Shown here piece by piece: positions 1-64,000 of a stretch of DNA of 64,000 nucleotides. Origin of the DNA: Antedon mediterranea (lineage: Eukaryota; Echinodermata; Crinoidea; Comatulida; Antedonidae). The stretch is taken from NCBI RefSeq assembly GCF_964355755.1, contig NC_092673.1, positions 27,781,001-27,845,000 on the forward strand. Reading direction: 5' to 3'. The notes beneath the pieces are model-generated. The model was given only the letters and a program-made list of their open reading frames with translations. It did no database searches and had not been told where the DNA came from. The translations under genes and the position numbers were made by a program. Within the stretch, counting starts at the first letter, position 1, and every line of letters begins with the position of its first letter.

Positions 1-363
1 AGTTTTGCAGATTTAAAGTGAATACATTGTATTTTAAATGCTACATTCATAATTGATACAATCATTGTAATCACTTACATTTAATAGCTTTAGCTTCTTT
101 CTTTGATATACTGTACCTATCATAAATTAATTACCTTACCACATTGTTTCAAACTCAACACTCAACACTTGTAAATGAACATAATAACTCGCACATAAAA
201 ACTATGAGAAGAGGCAGCCTATAGTATACGAGTAATACTCTTTGCCTCCTTGTTTAACTTAAGCATCATCACTTAAGGTAAGTACTTTGAAGACAACATT
301 AATTACCAGACCAATTAATTACTAGGTTTTGTCTTACTTTAATTTTATTTCTCTTCTTAACAG

Positions 364-3300
364 ACCAGTACATGGATTAATTTTTCTTTTTAAGTGGAAG
401 CCAGGCATTGAAGGAGCAGGGAGCATTGTAAGAGATGACCGACTCAACACAATCTTTTTTGCTAAACAGGTAAACAAAACAGAATAACAAATTAATTTTT
501 GCTTTGTAAACTCTAATTTACCGTGTTTATTAAATCTAAGTCTCATTTAACCACCAAGCTTCCACTAAGGCTCCACACTATTTTATATGCACGTTTTGTT
601 TAGGTTATTAACAATGCGTGTGCGACTCAAGCCATCTTAAGCATCCTACTCAACTGTAAACACAAAGATTTCAACCTAGGCACTACACTGACAGACTTCA
701 AGCAATTCTCACAGTCGTTTGACCCCACTGTAAGTTAATAAGAACATATTTTGACCTTTCTAGATGTATAAACTTGAATGGGTTTGAGAACTATATCATA
801 CTTGGAAATGCTGACCACATTATCTATGTTTCATTACATAACTTGGCATACCATGTCATAGGTCATCAACAATTATTTCATTTTATATTTTATACACATA
901 CTGTATTTATACTTTAAATGGATCATTCTGAACTCTAGAACTGTCCGGATTTTAATAATTTTTATTCTCTCTTTCAGATGAAAGGTTTGAGTATAAGTAA
1001 CTCAGACACTATTAAACAAGTGCACAACAGCTTTTCAAGGTACAGTATTTAATTCTACATATACAAAAAAAACACATCTTATCTACCGTAAAACAATACG
1101 TTTGCAAAAGTATTCTCAATTAAAAGCCCATCTCGAAAAGGAGCCCACCCAAGAGTCCTAAATAAAAAGGAGCCCTTATTTTCAAGGTTTTATAGTATTT
1201 TAATTGAATAAGCCTAAAAATAATCTTCATTTAGTAATTATTGCAAAATATAAAATACCTATTGATATCCTGACCTCTTGACCTTTACTTCCACCCCGTC
1301 ACCTATTGATAGCCTGACGTCTTCTTGACCTTTACTTCCACCCCTTCACCTGTTGATATCCTGACCTCTTCTTGACCTTTACTTCCACCCGGTTCACCTA
1401 TTGATATCCTGACCTCTTGACCTTTACTTCCACCCCTTCACTTATTGATATCCTGACCTCTTCTTAACATTTAATTCCACCGCTTCATTTAATCCAATAT
1501 TTATTTGTTATTTTCCTAGGCAACAGATGTTTGAGTTTGACAAGAGTATGTCTAAAGATTCTGATGCGTTCCATTTTGTGGGTTTCATGCCGATTGATGG
1601 TAGACTCTATGAGCTGGATGGGTTAAAAGATGGCCCAATAGACTTAGGTAAGACAAACATTATTTTATACAAACTGATGGTAGTCAGCATCTCACCAGTC
1701 TGATCACTGCAATCAACAAAAGGACTCTGAGCTCGCCTTGCCAACATAGAAACTTGTAACAGTCCTTTGATCTTATGTCTGGCTGCGACAAATACCAACA
1801 GCACTGTACTAGTTACACATTTTCCGTGGTGCACAGTGTCTATGTTAAGGGGTGTGGAACTGATCATGTTTGCAGCCACAGATAAACCCTTTGATCTCAC
1901 GAGATCAGCATCCTGTTGTTGGATTCCCTTTGTCTGATGTCAATGAACTTAGGTTGTGTTCTTACAACATATACATATTATATATTCTATATGCTAGATT
2001 GCCATAATGGATTTATTAAATGACATTATTTTGTATATATTTAAGGAAAATGCGACCAAGATGATTGGTTGAAAACAGCGACGCCAGCAATTGAAGAAAG
2101 AATTAGCAAGTAAGATTTTGATTGTTGTAATAGGGGTAGATCATATAAATACTCATTTTTAATAATCAATACAGTCAACTCTGCCAATACCGGATTCTTT
2201 AAAAATCTTTCCCAAACCAGACATTTCTTAAGGTATAGCACAAAAAGTCCCAAATTAATTTTCACAAATAAAAACATATTCGGAATGCCAGACGTACTGT
2301 GTTAGGCTAGCCCAAGTGTGTCCGGTATTAGGAGAGTTGACTGTATATTAATTTCTTATAACATTGAACATTACAAAATATATGATTTTAATATTAAATT
2401 ATGTTCATTTAGGTATAATGCTGAAGAAATACATTTCAACTTGATGGCCATAGTGTCGGATCTTAAGATGGTGTATGAGCAAAAACTAAGCCAACTAGCA
2501 GAGAAATTGATTGAAAAACAGAATGAGGTAAGAATAGACTTGGTAGGTTGTAAACAAGATAGGAGTTCAAAGGTCAACATTTAGCAATGTGTGTAGCGGT
2601 GTATAAGGCTCTGTCTACACTATCACACTTAATGTGACGATGATGTCATATCACTACCATATTTGGGCATATCACATCTTCCACTGATAGTGTAGACAGA
2701 GCTTTAGATTTTAAAATGTCTGATCTTCTTTTTAAGCCAGAAGACATGGAAACGGACAACACCGAGTCATTAGTATGTAACATGGAAGCAGAGATGGCTC
2801 GGCTACAAGAAAAAATTGAACAAGAAAATAAAAAAATGCAACAATATCAAGTGAGTGTGGTCTAAAAATAACTTTAACTGGACTTTTTGGAATTCAGTAG
2901 CTCAAAGTGGTAATTCAAACAAATTTGTGATTTGGAATAAAATAATATAACTATTCAACACACAACACAAAAACAATAAATCAAACTATTGTTAAACATC
3001 GTATAATCTATTTCTAATAAAAATGTTCAAACTTCTATCAACTGAAGCTGAAGTGTAGTCATGTCCCGGGACCACACTCTATTAGTCACCACGGATAGAC
3101 TTTCTTCATCAGTGCTTCTATGAATGGATGACTTTTGGAAGCAGGAACGCTAGTAGACCAAACCCAGTACCGTTTTGATTCCGATCATTCAGGAATTTTT
3201 CCCCATGAGGCTTAGAGAGTGAAGTAGAAAAAGCCAGGGTTATTCATGACTGTTTCTACTCCACTCCAGAAGCCAGTGAGAAGTGAGACTTAGTTTATAT

Positions 3301-4366
3301 ATTAGTGTATAGTTTATTCATCCCATAAGAGTTACTTGCTGTAGGATATGTATGAAATAAAAAAAAAAAAACATTAGGAAGTAATGTTGACATTCACAGG
3401 TTGAAATGATAAAAATGTTGTTATTTGTAATTATATCTATGTTATATTAACATTAGGGAGTAATTATTGTATTACTTTTTCAGGTTGAAAACATTAGAAG
3501 AAAACATAATTACTTACCACTGATCATGGAACTATTACAAGTGTTAGCAGATAAGGATAAACTTGTACCACTTGTTCAGAAGGTGAGCATTAAAAGAACT
3601 TAAGTCAACTCTCAAAATGCTAAACACAGAGCCTTAGCAACCCTACTTAAGGCCATTTACACAGACGAGCGGTAATGGCAAGCGGAAAATCGAATAGCTT
3701 CTCTCACGTAGAATCTGTATCTATCCTGAGCGGAAACCACCCATCGCCCTCTGCGTTGTGTGTAAATGGTCATAAGGGATAACACAGATTCTATATTTTT
3801 ATTACCCTTACCGCTCGTCTGTAAATTCGCCTTTAAAGTGGTGCAGTTGCTAGAGGAAATCTTGGAGTGGACAGTGAGGGGCAGTTGTGGTACGGACCAA
3901 TTGTCCCTAAACTTTAGACACATTTTTAATATACTATTATTCATTGATGTGAAGATTAATCTATAAAAAAAGTAGTCCGCTTGTAACCAGACCAACTGTA
4001 CTGGTGTTTACGTCCATGGGACACCATAAAGCTCTGTCTAGACTATCAAATTTTATGTGACAAAAAATGTGATGTGGTCATATAGAAACGATGATGTCAT
4101 ATCACTACTGTATTTGGGCATATCACTACCATATTTGGGCACATCACACTTTTTTGTCAAACTAGTTTGATAGTGTAGACAGAGCTTTAAATATAGCATA
4201 ATGAAAGACATGTTTGAATATGTCTAATGAATTATATCACTATAAATTCTTTTTTTTGCAAATGAATGTATTTTTCTGAATAACATGATTTAAAATTGGT
4301 ATTTTTCAGGCCAAGGAAAAAGCAGCCCAGAAAGAAGAGGCTAAGAAAAAAGAGAGTGTCAAGTGA
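364..4366 (+). CDS. UCHL5: UCHL5/UCH37 deubiquitinase, 5'-truncated by window edge
   Basis: Cysteine-protease deubiquitinase of the UCH family; in animals it binds the proteasome through ADRM1/RPN13 and also INO80. Coding exons seen: 364-469, 604-729, 978-1039, 1520-1647, 2046-2109, 2413-2527, 2737-2850, 3484-3582, 4310-4366 (TGA). All have GT-AG borders and join in one frame to about 290 codons. The catalytic set is visible: Gln ending the first exon (AKQ), the nucleophile Cys in NNACATQ (619-621), His in DAFHFV (1572-1574) and Asp in YELDG (1617-1619). The later exons give the helical C-terminal region with the IRRKHNYLP block typical of UCH37, ending in a Lys-rich tail that suits RPN13 binding. 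Human UCHL5 has 329 residues; only the N-terminal ~50 are missing and must lie upstream. No break is seen in the catalytic core. Confidence 0.95.
1258..1489. repeat. Minisatellite, ~44-48 bp unit, 5 copies
   Basis: Five head-to-tail copies of a unit starting CCTATTGATATCCTGACCTC and ending CTTCCACCCCTTCA. Copies differ by a 3-bp indel (CTT) and scattered changes. It lies in the UCHL5 intron directly before the exon carrying the catalytic His and Asp. Confidence 0.9.
2172..2343. mobile_element. Tigger/pogo-like MITE with TA duplication
   Basis: Inverted ends CAGTCAACTCTGCCAATACC and GGTATTAGGAGAGTTGACTG are flanked by TA on both sides. Both the TA target and CAG...CTG termini are typical of pogo/Tigger elements of the Tc1/mariner superfamily. 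It is 172 bp, without coding capacity, in a UCHL5 intron about 70 bp before an acceptor. Confidence 0.75.
2605..2704. mobile_element. Family P palindromic MITE, copy 1 (short)
   Basis: Starts AAGGCTCTGTCTACACTATC and ends GATAGTGTAGACAGAGCTT. It is an internally deleted copy retaining the ATATTTGGGCATATCAC core, and lies about 30 bp before a UCHL5 acceptor. Confidence 0.85.
3220..3371 (+). mobile_element. SINE tail, same family as 45420-45612
   Basis: Shares the body 'TCTACTCCACTCC..AAGCC', 'GAGACTTAGTTT' and 'GGATATGTATGAAATA' with the element at 45420-45612, and ends in an A-rich tail. The tRNA-like head is missing or too diverged to recognise. Confidence 0.6.
3647..3836. mobile_element. 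TTAA-flanked foldback MITE
   Basis: Left end TTAAGGCCATTTACACAGAC and right end GTCTGTAAATTCGCCTTTAA are imperfect inverted copies sharing the core GACGAGCGGTAA. A second internal TGTGTAAATGGTCATAAGGG repeats the end motif. Non-coding, in a UCHL5 intron. Confidence 0.65.
4029..4187. mobile_element. Family P palindromic MITE, copy 2
   Basis: AAGCTCTGTCTAGACTATCA ... TTTGATAGTGTAGACAGAGCTT, flanked by TA. Full-length form with a duplicated ATCACTACCATATTTGGGCA core. Last intron of UCHL5. Confidence 0.9.
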
Positions 4367-4757
4367 AGGCATCAAAGCATTCACTGACTGTATATTCAAC
4401 GTTTTGATTTTCTGTAAAAGAACTAAATCAAATCTAACTTCAGAGTTTTAAGCGCTCGTCTTGAGCCCTAACTTGAATGCTACGTTTCATCGGCCTTGTT
4501 TATACCATCCGTTTCATCGGCTTAATGATACTTTTACGGAAGTTTAAGTCATGTTTTTTATTTCTTATCACTAGCTATCTTCTACTTGATAAACTTATTG
4601 CTACTCAAGCATCCAGGTCTCTTGATAGATTGTTATGTCTTAAGATAACTTCATTGGCTTCATCTTTCAACTGCTGATATGAAAGTTTGTCTGCTTTCTT
4701 TCCAAATTCTTGCTGTGGTACTAAAAAACAAATTGTTTTAGTTGATATGGTATTATG

Positions 4758-4763
4758 AATAAA
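4758..4763 (+). promoter_or_regulatory. Candidate UCHL5 poly(A) signal
   Basis: AATAAA about 390 bp after the UCHL5 stop codon; the first canonical signal downstream. Confidence 0.5.
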
Positions 4764-4767
4764 TATT

Positions 4768-5949
4768 TAAAATCTTAAATCTACATTTAATATTTTCTTT
4801 TTAGTAGAGAGCATAGGAGTGATTCCAATACCAGTTTATTTTAATACACACATATATTTTTTTTTCAAGTTTAATTCCAAATAAAATAATATCCTTATCA
4901 TTGGATTGCATATATATAATATATTTTGCATGGCATCCTGATACAACACTGAATAATCACCTTTTGTACCTTGGATATGTGACTCCATTTTCAAGGTCAC
5001 AGGAAGTGATCAAATTTTAGTCAAGTGCATCTATTGTATTCAAATTGGGCAAAACACGATTAGTATACCATTTTGGAGGTTCATAAATGTTATGGTTACA
5101 TAAGTTAAGTTACATAATCAACTTGACCTTTTCCCCGCTTGCACTTCTGTACTACACTCTACCATCAACTGCATTTTACCTACTCTGTACTCCATGCAGC
5201 TCAAGGTTAGACCTGCCTGGCCCTATCACCACCCTGCCTGGCCCTCCAACCACCCTGCCTGGCTCTTCCACCATCCTGCCTAGCCCGTCCACCATCCTGT
5301 CTGTCCCGTCCACCACCCTGCCTGACCCTCTCACCACCTTGCCTGGCTGGCTCACCACCCTGCCTATCCCTCCAAGCACCCTGCTTCATACTACCCCCAT
5401 GCATTCTTCCGCTCACCTTCCTTCACACACACCATTTGACCTTCCTCTCCCACTCACCCTCCCTCTGTCCAACTTCTCTCTACACTTATGCCTCAACTTA
5501 CACTCAATAACAAGCAAAAGTCACTATAGTAGCGAACTTTTACAAGGCAATCGTAAAATGCAGTATTCGTCAAAAAACCTAAAAAGTAGCCACTTTTATT
5601 TGGAGTACAAGGATGTAATGTACATAGTGGGGACATCCATTTTCAAAGCCTTCCATTCCACTCATAAAACTAGCCTAAAATCTAATTTTAAGGCCTTTCA
5701 TCCTGCCTAATTTCAATAAAACACCCAGCCAGGAACCCTTTGAAAACCTGTATGTACCGTTGATTGTTCCCAGCCACCCTTAACATTCTGGGAATAATTT
5801 TAGAAAATTCCAGAAATCATTTTAAACCAAAAAAAATTACATAACAGAAACTGTTATAGGATGTTTGTTTTGGCTTGAACTTCCTTATCGATGGAGCTGT
5901 CTTCTGATTGGATAAAGTTATCGATAAGTATATGGTGTTATATCTTAGA
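4768..5949. other. Intergenic UCHL5 to SOUL gene
   Basis: No gene supported. It holds a Pro/Thr-coding minisatellite at 5207-5396 and, near its right end, paired ATCGATAA motifs around an inverted CCAAT box (ATTGG) at about 5885-5930, which could belong to the downstream promoter. Confidence 0.5.
5207..5396. repeat. GC-rich 18-bp minisatellite
   Basis: About ten degenerate copies of a unit like CACCCTGCCTGGCCCTCC. Because the period is a multiple of three, it keeps long frames open on both strands; these are not taken as genes. Confidence 0.85.
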
Positions 5950-6004
5950 AGCTCAGTGCCAGCAGCTTTATTGGTGTGACTGATTGTTAAGATTCTGCTG
6001 CATG
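5950..6004 (+). other. Possible non-coding first exon of the SOUL gene
   Basis: A GTAAGT donor at 6005 precedes the acceptor TTTTTACAG (ending 6182) that opens the first coding exon nine bases before its ATG. Upstream start is not resolvable; a TATA-like AGTATATGG lies around 5929. Confidence 0.35.
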
Positions 6005-6191
6005 GTAAGTCATTCTTTTATTTCCTAGTAAAACAATCTTTTTATTGCAATTTTATGTTGCTAAATGTCATGAGCAATTCTGAAGTCACTCACTCAGACG
6101 TCATCTGTCAGACTAAATGATAAATAGAAATTCTCTTTTTTAAACTCGTTTTCCTTGCTTCAATTATTTTTAATTTTTACAGATTTAAAAG

Positions 6192-7711
6192 ATGAGGTTT
6201 ATTCTTATCTTGTCGCTTCTCATCGGGGCCCAGGCCATCAGCTGGTCAACATTTAAGAAAAAGGCTGCAAAAGTCCTAGAGTAAGAAAGAGTTATACTTT
6301 TTGTGATCAAATATAATATTTTAATTGTCCATTATTATGATGAAAACATTTTTAAGTTGTGCTGAAGAAAATGCTGTTGATTGTTGAAAGCCCTATTTAT
6401 ATATAACAACAGGCAAAGAACATTAATTCTAAACCGCCCGGTTTAATATATATGTGAGTTAAATAATATTAAATTTAACAATCTATCGTATGCAGATGAC
6501 ATGGTGCTTATATCACCTTCTGCATCAGGTTTGCAACATTTAATAAAAATTTCTGAATGCTTTTTGCGGCCAAAAATGATATTGTTTACAATGCTAAGAA
6601 ATCATCTTGTATGATAATCTGTCCTAAGTCACGGAGGATTCAATTGAAACCTATTATTACCATTAATGGCAAAAGCTTAGAATATCTTGGTCATGTTATC
6701 TCCTTGGATTTATGTGATGAGTTTGATATAAAGCGGCAATACAGATCTTTGTGTATCCGAGCCAACTCCTTGGTCAGAAAATTTAGTATGTGTTCTATCA
6801 ATGTGAAATAAAAAATGTGTTTTATTTAGAACATATTGTGTAAATATGTATTGTGCTACATTATGGTGCAACTATAATCAAGGTACCTTGCGATCTCTCC
6901 AGGTATGCTTCAATAATGGTTTAAGAATGTTGTTGCAAGGGCCTCGACAGTGCAGTGCCAGCCTCATTTACGGAATGTAGAATTCCTTCTTTTTATGAAT
7001 TAAGAAAATCAATATATGGCCTGATGTGTAGACTTAATGCAAGCAAAAATATTTTAATTTCAACGATTATAAGCAACGTCTTACTTAAGTCGAAGATGCT
7101 CTCCAGGTGGAATGTCATCCTGAGATGAGTAGTTGTAATTAGTCTTTTTTATTTTATTTCATTTATATGTAATTTTTTACTTTCTATGGAGTTTCCGAAA
7201 TAAAAGATTGAAAGAATGAATATACACGACAACATTATCATTAAGAAACATCAGACTTAAATGAATGTATTAAGATAGTGAGTTTTAGTAACAAGTACAT
7301 TTTTATTCATAGTGAAGTTATTGACAGAGCTGAAGTTATCTTGCAAGATGAGGACATCACTGAAGAAGAGGACATCTCAATGCCGAGGACAACACCGCTC
7401 CCATTTGACATGACGCTGGAAGATGAAGCAGAAAAATGGAATGAGCTCGGACAAGGCATCCTTCAATGTCAAAAGATGGAGTCGTTAGAAACACGATTCA
7501 GACGTGAAACCGGAGGATCTGGCTTATCTGAAATGATACTTGGACTTGTAGAGTGGATTAGTGATATGAGCGCTGATATAGAGAACTATGAACCAATGAG
7601 TTTTGAGAAATCCATTGACAAATCTGAAAGGTCTTTTGCCAGAAGTTCATCAAACTTTGACCTTGATATGTTTGACCTTGACGAGGTCGTTGCTGCTCCA
7701 TCTCGGGACAG
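6192..7711 (+). CDS. SOUL gene exons 1-2: signal peptide and acidic region
   Basis: Exon 6192-6280 ends in CTA GA and joins the T at 7313 to restore Asp. The second exon encodes about 133 residues rich in Asp/Glu and Ser, with DEDITEEEDIS and a FDLDMFDLDE stretch. No family recognised; it could be a propeptide or linker. The intervening intron holds a LINE fragment. Confidence 0.8.
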
Positions 7712-10700
7712 GTCAGTAATATAGTCGAAACATACCATCACTATACTGTATATGACCAAGTGTTGTCGCGTGGAGCCTGTCAACAAATTGGACAAATATT
7801 ATCAAGTGTGAATATACCAAAATCTTGTCAAGTAATTTAGCATAATTTAAGGGGTGGGATTATACTCTAACATGGGATTATACTCTAACATGGGATTATA
7901 CTCTAACATGGGATTATACTCTAACATGGGATTATACTCTAACATGGGATTATACTCTAACATGGGATTATACTTATATACTATACATTCTTATGTCTAT
8001 ATAGGTCTGAGGAAAAGACGAAGCCTACCGACAAATATGAATCACCAGACTACAGTGTCATGTGCAGTACTGAAGATTATGAGGTTCGAAGGTACAACGC
8101 AAGCGTCTGGATGTCTACAAGTGTGATTGACTTCAGCCGCCAGACTGCAGGAAGTAGGGCCTTTAGAAGGCTGTACCAGTATATCACTGGAGCAAATCGT
8201 GAAGGTAACCCCATTGTCATTGAGAGTCTGAGTCAGCTCTGATCTGCTTGATGATAAATGTTTCTTGAATTGATGAATTGAGTGTGGTTATGATCAATGT
8301 TGTTGCAAAGGTGTACATTTGATAATAAACATTAGAAACTTTATACCCGGAGTTACCCTTTTACAAATGTCCCTTATTGTTACCTTATTATGATACTTAC
8401 ATTTTCTGTTATTTATAGGTGTTCAAATTCCGATGACAATTCCTGTAATAACTCGTACTGAGGCCACATGTTCTCCTTTTAAACTCTTCAAGAACTACAC
8501 ATACTCATTCTACCTACCAGTAGAATTCTGGGATAATACACCAACACCTACAAATGAAAAGGTATGACACCCAACCTCTCACAACTATACAACCCTTACA
8601 ATTTCCCAAAATGACAGACTTGCCCAAAATTAGAGACCTTCAAAAATGTCAGACTTGCCCAAAATTTTAGGCATGCAAACATTTCAGACATGTCCAAACT
8701 GTCAGACTTTCCAAAAATGGCCGACTTGCCAAAAATGTCAGACTTGCCAAAAATGGCTGACTTGCCCATAATTTAAAATTAGCCACAAATTTCAAAATAG
8801 CCCAGTAACCTTTAACATATCATTGGATCAACTTTCATAACAAAAACATTTTTGTTTAGGTATTCATGGAACGTTTTCCAGCAACAACGTTTTATGTGTC
8901 AACATTTTGCGGCTATATGAACAGTTTCAAAGTAGCGTACCAGTTGTACAAGTTGAAAAATGCGTTAGATGCTTCAAACAAATCATATGTTGATAATTTT
9001 TACCTTACCGCTGGCTATAATAAGTAAGTAGGATAAGATAGGATAAATTTAAGTAAATATAGTATATATAATGATCCTAATTTTAATCATTAAGCCTTAA
9101 TTAGGCCCTCTGTGGATTCAACGGTAATCACAGTACAGTGCCTACCATAATCAGCACACTGGGAGACAGTGGAACCGTAGCCATAACATTGGCAAGAGTT
9201 CAAAGCTCCATAGTTCTGATGGAAGAACAAGTCTTCTCAGATAGGTCCAGCGTACACATCTAGCTCATGTGCACTTTTAAGAACCTTGTACATCTTTGGA
9301 GACGAGTAGGGGGTTACCCTGGTGTACATCACAGCCACAGGGCCCTCTGGGAGACCAGTCTTTAAATATATAATAAATAATTAATAATAATACAAATTTA
9401 AATTTACATAGATGAGACCAATTTAACATCTGAAGAACAAGAAAGAAACAAAAAAAAACACTATGTAAATTAAGGTACTACATTTAATCATTTTTTGTGT
9501 TTCAATTTTCAGACCAACACAGTTTTTTGACCGAACAAACGAAATCTGGATCCCTTTTGACGGTGCTAGAGATAACCCGTGTCTGGATTTGAAGCCTACT
9601 ATTGCAAATCCTCATGTGGAAGAATGTGAAGGTGCTTTATAATTACATAGTCTGCTTTATCATAACAACCACTTTAAACTGAAGGCTTAAAAGTGGTTCC
9701 CACTAGAACGCAACGTAGCGCAGTGACGTATCGACGCAAAGTGCTGTAGACATTGCTACGGGAAATCAAATTAGTTTGATTTCACGCAACGACGCAAAAA
9801 CACTGAAAAACATAGTACAGCCATAGTACATAGCCAAATACGCGAGGTGAACCGTGTCTATGGCAACTAACATTGATGCGCAACAAGCAAGTTTGATTTC
9901 ACGCAGACTGGGGAAAACAAAATTTCTTACGTTGCGTAGGTTGCGTTGCGTTTTAGTGGGAAACATGCTTTAATCATCTGATCACAATTAGGATTACTGG
10001 TTTATAATTCCAACACAATTCGATTGATTCTATTCGGTCCCCGCACGGGTCTGGTTCTTATTTAGATATGTATTCATATTCATTCGGTTCCTCCCATGAT
10101 AGTTATTAATATAAAATATATAAATTTATATATTTTGAAACTACTTTTCAGGTTTAAACTGTCCAAAGTATCAATTATTGGAAACACTTGATGAGGGTGT
10201 TGAACTACGTCGTTATAGCAACCTGAATACAGTTATCAAGAAAGCCTACAGCTGTGATTTTGAAACTGCAAGGTCAGATTCCTATGACCCTGTTTCCTGG
10301 TATTTCAGAGGTAAGTAGAGGGCATGTGACGCAGTGTGTTGGCATTGGACTACTGATCATGAGATCGTGGGTTTGAATCCATTTTTCTAAAATTTATTTC
10401 TATTTTTTAATGTATATTTTTTCTATTTATTATTTTCTCTATTTATTATTTTGATTACTCTTTGTCTTTACTTTATTATGTTTTTGATATGATATGATAT
10501 TTCCAATTACTTTACCACTTTGAAAATTAGTGCACTAGTACTGAAAGTGCCTGCAGAATAAAGAATAAATAAACATGTACAGTGCTTGAGGTTTCACAAC
10601 ATGAGGCTCTTTATAAATCCAGGATATTATTAAAAGGGTGAAATGAAGGGTGAGTTTATTTTGATGTCCTATCTTTTGCATTACAATTTGCAAAATTTAG

Positions 10701-13700
10701 TGGGGTGGGTGTCGGGCCAGCTGAATCCACCCATGTTTAGTAATATAATAGAACTAACATATAGCACCATTCTATGTAAAGCTATTCTTGTAGTTTAATT
10801 TCTTGTATTGCAGGCTTCAATTCCAAACAGCAAAACATTAAACCAGTTGGGCCTGTGTTGTTCACCATTGATCGTCCTCAAGAACTGCCTGAGAACTGTG
10901 ATGCTGTTTACCAAACGGCATTTATTGCTCCTAGCAACTTGAAGGGAAATTTGCCAGAATCATTCAATGTAAAAACAATTTTATAAATTTATTTAGAGGT
11001 TTTTCTTGTGGTTTTAAGCTCTGTCTACACTATCAAACTAGTTTGACAAAAAAGTGTGATGTACCCATACATGGATGATGTCATATTACTACTATATTTA
11101 AGCATATCACTACCATATTTAAGATAAAAATACATCAATTGTTTTACTTCCAGAACTCTGTTAACAGAGAATTTATTGATTCCTTGGATGTTTATGTTTA
11201 CCAATTCAAAGGATCCATGACCAATACAAGTGTTGTTAATTATGAAAGATTGCGTGCCATACTCGGTTCCAGATGCTATGAAGAAAATTCATTTATTCTA
11301 GCAGGTAAGCCTTGCCAAACGAGTTTTTTTCTTGGTATCTTAAAATGCAATTTAGCAACGGGCCACACACAAGTGATCCCTAGGCCTACGACCCCCAATT
11401 GCCCACCATGTGACCCACAACCATCCAATCAAATGACAGGAATTGATTTAGGTGTTACATAATATACATAGTAAGCCTGTATAATCATATTCTATTGTTC
11501 TTCTCATTTAGAATACAGCTTGAATAGGACCATTGAAGTCTGGATAGAAGCAGCTTCTGGTTGTCAAGTTAGAACTGAAGCTCCTCCAGCAATGGCAACC
11601 AGCAGGAATCAACCACCATCTTTCACCATTCCACCAGTGGTTCTCAACATTCAACCACAAATTATGTAAATAAACAGTGTGTTATTTTTGTCCATTTTTG
11701 CAGACAGATTACAGCTTTTGGAGCTTGTGGTTGTTATGAAAGTGACAAATCCTGGCCACTGAAAGGATTGAAACCAAGAACTATAGTTTTGGTACTTACG
11801 AGATTGGCCCCTGTAGGTTTAGCCACCATGGGATTAAGTCTTGGGATTGGGTCCTCATGAGATTGGGTCCCCTATAGAATAGATAGATAGATAGTTCTTC
11901 CTGAAGGGACTTTTTCACCATAAACAAACTATACTAGTGTGTTAACTAATATCAGTATAGCCATAATAATGTGTTGTTTTGTAAACTATAGTAATCAATA
12001 ATATAATAATGTCTACAGTCTACATCCAATAAATCCCAAAACATAATCCACATGTATTTTAAGAGGCACTATATGTCAACAAATAATCATTAGTCCTCTC
12101 TCCATGATGGTTGTCACATAATGCTTTGTATTATTTTTTATTAGGTTATATGCATGATATGCATATAACCTCTTGATTCTGTCAGAATCTTTATTTATTT
12201 CTTTATTTATTCTTTCCTTAGCACTATTTTGTCCGTGAATTATCTTGATATCAGTTTCATCTATCTAAGTCAATTTTTCAGAGTATATTCCTTATGGCCA
12301 GGAATCGATGTGGTTATGTTTTCAGGGTGCGCAATCAAACATTACGCGGTCTACGCGCGATTTAACGAAATCACGTTTGTAATCATATCTTCACAAGCAT
12401 GAATCACTTTTAAACAAAATTTGGTACTCATAAATTTCAGGTCATATTTCATCATATGGCAATACAATTACGTGCGTAGCGCATATAACGCATGCGTACG
12501 CGCGCTTAGAATGTTGAAAATTGTCAGAATTTATTTTCGATGAAATTAGAATACGTTTCAGGCAATTTTAAGCGTTTAAAAAATTGCCATGAGTGCGCAG
12601 ATTTTTGCACGTGCACTGCGCGTCAAACGTTAATGCGCACTGTTTTTGTCCGATTACTGTTGTATAACCTTTCTTTAATAATATCATCATATTTTATTCA
12701 CTTTTCAATGCGAAACAGCGTTATACGAGCACGTCAAAAGTGACAGGCTACGCACGTGTAAGTTAACAAAATGGTGAAAATATGCTAAATTTTAAAATTA
12801 ATATATATCGTTAGAATGCTCGGGAACACCTATTTTTTATTTAATTTTCTTGAAGTGTATGTATCATATGTATGATTTCTTATCAAATAAAGAGAACAAA
12901 AGTTGATTAAGTCATCATTAATTGCATATTAAATTAAAAAAAAATAATTTCGACAATCAAACAAATTATGACATTCTCTTAGGCCAAAATAACAAACTTA
13001 ACATTAACTTTCTTCCTTCAAAAATTCATATATTAAAGTTAAAAGTATGTAGTTTGACAGTCCATCATTTGTATACATTTTAAAGATGTCATCATAGTAA
13101 AAAATTATAATTCATTTCGGTATGTAATAATCTATTTGCATCAAACTGGTTACTGCATAGTAAATACACGGAGGAATTTTTCTACAACTTTTAGTCAGTT
13201 GTGTACGGCTCGGTGGTCTGTGCTCGTGTCTATGGCATTCAAGGTACCGAGATCGAGTCTCACCTTGGGAAACGAAATACGAATTTTTTTTTTTTATTAT
13301 CCGTATTGTTTGTTCAAATTTATTTCTTAGTGTATAGATTATACACATGATTTATAATGAAATCTAGATAAAAATTAACTTATGTCTTTATTTTATTATG
13401 TAACAACAAATGTGGTTTATGACATTATACGCATATGGATCTTTGATCGGATTGTGATACCGGCTATGGTGTTCGCGTTAGCAAGGTCCTATCATATATT
13501 ATAAATAATTAAAGATTCTGAGAAAATCAATCAATCAATATATCTTTTAAAAATCAATTATCTTTATTTAAATCAAGGCATATAACCTATAATTCGTCAT
13601 AGTGACGAATTAAATCTAGTTGTATTTATATGTTTCATATGGACAGTTTGTCTGAAATAAAGTTGAATTGATTGATTGATTGATTATACCCCCCAGTGGC

Positions 13701-15226
13701 GTAACATAATGGGCAAAGGCCCCTGGTTTAGCTGTCCTAAGGGGCCCTTCAACGCTTGGTATTTGCATTGGACTGCTCATGCTGTGGGGCCCTTCAAGCT
13801 CTGGGGTCCTGGGTTTAGCCACCAGTGAGCACTCATAGCCGTTACACTAATGTATACCCTCTCCTTTCTTATCTACAGTACTGGTCAAAACAGAATGCAG
13901 ACAGCTCTCCCATCATGCACTGCTGGTATAGACTGTCCCAGTTACCAACTTGTGACAAAGCATGGAAATGTAGAAGAACGCACCTATGAACCTTGTAGGT
14001 ATCAATTGAGTTTGAAACGCTTAGTGAGATATTTGATACTTGAATGAATCAGAGCAAATTAACATTTGCAACTATACCACATTGTAGCCCATTCTTGGTA
14101 CTGTGTTTATAATTTCCCTGTATCATAGCAAATTATGTAATACACATACAATCATATGTATCACATCATGTGATGTCTGTATCATAGGCCATAAGCCTCA
14201 ACTAACCCTAACCTTAATATATAATGCATATACCACATGTGATACATTATGATACAGGCATCAGATGTGATACATATGTGACACTGTATTACAGAAGTTT
14301 CCTATGATACTGAACAGATAATGCCATATGTGGAGATACAGTACAGAGAATCAAGTGCACATAATAATAATATAGAATGACTTTACGATATCATTGAAGC
14401 AGAACAAGCCCTCTTTATAAACAGTTGTTTGTTTGTTGTTTATCTTAGCTAAGTGGGTTTGTAGCTATTCAAAAGCATGTAATATAGACATGGCTAGCAA
14501 TGACAACTATCAGCGTCTCTCTCTCTACATGGCCGGTACAGGCAACAGAGAAGGCACAGTTATTTCTATGACGTCTCCCTCTATTCTGAAGGTAAGGAAC
14601 GAATGCAGTGTCTTTAGTAACAGCAATAACGGTTGCATTTTCCAGTATTGAATTGACTATAGCAAATAATTATTCTAGTATATGTCAATGTTAATTATTT
14701 TTTTTTTTTGTAGATGAGTGTTGCTGATCTTGACAAAATATCTTGCAAAAAGAATTATGAGATGTGTCTGTACCTTCCTGATGACATCACACCTCCAAGC
14801 CCAAAAGAAACAAATGTAAGTTATTCTTATTTAAGTAATGCATGTAAGATATTCTATACTGTATTTAGGAAATCAAAAACTTGTTAAATTACTTCTATAA
14901 TGGCCATATAAATACTCAAGACTGTTATAACAAATTAGATTTTTAAAAATGTTTTCCTATTGACCTTTGAAAATAAATTGTTCTTCAATCATAACTTACA
15001 TTATATTTTCCAGGTGTACTTGAAGAAAGACCAAGGCCGTGTTGTGTACACGTATCCACTTGAGAAGTCTATCGTAGGCAAGAGATTCAGGAAAATGGCC
15101 AAAAATGCCATTCTTGAAGTCGACAGACTAGGCCTAGAAACAAAAGACTACTTGTATCTGTCGCAGTATAGACAGACTGGAGGCGGCAAATATATGGAGA
15201 TATGGCTGCCTAAAATCACTCAATGA
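6192..15226 (+). CDS. Secreted protein with three tandem SOUL (HEBP2-like) domains
   Basis: Coding exons: 6192-6280, 7313-7711, 8005-8204, 8419-8561, 8860-9023, 9513-9631, 10152-10310, 10814-10968, 11154-11304, 11512-11665, 13879-13994, 14449-14591, 14714-14815, 15014-15226 (TGA). Together 2307 nt, 768 residues, in frame throughout. Residues 1-16 form a signal peptide (MRFILILSLLIGAQA). Residues ~30-165 are an acidic region I do not recognise. Three SOUL domains follow (~170-375, ~376-575, ~585-768). SOUL proteins bind haem or other tetrapyrroles and are usually single-domain and intracellular; here the signal peptide, extra Cys residues and N-glycosylation sequons (NYT, NAS, NRT) point to secretion. 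Ligand and role are not shown by the sequence. The start was chosen because its ATG opens the signal peptide just after a good acceptor. Confidence 0.9.
6480..7215 (+). mobile_element. Decayed non-LTR retrotransposon, 3' end with RT remnant
   Basis: The sequence around 6489 encodes a YADDMVL reverse-transcriptase active-site motif. The frame then shifts; 6557-6811 continues with NAKKSSCMIICPKS and LEYLGHVISLDL, as in the RT thumb of CR1/RTE-like elements. After a stop, a further remnant runs to about 7060. It ends near GAAATAAAAGATTGAAAG, a LINE-type tail. Frameshifted and 5'-truncated, so inactive. It sits in an intron of the SOUL gene in sense orientation. Confidence 0.8.
7855..7974. repeat. 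18-bp tandem repeat, ~6.5 copies
   Basis: Near-identical head-to-tail units of GGGATTATACTCTAACAT in the short intron 7712-8004, ending about 30 bp before the acceptor at 8004. Very low divergence between units suggests recent expansion. Confidence 0.95.
8005..9631 (+). CDS. SOUL domain 1 (four exons)
   Basis: Exons 8005-8204, 8419-8561, 8860-9023, 9513-9631. Matches HEBP2/SOUL across its length: YEVRRYNASVWMSTSV at the start, FRRLYQYITGAN, the IPMTIPVITRTE strand, FYLPVEFW, ERFPATTFYVSTFCGY, FYLTAGYNKP and NEIWIPF. This is the most HEBP2-like of the three domains. Introns fall in phases 1, 0, 2 and 1. Confidence 0.92.
8600..8775. repeat. Degenerate ~20-bp repeats
   Basis: Some eight imperfect units around CAGACTTGCCCAAAA or AAAATGTCAGACTTGCC in the intron 8562-8859. 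Confidence 0.6.
9160..9365 (+). mobile_element. SINE, 5'-truncated, family of 38451-38740
   Basis: Shares the body of the 38451 SINE: GTAGCCATAACAT.GGCAAG, CACATCTAGCTCATGTGCAC, GAGTAGGGGGTTACCCTGGT and GGGAGACCAGTCTTTAA, then an AT-rich tail. The A-box end is missing. Confidence 0.75.
9687..9973. mobile_element. TIR element, ~290 bp, TTAA ends
   Basis: Left TTAAAAGTGGTTCCCACTAG and right end reading TTAAAGCATGTTTCCCACTA on the opposite strand, followed on both sides by AACGCAACG-type sequence. GC-richer than its surroundings; non-coding. Confidence 0.7.
10152..11665 (+). CDS. SOUL domain 2 (four exons)
   Basis: Exons 10152-10310, 10814-10968, 11154-11304, 11512-11665. Begins with CPKYQLLETLDEGVELRRYS, keeps the GPVLFTIDRP strand and the EFIDSLDVYVYQF strand, and ends with IEVWIEA. 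It is the most diverged domain; the usual FRRL helix is replaced by DPVSWYF. The last exon could read through to TAA at 11666, but splitting at AT|GTAAAT and joining 13879 restores frame into domain 3, so splicing is preferred. A short isoform ending here is possible. Confidence 0.85.
10316..10575 (+). mobile_element. Probable tRNA-headed SINE
   Basis: A tRNA-like start with a B-box-like GATCGTGGGTTTGAATCC (about 10363-10380), then AT-rich body and a LINE-like tail AGAATAAAGAATAAATAA. Single copy here, so the family is not confirmed. Confidence 0.45.
11016..11122. mobile_element. Family P palindromic MITE, copy 3 (right end lost)
   Basis: Starts AAGCTCTGTCTACACTATCA with the CTAGTTTG arm and stops in the ACCATATTTAAG core, 31 bp before the exon at 11154. 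Confidence 0.85.
12142..13620. mobile_element. CpG-rich insertion, possibly Helitron-like
   Basis: A segment with unusually many CG dinucleotides (ACGCGC, GCGTACGCGCGC around 12340-12760) inside an AT-rich intron. It opens near a perfect palindrome, AGGTTATATGCAT and its inverse (12144-12172). It closes at GCATATAACCT followed by a hairpin AATTCGTCA/TGACGAATT, then AAATCTAG and T. A hairpin just before CTAG and insertion ahead of T are Helitron 3'-end features, but no 5' TC end or coding region was found. The GCATATAACCT palindrome also recurs near 47770. Boundaries are uncertain. Confidence 0.4.
13617..13685 (+). mobile_element. LINE/SINE 3' tail with (TTGA)n
   Basis: GTCTGAAATAAAGTTGAATTG followed by TGAT/TTGA repeats, the form of a non-LTR retroelement 3' end. 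Confidence 0.45.
13694..13830. mobile_element. Fragment with hAT-like terminus
   Basis: CCAGTGGCGTAACATAATGG resembles the CAGTGGCGTA ends of hAT elements. GGGGCCCTTCAA occurs twice inside. No second end was found. Confidence 0.35.
13879..15226 (+). CDS. SOUL domain 3 (four exons) and C-terminus
   Basis: Exons 13879-13994, 14449-14591, 14714-14815, 15014-15226. Opens with CPSYQLVTKHGNVEERTYEP, then the YQRLSLYMAGTGNREG helix region, VISMTSPSIL, CLYLPDDITPP, GRVVYTYPLE and KYMEIWLPKI before TGA. The domain-start pattern CPxYQL is shared with domain 2. The phase-0 intron before the VYLKKDQ strand matches the phase-0 introns before VFMERF in domain 1 and NSVNREF in domain 2. Confidence 0.9.
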
Positions 15227-15406
15227 TATTAGTGTCTAACCCTTTGCCCTATACTTCAATATAGTTTTCTTAATGTTCATGTTGAGGACATAATATACAT
15301 CTTAATACTTTATTGAATTACAATTTAGAAAAAAACATTTTAAATCATCCTATATGCTATATAAGTAGAAACATTTTTAGATAGAGTATGCCCATATAAT
15401 GATATG

Positions 15407-15431
15407 AATAAAAAGAAATACTTTGAATAAA
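15407..15431 (+). promoter_or_regulatory. Candidate poly(A) signals of the SOUL gene
   Basis: Two AATAAA hexamers (15407-15412 and 15426-15431), about 180-200 bp after the stop. Confidence 0.6.
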
Positions 15432-15890
15432 GAAATACAGTATCATTTTTAAATGGTCTTTCGTTATATGTGTTGTTTGTTGAACTGAGGATTGCAAGTT
15501 TGACTCTTGCGTTATTAATTATTTTTTAATTTCCAGTTGGTGCGAAGTTTAAGGTTTGGAAACACGTTGCCAGATATAAATGCTAAATATGAACATATTT
15601 AAAGAATTATACAGTAACTATACTAAAATTGTTTTCACAATAATCACATATACCTAGAGTCATAATAATTGGAAATTTCAAATACAGTGTACTGCTGCAC
15701 GTACTACTACTGAGCTATAATCCTGTCTAGCGCCCTCTATCTCAAAGCAATGCAACAGTTGAATTTTCACATCATTGGAATGTGAATCAAAAGTAAAGCG
15801 GATGATGAGAAATATGTAGGCACAATAACTTGTTGATATCATAACTAGACGAATTTACTTCTTACCATATTTTTAGGTGCTTTTGTCAGA

Positions 15891-15927
15891 ATGAGTTTTA
15901 GGTCTTTTATAGTAATATTTCTTTTAG
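15891..15927 (+). CDS. CRB: Crumbs exon 1: signal peptide start
   Basis: ATG followed by [11 protein letters not shown], then donor GTAAGT at 15928. The remaining signal residues (GVSINVTC) come from the next exon 8.2 kb away. This ATG was chosen because it gives a hydrophobic leader in the matching phase 1; no other suitable leader was seen nearer. Confidence 0.75.
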
Positions 15928-18900
15928 GTAAGTATTTCATTTTCTTGTTTAATTCCATTAATCGTGGCGGTTCGACGAAGGCCAAAGATTGAAAGAGGCG
16001 GTGGCGATGAAAGGAGGGGTTTACGGTCGTTTCCGGCCTGGCCGTAGGGCGACGACCGAGCCGGTGGTGCGGCCTAGCTTCCTTCCGGATTTATTTGTCG
16101 AAAACGATATGTTTATTGTACAACGTACGTTTTTTCTTTCCAAAAAAAAAAATGTTTGCTCAACATGACATAAAAATGCAGTCCACCACCAGTCGGAGAA
16201 CAGAAGTGCAGATAATGTGTAATTAATTTCATTCATCGTTGTATGATCTTTACAATTTACATATTTTTGTGTCTGCAATATTAATAATCTAACACTTAAA
16301 TAATACAATAATTGATAATGCATTTTTAAATCATACATTATGAAAAGGAAACATTGTAAACATCATATAAATGCAAAAATTGAACATATTTAATTATACA
16401 TTACAGTCATTACTTTCTAAAATCTCACTTTTTTCAATAATTCTTGTTGGTCTTTTTAGCGCTGTGAGACATCAGTAATATTATTAAAAATTTATTATTA
16501 TTATTATTATTATTACTAGGCCTATATACCAAATGGTAAGGTACTAAGGCCTTAATAATAAAACTAATCTAATTTTATTAATTCCATTTGCTAATTTCTA
16601 ATTACTGCTTTAAAAACTCACCTAATATGCTGACATTTATTTTGACTGGTTTTAGAATTTAATACACTATTACAAGACTGAATTAAAATTATTTGATATT
16701 AGGCCTATTGTTTGAATGGGAAGTCATTGGTTTAATATCTTCCTATATTGCTTTAAATATTATAGCTCCATATTGGGTCTACATTTATTTTAATTAGTGC
16801 AAAATAGGTTATTGAAAAATTATAAATAACACATAATTGTTTTTGGAATAGAACTAAAATAAACATTATTGTATTATCAAATCTTTGAATCTAGTGTTTG
16901 TACAATATGTGAAGTCCTGATGCATGTTTAATTTAAATACTAACCAAATTTAATATTTAAAACATCTGCCATTTTCAATATATTTTTTTTGGATTTGTGC
17001 AATTCATTTATAATGGATTAACTCCTTGCATGAAACATTTTGTGAATCAATATAAAAAATATTTCCAAAAAAATATGACAAATTTATTTCTCTAACTTTT
17101 CTATTAGTAATTAAATATTAGTAATTAAATATTAATCCAAAGGCAAATTACTGAAAAAAATGACAATGCTGTGGGTATCAGTGGCTGGCAAAAATAAAAA
17201 GCGAAAAGCTAAATCAAAACGATAAAGTAAACAGCCAGAAAAGTTAGCAGAGCTTTTGGTAATTAAATATATTTTAATAAGAGGGAAATGGCAACTCACA
17301 ACGGCAATTGTTTTTCATGAGAAAATGATGACATTATTTATTGTATTTTATTTTTATTGCAAATATTATATATATTTTGTTTTTGTGAAGTTTTTAATTT
17401 TGTTTAAAAAATTACTCTTTGCTGCGTTGCTTATTTTTTTGTTTTGTTAACAAATTTTAAATACTAAAACCTTTAATCTGTTTTGTAATCAAAATGTCAC
17501 TTTTTATTCTGAATAGTATAATTATTAACTACGTTATTCCATGCTTTAAGTCAATTAATTAATGAGTAATTATTTTTAATTTGTCTATCATAGCAAATTT
17601 ATTTCGTACAATTTAATTTCCTCATAAATCCAAATTTATAAATAACTTTCATTGCCTTTCATTGTTTATTTTTCTTAATTCTACCAGTAGAGGAAAAATT
17701 TTAGAAAAATATCCGCCATAATTCTACCAGTACATTGTATTTATATTATGTCATTGGCAATGATGAATACACTAGCTAATGTTTATTAATAATATAATAG
17801 TACGCCGATAGTACGGATTCTGTGTGTACTGTCATGCTATATGAATAGGCTGTTTATTGATTAGAGCCATTGTTATCTTAACAATGGGTTGAGTCACACT
17901 TCAGTATGCACTATTTCTGCATGGCTATTATGTTGACTGCTAAACATGGCTTCAATTCACTCTACAACTTTCATTTTGATTCTTATTAACTAAAGATTAA
18001 ATTCTTTTCTATGCTCTTAAAAGGATTGTTCATAATTTACAAAGCAAAATACCAATGAATGATTAACAAATTTAACAATCATTTTGATGTTTATTTCTCT
18101 ACTACACAATATCATAGTTAAACCTACATAGCTACCGTTAGGAAGAGATAGAAGATGTAGATCAAAATATTTAGTATAAAGTAGTGTAATACAGTAGGCT
18201 CTACACAAATTGTTATTTTTAATATGGTCTTTATTTTTAATCATTCATATTCTGATATTTTCATTTTTGTAAACATTTTATTTCATGATTTTTTTTTTAT
18301 ACTAATAGTTTCACAACTGAGTCATATAGCTTTACATAATTATCTATTTGTCTTGTTATCCAATTTTATGTGCTATTTTATGTTTGTTTTTTAAAATTAC
18401 TAATCACTAACATTCAGCCATCCATTATGCGTGTGTACAGAAAAAACATCTGATTACATTTTTACAAAATTCTAAAAAATGAAATACTACTATCATTATT
18501 CATTATAATTTAATTTACAAATTAAAGATGTATTGCCACCATGAACATTTTTTTGTGTGTGGAATATGCCATTTTAGTGTCGCATAATAGTTAATCACTT
18601 TGACAACAAATTGGACTTAAAAAATACTTTTAAAAAACCGTAATAATTTTATGCACGACAAATTTGCTTCAAGCTAATGGGTTTTGGTTAAATTTATTTT
18701 ATATGAGAAAACATATTTTGTTGTTATTTTTTTTTTACGGAAGGGATTATCTTGATTAAAACTACAAAATAACGTTTTCAAAGTCTGATTTAATTTTTCA
18801 TTATAATTTCATTTAATCAAAATGTAATTTTTTCATTATGATTTAATCAAAATGTAACTTACAAATTAATAAAAACAAAAATGCCGTACACAAGCTGCCA

Positions 18901-21900
18901 TAATTTTATTTATTCATCGATTTCGTGTCTGGAGGAGGAAGGATTTTTTGTTCAACAACACAATCACCTGACTTATTACCTATGCTGTTGTCATGACAAC
19001 TACATCATGTCGTCATTGTGGATAAAGCACGTTCATCAATAGTAGGAACATTTTATTTCATTTCAAAAATAAGAGTTATTTATTGTTGAATCAAGTTATT
19101 TATTGTAGAATGTGTAGTCAATAGGATCATAATGTCAGCCTCTGACACCTCAGTGTTTTTCAGAGAATCAAGCTCTGTCTATCAAATTCAAACTAGTTTG
19201 ACAAAAAAAAGTGTGTGATTTGCCCAAATATTATGGTAGTGATATGCTTAAATATGGTAGTGATATGACATCATCATGTCCATATATGGGCATATCACAT
19301 TTTTTTGTCACATACAGTTTGATAGTGTGGACAGAGGTTTACAGTAGATACAGATTTTATTATGTACTGTAGTATAGAATGATAACATTGGTTTATGGGG
19401 ACATACAGGTACAGTAGCTCCTTATGGCGGAGCGTGCCCAAAACAAGCGGTACAAATACATTTTTATTTATTTAGTTTTAATTTTATAGAGATATTTTAT
19501 TAATATTCAATTGTATTTATAATTTAGAATAGATTCATATACAATTTTTATTTATTTTTAATGATAGTAATTTTTGTTTCTTTTTTCTTATATCTGTAAC
19601 TAATATTATAATTAATAATTTCTGATATTTAGTTAAAGTACTATTCTGTTGTAGTAGTATTTTAAATCAAAATCATTTTGAAAAGATCCATGAAATTAAT
19701 TTTGTAAAATTTTGTTTCATAATTTATGTAGATTGTAAAAATCAATCTCAATTTCTAGTAAAAATTAATCCATCAATTTTAATCAGTAGCTTACAAAATT
19801 GGATTACATTTGCATAGTTTGATGAAATTAAGCAATATTTAATGAACCACTAATTAAGGTGTATGCCTAACCACACTTTACTGTATGAGTGAACTTCATA
19901 AAGAACCACATACAGTAGGCCACAATGCCTTGTGTACCGTATCATGCACAGTACCACCACCAGCAGCTGCCGATAACCCTAGGCTATACCATTGTTTTTC
20001 AATAATTGGGGCCTTAATCTTCAGTTTATTCAGGTTGAAAGTGTTACAAATTAACAATAACATACTTTATGAAAATTAGTGTAGCATATTTGCCTAATGA
20101 ATAAAAGAGTTTAATCTTTAAATATGCATATGCAAAAAAATTATATTTTGGAAACTGTACTATCAATCTTTGAATATTATCCATTTTTTAGTTCCTAAAT
20201 CTGATCAAAATAATTAATAATTGTCATTTCTCCAAAAAAAAAAATATGATATTGCAGCATCAACATGAAACTGTAGCCATAAACAAATTACAAAATTGTA
20301 ATAAAATCTAAAGTTTGTCTACACTCACTATCAAACTTTATGTTGAAAAAAAATGTGATGTGCCCATATATTGACATAATGATGTCATATCACTACCATA
20401 TTTGGACACATCACGCGTTTTTTGTCAAACTAGTTGATAGTGTGGACAAAACTTACTGTCTAAAATCAGTACATTTTCATCAGTAGTGAATGGTATCCAT
20501 TAATGTATTTATAATGTTTTGTATACTCTGCACTAAACGTCAGTGTCATGAGTAATAATAATAAGTTTGCCGTTAGTGTTGAGTCAATACTCAAAGTGTA
20601 CACAGTGACATAAACAATGTTGGTTGTTGATAGTAAAACAAATGCTAAAAGATTACTTAAAGACCCCTTCCCTGCAATTTTGGACGTTTTTTGGAAAATA
20701 ATACATATCACTTTAAAAACATTAAACCATGTCATTCCTTGTCTTAAATGTACGTTTTATGGTAAATTATGATAAAAAGTGAGAAACAATGCACTACCTA
20801 AGTAGGTCGCGGCGATCGACCTCTCGTGGACGGTCTTAGGCCTAGCCTAGCTAGGCTTAGTTTTGTAGGCCTAGCTGGTAAACATCGATAACGTACGAAC
20901 ATCGTACGCGAGCTATATACCTAGCCTGACGTTGTATAGTTGCTGCATTAATTGTCTTTCTATTTTTGCCAGACTCCGTTGATACAAATTGGGGAAAACC
21001 CGGTATTTTCGCTGAAAAGTTAGGAGTCTTCCATTTGTTTTGGCTTCACGATCGATCGAAAAGTGGGCGAATTACAGGTGAAAAACAAAAATATCAATCC
21101 GCGCGCAATGCATTTTGGGATTTATAGCGGGCCGCTATAATTATTAGAATCGATTTATTTTTCACATTTTTAACCGTTTAAAGACGAAAAAAGTTATCGC
21201 AATAGGACCATATAGTATTATTTTTACATTAAATATAGTTTGTGATCTTAAATTAGATCTAAAAAACGTAGGGAATGGGGCTTTAATCATATTCACTGTA
21301 CTGTATGTTTATACAGTACAGTATGGTTTCCCTGAATATGTATCCAAAATAAATACTGTAGCATAATAAAACACTTTGGATGTCTACCATACACAGGTGT
21401 GTAATAAAGAAATAATTTTTTTTTTTTAATTAAATTATAATAATCAATTTAATTTGCTTGGTTCTTGTTTACATAATTTAATGTCCTCGTGACATCAAAC
21501 ATTATTTAATATCTACTCGTTATGCAAACAAGAGATTGTTTACTAATTCAGCAATAGTCCTATGCGTTTTTATTTTAAAAACCATCATTATGTTAAATTT
21601 CTTTACCTTACGGTTTCCATGTCAACAGCACTGAAACCTTTAAACCATAATGTTTTATTACCTACCTACATACATTGATGATAATAATTCTCTCAATGTT
21701 ATATAGAATAACCTAGATAAACTATGTGGTATTGTGTAGGCAAGGTATTTCAATAGGTTAAAACAGCAATAAATGTTCTCCTACACCTGTACAGATTGAT
21801 TACGTGATGTAGATGGGGTAATCCTAAGTTTGGAAGGACAAGTGAAAAAGGAGTGCTCTCATACTATCCACAAAACCCTACAAATTACAAGTACATTTAA

Positions 21901-24900
21901 AACAAAATAATTATACAGTTTGTAACAGCATACTGTACCACGCAGTTTAGATTTATTTTTAATTTTAAATACCTCCATCATCTCTCGCTCAACCTGACAC
22001 TTGCTTCGCTGGCCCGAACTTGGGCAACCATGAATCCCAAAAACATGGTCACCACACATCTAAATTTCTTGACTTTGGAGTTTGAGTTTGTTAAAAAGTA
22101 TATAAAAAAAAAGAAACAAATAACGAATGTTTTATATAAATGGAAGGAATGTTATTATTATTATTTGTACTATTACAGCCCCATTTACTACCCTGTAAAC
22201 TAACAAACAAACAAGGGCTCTGGGGTACTCAGCATGAAATGCCATTATATCGTCTCACTCTAACAATTAAAAAGAAATGGGACTTATCCATTAGTATTTT
22301 TAAAGTTATATTTTTATTGTGACAACTGTTTCTATTATTTATTTAAGGCGTGTTAAAGTATAGTGTAGTATATCTTTAGCATACTAGAGTTTTGTCAACA
22401 CTGTACGGCAACCTTTAGACCTGTGAACACACTGTAGTAATGCTAACTGCAATGAATTTAGTAGACAGACACAAACTACAATGGCAAGTTAGTTACCAAG
22501 AAAACAATTAATTGGATTCTTACGTGCAAACATCTGGTGGTTTTTGTTTTTCATTTTATTCAAATTTGTTTGGAATAAATCTAAAGGCAAATTACTGGAA
22601 AATTTACTTGATTTCAATGAAGATAGAAATAAAATCAACAAGAAACTAAATCAAAACAATAAAGTAAAACACTAACAGCCAGAAAGAAAGTGCCATACCT
22701 TTGGAAAACACCGATTCCTAGTTTGTCATCATCTGAAATCAGTTAAAATATTCAGCAGCTGTAACATCTTCTTATTAATTTTGATAACGAGGAATCCATC
22801 CATCTATCAACATGTATGATGTTTGTTTACATCACTGCTATTGTATTGCACTCGTTGTTTATATTATTTACTGCCCTTTGACCTCTGTACCAGGTTGTTG
22901 AATGTTACAAAGCCTTTCATCAAATGTCATTAACAGCCTTTCATTAAATGTCAACAGAAAATACAATTTTGGTTCATGATATTAAAGACAAAGAAAGAAT
23001 AGCTCATACTGATTTGTTTGTGATCTATAGAAAATGACAAGAATGTAGCCGCATCCTTTTGATTTTTAATTAGGAGAATTAATTGGCACCCCTGTTGGCA
23101 CCTCTATAATAATTTAGTTACTTTATCTGAGCATGTAGGCAAACAAAACATGTATATAGAGTTGTATAAAGCTTTGTCTACACTATCAAACTTTAGTTTA
23201 CAAATGTGATGTGCCCATATCACTACCATATTTGGGCACATCACACTTTTTGTTGTCAAACTAGTTTGATAGTGTAGACAGAGCTTAAGACTGGGTGATT
23301 ATTTGCGTCATTACATTGGAAGATAGGAACACCCAAAAAAAAACCCATGTCTGCTCAACTCTATAAGCATACTGTACAGTACCACTAAATCTAATTAATT
23401 TAAAGGGATCATTGTAAAAAAAAATGTTCTTTATGTAAAATTACTCGAGTTTTGTTGATTTTATTTATACACTATACAGTGCAACAGGTCTAAACAAAAG
23501 AAGAATATATTGAAAATATGATATTGGGCAGGTGTAATTTGGGTGTCTTGTACAGCCTCAACACATTACATAGCTGTGTAATATTTGTCCATTATGTATC
23601 TGGTATTTGTAAATTGTAAAAGTAATTTAAGAAGAAAGATAATAGAGATAATGAATGAATTGTGACCACCAATTGATAAAGAATAAGGTTTATACTGTAC
23701 AGTAGTAAAATCCCTGACTTTACAAACATAATGTAATTAGGTCAAGGTGATAAAACTAGCCTAGTAAATAGTGGTGTTTTTTATACAGCATTGTATGTAC
23801 TATACAAAAGGTATTTTTATTTTTTTAAAGTACACTGTAAAATCAGGTAAAGATTTTGAATTTTAGAAAATACATTTTTTTCAGGTGGGTAATGTTGTTT
23901 TCCAAGACAACGAATGATATGTTAATCAATTAAATAATTATTTCGTTTAGAACGAGTTTTGATAGAATATTACTCAAATTAATTAAAAATAATGTCCTTA
24001 GGCTTTACAGATTAGGTTTTTTGTAGATTTACATATTATGGTAGGCATTTCATGAAAATAAAAAAAAAATTGCTTTTTGATTTGGAATAAAATATTTCCT
24101 TTTGATTTTCACAGGTGTATCCATAAATGTTACTTGTACCACAGGTACAATTGAGGGTTATTTTAACGGGTCATCTGTGATTGTCCTAAACACCACATTA
24201 AATATTCAAAATGGATTTCAATTTGGATTTCGAACTTGTAACGGTGGCCAGCTTATTATTGATACTGGTCTCAACAACGATACATTTGAAATTTCATTGG
24301 ACGACGCCAGTGGTGCGTTAATAGTCCAGTGGAATGCATCTGGTATTGCAAATAGTACGAGAATTGGTTCAAACTTGAACAGTAACATCTGGACAAACGT
24401 CCAGTTATCGACAGAGATTGTCAAGTCGGGTCAACAGGTTCAGATTGTAGTAGATGCTGGGTCATTTTCTGATTCGTATGTTAGTGGCCCTGATAGTGAA
24501 TTGCTTAGTATCGACCTTAGTGGCAGGTCAAAGGTCACAATTGGCAACGGTTTTATAGGCTGCATCGAAGAAGGAAGCAATTTGGATTTTGATGACGAAT
24601 TCTACACAGAGAATGTGCAGTGGGGGCAGTGTCCGCTGGAAACGCAGCAAGGATGTAAGTATTTCAAAAAGAAGCCCATGGGCTAATTTTGTATTTAATG
24701 CCAATCGATAGGGAGACTTATTTTTAATTGGTTTTAAAAAGAAAATTAAATGTTAAATTTGGAAATAATTGTTTCTGCACAGCTACACAGCAATCTGTTT
24801 ACACTATCCATTGTAAATACATTAGTATACAGATTATACCTTACATCTCATGCTGTTACAATAAGTGTGACCTCTAATGAAAGGTCATTTATGTTGAAAT

Positions 24901-27900
24901 TTATTCATTATTTGTATCTAATTACAACATGATTACAATTACAGGTTTTAATGTGTATCTAATATGCTGTTTTGCAACACTTGTTGTTGTTCCTTAATTT
25001 AGAAATGTTTTGATTACTAGAATACTAGTTCTAGTTGTGTTAACAATAACATACTAATCTCACACCCCCTGGTTTCTGATATTTTATTATAATGTAAATC
25101 AAAATGTATGTTTTTTTTGTAAAGCTCTGTCTACACTATCAAACTAGTTTGAAAAAAAAAGTTTGATGTGGCCAAATAATGGTAGTGATATGCCCAATGG
25201 TAGTGATATGACATCATCATGTCCATATATGGGTACATCACATTTGTTGTCACATAAAGTGTGATAGTGTGAACAGAGCTTTAGGACACATTCAGGATTA
25301 GTTATTTATATACCATGTATCATAATATTTATTTTGTATTGTTTTTTTAGGTGACGATATAGACCATTGTTATAGTATTCCATGCCAACACAATGGACAG
25401 TGCATTGATATCACAGGTGGTTATGAATGCAGGTGTACCACAAGATATTCAGGAGTTAATTGTGAACAAGATAATGGTGAGGTCAAATACACATACATCA
25501 TATAGTTTTTTTTCACACATTACATCTTAAGCTCTGTCTACACTATCAAACTTTATGCGACAACAAATGTGATGTGCCCATATATGGACATGATGATGTC
25601 ATATCACTACCATATTTGGGCACATCACAATTTTTTTCCAACTAGTTTGAAAGTGTAGACAGAGCTTTATAATAGGTACTTTTAATTAACAATGTTTGAC
25701 TTTCCTTTAGGTAATTTATGCGGAAGTAATGATCCCCGCTACGCTCTAAAGTGCGGAGAAGGAGTTTGTCAAGAGCGAGATCACGGAAACTACACCGTGT
25801 GCGTTTGTCCGTATGGATACTCGGGTATAGGGTGTAATGTGACTGCCAATTATTGCGCAAGTGATCCTTGCGAAAACGGAGCTAGTTGTCAGAACAACAA
25901 TGATGGTTATTATTGTAATTGTACTGAAGGTGAGTCTTGGATTCAAATATTATTCAGTATTGTGTCTAGTGACAATAAACATCTTGCAGTATCATGTCTA
26001 GTGACAATATACATTCTGCAGTATCGTGTCTTCTGACGACAAACTTGCGGTAGTAGTGTTTTAGTAGTGACATACAATTTAGAGGGTTAGGTTAAGTTGA
26101 TATTAGAATAGGAGGTAGATGCTGTGGTATGGGCCTGTTGCTGTCAGCAGACATGATACTGCAGGATGTTTATTTTTGCTAGACTTGATATCATTATCAT
26201 ACAAGACTTTGCTGCAAAGTTCCATTGTACCAGGGAGATCGGTTTGTAGTATGACTGGTATGAACAGAACTAAACAAAAAGGGGTGTTTTTTCCTAAGTA
26301 TTAATCATATGTTCAAATCTTTATTTGCATATTGTTAATTATTCGTCTAATTTGCATTTAGGTTTCACTGGAGTCACCTGCGAGACAAACATTGATGAAT
26401 GTTTATCCTATCCATGCTTGAACGGGGGAGTTTGTCGTGATGGCATCAATAACTTTACCTGTGACTGTACAAGTACCGGTTACGAAGGTCATTTCTGCTC
26501 GCTTCCGATCGACGAGTGTTCTTTTTCTCCATGTGAAAATGGTGGCACCTGTATGGATACTAATGGTGGATACATTTGCATATGCGTGAGTGGTTTCACA
26601 GGTGATGATTGTGAGGAGGATGAGGATGAGTGTAGATCCAGTCCTTGTGCAAACCATGGAACGTGTGTCGACAAGTTAGACGGATTTACCTGTGAGTGTC
26701 CAGCAGGATTTGAAGGTATAGTATATGTGATATACATATTACAAGTAGCTCTGTCTACACTATCAAACTTTATGTGACAAAAAAATGATGCAAATATGGA
26801 AATATGCAACATTATTGTTTACATCAACACTACATTTCTGTATTTAATATTAAGTTTATTTATGGTGTTTTGTTGTTGAAGGAACCTATTGTACCGTTAA
26901 CATTGATGAATGTGAAGGGATAACATGCAATGATACCTATGTTTGTCGTGACCTTATCAATGCATATGTGTGTGACTGTCCTGACGGAACATGTGAGTAT
27001 GCTTTAATTTACCTACAATATTTTAAAAAGTGTGAAATATTTATTTGATTTTGGTGAATATAAAATCTGGTTTTACGAAAGACTGTAACTGGAGTTAATA
27101 ATATTTTGTTTATTTTGTCTTTATCTTTTAGTTGAAGAAAAAGATAAGTGTGTTGATTATGATGAATGTTCTAGTAGCCCATGTCGATACAATTCAACAT
27201 GCATCAACGGTGGCAACCAATACGCATGTAATTGTACCATTGGCTATGAGGGAACAAACTGCGACCAAGATATCAATGAATGTGAATCGAACCCATGCCT
27301 TAATGGCGCAGTGTGCGAGGACATGCTAGCTATGTATGAGTGTACATGCCTACCAGGATTTGACGGTAACCATTGCGAGGTTGATATTGATGAGTGCGAA
27401 TCAAATCCGTGCCAAAATGAAGGAGTATGTGAAGATCTAATTGCTAAATATAATTGTTCTTGTACAGAGGGTAAGCTAGAGGCTTTTATGTTTTGACTTT
27501 TAATTTCATCCTCTTTAAATTGAGCGTTCCATACCCGGCACTATACTGTAATCATTTGACATATATCTTAGCCTGATTCCTTAGGCAAGATGATTTACTC
27601 TCATTGCCTCATCCTTCGGATGGGATGTAAAGCCGTTGGTCCTCTGTGTACTGAACAGTGCACGTTAAAGAACTTGGTATGCTATACAAAAAGAGTAGGG
27701 GATCCTCTTCCGGTGTGCTGATCTGGTAGTCTCTGGCTGCCGTGGGTTCGTGTAGGGCCTAATCCGAATTTCCTGTTTCCAGTTAAGCTTGAGGACCAGA
27801 TTAATACATTTAACATTTAATTATATTCCTTTTCTTGTAGGTTTTGATGGTGAATTTTGTGAGAATGACATTGACGAGTGTCTTTCCATGCCATGTGTGA

Positions 27901-30900
27901 ATGCGACACATTGTTTGGACTCTGTCAACAACTACACATGTATCTGTATGCCTGGATTTGTGGGTAAGATCTGCTGGTATAACGTGTTTCATCCTATGTC
28001 GCCTTCTATCAATACTTCAAGATCTATCATAGCTTTATTTATTTCTATCTCATCGAGAAATCACTTCCACATAATTGTCAAATTATAAACATTTTAGACT
28101 TTTAGACTAAAATTCTTTTTCAATTATATAAGGTAATATATACAATCATACTACAGTATTTTCCATTGGTAATCATGCTATAGTACTTTCAATTGGCAAT
28201 CATGCTATAGTACTTTCAATTGTCACTCATGCTATAGTACTTTCAATTGGCAATCATGCTATAGTACTTTCAATTGTCACTCGTGCTATAGTAATTTCCA
28301 TTGGTAATCATGCTATAGTACTTTTAATTGGCAATCATGCTATAGTACTTTCAATTGTCACTCGTGCTATAGTACTTTCAATTGGCAATCATGCTATAGT
28401 ACTTTTAATTGGCAATCATGCTATAGTACTTTCAATTGTCATTCGTGCTATAGTACTTTCAATTGGCAATCATGCTATAGTACTTTCCATTGATAATCAT
28501 TCTATAGCACTTTCCATCGGTTTAGGTTATTTTCATACATTCAATTTCATTATTGCTGATTTTCATGAGAATGCTGTTTTTATTCCAAATGTTTAACAAT
28601 GGTATAAGATTTAAAAAGTGTTCAATTATCAATAATTTTTTGTGTTGCAGTTGTATGCAGTTGTGGGTTGTAGTGCTGTGGCATGCTACAAGCTACTTGT
28701 TGTCAGGCAGTGTACAGCATGTACCGACTAAAGTAGAAGCATGTAAAAAAGCATGGTATCATTTTTATGAGGTTGTGGGATTTTACCGCATGATATAGGA
28801 TTGAAAATGTAGCATTGTGCTACAAAATTGTTATATTTGTTGGAGGTGATTCGGCATGACGCTACAAAATTAAAATGAGTACATATTACATCCTGATTAT
28901 GTACACTAGCAGTGCTCTGTTCAACCATCACCTAAATATGCAAATTTGCTACCTGAAATGTTACAGTGCTCTGTCAAACATCACCTAAATATGCAAATTT
29001 GCTACCTGAAATGTGTTACAGTTCTCTGTCAACCATCACCTAAGTATACAAATTTGCTACCTGAAATGTGTTACAGTTCTCTGTCAACCATGACCTAAAT
29101 ATACAAATTTGCTACCTGAAATGTGTTGCAGTTCTCTGTCAACCATCACCTAAATATGCAAATTTGTTATATTACAGGAGTACAGCAAGGGTTAATAAAC
29201 AAGAAATGAAAATTAAAGGTTGCACATTATCATTCATTGTATCTCAGTATCGTTTGATAAAAATATTAAAATCATCTTTCGATTTGACACAATTGTTTGT
29301 TTGTTTCATTCCTTTTGTCATAATCAGTTTGTTTTTTAATTTTTTTCTTTATTTTTATTCTATACACTACATGCATACATTCATAAACACCTTCATCTTT
29401 TTCATTATCAAATATGTTCAAATCAATTTATAAAAGTATAATTCAAGGTTTAACATGCCTATTTTCGAAAAATGTATTATGAGAATTAATTGTGCAATTT
29501 ACTTTACATAAAGAAAGTGTTTAATGAATGTTTGATATATTGTGAATGAAATGTTATAATTGTAATACTTTATAGTTTCAGTACTTGGACTTGGTATGGT
29601 ATTATACTGATTTATATACTTATTTATAAGTTCTTATATTATATGTAAAACAGCCTGATGACATAATGGTGGCATTGCAGCTTGTTGCTTGCTTTTTATT
29701 CCAAAGATTCCGGGTTCGAATCATGGCTATGTTGTGCATTTGTTAATGTTACTCTAAACATAGATAACTGATAAAAATGTCATAATTATTGTTGATTCAT
29801 CAAATTATTATATTTGTAGGTGCAACCTGTGCCCAGGATGTTGATGAATGTTCCTCAAACCCTTGCCAGAATAACGCTACTTGTTTAGATGAAATAAACA
29901 GTTTTAGCTGTGTGTGTACACCAGAATGGATGGGTACCACATGTACTAAGCCATACGATGCGTGTATTGATATTACACCTTGCCAAAATGGAGGGAACTG
30001 TTCGTCGAAATCACCAGCACCGGAGTACAATTGTACATGTGCTACTGGCTTTAATGGAACAAACTGTGAGAACAACATAGACGATTGCCAGAATGTTGAT
30101 TGTAAGAACGGCACGATATGTTATGATTTGATAAATAATTATGAATGTAAATGCCCGGTTGGATTCGAAGGGGTACAATGTGCGGACGACATTGATGAAT
30201 GTGCGTCAAATCCATGCATTAATGGAGTCTGTAATAATCACATTGGGTTATACAATTGTACATGTACTGCTGGGTATGACGGTACCAATTGTACTAATGA
30301 TATTGATGAATGCGCAAGTATTCCTTGTCAGAATAATGGTATTTGCATTGACGGAACAAACATGTTTGAGTGTTTCTGTAGTCATGGTATAACCGGTTCA
30401 CTATGTGAGGTTGATATTGACGAATGTAACTCTGACCCATGCTACAATGGTGCCACATGTAGCGAATCAGACCCTGGTACAGTAAACTGCACCTGCGCCC
30501 CGGGGTACGCCGGGGATCGCTGCAAGATAGACATCGACGAGTGTGAATCATCGCCGTGTGAGAACGGAGGGACTTGCGAAGACAACATCAATTCATTTAA
30601 TTGTACGTGCGTTCCTGGGTACATCGGTGTCAACTGCGAAACTGAGTATAACGAGTGCGACAGCTCACCTTGTGAAAACAATGGCGTGTGTATAGATTTA
30701 GTTAACAAGTAGGTAGCCATCTTACAACTTTCGTTTTGACAACATTTTTTAAATTATTTATATTTTTAACCGCACTTTTGACTTCCTGAGCACAGGTACT
30801 AAATAAGCACTATTTACAGTATTTTGTGTCTTCTAAGCAAGAATATTACTAAAAAAGTTATTGCTATGAATGTATTGCGGAGGTATGACCTACAGTATAG

Positions 30901-33900
30901 TGCTTTAATTTGGTTCAATTGGGGTGGGGGTGGGGTGTCAACTTATACTGAGATACTTAATTGTACATAGATTATGAGTAAAAAAGGGTGGGGTGTGTGA
31001 GTGTGCTGTTGCCTGTAGATTGGATATGCCAAACTGTAGTGCAAACGTCATGCTCAAGTGTAGGTTGTGTTCACTCCACATTTTCACTCATATTCACCCA
31101 TTTTTAGTGCATAATTAAAGTGTGCTTCACTTATTTTAAAAGGTTTTTACAGCTTAGATTTACGTGCATATCATCACAAAAAAAATGTTTTTTTTTATTT
31201 ATTTACTTTTATTTTTCTATTCCATTCGTTTGTAATTAAACAAAAAAACTATCTTAAAATATAAATTGTTTTTTCAAAATTGTTACATCTAGTTAAATAA
31301 TAATAATTAATGAATTTAGTTTAAATAATCAACATGAATTAAAAAAAAAAATCAAAATGGTTCTAGTAAAAAAACTGCTTAAAAAAACCAAAAAATTCAT
31401 AACAATTATTGAGAAACATGTTAAAATGTATACTGTAAATTTTTTTAATTATGCTTGTTTTTAACTTCAATAAATGTGCTACAGTACTACTAACACATTC
31501 AATAATAACTCTCCTATATAATAATTAATATTATGAAAACTGTAAAAACATAATAAATGCTTTATAATTGTGGCTGTATATAATTTGGCATAATGGTTAA
31601 AATTACTAATAGTTAGGTATTTGGATGAACCCTCTACACACTCTCTTACATCTCTTCTCCTTTTCTTAACCATCTTTACCTCTAGTACATTATCAGATCA
31701 ACCATCTTTTGGGTGAGTGCAATACATTTTGAGATTTGTTCTCAACAACGGTAGTTATGCACCTGAGTTGAGGGCAGTTTATCATTTCAAACCGATCATT
31801 TTGCATTGCATTTTGTATTCAACGCTTTTGTTTGTATCCGACTCCTTTGTTATACTTATTTTTAACTTTTATGTTCCATTTCATTTAGTGTTTATTTTAT
31901 CTTTTACAGACTGACTTGCATTGTTTTTTCCTAAAGCTCTGTCTACACTATCAAATTAGTTTGACAAAAAAAGTGCCCAAACATGGTAGTGATATGCCCA
32001 AATATGTGATATGACATCATCATCATGTCCATATATGTGCACATCATTTTTGTCACATAAAGTTTGATAGTGTAGACATAGCTTAAAGCTCTGTCCACAT
32101 TATCAAACTTGATGTGACAAAAAATGTGTCCATATGTGGATATGATGATGTCATATCACTACCATATTTGGGCATATTACTACCATATTTGGGCACATTA
32201 CACTCTTTTTGTCAAATTAGTTTGATAAATTAGATAGTGCTTAAGTAACCTAGTGTTGATTTGCTATATTTTTGCATGAGCCTATGGTTTTTTTTATTAT
32301 AATGCAATAAATACTGTACAGTGTATTGTCGCTGTTTATCTGAGTTGGCATGTACAGTAATCCAGCAAATATTTATGCCATACAATATTTATGAAAATAA
32401 TTTTGGAGTGTACTAGTTCATTAGTTCTTTTCATATTTTGTATGTTTTTTTTAATACCAAGTTTTATAGGCAAAAGAAGAAATGCTGAAGTAGAAATCAT
32501 TTTTTTTAGATTTACATAGGCATGCATTTGCATACATAATAACACTAACAATTGATTTCAAGTTAGTTTAACTATTAAAGGGAACCAATTTGTCAAATAT
32601 TCCTACCTGATTCCCTGTACTGTACCCCCCCCCCCCACATACTGTACAGTTAATAGGCAAATTCTGTCCCAGTGTCACATATGATCACATGTGCTAATGC
32701 TTATGGGCTATGATACAATTGTAACATGTAATATGTGACACTGTATTACAGAATTTGGCAATGATACTGTCCAAATTATAGATACAGTACCAAGTTTTGC
32801 TAAAAAATGTATGTTGTCCCCCAAAAACATGGTAAATAAAGATTGATAAATCAGATTTTGAATAGGCCATTTTGTAGTTTTAAGAAAGTTATCGCTTCTG
32901 CAGAAAGAAAAAAAATAGTAATGTTGAATTCAACCAAAATCCTTTGCTTCAACTTACAGTTTTTCAGTGTAAATACTTTTTTTCTATCCAATTTTTGTTC
33001 AAAGTGAATGACTATTATATTATGGAACATCAAACTGGCAACAACAAAAAATGTTTTCAAGGGGACAATATATCTTTAAGATTTATGTTTTTGGAGCTGA
33101 GCAAAATACACATACATTTCTGACATTTCAATCCACTGCTCCTGGTTGAAAGAAAGCCCTTTGAGCACAGAACAGTGCTTTATGATTGACAAATTACTTT
33201 TTTTCCAGATACAAATAAGTAGATTGTATTGTTTGTATTTGTGGTAATTATTTAAAAATAACCAAAAAATTCTGAAAAAAATTAATTTTGTATGGTTTTC
33301 CTTGATTTTCTTGAATTTTCCCATTACATCATAAAACTAATTTGTGTACAGTATAGAGTAGAACCATTTTAAGGGGACGCCTCCTTAACCCTTTCACTGC
33401 GTATACCCGGTAACGTCGTTGAAATACGTATACCTGGTAATACCAGGTATGGGCAAAACAATTATTTAATCGTATTTGCCTATAATATATGGCACCCTCT
33501 ATATTCTTTCGATGAACTTAAATAATTTTGCAAGTCATTAAAAAAATTTCCCAGCAAAAAAAACGGCCCTCTATAGTTGTATTATCGTCTTGAAAATAAT
33601 GCGCCCTCTATAGTTAATTATATATATATTGTATAATAGTATTTCTATCTTGGAAAGTTGTTTCGAGTAGCGTAATGGCGGCCATTTTGAAAGTAACACA
33701 AATTTACCAGCCCCAATAGGGCAACATTGTGTTTATCACAACACACAAAAAAAAAAATTCTGAAAGAATAGTTAGTTTTTGTACTATAGTGAATTATTGG
33801 AAACTGTCATTATTTTCTCGATTTTGCCCCAAAACTTTGATTTGAGCATAATTTTTATAAAACAATAAAAAAAAAATTTAATTTTTTTTAAATATTTTTA

Positions 33901-36900
33901 TTTGTTATACGTACCTTCATCAATATCCAGTTGGAAAAACGTATTCCATAAGAATTTCTTATAGAAAATATAGTTTTTATCATTGAATAGATAAAAAACT
34001 CGAAATCCAAAATACCTGTAATGACGTCACATGACGTCATCAATATGCAAATTACTTCTTTTTTTATACCTAACTGTAAACTAACCCTTTGCCCATCACA
34101 CACCACAAAAATAATTACATAATTATCTCAATTAGTATTTTTTTGCAATTTATTAAAATATCATGTTTTTCTTAAATATATATTACTCACAGAGGTGGGA
34201 ATAATGCGCCGCAGTGAAAGGGTTAATAGGAGTGGCCTAGTTTTAAAACATTTGTCCCTTTTTTGTTTTATTGGAAAGTGTCCCTTAGTGTGTCTCAGTG
34301 GATGGGTTTTATTTATGATTTATGTTAAATATTGAGATGATTTATGGATTGCTAAATTGTTTCTTGTTTACAGGTTTGAGTGTGACTGCGACAATACTGG
34401 ATTCACAGGTACGACATGTAATATCAACATCAATGAATGCGAGTCATCACCATGCCAACATGAATCAACATGCCTCGATCTTATTAATCGATACAACTGT
34501 TCGTGTCATCCTGGTTATGAAGGTCCGGATTGCGAGGTAGACATTCTTGAATGTGCATCTTCTCCGTGTCAAAACGCAGGCACTTGTTACGAGAGGTCAG
34601 ATGAGACTTTGTACGGTGAGGGTAAACAATTTAATGGAAGCTTTAGCTACGATAATGCAGCGGGGTTTTCGTGTATGTGCGTACCTGGCTTTGTTGATGA
34701 TTTATGCTCAACCAACTTTGATGAGTGCGGATCATCACCATGTCAAAACAGCGCCACTTGTGTTGATTTAGTAAATGAGTTTCAGTGCGATTGTTCTCCC
34801 GGTTACAAGGGTCTTCTCTGTGAGGTGGAAATCGATGAATGCGAGTCGTCACCTTGTGCAGTTGGCAGTACATGTGTGGATCGTGTTGCAGCTTATCAAT
34901 GTCTATGTGTTGATGGTTACGGAGGTATAAACTGCAATATCGCATTGACTGGTTGCGTTGGTCATTCGCAATGTTTAAATGATGCTGTTTGCGTCCCTTA
35001 CTACGACACAACATCTTCAACGCACAACTTTACCTGTACTTGCATAGACGGTTACATTGGCGAGTTTTGTCAGACCTACACAGCTGCTTCTTTTGAGGAT
35101 GGATCGTATCTTGTTGATTCCTCTGTAAATGGAGAAAACTCTCTTAACTACACTCTCCAGTTTGCAACAACACTACATAGTGGTCTGCTCTTGTACACTG
35201 AAAGCCAAGGAGATGGTTACCTTCTTGTAGAACTCTTTGAGGGTCAGATCTTTGTCAAGTATGCCGGAGATAATGAAAACCCTCTTGAGATAAACAACAT
35301 CAACTCTGGTTTAAATGATGGTAATTTTCATACAGTTGATCTGTCAGTCAATAGCACAATTGATGTGACCGTTGCCAGTACACCCGTCTCTAAATCTGTT
35401 GTCATCCCAAATGGTTATAATCGTCTGGTGTTTGGAACTCTCTACATTGGCGGTGTGGACACATCAATGGAAGCAACTGTCGCAGAGAGATCTCAATCAG
35501 ATACTACATATATTGGATGCATGCAGGATATTGCCAATAATGATGCTGGGCTGGTATTACCACCAGGAGTCGCCGCTAGAAGAAGGAGAAGACAGGCAAC
35601 CTCCACTGGTCAGGCTGGATGTGATCGTGTTGAGCAGTGCAAAGCTGACACTTGTAGTGGTCAAGGACGGTGCATAGATTTGTGGTGGACATTTAGCTGC
35701 GATTGTGATCCCACCTGGACTGGACCAACCTGCAATAACTGTAAGTATCCACTGTAAAGCCTTGTCTACACTATCAAACTTTATGTGACAAAAATATGTG
35801 GTGTGTCCATATCACTACCATAGTGTAGACAGTGCTTTAGAGATAATTTCAAGAATATCTTTATTGTTTTGAATGTGTACTATATGTGTCTGATTTATGG
35901 GAAACATATTGTAGTGAAAGTAAAGTTAAGTTTTGTTTACCTGTGTAAGGTTTAAATCAACTAAAATCAAGCAGTGTATAGGCTTAAATATTGTGATCAA
36001 CAACGTTTACAGAATCACCCTCAAGTATGGGGTGCCAAACATGTCACAACATTGTCTGTTACTACACATATTACTGTAGGAAATATTCCTCCAGTTTTCA
36101 TAATAATCTGTAAAACATTATTTTTAAAATATTGTTGAAATTCTTTGTTTGATTTCAGCATTGATACCTGCAACCTTTAGCAACGAACAAACTACTAGCT
36201 ATGCTGTGTTCACTCAAACAGCCAACATCACAGATTTCACTTCTCTTGAACTCAGCTTCAAAACCAGAAAATCAAGCGGGCTCCTTTTCTATTCCGAGCT
36301 TGGTTCCGCTTACATCGCTGTTGAACTCGTAGATGGGAAAGTGACGGTCGCGTCAAGTTTCTCAAGCCCAATTCAGAGTGTGGACATGTACAATGATGCT
36401 ATCTACCACTACCTCAACATCTTTAAGGACACTACATCGCTTTCTCTTTTAATTGATTCTGATGTTCATATAAACGCATCTGCAGCGGATGAACCATTAT
36501 TGTTTTCAACACACTACGTCGGTGGCTTTACCCCTTCTCTGCCTCAAGGTGTGATCGGTGACTTTTTCAAAGGCTGCATTGTAGATGTTCGTTACAATGA
36601 AATTCACTTTGAGTTTTTTCCAGTCAACATTCCAGATTTCACACTAAATTCGTTGAGCATGTCAGCTAGTTCATCACAAGTTCTTGAAGGCTGTGTATCA
36701 GATGATACCTGTATATCAGTTCCATGTACAAACAATGGAACTTGTAGCATAACGTTTAATGATTATGAGTGTATGTGTCCTAGGAATTTCAAAGGCAAGA
36801 ACTGCAGTGAAGAAACGGCATGCTCCATAAGTGGATGTCCTGCGGACACAACTTGTAATGACTTGGATGATGGTGGCATAGAATGTAAGTATATATTCAG

Positions 36901-39900
36901 TAGAACCCATCTGAATAGGGCTATGTAAAACATATATCACCCCTTGTTTTTTTTCAAATGAATGTCTATAGTACCCCTGGAAAGGGGTTGGCCATACAGT
37001 AGTGTTAAAACATATATTTCCCCATATGTTTTACAACTTATAATGACAAAATGTAAATATATACAGTAGGATCCCTATTCAAGACCCAGAAAAGTGTCCT
37101 CTTAATATGGATGTCTAGGATGGATGTCTACTGCCTGTATAGAGGTTGGCCATAGTATTTAAAAAAATACTTCCCCTTGTTTGTTTCACCGGAAAGTAGT
37201 GTCCCTTGGTGTTCTGTGAATATGGGTTGGCCATACAGTGTTAAAACATATATTTCTCCTGTTAATTTCACAGGAAGGTGTCCCCTTAATAGAGGTTTCA
37301 TGTAAATAGGAATGTTGTTTTAATAGGGATGTTAAAAGGGTTCAATTTACTACCAGCTTTGGTAGGTATGGTGACTACAAGAAAAATGTGATTTTTTTAA
37401 ACAGAATAATGATGATTTTTGTTTATTTTGTAGGTGTTGCCGTTAGAACCTTTGAAATATATAGCAGCATACAGTATGTGAACAATGTTACAAATACAGA
37501 TCTAACCACCATGTCGCTACAGTTACGTATACGCAATCAATACGCACTCCTTCTACACTCTAACAATGGCGATGACTATTTCACTTTTAAAATTTCTGAC
37601 GGAAAGGCTGTTCTTGATTTCTCAATTTCCGGCAGTAGTGGAACTATAGAAACAAGCAGACAGGTGAATGATGGTTATTGGCATGATGTGCAAGTGGTTT
37701 TATCAAGCGGCCAGCTGAAAATAGTTATTGATAACGATGATGATGTGGTTGGAAATGTCGCTTTAACGTCGTTTAACGCTGTTATTACAGATTCAGGCAG
37801 CTCACCTTTGTATCTCGGTGATGTCAACTTCACCAATACACAGTTCTTTGACAACAATCTTGGATTCGACGGTTGCCTAGAAGCTGTTCGTATTGGCGGC
37901 CTCCTCTTACCTTACCTTGAAAAATACCAATATGACAGTGCAAGCCTTGACCAGTTTACAGTTTATTCAATGAAAGACGTCATTGCAGGTTGTCAAGGAG
38001 ATTTGGTTTGTGATTCAAACCCTTGTCAAAATGGTGCTACATGCCAAGATATTTGGAATGCGTACACTTGTAATTGCGCCGCGGGTTTTGACGGTAATGA
38101 GTGTGCTAACAACATTGACGATTGTCTCTCTAGTCCATGTGTTAATGGTTCGTGCGTGGATGAAGTTAATATGTACAGATGTCAGTGTTCTGGTGGATTT
38201 GAAGGTGTCAATTGTGCCATTGATATCAATGAGTGTGATTCTAACCCTTGTTCTGCTAATTCTATCCTGTGTGTGGATATGGTGGATGACTTCTTGTGTA
38301 CGTGTGCCACAAATTATACTGGAAAGACCTGCAGTGATTTGATCTTGGTAAGTTTTTTAAAACAAATCATGGTGAGTGACACCAGTGGTACACATCATAA
38401 TTGTTTCATTTTACTTGCTACTACTACTTTACTTGGTACTTGCGGTTTTGAGTGAGTGGCCGAGCAGTTCACGGTCATTATGTAGCCATAACATCGGCAA
38501 GGGTTCGAGGCTCACTCTCTCCATGGTTCTGGAGGTAAAACAAGTCATCTCGGATAAGGACTATAAACCGTATGTCCAGTGTACACATCTGGCTCATGTG
38601 CACTTAAAAAAACCTAGTACATCTTTCAAGACAAGTAGGGGGTTAGGTTACCCTGGTGTACTAATACATCACAGCCACTGATCATGATCATAATCTGGGA
38701 GACCAGTCTTTAAGAGATTACCCAGTATAAATAAATGACAAATTCAAATTCTGTTGAATAGTCTCGTCTTTGTAATAAATTTTTAATTTTTTTTTTCTTC
38801 TTTAGGATTTGGTAACATGCGCTGACCAGCCTTGTATGAACGGAGGAACGTGTGGAAATGTAACCAGCCCACAGCCAAATATGGTAATGTTTCATGTAAC
38901 ACATGTTTAAATTCATATCATCTGATTCGTTAATATATATATACAGTTAAAAAGGAAATGTAAAGTTGTACAGACAAAAGAAAAAATAGAGGTCATGTTG
39001 CTCCTAGTACTTGTTATACTGGGTAACATGTCTTCCCGAATAAGGATTATATACAGATATATACACAGTTTGCCTCTATGCACTTTAAAGAACCCAGTTC
39101 ATCATTCGTGTTCATTATGTGGTGTTTTATTTTTTTATTTCTTTATTCTGACATAAAATCATAGGATAAAAAACCCAATAAAGTACCGAGACAGCAAACT
39201 TATTTCCATTGTGGTCCTAAACAAATATTACAGAATAAATAAGAACTGGTTCATAAAATAGTCCCTGTATCAGGTGGATTACTACAGTAGGACAGTAATT
39301 AATTTACTATTTGTATTCCTTGGCCACAGAGCATAAAGATTAAAATATATAAATAATACTGTTTTTATTCAAACTTTCTGCAGCCTGTTATTGAATGTGT
39401 CTGTGCACCTGGCTATGAGGGTGACCAGTGCTCGAATGAAATTGACTATTGCGTTGGCAATCCGTGTGTCAACGGACAATGCAATTCAAGCATAGTTCTA
39501 CTGATCTACACATGTTCTTGCTTCACTGGATATGAGGGTGTAAACTGCGACGTTAACATCGATGAATGTGCTAGCGGACCTTGCCGGAATTCTGGGACGT
39601 GTGTTGATTTAGTGAACGGTTACGCTTGTACATGTGTTCCAGGTTCGTAATCTTTTTGAAAAGGTTGTTTTTTGGTAATAACTGACTTTGATTAAATATG
39701 CTGATTTGGCTGCTTGCAAACCGCACGCAAACTGTTGTTGTACAGGCGTGTAGGGTAGTGCATGATCGTAACTGCCAAGACACTTTTTATTCTACATATC
39801 GTTAAATCTGCAATTAATACATTTTGTATTCTACTTTTTTTAATGACAATCCTTGTGAAATATTGACTTGTAGGCTATACAGGGCTTAAATGTGAACAAG

Positions 39901-42900
39901 ATATAAACGAATGCTCCAGCAATCCTTGTGTCGCAGGAATATGCTCAGATTCTGTTAACTCATTTACATGTACTTGTGATGAAGGATATACAGGTGGGTA
40001 TTGCATGAATATTCATATCATATGCAAATTTATCCTGGAACTAACCAATGAAAGCACAATGCACTGTTTTGATTGGTTGATTGATACTTCTACACATAAG
40101 GTGAAGGGTTGTAATGTGTTATTCATTGTGCAATACATTATTACTTCTGCTTTAATATTTTTATGATAATTTTCAAACAAAAAAGTTATAAATTATAAAA
40201 CAACATAAACAAAATCTTTTAAAGAAGTTAAGGATAATTATATCTGTTACCGTTATTATAAATTTTGCAAATAATTTCATAACAATACTATGAATAGGTT
40301 TCTCAACAAAGTACATGGAACACCCTGTTTCTTTTAACGTGATTTACTAGTTTGTGACACAGTTTGAAATTAATTGCATGGTTCACTGATTCTGTGTCAT
40401 GGCAACAGAAGCTTTGATGGATATTATGCAACTACTGAAAAAGTGTTTCATCTAGCGCTGAAATTAAAAGCAGTTAAATGAAATTAGGAGAAATTGAAAC
40501 ATTGTAATGCATGATCTGTTGGCACTACAAAGCAAAATAGTTTTTAACTGTAGCACATACATCTCCATATAAGGAATTGATGAAACAATGTGTAGTAATT
40601 GCGATATATAAGATGAGTTTTGCTAAAGTATTTTATTGTTATGTTAGAGATTGCAATCAGATTTCATTCCAAATTTCATAATTATTTTTAGAATAATGTT
40701 AATTGTTTTTTTTAAAATACAAACATTTTAATTTAGAAAGAGGCATAACCCAAATTGAATTTTTTGGATCTAAACTATTTAGTAGAATTTGTTTGCTGAA
40801 TATTTTTAGCTGTTTGAAGATGTTTTTATGACTTCCACCACAAATACCGGGAATTGCAGTGTTATACGCATTGCATTGAAAATGTTTGATTTGATAGTGT
40901 AAAAATGTTGACCTACAGTATAACCTCAAGTAAACTTTGGCCCTTGACCTCTGATGTCTTCCCTATAGGTTCCAATTGCAGTCAAGATATAGATGAATGT
41001 ATTTCAACACAACCATGCCAAAATCTTGCCACTTGCCTTAATACTCCCGGCAATTATAGTTGCGATTGCCCACTTGGTTTTTTTGGTCAACACTGCGATG
41101 TTGATCCATGCTTTAACAACCCATGTGCGCAAGGAGGGACATGCTCAGCCATGTCCATTGATAAAACGCGGTGCATTTGTCCCATGGGCTACCAAGGTGA
41201 TTACTGTGGCGAGGTGACCTGTGATTCTGTGGATTGCCAAAACGGAGCGGTTTGCAGCTTGGACTACACTACTGCCACGTGGTCTTGCAATTGCAGTCAG
41301 TTCTACTCAGGTAGCCCGAGATTGTTCATGTGATTGTTTGTCGATGTTTGCGTTTACGTAATGCACTGCCGCTAACAAGTTGTTAAAGCTTCACGATAAC
41401 CGCTGTTAACCATCTTGTCTGTCGTGCTGGTAGACGTGGTCGTATAATATCCACAATACCTATAACCACTACCAGTTGTTACCCATTCCTAACTTGCATG
41501 TTTCAGATATTTGGATGTACATTATTTAATTGGAATGGTTTTTTAATTTGTTGTTGATGGCTTCAGTATATAGATCATAATTTCACTGATAACAAATTCT
41601 ATTTCAATAATATTACTCTTGTTACATTCAGTATTTTTTTTTCTGATTATTTTTATATGTACAATTGTCTATTCAGTCAATTTGTATCCTATTTTCACCA
41701 TCCTTCTTCACTACTACCGTAATCAGCATTATAATAATTGCATCGTGTTGTAATTATATCACCATGTATATCATCACTATCAATATCTAAAGATATGTTT
41801 CTATCCTTTTATATATCTAACATCCTAGAGTAGACTATCTATTATTAAATAGTTTCTTTTATTATTTTTTCTTGATATTTTAAATAAGGAATGAATTTTT
41901 CCTAATGTAATGTATTAAAATGTATGAGAACACAAGCATAACAATTAGTTGTTCTCGGGTGGAAGTCAAATGCACAATTGTATTTATTATCGTGTGAAAC
42001 TTTTTCAACCAATGTGACTTTTGTTTTGGTATTCCTAATATTAGCAAGCATCCCATTCGAAATAACTCACTTAAGTGTGAACTGTGATTAGTGAATACGG
42101 CCACAGGGTTGTAGATTCTCTTTTCAGACTCTTAAGCTCTGTCTACACTATCAAACTAGTTTGATAAAAAAAGTGTGATGTGCCCAAATATGGTAGGGTG
42201 ATATGACCTCATCATGTCCATATATGGGCCCATATTTTTCTGTCACACATAAAGTTTGATAATGTGGAGAGAGCTTTATCTCATGTTCGTATCCTTTGTA
42301 AGTACCATTGTTTTATCAATTCCTTTTGGTTATTGTATTGAATACAATTATCAAGTCTACACAATTTGTGACTTCAATTTGTATACGTATTTAAGTATTT
42401 TAACTTGAATAATATTTGTATTACTGCACGAATTGTGTATGGCACCAGTGATTTAATAGTCACTCAGTAATCACTCGGTATATTCTACTTTTCAGTCAAT
42501 ATTTTGTTATTAATTTCTACTACAGTGCCAATCTATATTTCAATGCCTCAAGCTCTGTCTACACTATCAAACTTTATTGGACAAAACAAATGTGATGTGC
42601 CCATATATGGACATGATGATGTCATATCACTACCATATTTGGGCACATTACATTTCTTTTGTCAAACTAGTTAAGTTTGTTAGTGTAGATATGGCTTTAT
42701 TACTGCATAGTGTGATTTTATTATATAGTGCATTATTAAAATAGACATTTTAATTGCATATTAATTAGTTTTTAAAAGGATATTTATTGGGTGAATGCTG
42801 GCATGAAATCCTAGCATGGTGTAAATGCAGATAAATGTACTTATACAGTTGAATTCAGACAAACTTAACTGATTGCATATATACTTCAACAGTAAATTTC

Positions 42901-45900
42901 ATTCAATACTAACAATACAGTAATTATTATCATCTAGATTCATTTGTTTGTTACTAAACCAAATTTTAATATTCTGTTCTAAAACCATGATGTAATGTAT
43001 AGTCTGTTAAGCTCTGTCTACAAGTTATCAAACTAGTTTGACAAACTAGTGTGATGGAACACAACCAAAGTAAACTGATTGGATAAACAGAGCAACAATG
43101 CTATCACAAAATCTGAATATAAAAAGGCAAAAAGTTTAATCAAAACATAATTGTATGAGTTAGAAAGAGATCCTCTACAGTTAATTCCAGTAAATAGATT
43201 CTTTCAAATTCAGTGTGTCAAATACAGGAATATTTTGCTTCTAATATTACCAACAAAAATGTGAATTTAGGCCCCTATATTATCAACATTGTGATAATGA
43301 TTGTTTTTTGTTTGTTCTAAGCCATATCTCAATTTTTAAATTGATATTTAGGTGAACTGTGTGACTGGGAAGGACCTTGTGTGAACGAACCATGCCAGAA
43401 TAGCGGCACCTGCAACCATCCCACTGGGGATATGCCGGCCAATTATACCTGTGAATGCATGACTGGCTATGAGGGTACAGACTGTGAGACAGAAATTGAC
43501 TGGTGTGAAACTACTGTTTGTCAGAATGGAGGCACATGCTCCAGTAGCCCCCCTGGCCACTCTTGCAGTTGCATAGATGGATGGACAGGTAAGATTATCA
43601 TTGATAACCCCATATATTCAGGGATGTAACTAGTAACAGATGCTTAGAGGGTGTAATTATATTAAGGGAGGGTTGAAACAAAATAAAACAGTACTTTTTT
43701 TGGATGGGCACTCAGGCTGCACAATTAGGCAGGGTGGAAGGCATTAACCCTTTGAAGATGCGAGGTTTCTACCCCAAGTGACAGCTATAATGAGGTATTT
43801 TTACTAATAGGCTTAGAAAAAATGCCAAATACATTTTTATTACTAACTTTCTGCAATTGTTTGTTTTATTGTTATGTGAAATGTTTTGGCCTTCCGAAAA
43901 TTGCATTTTTTTTGTTCACCTGGGTCAAAGGTCAAATGCTCAAAAAGTGCAATTTAGTGACCCCAAAAAGTCAACCTGTACATATACAGGCCCCGTGTCC
44001 TGGGACTGTAAATTACCCCGTATGGGATACGGCCACATCTTCAAAGGGTTAAAATATAAGTGGTTAGGGTGGTTTGAAGGTAGATAGGTGTCTTACTGCT
44101 CAATACAATTACATCCTAATGTTTTACCGTGGTTCAAAAACTAAGTTCAGATCACTGTTAGGGTTATCTTTATTTGCCTACTACTTCACTATCAAACAAA
44201 ATATTCGTAAAACCTGACATTTTCCTTGCCAAGTCTCCTGGTCTATATGTGTGTTGACTGTACACAGAAAAAACACACATCATTTTCTACTACTCCCAAG
44301 ATATTCAACTCTATGTATTTTTTTCCCACAGGGGATGTTTGTCAGGTTAACATTGATGAGTGTGACAGTAACCCATGTCAAAATAATGCAGATTGTTTGG
44401 ATTATGTTAATGGTTATAACTGCTCATGTTCCACAGGTATTGCATATCTTATTTTAATCATGTAACAACAGTGAATCCAGAATTTTTAAATAAGAGGGTG
44501 AGGAACAAACAGGACAAGGCCTATAAATGGTGAAGAGAACTCAATTGGTTGGGCCCTTGTATCTATCTATGTATAATAACTTTCTAATTATTTGCTTGTG
44601 TGGATTAAAAGATTCATGTTTAATATACAATTTTGAATTGTTACTGACAATATTATAAAGCTCTGTTTACACTATCAAACTAGTTTGACAAAAACAAGTT
44701 TGGTAGTGATATGATGCCATTGTGTCAATATATGGGCACATCACATACAATTTGATACTAGTGTAGACAGAGCTTTATAGTAGGCAATAGGATCCCAATT
44801 CACTCGAATAGGGGTGTCCTAAAGAAGAGATTCTACTGTAACGCAAAATGTCACTTATTTACTCTTCTGTATCTAGGCAAATTGCATAATTTGTTAGAGT
44901 ATTTAGGCAAATTCTGAGATACAATGCACATCACATCTGGCTAGTGTCTCATATGAGCAAAAGATTATTTATGATCATAAGAATTACAGTATTAGGTTAA
45001 ATACAGTGGCACATAATTTGCATATACAAAAATCTAGATGCGGGGGTCTGTTTGTGTTTGATACATTAAGATGAGGTAATTCCATATTACTCTATACAGT
45101 AGAAAAAGGTGCTAATAAATACAAACAATGTTGTTTTCAGGTTGGCAAGGTACTTTCTGCGATACTGATATTGATGAATGCGTGCTGTCACCCCCTTGCA
45201 AAAACTTTGGTAATTGCACGAACACAGATGGAAGCTACTCATGTTCCTGCCCCTTTGAGTTCATTGGCTCCAATTGTCAGTTTGACAATCCATGTATTAG
45301 CTCCCCTTGTAAAAACGGAGGTACATGCGACTATGCTGAAGATGGTGTGTCCTACAAGTGCACATGTGATTTAAAGTATAATGGGGCATCCTGTGAGAAT
45401 GTGAGTACTTGTTAATTATTTAGTGGGACTGTAGCTTGGTGTTTTAAATTGCTTTCCAATCCCAAGGTCCGGGGTTCAATCCTGACCAGGGTTGTAACTT
45501 TACGACTCTTTCAACTCCACTCCCAAAGCCTCAAATGAGACTTAGTTTTTAAACGTGATAAATTATTATCATTGTTTATCCATCCTGTTGGATATGTATG
45601 AAATAAGGAATTTAAAAAACAGAGTTGAGGGGTTGACTCAACTTGACTATCATACATAAAGACCTAGGTTCAATTCCTGTTAAGAACAACACCCACTTCA
45701 CTCAGCTGTGTATAAGTTCCAAAACTACTACTAGGGAGGATAAGGCGACTTGAAAATCAACGGCCACCCTGCTACATAAAGCTTAGTACAATGATCTCAT
45801 AACAGCTCATTCCCCTACGTTCAGATTGAATACAGAAATACATTACCTATAAAAGATGTTTATAAATATCTTTTTGTCCATTTGATACTATAAGCATTTA

Positions 45901-46363
45901 AAACACATACAACACAAGCTACAGTAAAGAAAAATGAGCTTATAAACCTAATGTTATAAACCAAGGCTTTGTTTTCATTATGAGAATGATGGTAGCACTA
46001 ATGCTGAGATTGCTAAGCATGTAAATAACCAGGCTGTAGTAGTGCCACCTAAGCTAAAGAGGCGCCACCTCTGTTATGATGTAAAAATGACTTAATAACC
46101 CATATTCAATCAACTTGTATTGTTTTTATAACATTTTGTAGCTGGTCAGTGAAGAGGTAGACAATACTTGGATAATCGTAGGAGCATCACTCGGAGGAGT
46201 CGCATTATTTATCCTGTTGATCATCCTCGTCATCTTCCTCTTATCTGTCAAAAGTAAGCGGCGTTCTCAAGGAACGTACAGTCCAAGTCGGCAAGAAATT
46301 ACCGGATCGCGTGTAGAAATGGATAATATATTAAAATTACCACCAGAAGAACGCCTTATATAA
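15891..46363 (+). CDS. CRB: Crumbs, apical polarity transmembrane protein (complete)
   Basis: Type I membrane protein that sets apical identity in epithelia; its tail binds PALS1/Stardust and PAR6 by the PDZ ligand and FERM proteins by the juxtamembrane motif. Twenty coding exons, 7368 nt, 2455 residues: 15891-15927, 24115-24654, 25351-25476, 25711-25929, 26362-26715, 26882-26992, 27132-27470, 27841-27963, 29820-30708, 34374-35740, 36159-36884, 37434-38347, 38806-38883, 39384-39642, 39874-39993, 40969-41310, 43352-43588, 44332-44436, 45141-45400, 46142-46363. Order: signal peptide, LamG-like, EGF 1-24, LamG, EGF 25, LamG, EGF 26-27, LamG, EGF 28-42, TM, tail. Most EGF repeats are of the calcium-binding (I/V)DEC type. 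Human CRB1 has 19 EGF and three LamG in 1406 residues; fly Crumbs about 30 and four. Identity rests on the tail and on the EGF/LamG interleaving. Confidence 0.97.
18532..18810 (+). mobile_element. MITE family Q, copy 1
   Basis: Starts TTAAAGATGTATTGCCACC and shares ATATGCCATTTTAGTGTC, TAGTTAATCACTTTGAC and GTCTGATTTAATTTTTCAT with the copies at 57231 and 58808. Right end unclear. Confidence 0.65.
19170..19339. mobile_element. Family P palindromic MITE, copy 4
   Basis: AAGCTCTGTCTATC ... TTTGATAGTGTGGACAGAGG. The CTAGTTTG arm is on the left; the inner ATATGGTAGTGATATG is repeated. Confidence 0.9.
20311..20453. mobile_element. Family P palindromic MITE, copy 5
   Basis: AAGTTTGTCTACACTCACTA ... 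TGATAGTGTGGACAAAACTT, with matching changes at both ends. Confidence 0.85.
20657..21286. mobile_element. TTAA-flanked TIR element, ~630 bp
   Basis: Left TTAAAGACCCCTTCCCTGC pairs with right GTAGGGAATGGGGCTTTAA. The interior is CpG-containing with repeated AGGCCTAGC motifs and no coding frame. Non-autonomous; superfamily undetermined. Confidence 0.7.
23169..23286. mobile_element. Family P palindromic MITE, copy 6
   Basis: AAGCTTTGTCTACACTATCA ... GATAGTGTAGACAGAGCTT; internally shortened. Confidence 0.9.
24115..24654 (+). CDS. CRB: Crumbs exon 2: N-terminal laminin-G-like domain
   Basis: Completes the signal peptide and encodes about 175 residues that read as a LamG fold: [41 protein letters not shown], a [10 protein letters not shown] strand near the end and many N-glycosylation sequons. 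It precedes all EGF repeats. Human CRB1 starts directly with EGF repeats, so this is an extra or ancestral domain. Ends GGA T, joined to GT at 25351 to restore Cys. Confidence 0.85.
25122..25282. mobile_element. Family P palindromic MITE, copy 7
   Basis: AAGCTCTGTCTACACTATCA ... TGATAGTGTGAACAGAGCTT between TA dinucleotides. CTAGTTTG arm left. Ends 68 bp before Crumbs exon 3. Confidence 0.9.
25351..30708 (+). CDS. CRB: Crumbs exons 3-9: EGF repeats 1-19
   Basis: Seven exons carrying EGF 1 to most of EGF 19. Most exons start with G|GT after a phase-1 junction, and several EGF units are split at the same place, after the 5th Cys (CTEG|F, CMPG|F, CSTG|W type), so exons are interchangeable in phase. 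EGF 7 (exon 26882-26992 into 27132) is atypical: the usual GYxG between Cys 5 and 6 is replaced by a charged stretch (GTFEEKDK). The 889-bp exon 29820-30708 holds seven and a half repeats without an intron. Confidence 0.95.
25529..25667. mobile_element. Family P palindromic MITE, copy 8
   Basis: AAGCTCTGTCTACACTATCA ... AAGTGTAGACAGAGCTT. TTTATGTG-type arm left, so opposite to copy 7. Starts 53 bp after Crumbs exon 3. Confidence 0.9.
26747..26800. mobile_element. Family P MITE, copy 9 (left arm only)
   Basis: AGCTCTGTCTACACTATCAA then the TTTATGTGAC arm. It begins 31 bp after the donor of exon 5 and lacks the right half. Confidence 0.8.
27570..27785 (+). mobile_element. SINE body related to the 38451 family
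   Basis: Contains CCTTCGGATGGGATGTAAAG, GCACGTTAAAGAACTTGG and AGTAGGGGATCCTCTTCCGG. The order of blocks (GTGCAC, TTAAAGAACC, AGTAGGGG, then GGTGTnCT) parallels the other SINE copies in the window. Confidence 0.5.
28137..28520. repeat. 27-bp minisatellite, ~13-14 copies
   Basis: Unit TCATGCTATAGTACTTTCAA plus TTGGCAA or TTGTCAC. The two tail variants alternate over part of the array, so a 54-bp higher-order unit is visible. Crumbs intron 27964-29819. Confidence 0.9.
28910..29170. repeat. ~55-bp minisatellite, ~5 copies
   Basis: Unit built from CAGTTCTCTGTCAACCATCA, CCTAAATATGCAAATTTGCT and ACCTGAAATGTGTTA. In the same Crumbs intron as the 27-bp array, about 400 bp downstream of it. Confidence 0.9.
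29655..29745 (+). mobile_element. tRNA-like SINE head
   Basis: ATTCCGGGTTCGAATCATGG is a strong B box. An upstream A box and tRNA folding are not convincing, so a SINE relic is preferred to a gene. Confidence 0.45.
31934..32084. mobile_element. Family P palindromic MITE, copy 10
   Basis: AAGCTCTGTCTACACTATCA ... GATAGTGTAGACATAGCTT. CTAGTTTG-type arm left (as TTAGTTTG). Directly abuts copy 11. Confidence 0.9.
32086..32242. mobile_element. Family P palindromic MITE, copy 11
   Basis: AAGCTCTGTCCACATTATCA with a TTGATGTGAC arm left, decayed right end. It shares the TTAA-like junction with copy 10 and lies in the opposite orientation. Confidence 0.85.
32626..32638. repeat. Poly(C) tract
   Basis: Thirteen or so consecutive C, striking in AT-rich sequence. 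A palindromic CAAATTCTGT...ACAGAATTTG segment (about 32659-32757) follows. Confidence 0.7.
32805..33079 (-). mobile_element. MITE family Q, copy 2 (inverted)
   Basis: On the minus strand it reads CTTAAAGATATATTGTCCCC, then the shared TCATTCACTTTGAACAAAAA block and AATGGCCTATTCAAAATCTG. On the plus strand it ends GGGGACAATATATCTTTAAG. Confidence 0.7.
33389..34222. mobile_element. piggyBac-like non-autonomous element, 834 bp
   Basis: Perfect inverted ends CCCTTTCACTGCG and CGCAGTGAAAGGG, each flanked by TTAA (33385-33388 and 34223-34226). TTAA duplication with CCC...GGG termini is the piggyBac signature. No transposase frame. It sits in a Crumbs intron, inside another repeat (flanks resemble the 37060-37330 repeat). 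Confidence 0.85.
34374..35740 (+). CDS. CRB: Crumbs exon 10: EGF 19-24, LamG 2, EGF 25
   Basis: A 1367-bp exon. EGF 21 carries the long insert between Cys 3 and 4 ([13 protein letters not shown]) that also marks the equivalent human CRB1 repeat. A LamG domain spans about 35074-35620 ([38 protein letters not shown]). A run of five Arg (35578-35592) follows, then EGF 25, whose [13 protein letters not shown] matches the corresponding CRB1 repeat. Confidence 0.95.
35757..35837. mobile_element. Family P MITE, copy 12 (internally deleted)
   Basis: AAGCCTTGTCTACACTATCA ... TAGTGTAGACAGTGCTT, only 81 bp. It begins 17 bp after the donor of Crumbs exon 10. Confidence 0.85.
36159..36884 (+). CDS. CRB: Crumbs exon 11: LamG 3, EGF 26-27
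   Basis: LamG domain ([51 protein letters not shown]) followed by one full EGF and a short [12 protein letters not shown] unit completed by Cys at the next junction, the same layout as the second LamG region of vertebrate CRB1. Confidence 0.95.
37060..37330. repeat. Decayed interspersed repeat
   Basis: Tracts such as AGTAGGATCCCTATTCAAGA, GTGTCCCCTTAATAGAGG and GGGTTGGCCATACAGTGTTA recur here and resemble flanks of the piggyBac-like element (33340-33385, 34227-34310) and sequence at 44785-44840. A dispersed repeat is likely; type unknown. Confidence 0.5.
37434..38347 (+). CDS. CRB: Crumbs exon 12: LamG 4, EGF 28-30
   Basis: LamG domain ([65 protein letters not shown]), the same order as the third human CRB1 LamG (GCLSTIEIGG). 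Three EGF repeats follow. The exon ends in phase 0, unlike most others. Confidence 0.95.
38451..38740 (+). mobile_element. tRNA-derived SINE, near full length
   Basis: A box GTGGCCGAGCAGTT (38456-38469) and B box GGGTTCGAGGCTC (about 38501-38513) give a Pol III promoter. The body has CACATCTGGCTCATGTGCAC, AAGTAGGGGGTTAGGTTACC and GGGAGACCAGTCTTTAA, with an AT-rich tail. Partial relatives lie at 9160-9365 and 39010-39115. Confidence 0.85.
38806..45400 (+). CDS. CRB: Crumbs exons 13-19: EGF repeats 31-42
   Basis: Seven exons (38806-38883, 39384-39642, 39874-39993, 40969-41310, 43352-43588, 44332-44436, 45141-45400). Twelve EGF repeats follow the last LamG, against four after the last LamG in human CRB1, so this membrane-proximal stalk is strongly expanded. 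Exon 13 is just 78 bp and holds half a repeat. The donor after 39642 (GTTCGT) is weak but the frame requires it. Confidence 0.92.
39010..39115 (+). mobile_element. SINE fragment of the 38451 family
   Basis: Diverged body only: AATAAGGATTATATACAGAT and TGCACTTTAAAGAACCCAGT. Confidence 0.5.
42134..42276. mobile_element. Family P palindromic MITE, copy 13
   Basis: AAGCTCTGTCTACACTATCA, CTAGTTTG arm left, ending GATAATGTGGAGAGAGCTT. Confidence 0.9.
42550..42697. mobile_element. Family P palindromic MITE, copy 14
   Basis: AAGCTCTGTCTACACTATCA, TTTATTGG arm left, ending TAGTGTAGATATGGCTT. Confidence 0.9.
43009..43056. mobile_element. Family P MITE, copy 15 (left arm only)
   Basis: AAGCTCTGTCTACAAGTTATC then CTAGTTTGAC. 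Third copy within 900 bp of the same Crumbs intron. Confidence 0.75.
43748..44048. mobile_element. piggyBac-like MITE, 301 bp
   Basis: Perfect inverted ends CCCTTTGAAGATG and CATCTTCAAAGGG with TTAA on both sides (43744-43747, 44049-44052). Non-coding. Different TIR sequence from the 33389 element, so a second subfamily. Confidence 0.85.
44658..44775. mobile_element. Family P palindromic MITE, copy 16
   Basis: AAGCTCTGTTTACACTATCA ... ACTAGTGTAGACAGAGCTT; internally shortened, CTAGTTTG arm left. Confidence 0.88.
45420..45612 (+). mobile_element. tRNA-derived SINE, second family
   Basis: A-box-like GTAGCTTGGTG (45431) and B box GGGGTTCAATCCTGACC (about 45471-45487). Body CTCCACTCCCAAAGCC and GAGACTTAGTTT, tail GGATATGTATGAAATAAGG. 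Same body as 3220-3371. Last intron of Crumbs. Confidence 0.7.
45620..45790 (+). mobile_element. Probable SINE, third type
   Basis: B-box-like CCTAGGTTCAATTCCTG (about 45663-45679) with downstream AGGATAAGGCGACTTGAAAA. Lies head-to-tail with the preceding SINE. Confidence 0.45.
46142..46363 (+). CDS. CRB: Crumbs exon 20: transmembrane span and cytoplasmic tail
   Basis: TM segment at about 46169-46243 ([20 protein letters not shown]...), then basic SVKSKRRSQ, the FERM-binding [23 protein letters not shown] and the terminal ERLI followed by TAA. These are the two signature motifs of every Crumbs tail; the [12 protein letters not shown] ending is closer to the fly protein than to human CRB1. 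Confidence 0.98.
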
Positions 46364-46499
46364 AGTTGACCAGGACTACAATTAGACTTTAGAGGCCATG
46401 CCATAAATGCTAGGTTAGACATAATGCTGGTAGGCAGTAGACTTGATGTATTAGATTAAGCTGCTGCCAGACTTTACACTACAGGAGATTTTGTCAGGC

Positions 46500-46655
46500 T
46501 GATGCGAGGCCTTAATGGTGGTTGTGCTAGCCTACTGCCAGGTCTTACGTGTGGTTCTGCCAGAGCTTACATGTGGTTCTGCCAGACCTTACATGTGGTT
46601 CTGCCAGACCTTACATGTGGTTGTGCTAGCCTGCTGCCAAGGCTTACATGTAGTA
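46500..46655. repeat. ~22-bp minisatellite in the Crumbs 3' UTR
   Basis: Repeated GGTTCTGCCAGACCTTACAT with variants (GGTTGTGCTAGCCTGCTGCC), five to six units, starting about 140 bp after the stop codon. Confidence 0.8.
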
Positions 46656-48231
46656 ATAGTCGACATTGATTTAATCCAGATATCACTGATACCAATTTAA
46701 TGTTCTGTCCAGATTTTATTTCGAATAGTGGATGGCCATATCTCGTGAGTCTGAATGTAGAACGTGTTAACTTCTTTAAACCATTCCTATGCCTAGAGGG
46801 CATACTAAGCCAAAGATCGCCAGCGCTGAATTGCTACAATATAATACAACAACGCAAAGTGGCTGGCTTGATAGATGCCTTGACGTAGCGAACATATTGT
46901 TCGCATATCAAAGAAAACAATTCTGAGGTTTTTTGTTTCGATTCGGTTAGTACACGGACAGAATTTTGGTATAAAAATAGTGAGATAGACCATAAGAGAG
47001 TAGTCATTTTATTTTGAGAAATTTGTAAGAAATATTTGTTGATTTCTGACAAAAAGATGATAACTATAAAATGCATTTTTCTTGATTTATTTATTTATAC
47101 AAATTTGAAATACATTTGTGTCTTCCAACAAAGTGACATTCAATGATGGCGTTCCCATTGTAAATTTGTGAATGTAAATTATATGTATTGTAAATATTAT
47201 TTTTCTTATATTCATTTTTATTACTTCAAACTTGCACACAATTGTTGAATAATTATTTGTTCTATTTTATTAATAAGGTCCTATTGTAAATATTTCCTTC
47301 TAAATTTGTAATTAAACATATGTATGTTTGTATATGAAAGAAAAAAAAAAGAATTATAGTACTTTACCTGTAAATTATACTTGTTTTATAGAATTTTGAA
47401 ATGAAAATTATAACCTTAAAACAAATCAAAGATTTGACAACAAACAATTATTATTTTGAATAAAATTCAGATATTCGGAGATAAAAGTACTATGTAAAAA
47501 AAATGTACAATGAATATGTTGATAATTGAAAATCTGTAGTGCCTTATTGTACTAGAAAAATGTACAGAGACATGTAAACCAAAGCACTTCGTATTCCATC
47601 TATTCCATTATTAAATTCTCAAATTAAGTTGATAATTACCAAAAATAGATAGACCACACCTTGAAAAGTACAACAAATTGAAGGGAAAAAAATGAATTGT
47701 GTATATAATTTTAAATCATATAATAAATAAATAAAGAAATAAGGATGCTGAAAAAATCAATAAGGGTATAATGCATGATAATGCATATAACCTAATAATA
47801 ATAATGGTTATTACCAAATAAACGTTATATACTTGGCAATACAAGAGTTTATCCAGTACACAAAATAGATAGACAACAGAAAAATAAATATTGCATTTTG
47901 TATATACACTGTAATTTTAATTATCGTGCGATGGTATAAATAATTTCATTTGAAAATTTTGTGAAATTATTTATACCACCACACTCATAAACATTCATTA
48001 TTTGTATACTATTGCACGCCATGTGACCCACAATCGTCCAATCAATGGTGTTATATAATATTAGTTATTACCAAATAAACGTTAAATTCAACAAACCTTG
48101 ACAAATACAAGTGTTAGCCACTGCTACAGTACACAGAATTGAAACGATATATAAATGAAAAATAAATTTAAAATTTTGTATATAATTTTTAATAATTTGA
48201 TAATTAATTAATAACCAGAGATATGTTATAT

Positions 48232-48267
48232 CATAGAGATATTATAGTGAACTATAATATCTCTATG
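48232..48267. repeat. Perfect 17-bp inverted repeat, 2-nt loop
   Basis: CATAGAGATATTATAGT and its exact inverse around GA. AT-rich; no known element recognised. Confidence 0.85.
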
Positions 48268-48951
48268 GTTATATTTAGCAAACTTAACTAGCCTTGATTT
48301 AAGAACCAGTGCTTTATTATACACCTTGTATTATAGTATGCAAGTATTTATGTACTGTACACGTCAAGTTAGTACTATATGAGTTTTATATAAAAATGTA
48401 TACAAAACGAATTCTTAAATGCTATAGCTGAACGCATGAAGACAATTTTTCTACTAGGTAAATAATATTCCTGAGCTCTGATTGTTTGTACATTTTCCGT
48501 GTCACAACAAGTAGATGAACAAATGAACTACGCATGGGTATAAACCAAAGCTTTCGATTCGCGCGAATACATTTCTTCTTCTAGTATAGTGGAAGATAGG
48601 CTTTATGAAAATATTAAAAATGTAATTTATTTGAATTATTTTCTTTATTTCTTGTTCATAGATTTATTTTATTCTTCATCTATTTTTATTTATATGACGA
48701 GCACAATACTTATGTTAGTAGTTCTACAATAATTATTGTATTTCTTGTGTATTACTATTAGGCCTATGTACATTATTTTAAAATCAAGAAAAAGTTATTC
48801 TAATCCTAGTCATGTGTATAAAAGATTTAAAAAATCACTGACATATCATAACAAAAACAGAATACTGCAAATCTATTAATTTTAATTTGTTTTCTAACAA
48901 TCAGTTTAATTGTAACAAGATTGTTAGTAGGTTTTATGTGAACATTATTTA

Positions 48952-48957
48952 ATAAAG
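48952..48957 (+). promoter_or_regulatory. Possible distal Crumbs poly(A) signal
   Basis: AATAAA on the plus strand, the last before the convergent gene. Earlier hexamers (for example near 47722) are alternatives. Confidence 0.3.
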
Positions 48958-48992
48958 TTAATGTAATACATTTGTGTAAGTATTTTGTTTCA

Positions 48993-48998
48993 TTTATT
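48993..48998 (-). promoter_or_regulatory. Candidate poly(A) signal of the NHL gene
   Basis: TTTATT on the plus strand gives AATAAA on the minus strand, about 55 bp after the minus-strand stop codon. Confidence 0.5.
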
Positions 48999-49051
48999 AT
49001 ATTAACTTTTTTTAAATATCAACTCTATCGATGATAATCAGGATGATATTT

Positions 49052-50809
49052 TCAATAATTGAATATTTTAACGTTATTCGCTCTGTGATTGGCTACTGCT
49101 AGTTGTCGAGGTCTGCTTGAAATAACCGTGATTCCACACGGAGCATCTAACCCATCCTCCTCACTGCCAATTCGTTTGATCAAATCTCCATTTTTATCAA
49201 ATACTTGTAGTTTTTGATAACTAGATACTATTAACAGCTCGTCCGGATCCATAGTCACACCGCAAGGGTTTATAACTTCGCCGTCCTCGTATCCGAAGCC
49301 TACAAGTCGTCTCATAAACCTATCATTTGCATCGAACATTTGTATTCTGTTGTTATCGAAATCTGCGACAATCACGTGACCTTTCTTAGTTAACGTCACA
49401 TCAGTCGGTGTTCTGAAGTTACCGTCGCTCCTACCTTCAGAACCTATCTTCCCAAGTACTTTACCAGTATCAACATTGAATTTATGTACGCAATTATCTT
49501 CGCAATCCGCAACGTATAGTGTTCTACTTTCCGTATTTACCGCTAACCCTGACGGATATTTGATGACGTCATTGCCGTACGTTCGGATCTCGTTAAAATT
49601 TGCATCGCACATTGCAACGATCTTTTGTAAGTGGTCACTGAAAAGAACATGACCATCTCCCATTTGATGCATTCTGTTGACTTTCACGTCTCTTAGTATT
49701 TCGATCGTTTTAACAAATGAACCAGTTTTTGTAATCTTTACAACGTCTCTGCTTTTGCTTGATATAAGTAATGTTCCATCTTTATTTACCAGTACGTCTG
49801 CTACTCTGTTATATTTATTGTGTTCTTTCCAGTCCGATAACTTACTGATTGTGTGCACCATTCCTGTTTTTTCGATTTTAATGTTCACTGGCGAACCTTT
49901 GATGTGCTCATCACAAGCAGTTATGTTCTTCCAATTACCATCCGTATAACATTTTCCTTTGATGCTGTACTCTCCACTTCCATGGTGTTCGATGTCAACT
50001 GTCGATTCTTCTTCACCAGAGGAATGTGTCAAAGTGGCTGTTAAGAGTCCAGTATTCAGGTCAGTTTGGCTTGATATTTTCACGACCACAAGTTGACCTT
50101 TCGTAAAAATCATTGGTTCCTCTTTGTCGGAAACTTTGTAAAGATCATTCAAGGTTTTTATTTCTCCTACACCTTCTTTACTCATCAGGTCATTTAATTT
50201 AGTAGATATAATAAAACTCGGTATAACATTAACCTTGTGAAATGTGTCGTCATCAATCGGCTTTATCACCTTTTCTTGAAGTCCGATGACGTCAGTTTTA
50301 ACTGACATCAGCGATTCTTTCTCTTTTGGCCTGTTCTTTATTTTATTAACAGAAGAAAGCAATGTTTTTAATTCACTTTGCTTTTCATCAAGTTCCGTCA
50401 CCTGACAACCAATCGATTCATTGTTCTTCTTTTCTAAATCATCAAGCTCAGATATTAATTTATTACGTTTTTCCCGAACCCAATCAATAATAGCTTTTTC
50501 CTGGATATCAATAGCCGTTTTACATAATTTCAAATGAGATTCAAAATTTGATTTGTTTTCAAAAATTGTATCAAATTTTTCTTCCAAATTTTGTTTAATA
50601 CTTGCTAGTACCTTCAACACCTCATCGGCATTTTGATTAATTTGCTGCACTGCTTTCTTCATTGGAATGACGTCATGGTTATTTTGATAACAAACTAGAA
50701 TAGTTTTACATTCTTTACATGCTGATGTTTTGCAAGTTGTGCAGAATATTTCGAATAAGTTTTCCGAGTGCAAAGCACATGTCGTCGGTGTTTGTGGAAC
50801 GCCAGACAT
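49052..50809 (-). CDS. B-box, coiled-coil, filamin, NHL-repeat protein (TRIM2/3/71-like, no RING)
   Basis: 585 residues in one exon. A B-box zinc finger starts at residue 11 (CALH, CTTC, CKEC, NNHDV). Residues ~55-180 are charged and helical, as a coiled coil. A filamin-type Ig domain covers ~230-312, ending in the typical GSPVNIKIEK. Five to six NHL blades form a C-terminal propeller (YPSGLAVN, LYVADCEDNCVHKF, HVIVADFDNNRIQMF, LAVANHRANNVKIF). TRIM-NHL proteins act in ubiquitylation or RNA regulation; without a RING this one is unlikely to be an E3 ligase by itself. On the minus strand the ATG directly follows an acceptor (CTTTATTTTTCAG), so a 5' UTR intron, or less likely an upstream coding exon, is expected. 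Convergent with Crumbs, divergent from FIRRM. Function unknown. Confidence 0.9.
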   Translation of the reverse strand: MSGVPQTPTTCALHSENLFEIFCTTCKTSACKECKTILVCYQNNHDVIPMKKAVQQINQNADEVLKVLASIKQNLEEKFDTIFENKSNFESHLKLCKTAIDIQEKAIIDWVREKRNKLISELDDLEKKNNESIGCQVTELDEKQSELKTLLSSVNKIKNRPKEKESLMSVKTDVIGLQEKVIKPIDDDTFHKVNVIPSFIISTKLNDLMSKEGVGEIKTLNDLYKVSDKEEPMIFTKGQLVVVKISSQTDLNTGLLTATLTHSSGEEESTVDIEHHGSGEYSIKGKCYTDGNWKNITACDEHIKGSPVNIKIEKTGMVHTISKLSDWKEHNKYNRVADVLVNKDGTLLISSKSRDVVKITKTGSFVKTIEILRDVKVNRMHQMGDGHVLFSDHLQKIVAMCDANFNEIRTYGNDVIKYPSGLAVNTESRTLYVADCEDNCVHKFNVDTGKVLGKIGSEGRSDGNFRTPTDVTLTKKGHVIVADFDNNRIQMFDANDRFMRRLVGFGYEDGEVINPCGVTMDPDELLIVSSYQKLQVFDKNGDLIKRIGSEEDGLDAPCGITVISSRPRQLAVANHRANNVKIFNY

Positions 50810-50812
50810 CTG

Positions 50813-53044
50813 AAAAATAAAGTAAATATATTACTAATTAGACCTACTCAAAAAGGCGTAATCGGTAATTGTTCCAAATTGTTTTCAATTGATTGGAGTG
50901 GAACTGCTGGAATAGGATCAATTTGTATAGAATTAATGTACACACACTTTAGTTATTTTGTTTTGGATGGGATTATAAACTATAGTAGTCCATCATTATT
51001 CAAAAGAACTAAATATTTGTTAGGCCTATACTGTTCAGTACAAGGTCACACGTCACCAATTCAGCAGGAAGGGAGAAGATCAAAGGAAGTAATTTTAAAA
51101 TTAGTTCCTTCGTTTATCAACAAACAAAACACTAATAATTATTCATTTCAACTATTACTATTACACTTTCCACTGTTTAAACAGTTGTTTTAAATACAAT
51201 AGTAAGAAAATGAAGAAAAAAAGTTATTAATAATTATTTTGAAGTTGTAATGCCAGTTGTACTGCTTTACAATATTACATTGATATTAAGTGCAATGGAT
51301 TGTAAATGAACTTGTTTACTTATGAAGAAATGAAAAGGAGTCAAACCAAACCTATATAAGAGTCTAAGACAAAACAAACTATTACTGCTCTACTTTATAA
51401 TCCGGCAATAAAATCAGACTAACAATTATGTCTGAGCGGAACAACGGATTCTATTCTTACTGTCATATCAATTCTTTTTGTTTCTGTAATGCTCGAAAAT
51501 TAGTATATTCTCCATTCTCAAATAAATAGAATAGCATGGCATATTATTATTGTTATTGTTATTCAATAACTGACTTCAAGTTGCGTCACTACCGAACTGT
51601 TTGGATAGGGAAGAGTAACATTTCTAGGATAATAGACCTGGAATAATTTCTGTACAAGGTACCATAAGCATTATTTTCATTAAAATAATTTGGAATTTCC
51701 ATAGGAGAGCAGAGAAATTGTTTGCCAAAATAATGTTGTGTCATCATTGCAGTAAGTGTTCTGAGAGAGAATCATGATTTGTGTGACATACCGGGCAGGA
51801 AATGTCAAAACTCAACAGCTTTTTTTGTTTCGGTTCTGATCTTTCTTCAGAAACCCTGTTCGGTTTAATGAACACTAAAACATTCGATTTTGGGATATTC
51901 AAAATTAATTTCTACTTACGGTTGTTTCTTTGGTTGTAGCTAGCTGTTTTTAATTCTATACAGAAGGCCTAATAATAGCTATTTCTGTGATCATGTAGAA
52001 AGACGGGAACTTGTTTCTAAGCTGCTGATTGGATAAAAAATGACAGTGAAAAGGAAGTGCTTAGTCAATACCAGGGAGTTGTAAAATAATTTATTTTACA
52101 ACTCCCTGGTCAATACTATTCTGAACAAGGGATAGTCGGTCTTTAGACAGGAGACGATAAGGGAGAGATCAAAACCAAAACAGACCAACATGGTAAATTT
52201 AAATTCGACTAAATTAATGGTAGTTTATTTTGTAGGCCTATTTCCTTAGCTTTTCAAAAATTCTTATAGTATAGAACTAAGCTATATATGCACTTTTGGT
52301 AACTATTTTAGGAAACCGAATAAATAATTTTCTTTTAATGTAAAAACAAATAATTGAGGATTTAATATTCCTATTTTTATCAATAAAAGTCTACTTCTCT
52401 TCAAATGATAGTGATCTCTTGATAGTTTAACGTTGGTGGCGGTAATCCGTTACGATTTTCCCATTTTTTAATTCATGCGCGGGTACGGTATTGTTATTTT
52501 GATCTAGCCTAGCCTTACTAGAGGCCTAGGCCTACAAATGCATCATATATACTTAGTTAGCCCATCATATTGATTATGATGATAGTATAATTTTTATCAG
52601 AACTAGCAGTAAGTAGGGCCTCTATCTTTCGTGAATATATGATGTATTTTACCTTTTGTCGGCTATCGTATTCTCTAGCTAGCTTGACTAGACTTGTGTG
52701 TATCTTGTGTGTGTATAGTGTAGCCTGTTAGTGTTAGGCCTGGCCCTACTACTAGCCTACTAGTAGCTGGGCTAAGCCGAGCTAGGCCTAGTAGTAGTAG
52801 CTAGGCTAGTTTAGGAAGCAGTCTTATTAGATGAGCCAAAGTCTAAGTCATAGCCAGGAATAAACACAACCAATATCACCCTAAAAACTGTACTAGGCCT
52901 ACTACTACTAGTAGTTAGGCCTAACACTCACTCGGTAACACAAAGTACTAAGTAAGTAGTCTCTTAATTAATAATATAAATTGGAACAACACAGAACTGT
53001 AAACAGAATTTGGTTAATTGTGATTTTATTACTTTTGATTACAG
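50813..53044. other. Divergent intergenic region, NHL gene and FIRRM
   Basis: No coding gene supported. It should hold the 5' UTR exons and promoters of both flanking genes, but none can be placed with confidence. Contains a perfect 39-bp hairpin (52071-52109) and a patch rich in AGGCCTA/CTAGTAG palindromes (about 52505-52925). Confidence 0.55.
52071..52109. repeat. Perfect 19-bp hairpin flanked by 6-bp direct repeats
   Basis: Arm CCAGGGAGTTGTAAAATAA, 1-nt loop T, then the exact inverse. TCAATA stands immediately on both sides (52065-52070 and 52110-52115), as in a target-site duplication. Confidence 0.9.
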
Positions 53045-53064
53045 ATTTAAAAAAAAAAACAAGA

Positions 53065-56000
53065 ATGTCTCAGTCTACTCCATTATTAGAAGATGTTGGT
53101 AAAATACAAAATAAAAACAAGAAAGAAGAAATCAATGCCTTACAAAATCTAATAATATCCTTTTGAAAAATTGTAAAGTAAAATGCACAGCACTGATAAT
53201 TATTAATTACATCATAGTCCAGGAATGCCTTAATCAACTCTCCAATACACTCTCAAAACCAGAACTCTCCCTAAACCAGATTTTTTGGTTTTACCATAAA
53301 ACACATCCAGACTTCTTTCAGAAAACCAGACATATTAGGCATACCCAAAGGTGTCTGGTATTGAGGGAGAGAGAGAGAGATTAATAATAAATAAAAAACA
53401 ACTAATTAATTTACCCTAAAAACTAATAAATTCAGCCAAAACAGATTTAGGGTAAATTCCACTTTCAATTCTGTATTTATTAATTATTATAGTAATTTGA
53501 TTTTAATTGAAATATATTTTTCTTAACCTTCTTATGTACATTCATTTTACTGATAGTCAGAATGTTGAAGAACAAATTGAAATATTAAGAACATTGTCAT
53601 CTTCATTTTTCCCCATCATCAGTGCGTCACAGCTGCAGAACAAATTATTTTCACAAGTGTTGCCAACGGTATTAAATTACTTATTTGTTTTATAGTTTAT
53701 AGAATTAAATAGCCAAAACCTAATTAAATAACCATAAGAGAATAAAAGTTTAAAATGCATCAAACTTAAAGAAAGTTCTCCAATTATTGCTAATTATTCA
53801 ACCAGATTATGTTTATGTCAATTTATTTCTTTTCTTTCCATCTTACTACAGTAGCTCTCATTTTTAGATTGATTATTTATTTATATATATATGTATATTA
53901 TTTACTTTACAGGTAACTCAAATGTTTGATGAGTGTATTAACAAGTTACAATGTAGCCTAACTGAATCGGCCGATGTCATCAATGAAGCAGGCGTGGTAC
54001 CCCAACTCAAGGTACCATTTCATTTTCAACTGTAATACTTTCTTTAACAAATCCAAACTAAGATATTAGTAAAAAGGTTCATCTGGATCACTGTATAGTA
54101 TTTTAAGTAAATTTTCTTTTGGATGATCCAAAGTCGAATAAAATTTGTAAACTTACGTTTTTTTACTCTAGCTTTCGCTGGTCAACGACGCAGCTTAATC
54201 ATGAGTGAGTCTCTGTGACTTGGACTTGTTACCATTAGATCTCGTATATGGTATAGCGCCATCTATAGATCGTTCAGGTTTTCCCAAATGGGAACAGAGA
54301 AAATTTACTTAAAATACAAACTAAGATACATACTAAATCCCCCTAGAACAGTCTAAACCATGTATACAAGATGCATCCCTGGACATTCAGGGCCGGCTCC
54401 TGATTGTGTTTAAATTGGGAGTTATAACATATAAGATTAATTATTATTCTGTCAAAAAACGTATTGGAAAGAGAATATTTATTTATTATTATTTATTAAT
54501 TCATTATTAATATTATGGAATTATTATTGCAGGAAACATTACAAAACTAAAGCTCTGTCTACACTATCAAACTAGTTTGACAAAAAAGTGTGATGTGTCC
54601 AAATATGGTAATGATATTACATCATCATGTCCATATAATGAACATCACATTTTGTTGTCACATAAAGTTTCAGACAGAGCTTAAAATATTCCATAAACAA
54701 AATTCTACTTAAATATGGCATATTACATTTTCCAATTTTCAAGCTTTGTCAAAAACTTGAATTCATTGATCTAAAGCTCTGTTTACACTATAAAACTGTA
54801 TGTGACAAAAAAATGTGATGTGCCTATACTGTACATGGACACGATATTGTCATATCACTACAATATTTGGGCATATCACTACCATGTTTGTGCAGATTGC
54901 ACTTTTTTTTGTCAAACTAGTGATAGTGTTGACAATACATAAAAGCCTAATTTTCAAGCCTTGTTGTTTTCTCTTGATAGGTATTGATGGAAATTGTAGA
55001 CACCTTACTTTTATATGTGAATCATGTCTGTAAGCTACCAGATGTCAAGTTTGAATATGTTTCATCTCTTCCTCCATCTGCTGTACATATTATCAAACAG
55101 TCTTTTGAACATTGTAAGGTATGAAACTGAAGTTCCTAAAGTTAAGGCATACATTTGAATTAAAACCCCTTAAGTTCCTAAAATAAGGCATGCATTTGAA
55201 TTATAATCTAACCGCTTAAGTTCTTAAAATTGAGGTATACATTTGAAATATTTTAAACCTACAATTGTCAATGCTTCCAAAAGCAGACTCTTTGAAAACC
55301 AACATTTTCTTTCACAAAATCATTTCTGTCATTTAGATTAAATGCATCTACCAGACTTTCCAGAAATACTGTATTTTGGCCAGCCCAAGGTTGTACAGTT
55401 TTGGAATATTTGACTTCTGGGCTAGAACTCGCGTCAATAATTAGTTATTATTCAAATTTGATGTAGGTTAGTAACTCACTGTATGGAGAACTTTTCCAAT
55501 GTGTGTCCGAACACTTGATGGCGCTGTTTAAGAAAGCTCATCAGCTGCAGAAGTCGCTTATCTCATTGATGGAACTTCTACCACTGACATCAGAGACACC
55601 AGATGATTGTATCAACTGTTTTACAGAAGGTAATGTCAAAGGTCGCAAGATACAGAAGTAAAATTAAAGTGTCATGCCAAATATCATCACTGATTGTTGT
55701 ATTCTGTCATCATCTATTATTACCATCGCCATAGAATTTTCTTTGTTATGTTTTGTCAGGGCCGTAGCCAGCATTAAGCATGGAATTTTCAATTTTCACC
55801 ACCCACCCTAATTCCCCAGCGCAGATCCTCATATTTTATATTAATAAAGCATCTTTGCCTCGCTACAGCCTTGTTTTGAGAAAATCAGAGTGAGCATTTT
55901 TTGTAAGTGCCTATGGTGAAGGTGGATGGGAACCCTAACCTTAAACTTCTTCAGCTCACCTTGAAGTTATTATTAAATTTAATATTTTAAGTTTGTTTCT

Positions 56001-59000
56001 CTTGTTAGTGTGTGGTGTTTTTCATGATGTTTGCTGTATAATAAGTAAGATGGACTTAGCGTTGATGGTTTCTACTTGGAAATTTCTTGTCAAAATTATC
56101 ACAAAACACAAAGAATATATGCAACATAAACTAAATGTAAGTGTTCTACAAAATCTAATCAAATTGTACCTTTTTCAATATTTTTTTTTCTTAAACTTTT
56201 TTTTCTAGTTTAAGATTTATCTTCAATATTTTATTATTCTCAATCTTTCCTTTAAAGGAAGGCTAGACATGGTATATACATTCACAATATCTGTATTAAA
56301 CAAATAACAAGTTGTAAAATATTCTGATAGATAAGTGTGTGCTAACTAGCCATACTTTATCCTCTAGAATTGAGATGGCTTCCTCTAAGTTATTTTGTTC
56401 CAAGTTAAGCTTAGTCAGAGACCACCACAATAAAGTGTGATGTGCCCAAATATGGTAGTGATATGACATCATCATGTCTATATATGGATACATCTTTTTG
56501 TCACAAGTTTGATAGTGTAGATAGAGCTTAAGAGTAATAATTCATTTTATTTCCATCAGGTTTCAGAGTTTGTAAGCTCTCTTTGCAAACACATACAAGA
56601 AAGCTTTGATACTTGTTTAGAGCAAGCTCCAAAGCTGCAACAGTCTGGTACTGCCACTGCCACCGTCTCTGGTACTTCCTCTGATAGTTCCACCGGTACT
56701 GCTAATTCTGCTTCATTTGGTGATGAGAAATCCTTTCAACGGAATCTTAAGATTTGTCACCTGTCCGCTAAGATGCTAGTGCACCTGTTAAAGGAGTATG
56801 GAGAGCTGGCAATGTTGAAACTTAGGTCACTCTACCAGATGTTGCTGTTATTTTACAGGTGAAAGCCAACACTTTGACAAATATACAGCAATTGAAGCAA
56901 CAAAACAAACAGCTAACTTTAGAAAGAAAATTTGATTAGCTAAACCATCACAAAATAGACCTATTTTGGTATGTTTCGGTGACCTGTATAAAGTCACTAC
57001 AAAACCCCAAATATTTTTTAAAAATTTATGTTTGTTTTCTGTTTCCATAGTAAAAGCCCACCTAGCCTAAAAGCACCAGAATTAACTGAACAGTCACATG
57101 AATGTTTAAAGACTTCTTTACTGGTCTGCACAGAGCCTATCTTGCAGTTACTTTGTAATGAAAAGCATTTTTGTGAAATTGTCACAATACATGAAAACGG
57201 TGAGTAGCTATTATGACTCCCAAAATTCACTTTAAATATATATTGTACCCCTAAAAAATAATTTTTTTTAAATGTTCATTTTAATTTCACCTAATAATGT
57301 CACATAATAGTTATTCACTTTGACCAAAAAGTGTATCGAAATTTTTTTTATTTACCTGGAAAAAAAATGTAATTTAAAGCAAAAATACTTAAATTGTTTA
57401 TCAGACAATGAGTTTTTGGTTTATTTCTTTTTTTTATAAGTGCAATTATTTTTTTTTTAAACTGCAAAATGGCCTATTTAAAGTATGATTTTATTAATCT
57501 TCATTTTTTTTTTATGGGACAGTACATCTTTAATATTATTAATATGTTAACACACCAAAGTTTATACTTTAAGTAAAGCATGACACGTTCTTTTCACTTC
57601 ACATAGATTGCAGTGTCGACAGTGAGTTTGCGCAGTGTTTGCTATTGATAGCCATCATGAAGCAGTTACCATCATGTAATAATGAGACACAAGATCTATG
57701 GCTAGCCCCAGAACAAACCTCTCACACTGAGCCTAGAAACAGTATCCTAGAATCTCTGTTTGAGTCAGTCTCTGCATGTAAGTATTTTATATATATTTAT
57801 GTGAAATATATTTATTTATAAGATTTTTGTATGAACAGGCTCATTTTTTAATAAAGTGTGATGTGCCCAAATATGGTAGTGATGTGCCTAAATATGGTAG
57901 TGATATGACACCATCATGTCTATATATGGGCACATCCCATTTTTGGTCACATAAAGTTTGATAGTGTAGACAGAGCTTAATACTTTTTCTTCTATCAGGT
58001 TATCCAGAGCTGAGCCTACCGGTACAGTTAACTGGAGTGAGATGCGTTGGTAAACCTCTGGAACCCATCAGCTTTCATCAGTACCTTATCACTTATACTA
58101 GTGCTTACATCGCATCCATTCAAGCAAAGCATTTTCATATTGTAGAGGGTGTCCTTCTAAAATGGTGCTTGAATACAAAAACTCATGTTGCCATGGTTTC
58201 TATAGATTTGTGGTGTTTTCTTGCAAGGTAAACAAATTGTTTATTATTTCAAAAAAGTAGAACCCTTATTAAAGAGGCATTTTCAGGGGCAGTACTTTTT
58301 AATTATTATTTTTTTTTATGTTCTAGATATGGAACTGCTGAAGTTTGTAATTCGCATGTAAAAGGCTTGGTCCAAATCCTTAGTAAAGTCCCTGCTGGCT
58401 ACCACAATGTACAATGTACACATTTAATGATGTTGGTTGGACGGTTAGTAACCTTTATGAGAGATGATCATCTGGTGAGTGTGTATAGTTTGGTTCAGAT
58501 TGTTATATTTCACTGACCTATGTCTGACCTGTCTACAATATCAAACTTTATGTGACCAAAAAATGTGATGTTCCCATATGGACATGATAATGGCATATCA
58601 CTACCATATTTGGACACATCACACATTTTTTGTCACACTAATTTTGACAGAGCTTTAGCCATATATTTTCTTTTTCAAGGGAAACTTCTCCTAACCCAAT
58701 GTGTTACAAAGGATAGAGTTCTACTGTATTGAGCAAAATTAATTTTCAAAATTTCATAGGTGTATTCCAGATTTCCAAAAATTACAAAAAAAAGATAGAA
58801 GACTTGTTTAAAGATATATTCTCCCTAAACATTTTTTAATATGCCATTTTAATGTCACATTAAATAGTTATTCACTTTGACCAAAAACTGGATCGAAAAA
58901 CAACATTATTTACCTGAAAACAATGTAATTGAAAACAAAAAATACTTCAATTGCCTGTCAGACGATAGTTTTTGGTTAAAATGAAAAGTTTCTTTTGTCT

Positions 59001-62000
59001 TTTTATAAGTGAAATAATTTTTTTTTTCTGCAGAAGTGAATAACTTGATTAAAATTGAAAAATGGCCTATTTAATGTCTGATTTATTAATCTTAATTTTT
59101 CATGTTTTTGTGGGGACAAATACATCTTTTTAAGTAGCCCCTTTCACACAGAGCTGTAAGACGGTAATATTGCGGTAATTCGTGAACGCCGGCTTATCCC
59201 TTCCCCAATTTTAAAATCCTGGATCAATCACTAACAGTTTTTTTTATAATTTTTAAATTTAGGTGATCAATCATTTTCAGGATGTTTATAATAAATCACA
59301 AATGAATGTTACAATTTTACATCAATCCATTGTTTACATTTAATGTACCTTTGTAACCTCACTTGGTTAAAAGTTTATTTCTAAACACATTAATCAGGGT
59401 CTTGCTATCTATCTGAATGACTTACTGTTTATATTATCTGCAAATATATGTTTAAAAGGTTGCAAATGCTCTAGCAAGAATGTGATAATAATTTGTTTTG
59501 TAAATCATATCTATCATCTTTACAGGCCCATAGTATCCTTGTGTTGTTGTTTTCCCAGGACTTAGCTTGAACCTATTAATGTTACATTATCTAGACAACA
59601 TGCTTATGACCTGTCATGGAATTTATCTACAGTAATACAATATTTTGTTTTTAGAATAATTTTTAATTCTGTTTTTATAGATTTTTATAGTAGTTTCTTT
59701 AATAGTAGTAGTTCCTAAATTCTATTTCAAAATCGTATTTCTGAGTGGAAAACTCTGAATTTATTCAGTATAAACACAATTAATTTATTAAATGCTACTA
59801 GCAGGTACACGTCCACTGGACGGACATCACATTATAATGATTGTAAGGTTCAATGCAGTACACACACTTCTATATGAAATAGATATTCATATATTTCATA
59901 CAAATTTGCCGTTCTAATTAGACTAATGGATAGAGGGGAATTAAAAGGTGCCCCAGCACTAGTATCAGATTTGTGGTTTTAGGAGGAGATAGAGGAACAC
60001 ATTTTGGCTTAGTGCTCTTATATAGATTTATGCAAAATATGTTTATGATCATTTACATGGTTTTATTTTACTTTCTTAATAATTTTACTTTCTCTACAAT
60101 CTAAGTTTTGCTAACTTTTCTGAATTCTGATTGCCCGTTTAAATAAAGCTAGTTTTTAGAACTTAATATGTGTGAGAATTTGGCTGTTATCATACACCTG
60201 TTGCAAGGCAACCATTGGTATTTTAAACCCATTTTTTACAGGTGTATAATAGGTTCATATTATTTCCTTTCTAACAACATTCTCTGATCAGTAAATTGCT
60301 CCGGAAACAAAGTGACGCTTCTCGATAACATCCATTCATCAAAATAATATTAAAGAATTTTGTACATTTATTAATTAGTTTATGATTACAAGAAAAATTT
60401 GTAATGCCCCCTCTATGGTGTTTTAATTTTACCTGGCCGACTAACAGATGACTATTACATGTGTTCATGTATGACACTGACAGATCTATTTCTGTGCAAA
60501 CTCAATTTCAGTGATTGGAGATATTATGTGTTATAATATTCAATGTTACAGCATTTCAACAATTCGTTGAACTTGTGGACAGAATTTTGGCAACAAATGA
60601 TAATGCGTTATATTATATATAATCCTATTTGATTGCTTTATCTTGATTTCACAAAGATAAGTCAGTACCACCTTAGTTGAAGTATTTCAAATGATTTCCC
60701 CTTGTTTAGATTGTATCTATCTGTACCATAGGGGCTTAGAAAGTTAATAAGAACACATCTCATGGGGCTGATGTTACAGTCAAACTGCTTTGCCCTGCAA
60801 TCTGTGAATAACTGTTGAAATTAAACATGTTTAGCATATGTCTTCAGATTTTTTGAATGCATGCTTCTTTTGTTTAAATGTATAAAGCTCTGTCTACACT
60901 ATCAAACTTTATGTGACAAACAAATGTGATGTACCCATATATGGACATGATGATGTCATATCACTACCATATTTGAGCATATCACTACCGTATTTTGGCA
61001 CATCCCACATTTTTTGTCAAACTAGTTTGATAGTGTAGACAGTGCTTAAACGTTTATCAAGTACATTTCTTAGACTAGTATTGTAATTTTAAGAAAACAA
61101 AGTATTTATTGCACTTTGTTATGCATTATTTTATTCATAATTTGTAGGTCACTAACACCCAACAGTTTATCAAGAGAAAAACACATAAATTATTAGTGAT
61201 TTCACAAAGTGACACTAAACATGTACTGTAGTGGTTTGATAAAAACATGCGTTTTGTGAAAAACAAGATAAAGTACACATAATTGTAGCTTTACAAAATT
61301 TTATTTAGATTTTCTTTATGTACACCTGTAATTCTAGACAATTCAGGTAAATTATTTGGAATGCAGTAGTTTATTAAAGTCTAGTTAATTAAATCTATGT
61401 TAAGGCTAAACGTTAGTGCATCACTTCTTTAAAAAGATCTGTCTGCAATATCAAACTAGTTTGCCAAAAAAAGTGTTATGTGTTAGTGACATGCTTAAAT
61501 ATGGTAGTAATATGATTAAATATGACAGTGATATGCTTAAATATTGTTTTGATATGACATCATAATGTCCATATATGGGCACATCACATAAAGTTTAATA
61601 GTGTAGACAGAGCATCAAAACACTAAATCAATTTCACATGTGTAATGTTAGTAGTCTCATCGTCACATAATTTTAATGTTAAAACATACTGCAGAATGTT
61701 AATGATTAAACAAACATCTTAAGCCCAGAGGGTTAAATGATATATATAGACCATCTTTAATAAATTAAAATACATTATATTGTACTGTACATATCAAGTT
61801 AAGTTTATATTGTTTTTGTTTAGGCCCAACTAGTGACGGAGTATCCACCATCAGAGCATACATGTTTATGGAGCAGTCTTCCTTTGTCAGTTTTTACAGT
61901 TGAAACTCGGCAATCTATACGTGATAATGTCATTAGCACTTCCAACAAGAGAATCACAGAATGGCTTCTAGATACAAACCTCCAAACACTGACTGATGTT

Positions 62001-64000
62001 TATGAATTAGTGAGTGTTAACTGCTTTCTTTGTCGTCTGATTCTGTTCTTTAACGAAAATATAAATCCTGTAAATTAAGAATTAATTTCCTGATGACTTG
62101 ATTAAATACTTCCTATGGCCGCGTATGTTTTACTTGATTGTATTTAACTACTGTGCAATAAATTTATATTTGTCAAATGAATCAACAAAATGATGAATTT
62201 GTCAATTTCTTTTTCTATTTTTAGATATTTCTCTATATATGGTTTATTAAGTGTTTCCCCAATACTGTCTTTATTTCTCTGTTAGTTATGTTTGGGGCTT
62301 TAATATTTATTATTTGTTCACTGAGTTTATTATAATTTGTAATACTTTCAACTGATAATCCAATTTACGGATCTACTTTTTTGAAGTGGTAAAGATAATA
62401 TAGATAAAAATAAAATATAATTATAATAATCATGTAGGCTATTTGTAGAGTCACCAACAATTTTTTAAAGCTGTGACTTCATGTCATAGGATGGCATACA
62501 TAAATTTTCGCACTCAATTTAACATGCATGTTGCTATATGTTGCCTTCGTTCGAATAGTTTAACTTTTCCTAAGAGATGATTTCAAATCAAATTTAATTT
62601 AAAACATTAAGTACATGGCTGAAAAGACCTACATTGGGTTCCAGTCATTTAGAAATCCAGGATTCAAAGAAGTTTGGGTAGACACAAATCTTTGAAAAGT
62701 TAGCATTTATTGTTTTTCCAAATGTATTGATTGATGTTTTCTGTTTTATAGTGTTCCCATGTTGCAGCACTTTTTTATGATTATGAGTCTTCTAAATCTA
62801 AGAAAGGTTGGCGTATATTGTCTTTCCAAATGTATTGATTGATGTTTTCTTTTTTATAGTGCCCCCATGTTGCAGCACTTGGCAACATTTACCAACATTA
62901 TGAGTCTAAGCATTCAAGTGTTTTACAAAATGTGGAACGGTTGTGGTTCATCTTGGATATCCAAAGCATAAAGGATCACGTTTTTCTGATATTACTCATT
63001 CATTTATCTTCCTACCTACTTGGCCAGTTTACTAATGATATCCTTATAAAGGTATTCTTGTCTTATTCTGTATTGTTAGTTTTGTTTAAAAAAATATAAG
63101 ATTGTAAGGACAAAAATTATTTTTCCTTTACGAGATGTGTAAGTTATGTGTAATAATAAAAATGTTCAATTTGTGTTAGATTACCAAAAATTGTACTTAT
63201 TACTGCTTATCAATTTGTTTTCCGTTAAAGCTCTGTCTACACTATCAAACTTCATGTGACAAAAAAACGTGTTGTGCCCATATATTGTAGCGATATGCAC
63301 AAATATGGTAGTGATATGCCCAAATATGGTAATAACATCATCATGTCCATATATGGGCACATTTTTTTGTCACATAAAGTTAGATAGTGTAGACAGAGCT
63401 TAAGAACACACAACAAACTTACAGGGCTCATGTAATTTTTTTGTTTAGGTTCTAGATCATTTAAACCAGGTCATTCATGCTGGCGTTAGCAGTGATGTGC
63501 TGTTGGCTGTTGTTGACTTTCTTAGTAAGATGGGTAAACTTACATTTAAAACTCAAAATCAGGTAATTTTGAACCAAATTCACATGCTTGAATTAATTAA
63601 TATCTTTTCTTCTTCTTGTATGTGTTCAAATAATATAATACTGTACTAGTTTAAAGCTCTGTCTACACTATCAAACTTTATGTGGCGAAAAAATGTGATA
63701 TAGACATGATGTCACTATTTCACTATCAACATTTGTGCACATCACACTTTTTTGTCAAACTAGTTTTATAATGTAGACAGAGCTTAAGATGTACATTGTA
63801 TTTGGATATATGCTAGAGTAATATACCAGATTTGTATATAGCTCAAAGAAGCTACTAAAGAACTTACTTTTGATTTGCATGTTCCATTATGCCTCTAAAT
63901 TTCAAATCATTTTAAAATTATTATTTTTTAATAATGTAGGTTGATGATGTTATTACAGATGATTTCATAGTTGATGACATCACATCTAGGATATCTAGTC
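53065..64000 (+). CDS. FIRRM: FIRRM (C1orf112/FLIP), FIGNL1 partner in recombination; 3' end beyond window
   Basis: FIRRM forms a complex with the AAA ATPase FIGNL1 that controls RAD51 in homologous recombination and crosslink repair; all-helical, no catalytic site. Coding exons: 53065-53154, 53540-53668, 53913-54011, 54981-55118, 55467-55629, 56009-56136, 56560-56858, 57051-57199, 57607-57777, 57999-58227, 58327-58474, 61824-62009, 62860-63051, 63449-63562, 63940 to edge. About 765 codons in frame; human FIRRM has 853, so roughly the last tenth is missing. Diagnostic blocks: LPPSAVHIIKQSFEHCK, TWKFLVKIITKH, FAQCLLLIAIMKQLPS, ELSLPVQLTG, WCFLARYGTAEVC, DFLSKMGKL. A Ser/Thr/Gly-rich stretch in exon 7 (about 56640-56710) looks disordered. 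A 5' UTR intron is implied by the acceptor at 53044. Confidence 0.93.
53155..53539 (+). other. AT-AC U12-type intron in FIRRM
   Basis: 5' site ATATCCTTT at 53155 (exact U12 AT-AC consensus), branch site TTCTTAACC around 53520-53528, and AC acceptor at 53538-53539, 13 nt after the branch A. Splicing joins phase 0 to phase 0 and yields NLI|IHFTDSQNVEEQIEIL, which lines up with the human protein (..YQHSD..IEHIQIL). No GT-AG alternative that keeps frame and has a good donor was found; reading on hits TGA at 53164. Confidence 0.88.
53215..53370. mobile_element. Decayed Tigger-like repeat
   Basis: AATCAACTCTCCAATACACT and GTGTCTGGTATTGAGGGAG resemble the ends of the 2172-2343 element; interior differs. 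It lies inside the U12-type intron. Confidence 0.4.
54550..54682. mobile_element. Family P palindromic MITE, copy 17
   Basis: AAGCTCTGTCTACACTATCA, CTAGTTTG arm left; right end shortened to CATAAAGTTTCAGACAGAGC. Confidence 0.9.
54774..54938. mobile_element. Family P palindromic MITE, copy 18
   Basis: AAGCTCTGTTTACACTATAA, TGTATGTGAC arm left, diverged right end. It ends about 40 bp before a FIRRM exon. Confidence 0.85.
55756..55880. mobile_element. Fragment with hAT-like end
   Basis: CAGGGCCGTAGCCAGCATTA resembles hAT termini; no matching right end identified. Confidence 0.3.
56431..56529. mobile_element. Family P MITE, copy 19 (right part)
   Basis: TAAAGTGTGATGTGCCCAAA ... GATAGTGTAGATAGAGCTT; left terminus lost. 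Ends 30 bp before FIRRM exon 7. Confidence 0.85.
57231..57533 (+). mobile_element. MITE family Q, copy 3
   Basis: TTTAAATATATATTGTACCCC, the TAGTTATTCACTTTGACCAAA block, AAATGGCCTATTTAAAGT and the end GGGACAGTACATCTTTAA. Confidence 0.75.
57852..57978. mobile_element. Family P MITE, copy 20 (right part)
   Basis: TAAAGTGTGATGTGCCCAAA ... GATAGTGTAGACAGAGCTT. It ends 20 bp before the acceptor AG of FIRRM exon 10. Confidence 0.88.
58527..58655. mobile_element. Family P palindromic MITE, copy 21
   Basis: GACCTGTCTACAATATCAAA, TTTATGTGAC arm left, ending TTTTGACAGAGCTT. Confidence 0.85.
58808..59132 (+). mobile_element. MITE family Q, copy 4 (best preserved)
   Basis: Begins TTTAAAGATATATTCTCCC and ends GGGGACAAATACATCTTTTTAA, an imperfect inverted pair. 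Interior shares long blocks with the copy at 57231. Confidence 0.78.
60885..61047. mobile_element. Family P palindromic MITE, copy 22 (well preserved)
   Basis: AAGCTCTGTCTACACTATCA, TTTATGTGAC arm left, CTAGTTTG arm right, ending GATAGTGTAGACAGTGCTT. Confidence 0.92.
61434..61614. mobile_element. Family P palindromic MITE, copy 23
   Basis: AAGATCTGTCTGCAATATCA, CTAGTTTG arm left, several repeats of AATATGGTAGTGATATG in the middle, right end TAGTGTAGACAGAGC. Confidence 0.88.
62718..62825 (+). repeat. Tandem duplicate of a FIRRM acceptor and exon start (pseudo-exon)
   Basis: 108-bp unit repeated directly by 62826 onward: CCAAATGTATTGATTGATGT, a pyrimidine tract, TTATAG acceptor, TGTTCCCATGTTGCAGCACT and a decayed copy of the YESK codons. 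The first copy is open for 19 codons, then GTTGG, a poor donor, and runs into TGA if unspliced. The second copy (exon 62860) has the full coding homology. Confidence 0.85.
63228..63401. mobile_element. Family P palindromic MITE, copy 24
   Basis: AAGCTCTGTCTACACTATCA ... TAGATAGTGTAGACAGAGCTT. Both arms are of the TTCATGTG/CACATAAAG type. Ends 47 bp before FIRRM exon 14. Confidence 0.92.
63654..63785. mobile_element. Family P palindromic MITE, copy 25
   Basis: AAGCTCTGTCTACACTATCA ... ATAATGTAGACAGAGCTT, TTTATGTGGC arm left. Begins 92 bp after FIRRM exon 14. Confidence 0.92.

Follow-up and report, generated by a model that had tools for sequence, protein, structure and literature searches.

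Can a single crinoid gene encode a secreted protein with three SOUL domains in series, and would all three domains have kept the ligand-binding features of their family? This question is raised by a locus of Antedon mediterranea located at positions 6192-15226 (forward strand) of a 64,000-nucleotide stretch of contig NC_092673.1 (27,781,001 to 27,845,000), here called the window, to which all coordinates below refer unless another locus is named. The first-pass annotation had described its product as an extracellular array of three tetrapyrrole-binding domains. HEBP2 contains one SOUL domain. The functions of SOUL-domain proteins in mammals have been called not well understood (PMC5660111).

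Results

Splicing of 14 exons across 13 introns, all of them of the GT-AG type, gives a single frame of 768 residues (6192-15226, + strand), and this independent splice arrives at the same length as the first-pass annotation. The frame is preceded by a probable 5´UTR intron (6005..6182, +), proposed from splice consensus in the sequence (CATG/gtaagt ... tttttacag/ATTTAAAAG-ATG), and is closed by a TGA stop codon (15224..15226, +), with AATAAA downstream at 15407 and 15426. Rfam models, applied to the whole window at gathering thresholds, returned no match.

Exon 1 (6192..6280, +) carries the start codon and residues 1-15, which resemble a signal peptide. The most hydrophobic nonamer of the whole protein covers residues 3-11 (Kyte-Doolittle mean 3.41) and is followed by Ala-Gln-Ala at 13-15, after which cleavage would be expected. 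Residues 1-15 thus fit a signal peptide, as annotated at first, on the basis of a simple hydrophobicity scale and the A-x-A at 13-15 rather than of a trained predictor. Besides the segment 3-11, the 768 residues contain no second likely membrane span. Upstream of D1, the first SOUL domain, residues 16-173 form an acidic region (38 D+E vs 20 K+R), to which exon 2 (7313..7711, +) is assigned. Its acidity had been recognized correctly, whereas the length ascribed to it, 135 residues, becomes 158 by the borders used here. A candidate furin-like motif, RFRR, is present at residues 91-94, also in exon 2.

Searched with the whole protein, the Pfam SOUL profile (PF04832) was matched in three stretches (290 bits, E 7.2e-87), which bears out the three consecutive domains proposed earlier. 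Their positions on the DNA were derived by hand from exon and profile borders. D1 (residues 174-346; 8036..9555, +) covers profile positions 1-173/173 and is carried by exons 8005-8204, 8419-8561, 8860-9023 and 9513-9631 (+). D2 (residues 374-539; 10157..11549, +), carried by exons 10152-10310, 10814-10968, 11154-11304 and 11512-11665 (+), matches profile positions 2-173/173 when run alone (67.3 bits, E 2.2e-18). D3 (residues 595 to end; 13928..15223, +), carried by exons 13879-13994, 14449-14591, 14714-14815 and 15014-15226 (+), matches only positions 1-119/173 when run alone (residues 595-715; 75.8 bits, E 5.4e-21); the end of D3, beyond the profile match, still aligns with other SOUL domains in MAFFT. 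Because D2 and D3 each exceed the curated SOUL cut-off of 27 bits singly, the three domains are not chance matches, and this trivial explanation is ruled out. As a reading of the sequence, a single open frame with a signal-like start, an acidic region and three SOUL domains is therefore confirmed.

Comparison with the structure database revealed a marked difference between the domains. D1 aligned over its full length with HEBP2 (E 2e-25, 34% identical; PDB 3r8j, 4ayz and 5gqq, which we take to be human HEBP2/SOUL) and likewise with HEBP1/p22HBP of the same family (E 6e-15, 26% identical; PDB 2gov, 4a1m and 7oon). The matches of D2 and D3 to HEBP2 were much weaker (E 6e-4 and 1.5e-5, respectively). 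Identities of D2 and D3, whether between the two or with any of the four remaining SOUL sequences in the comparison, reach just 22-27%. By eye, a linker of the form C-x(1,2)-G-[LI]-[ND]-C-P-x-Y-Q-L is common to the starts of D2 and D3. A six-row tree joined D2 and D3 weakly (86/85), left D1 with the other sequences and placed D2 on a long branch; none of its three inner branches was starred, so that no branch is well supported. The SOUL part contains 16 cysteines (4 at residues 174-355, 6 at 370-544 and 6 at 591-682), and six sequons are divided equally between D1 and D2.

In alignment with HEBP1 and HEBP2, the C-terminal loop is complete in D1 and shorter by 5 in D2 and by 8 in D3. The shortened segment presumably corresponds to the beta8-beta9 loop, that is, to a wall of the cleft. 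For haem binding, a hydrophobic cleft with its helix and the beta8-beta9 loop is described as important (PMC7006542). Judged by the alignment, D1 alone of the three domains seems to preserve the typical contour of the ligand pocket. The column aligned to His42, reported as the haem ligand of mouse HEBP2/SOUL (PMC6321638), holds Arg in D1, Arg in D2 and Thr in D3. Since His42 is missing from all three domains and the entire protein contains two His among 768 residues, iron ligation of the HEBP2 kind is unlikely. HEBP1 is reported to hold porphyrin without metal coordination (PMC6173696); therefore the missing His42 does not forbid binding, and a HEBP1-like porphyrin site without an iron ligand is possible in this protein.

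The place where one transcript might become two is the exon 10-exon 11 junction, which we infer from sequence alone. The exon 10 donor (TAT/gtaaat) scores 3.8, the third lowest value among the 13 donors and one equalled or surpassed by 14% of 609 regional GT sites, two of which, at 11568 (4.4, within exon 10) and 11742 (4.0), lie nearby and score higher. The acceptor of intron 10 scores 6.7, a value that 4% of 583 AG sites attain. If intron 10 (11666..13878, +) were retained, the frame would end at an in-frame TAA at 11667-11669, not at 11666 as first annotated. This stop begins two bases after exon 10, which ends at 11665, shares one base with an AATAAA starting at 11669 and has a T/G-rich stretch downstream.

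Together with the weak donor, these signals speak for a split into a secreted D1-D2 protein that stops at the TAA and a D3 made separately or in some transcripts only. An in-frame ATG at 13850 would open such a D3 as MYTLSFLIYS..., but its hydrophobic letters are those of the acceptor polypyrimidine tract, the segment is below the usual length of a signal peptide and the base at -3 is C. An exon before D3 with a signal peptide of its own was sought in 11670-13878 and rejected, the sole signal-like ATG (12633) being inside a high-copy repeat. Moreover, the phases of the intron 10 donor and acceptor match (a one-in-three chance), the acceptor is good, and D2 and D3 begin with the similar linker described above. 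We consider the two-product arrangement unlikely, although the splice signals would allow a product that ends with D2 and lacks D3.

The stretch 12140..12700 (+) is part of this repeat, a high-copy interspersed element with 1672 first-look candidates in the genome, 40 of which were scored: one was the copy itself and the other 39 were 95-100% identical to it. Inverted arms lie at 12173-12200 and 13503-13530. Judged from its copies, the element is young and numerous. The intron between D2 and D3 contains this recent repeat, and the intron's length is therefore no argument for two genes; as proof by itself, the long intron was discarded.

A profile search of the genome identified one further SOUL gene (locus L001, 4408-5848; SOUL E 1e-47), whose best PDB match is HEBP1 (E 3e-28), with HEBP2 near (5e-27). 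Like D1, it has a phase-1 intron within the Gly of N-x-E-G; unlike the triple-SOUL gene, it encodes one domain and no evident signal peptide. Weak matches were recorded at C1:38826643 (E 0.34) and C2:16730101 (E 1.3). A bindin match points to an echinoderm, and COX1 had no match in the genome. When viral contigs were scanned with D1, none of 20 pattern stretches was confirmed. Among prokaryotes, one of 36 was, a protein from a cyanobacterial MAG that begins with a hydrophobic segment and contains a single SOUL-like stretch.

Discussion

We tentatively favour a secreted three-SOUL precursor in which D1 is the ligand module, D2 and D3 are altered, and the whole acts as a carrier or scavenger. 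One gene would give rise to the precursor, the signal peptide would be removed and the acidic region would probably be cut at RFRR. The mature chain would then consist of three SOUL modules in series, bearing disulfides and sugars. D1 would offer a HEBP-type cleft in which a porphyrin, or another flat hydrophobic molecule like it, is held mainly through shape and stacking rather than through iron ligation. In D2 and D3 the fold core is the same but the cleft rim is reduced, so that these modules would more likely be spacers, protein-contact surfaces or sites for a different ligand. As to its role, the protein would most likely carry or scavenge molecules in the gut or in body fluid, akin to sea-urchin soul1 and a trout plasma HEBP2-like protein.

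Alternatively, the protein might be structural or belong to a matrix, such as that of a shell or an adhesive secretion, its SOUL modules serving protein contacts and having no tetrapyrrole role. Mussel and Nautilus shell matrix lists include SOUL or HEBP2-like proteins, a HEBP2-like gene is listed with the genes elevated in the pedal disc of an anemone, and the chain is rich in cysteines and sequons. However, the matrix records are entries in proteome or transcript lists with no functional test behind them, and D1 retains the full domain including its loop, so that we regard this alternative, too, as improbable. A bolder form of the scavenger model, which we rate as distinctly unlikely, would make the protein a furin-activated factor sequestering haem or porphyrin in echinoderm gut or coelomic immunity, D1 binding the ligand and the loop-less D2 and D3 acting in recognition or assembly. 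Least probable, and very doubtful, is the true triple array of the first-pass annotation, with haem, porphyrin or pigment on every domain and three ligands per chain: all three domains do match the profile and HEBP1 manages without an iron ligand (PMC6173696), but the divergence of D2 and D3, their shortened loops, the last third of D3 outside the profile match and the lack of His42 throughout speak against equal sites.

A probably secreted chain in which one module is intact and two are altered gives a concrete way to test if SOUL proteins help to withhold haem or iron from microbes. The echinoderm host is relevant here, a sea-urchin SOUL gene being dependent on the IL-17 receptor: soul1 transcripts are reported to drop in Vibrio-exposed larvae given SpIL17R1 morpholinos (PMC5457136, PMC5660111). 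The likeness drawn here between soul1 and the Antedon gene is that of two echinoderm SOUL-domain genes. Should the function prove ordinary, the gene would still be a clear example of a ligand-binding domain multiplied within a secreted protein.

Among known systems, HEBP2/SOUL is matched best by D1 and differs in its His42, while porphyrin binding without an iron ligand, as reported for HEBP1/p22HBP (PMC6173696), is a mode that would by analogy be open to D1. HEBP1 is described as cytosolic (PMC6321638), whereas the triple-SOUL protein has a signal-like start. The general premise of the first-pass annotation that SOUL proteins are intracellular does not hold, however. A HEBP2-like protein of trout plasma is reported among the haem-scavenging proteins elevated in infection (PMC10623068), and a shell protein of Perna viridis is listed as extracellular, with a signal peptide (1-18) and PF04832 (PMC6641155). 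A literature search for tandem SOUL-domain heme-binding proteins found no paper. The Perna protein combines a signal peptide with SOUL, as ours probably does, but it comes from the shell and has one SOUL domain listed instead of three. Since secretion of a single-SOUL protein has thus been described already, the triple-SOUL protein of Antedon seems to be a known part arranged in an unusual way.

Domain architecture and gene model

The window spans 27781001-27845000 of contig C4. One match to bindin (PF02084, positions 98-163 of 238, E 2.3e-28), an echinoderm sperm protein, suggests that the assembly is likely to come from an echinoderm. Splicing of 14 exons at 6192-15226 (forward strand), modelled from the sequence, reproduced the single 768-residue open frame claimed by the first-pass annotation, with GT-AG borders in all 13 introns. 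A probable 5´-UTR intron at 6005-6182 agrees with the splice consensus, and AATAAA occurs at 15407 and 15426, downstream of the stop codon. The spliced protein as a whole matched the Pfam SOUL family (PF04832) in three stretches (290.3 bits, E 7.2e-87), which bears out the claim of three SOUL domains, denoted D1 (residues 174-346), D2 (374-539) and D3 (595 to the end). Run singly, D2 and D3 gave E 2.2e-18 and 5.4e-21; N-terminally of D1, no Pfam family matched at E <= 1. At the level of sequence, the three-SOUL architecture is real, and it is unusual.

Compared with solved structures, D1 matched HEBP2 at E 2e-25 and HEBP1 at 6e-15, D3 matched them at 1.5e-5 and 0.07, and D2 matched HEBP2 at 6e-4, HEBP1 not being found at E <= 10. 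D1 is more identical to HEBP2 (34%) than to D3 (25%) or D2 (24%). A six-row tree, in which no branch is well supported, places D1 with single-domain proteins and weakly pairs D2 with D3 (86/85).

Directly ahead of VFMERF in D1 and VYLKKD in D3, a phase-0 intron lies at the identical aligned position; the corresponding intron of D2 sits two residues earlier, and a single-domain SOUL gene on contig C5 of the same assembly has none at the aligned position. Compared by eye, the N-x-E-G glycine is interrupted by a phase-1 intron in both D1 and the C5 gene; the phase-1 intron of D2 is likewise in a glycine, about five residues upstream, and that of D3 lies elsewhere. Since intron places and phases are partly kept among the three domains, they fit, without proving, an old internal duplication with partial retention of introns.

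Intron 1 holds, at 6447-7128, what appears by eye to be a reverse-transcriptase remnant (SYADDMVLISPSASGLQ...), of which the sole piece scanned, 6557-6808, had no Pfam match. A short tandem repeat with an 18-base unit was noticed by eye at 7860-7970 within intron 2.

The join between D2 and D3

Splice sites were scored with a small matrix built from this gene's own sites. The acceptor of the D2-D3 join ranks in the top 4% among 583 AG sites, whereas the exon 10 donor has a leave-one-out score of 3.8, third lowest among 13 (range 1.5 to 9.4), is equalled or exceeded by 14% of 609 GT sites in 5000-16000, and is outscored by nearby GT sites at 11568 (4.4) and 11742 (4.0). As AATAAA also overlaps the read-through stop past exon 10 (TAA, 11667-11669), it is possible that the locus makes two genes or products, split at exon 10. 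However, donor and acceptor phases match, the linkers ahead of D2 and D3 are similar (C-x(1,2)-G-[LI]-[ND]-C-P-x-Y-Q-L), and a scan for a signal exon ahead of D3 found none except one within a repeat.

Intron 10 (11666-13878) carries a young high-copy interspersed repeat at 12140-12700 (561 bases), with inverted arms at 12173-12200 and 13503-13530. The 561-base piece gave 1672 first-look candidates in the 354-Mb assembly (18 contigs); 40 were scored, its own copy and 39 others of 95-100% identity, and 58 matching pieces were listed in all. Because of this copy number and the near-identity of the scored copies, intron 10 has probably grown recently.

Signs of secretion

From motif-level signs we infer that the product of the joined 14-exon gene is secreted and processed. 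Residues 3-11 are its most hydrophobic nine (mean 3.41) and are followed by A-Q-A at 13-15; start-overlapping windows aside, no other 19-residue stretch of the protein exceeds a hydrophobicity of 0.89. The acidic region said to precede the SOUL domains is indeed there (38 acidic and 20 basic residues across 16-173), and RFRR occurs at 91-94. A second R-x-x-R, RAFR at 214, lies within D1 and has no basic third residue. The chain carries N-x-S/T sites at 194, 255, 317, 476, 500 and 531 (six in all) and 17 cysteines: one at 82, 4 in the D1 part, and 6 each in the parts of D2 and D3.

Ligand site

We take the beta8-beta9 loop to be the segment preceding the final N-E-V-W strand. In the alignment this segment is kept in D1 and is shorter by 5 residues in D2 and by 8 in D3. 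According to an excerpt of PMC7006542, the haem cleft is flanked by a helix and this loop. Since D2 and D3 lack these residues, D1 at most looks like a complete HEBP-type site. The "triple tetrapyrrole array" first proposed is an over-reading, because part of the likely site is missing from D2 and D3.

Mouse HEBP2 holds haem via His42 (excerpt of PMC6321638). At the aligned position D1 and D2 have R and D3 has T, and the whole protein has just two histidines, 366 and 606. HEBP1, as described in part of PMC6173696, binds porphyrin without metal coordination, so the missing histidine speaks against iron ligation but not against porphyrin binding.

Other SOUL genes and neighbouring features

A whole-genome SOUL profile search yielded 6 matches, split evenly between D1 exons and the C5 gene; when D1, D2, D3 and the C5 protein served as protein queries, just two further hits came up, both weak (E 0.34 and 1.3). 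Because the profile search overlooked D2 and D3 of the present gene, further diverged copies may exist. The C5 gene (four exons, 190 residues) encodes a single HEBP1/2-like SOUL domain, in which no evident signal peptide was found.

Elsewhere in the window, 24081-41333 (+) encodes EGF and laminin-G repeats in many exons, Crumbs-like by eye, the five open frames scanned all matching. A short tandem array reading GNHAIVLSI by eye lies in its EGF-repeat region (28132-28596). A single open frame of 592 residues at 49052-50830 (-) has NHL repeats, its B-box falling below the cut-off, and is presumably TRIM-like; one at 56521-56862 (+) matches DUF4487 (PF14868, E 2.4e-8).

Comparison with published proteins

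The literature matches listed, in some listings 25 of 569, 40 of 63 and 15 of 5,929, come from a collection mostly without subscription papers and name no triple-SOUL protein, so that one may already be known. A SOUL-like protein from a cyanobacterial MAG (locus L002, 1501-2046) has a hydrophobic stretch at its N terminus; bacteria, too, may have SOUL proteins that are exported. Excerpts of published work report fewer soul1 transcripts in sea urchin larvae given SpIL17R1 morpholinos (PMC5457136), with a connection to limiting iron suggested in PMC5660111, HEBP2 up during sea cucumber gut regeneration, a HEBP2-like gene up in sea-urchin embryos raised at 17 versus 13 degrees, and light-responsive hebp2 and soul5 in zebrafish. 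Extracellular SOUL or HEBP2-like proteins are already in print: a Perna viridis shell protein is given as signal peptide 1-18 plus SOUL (PMC6641155), a Nautilus shell matrix contig resembles a HEBP2-like protein, and a trout plasma HEBP2-like protein is among the haem-scavenging proteins rising in infection (PMC10623068).
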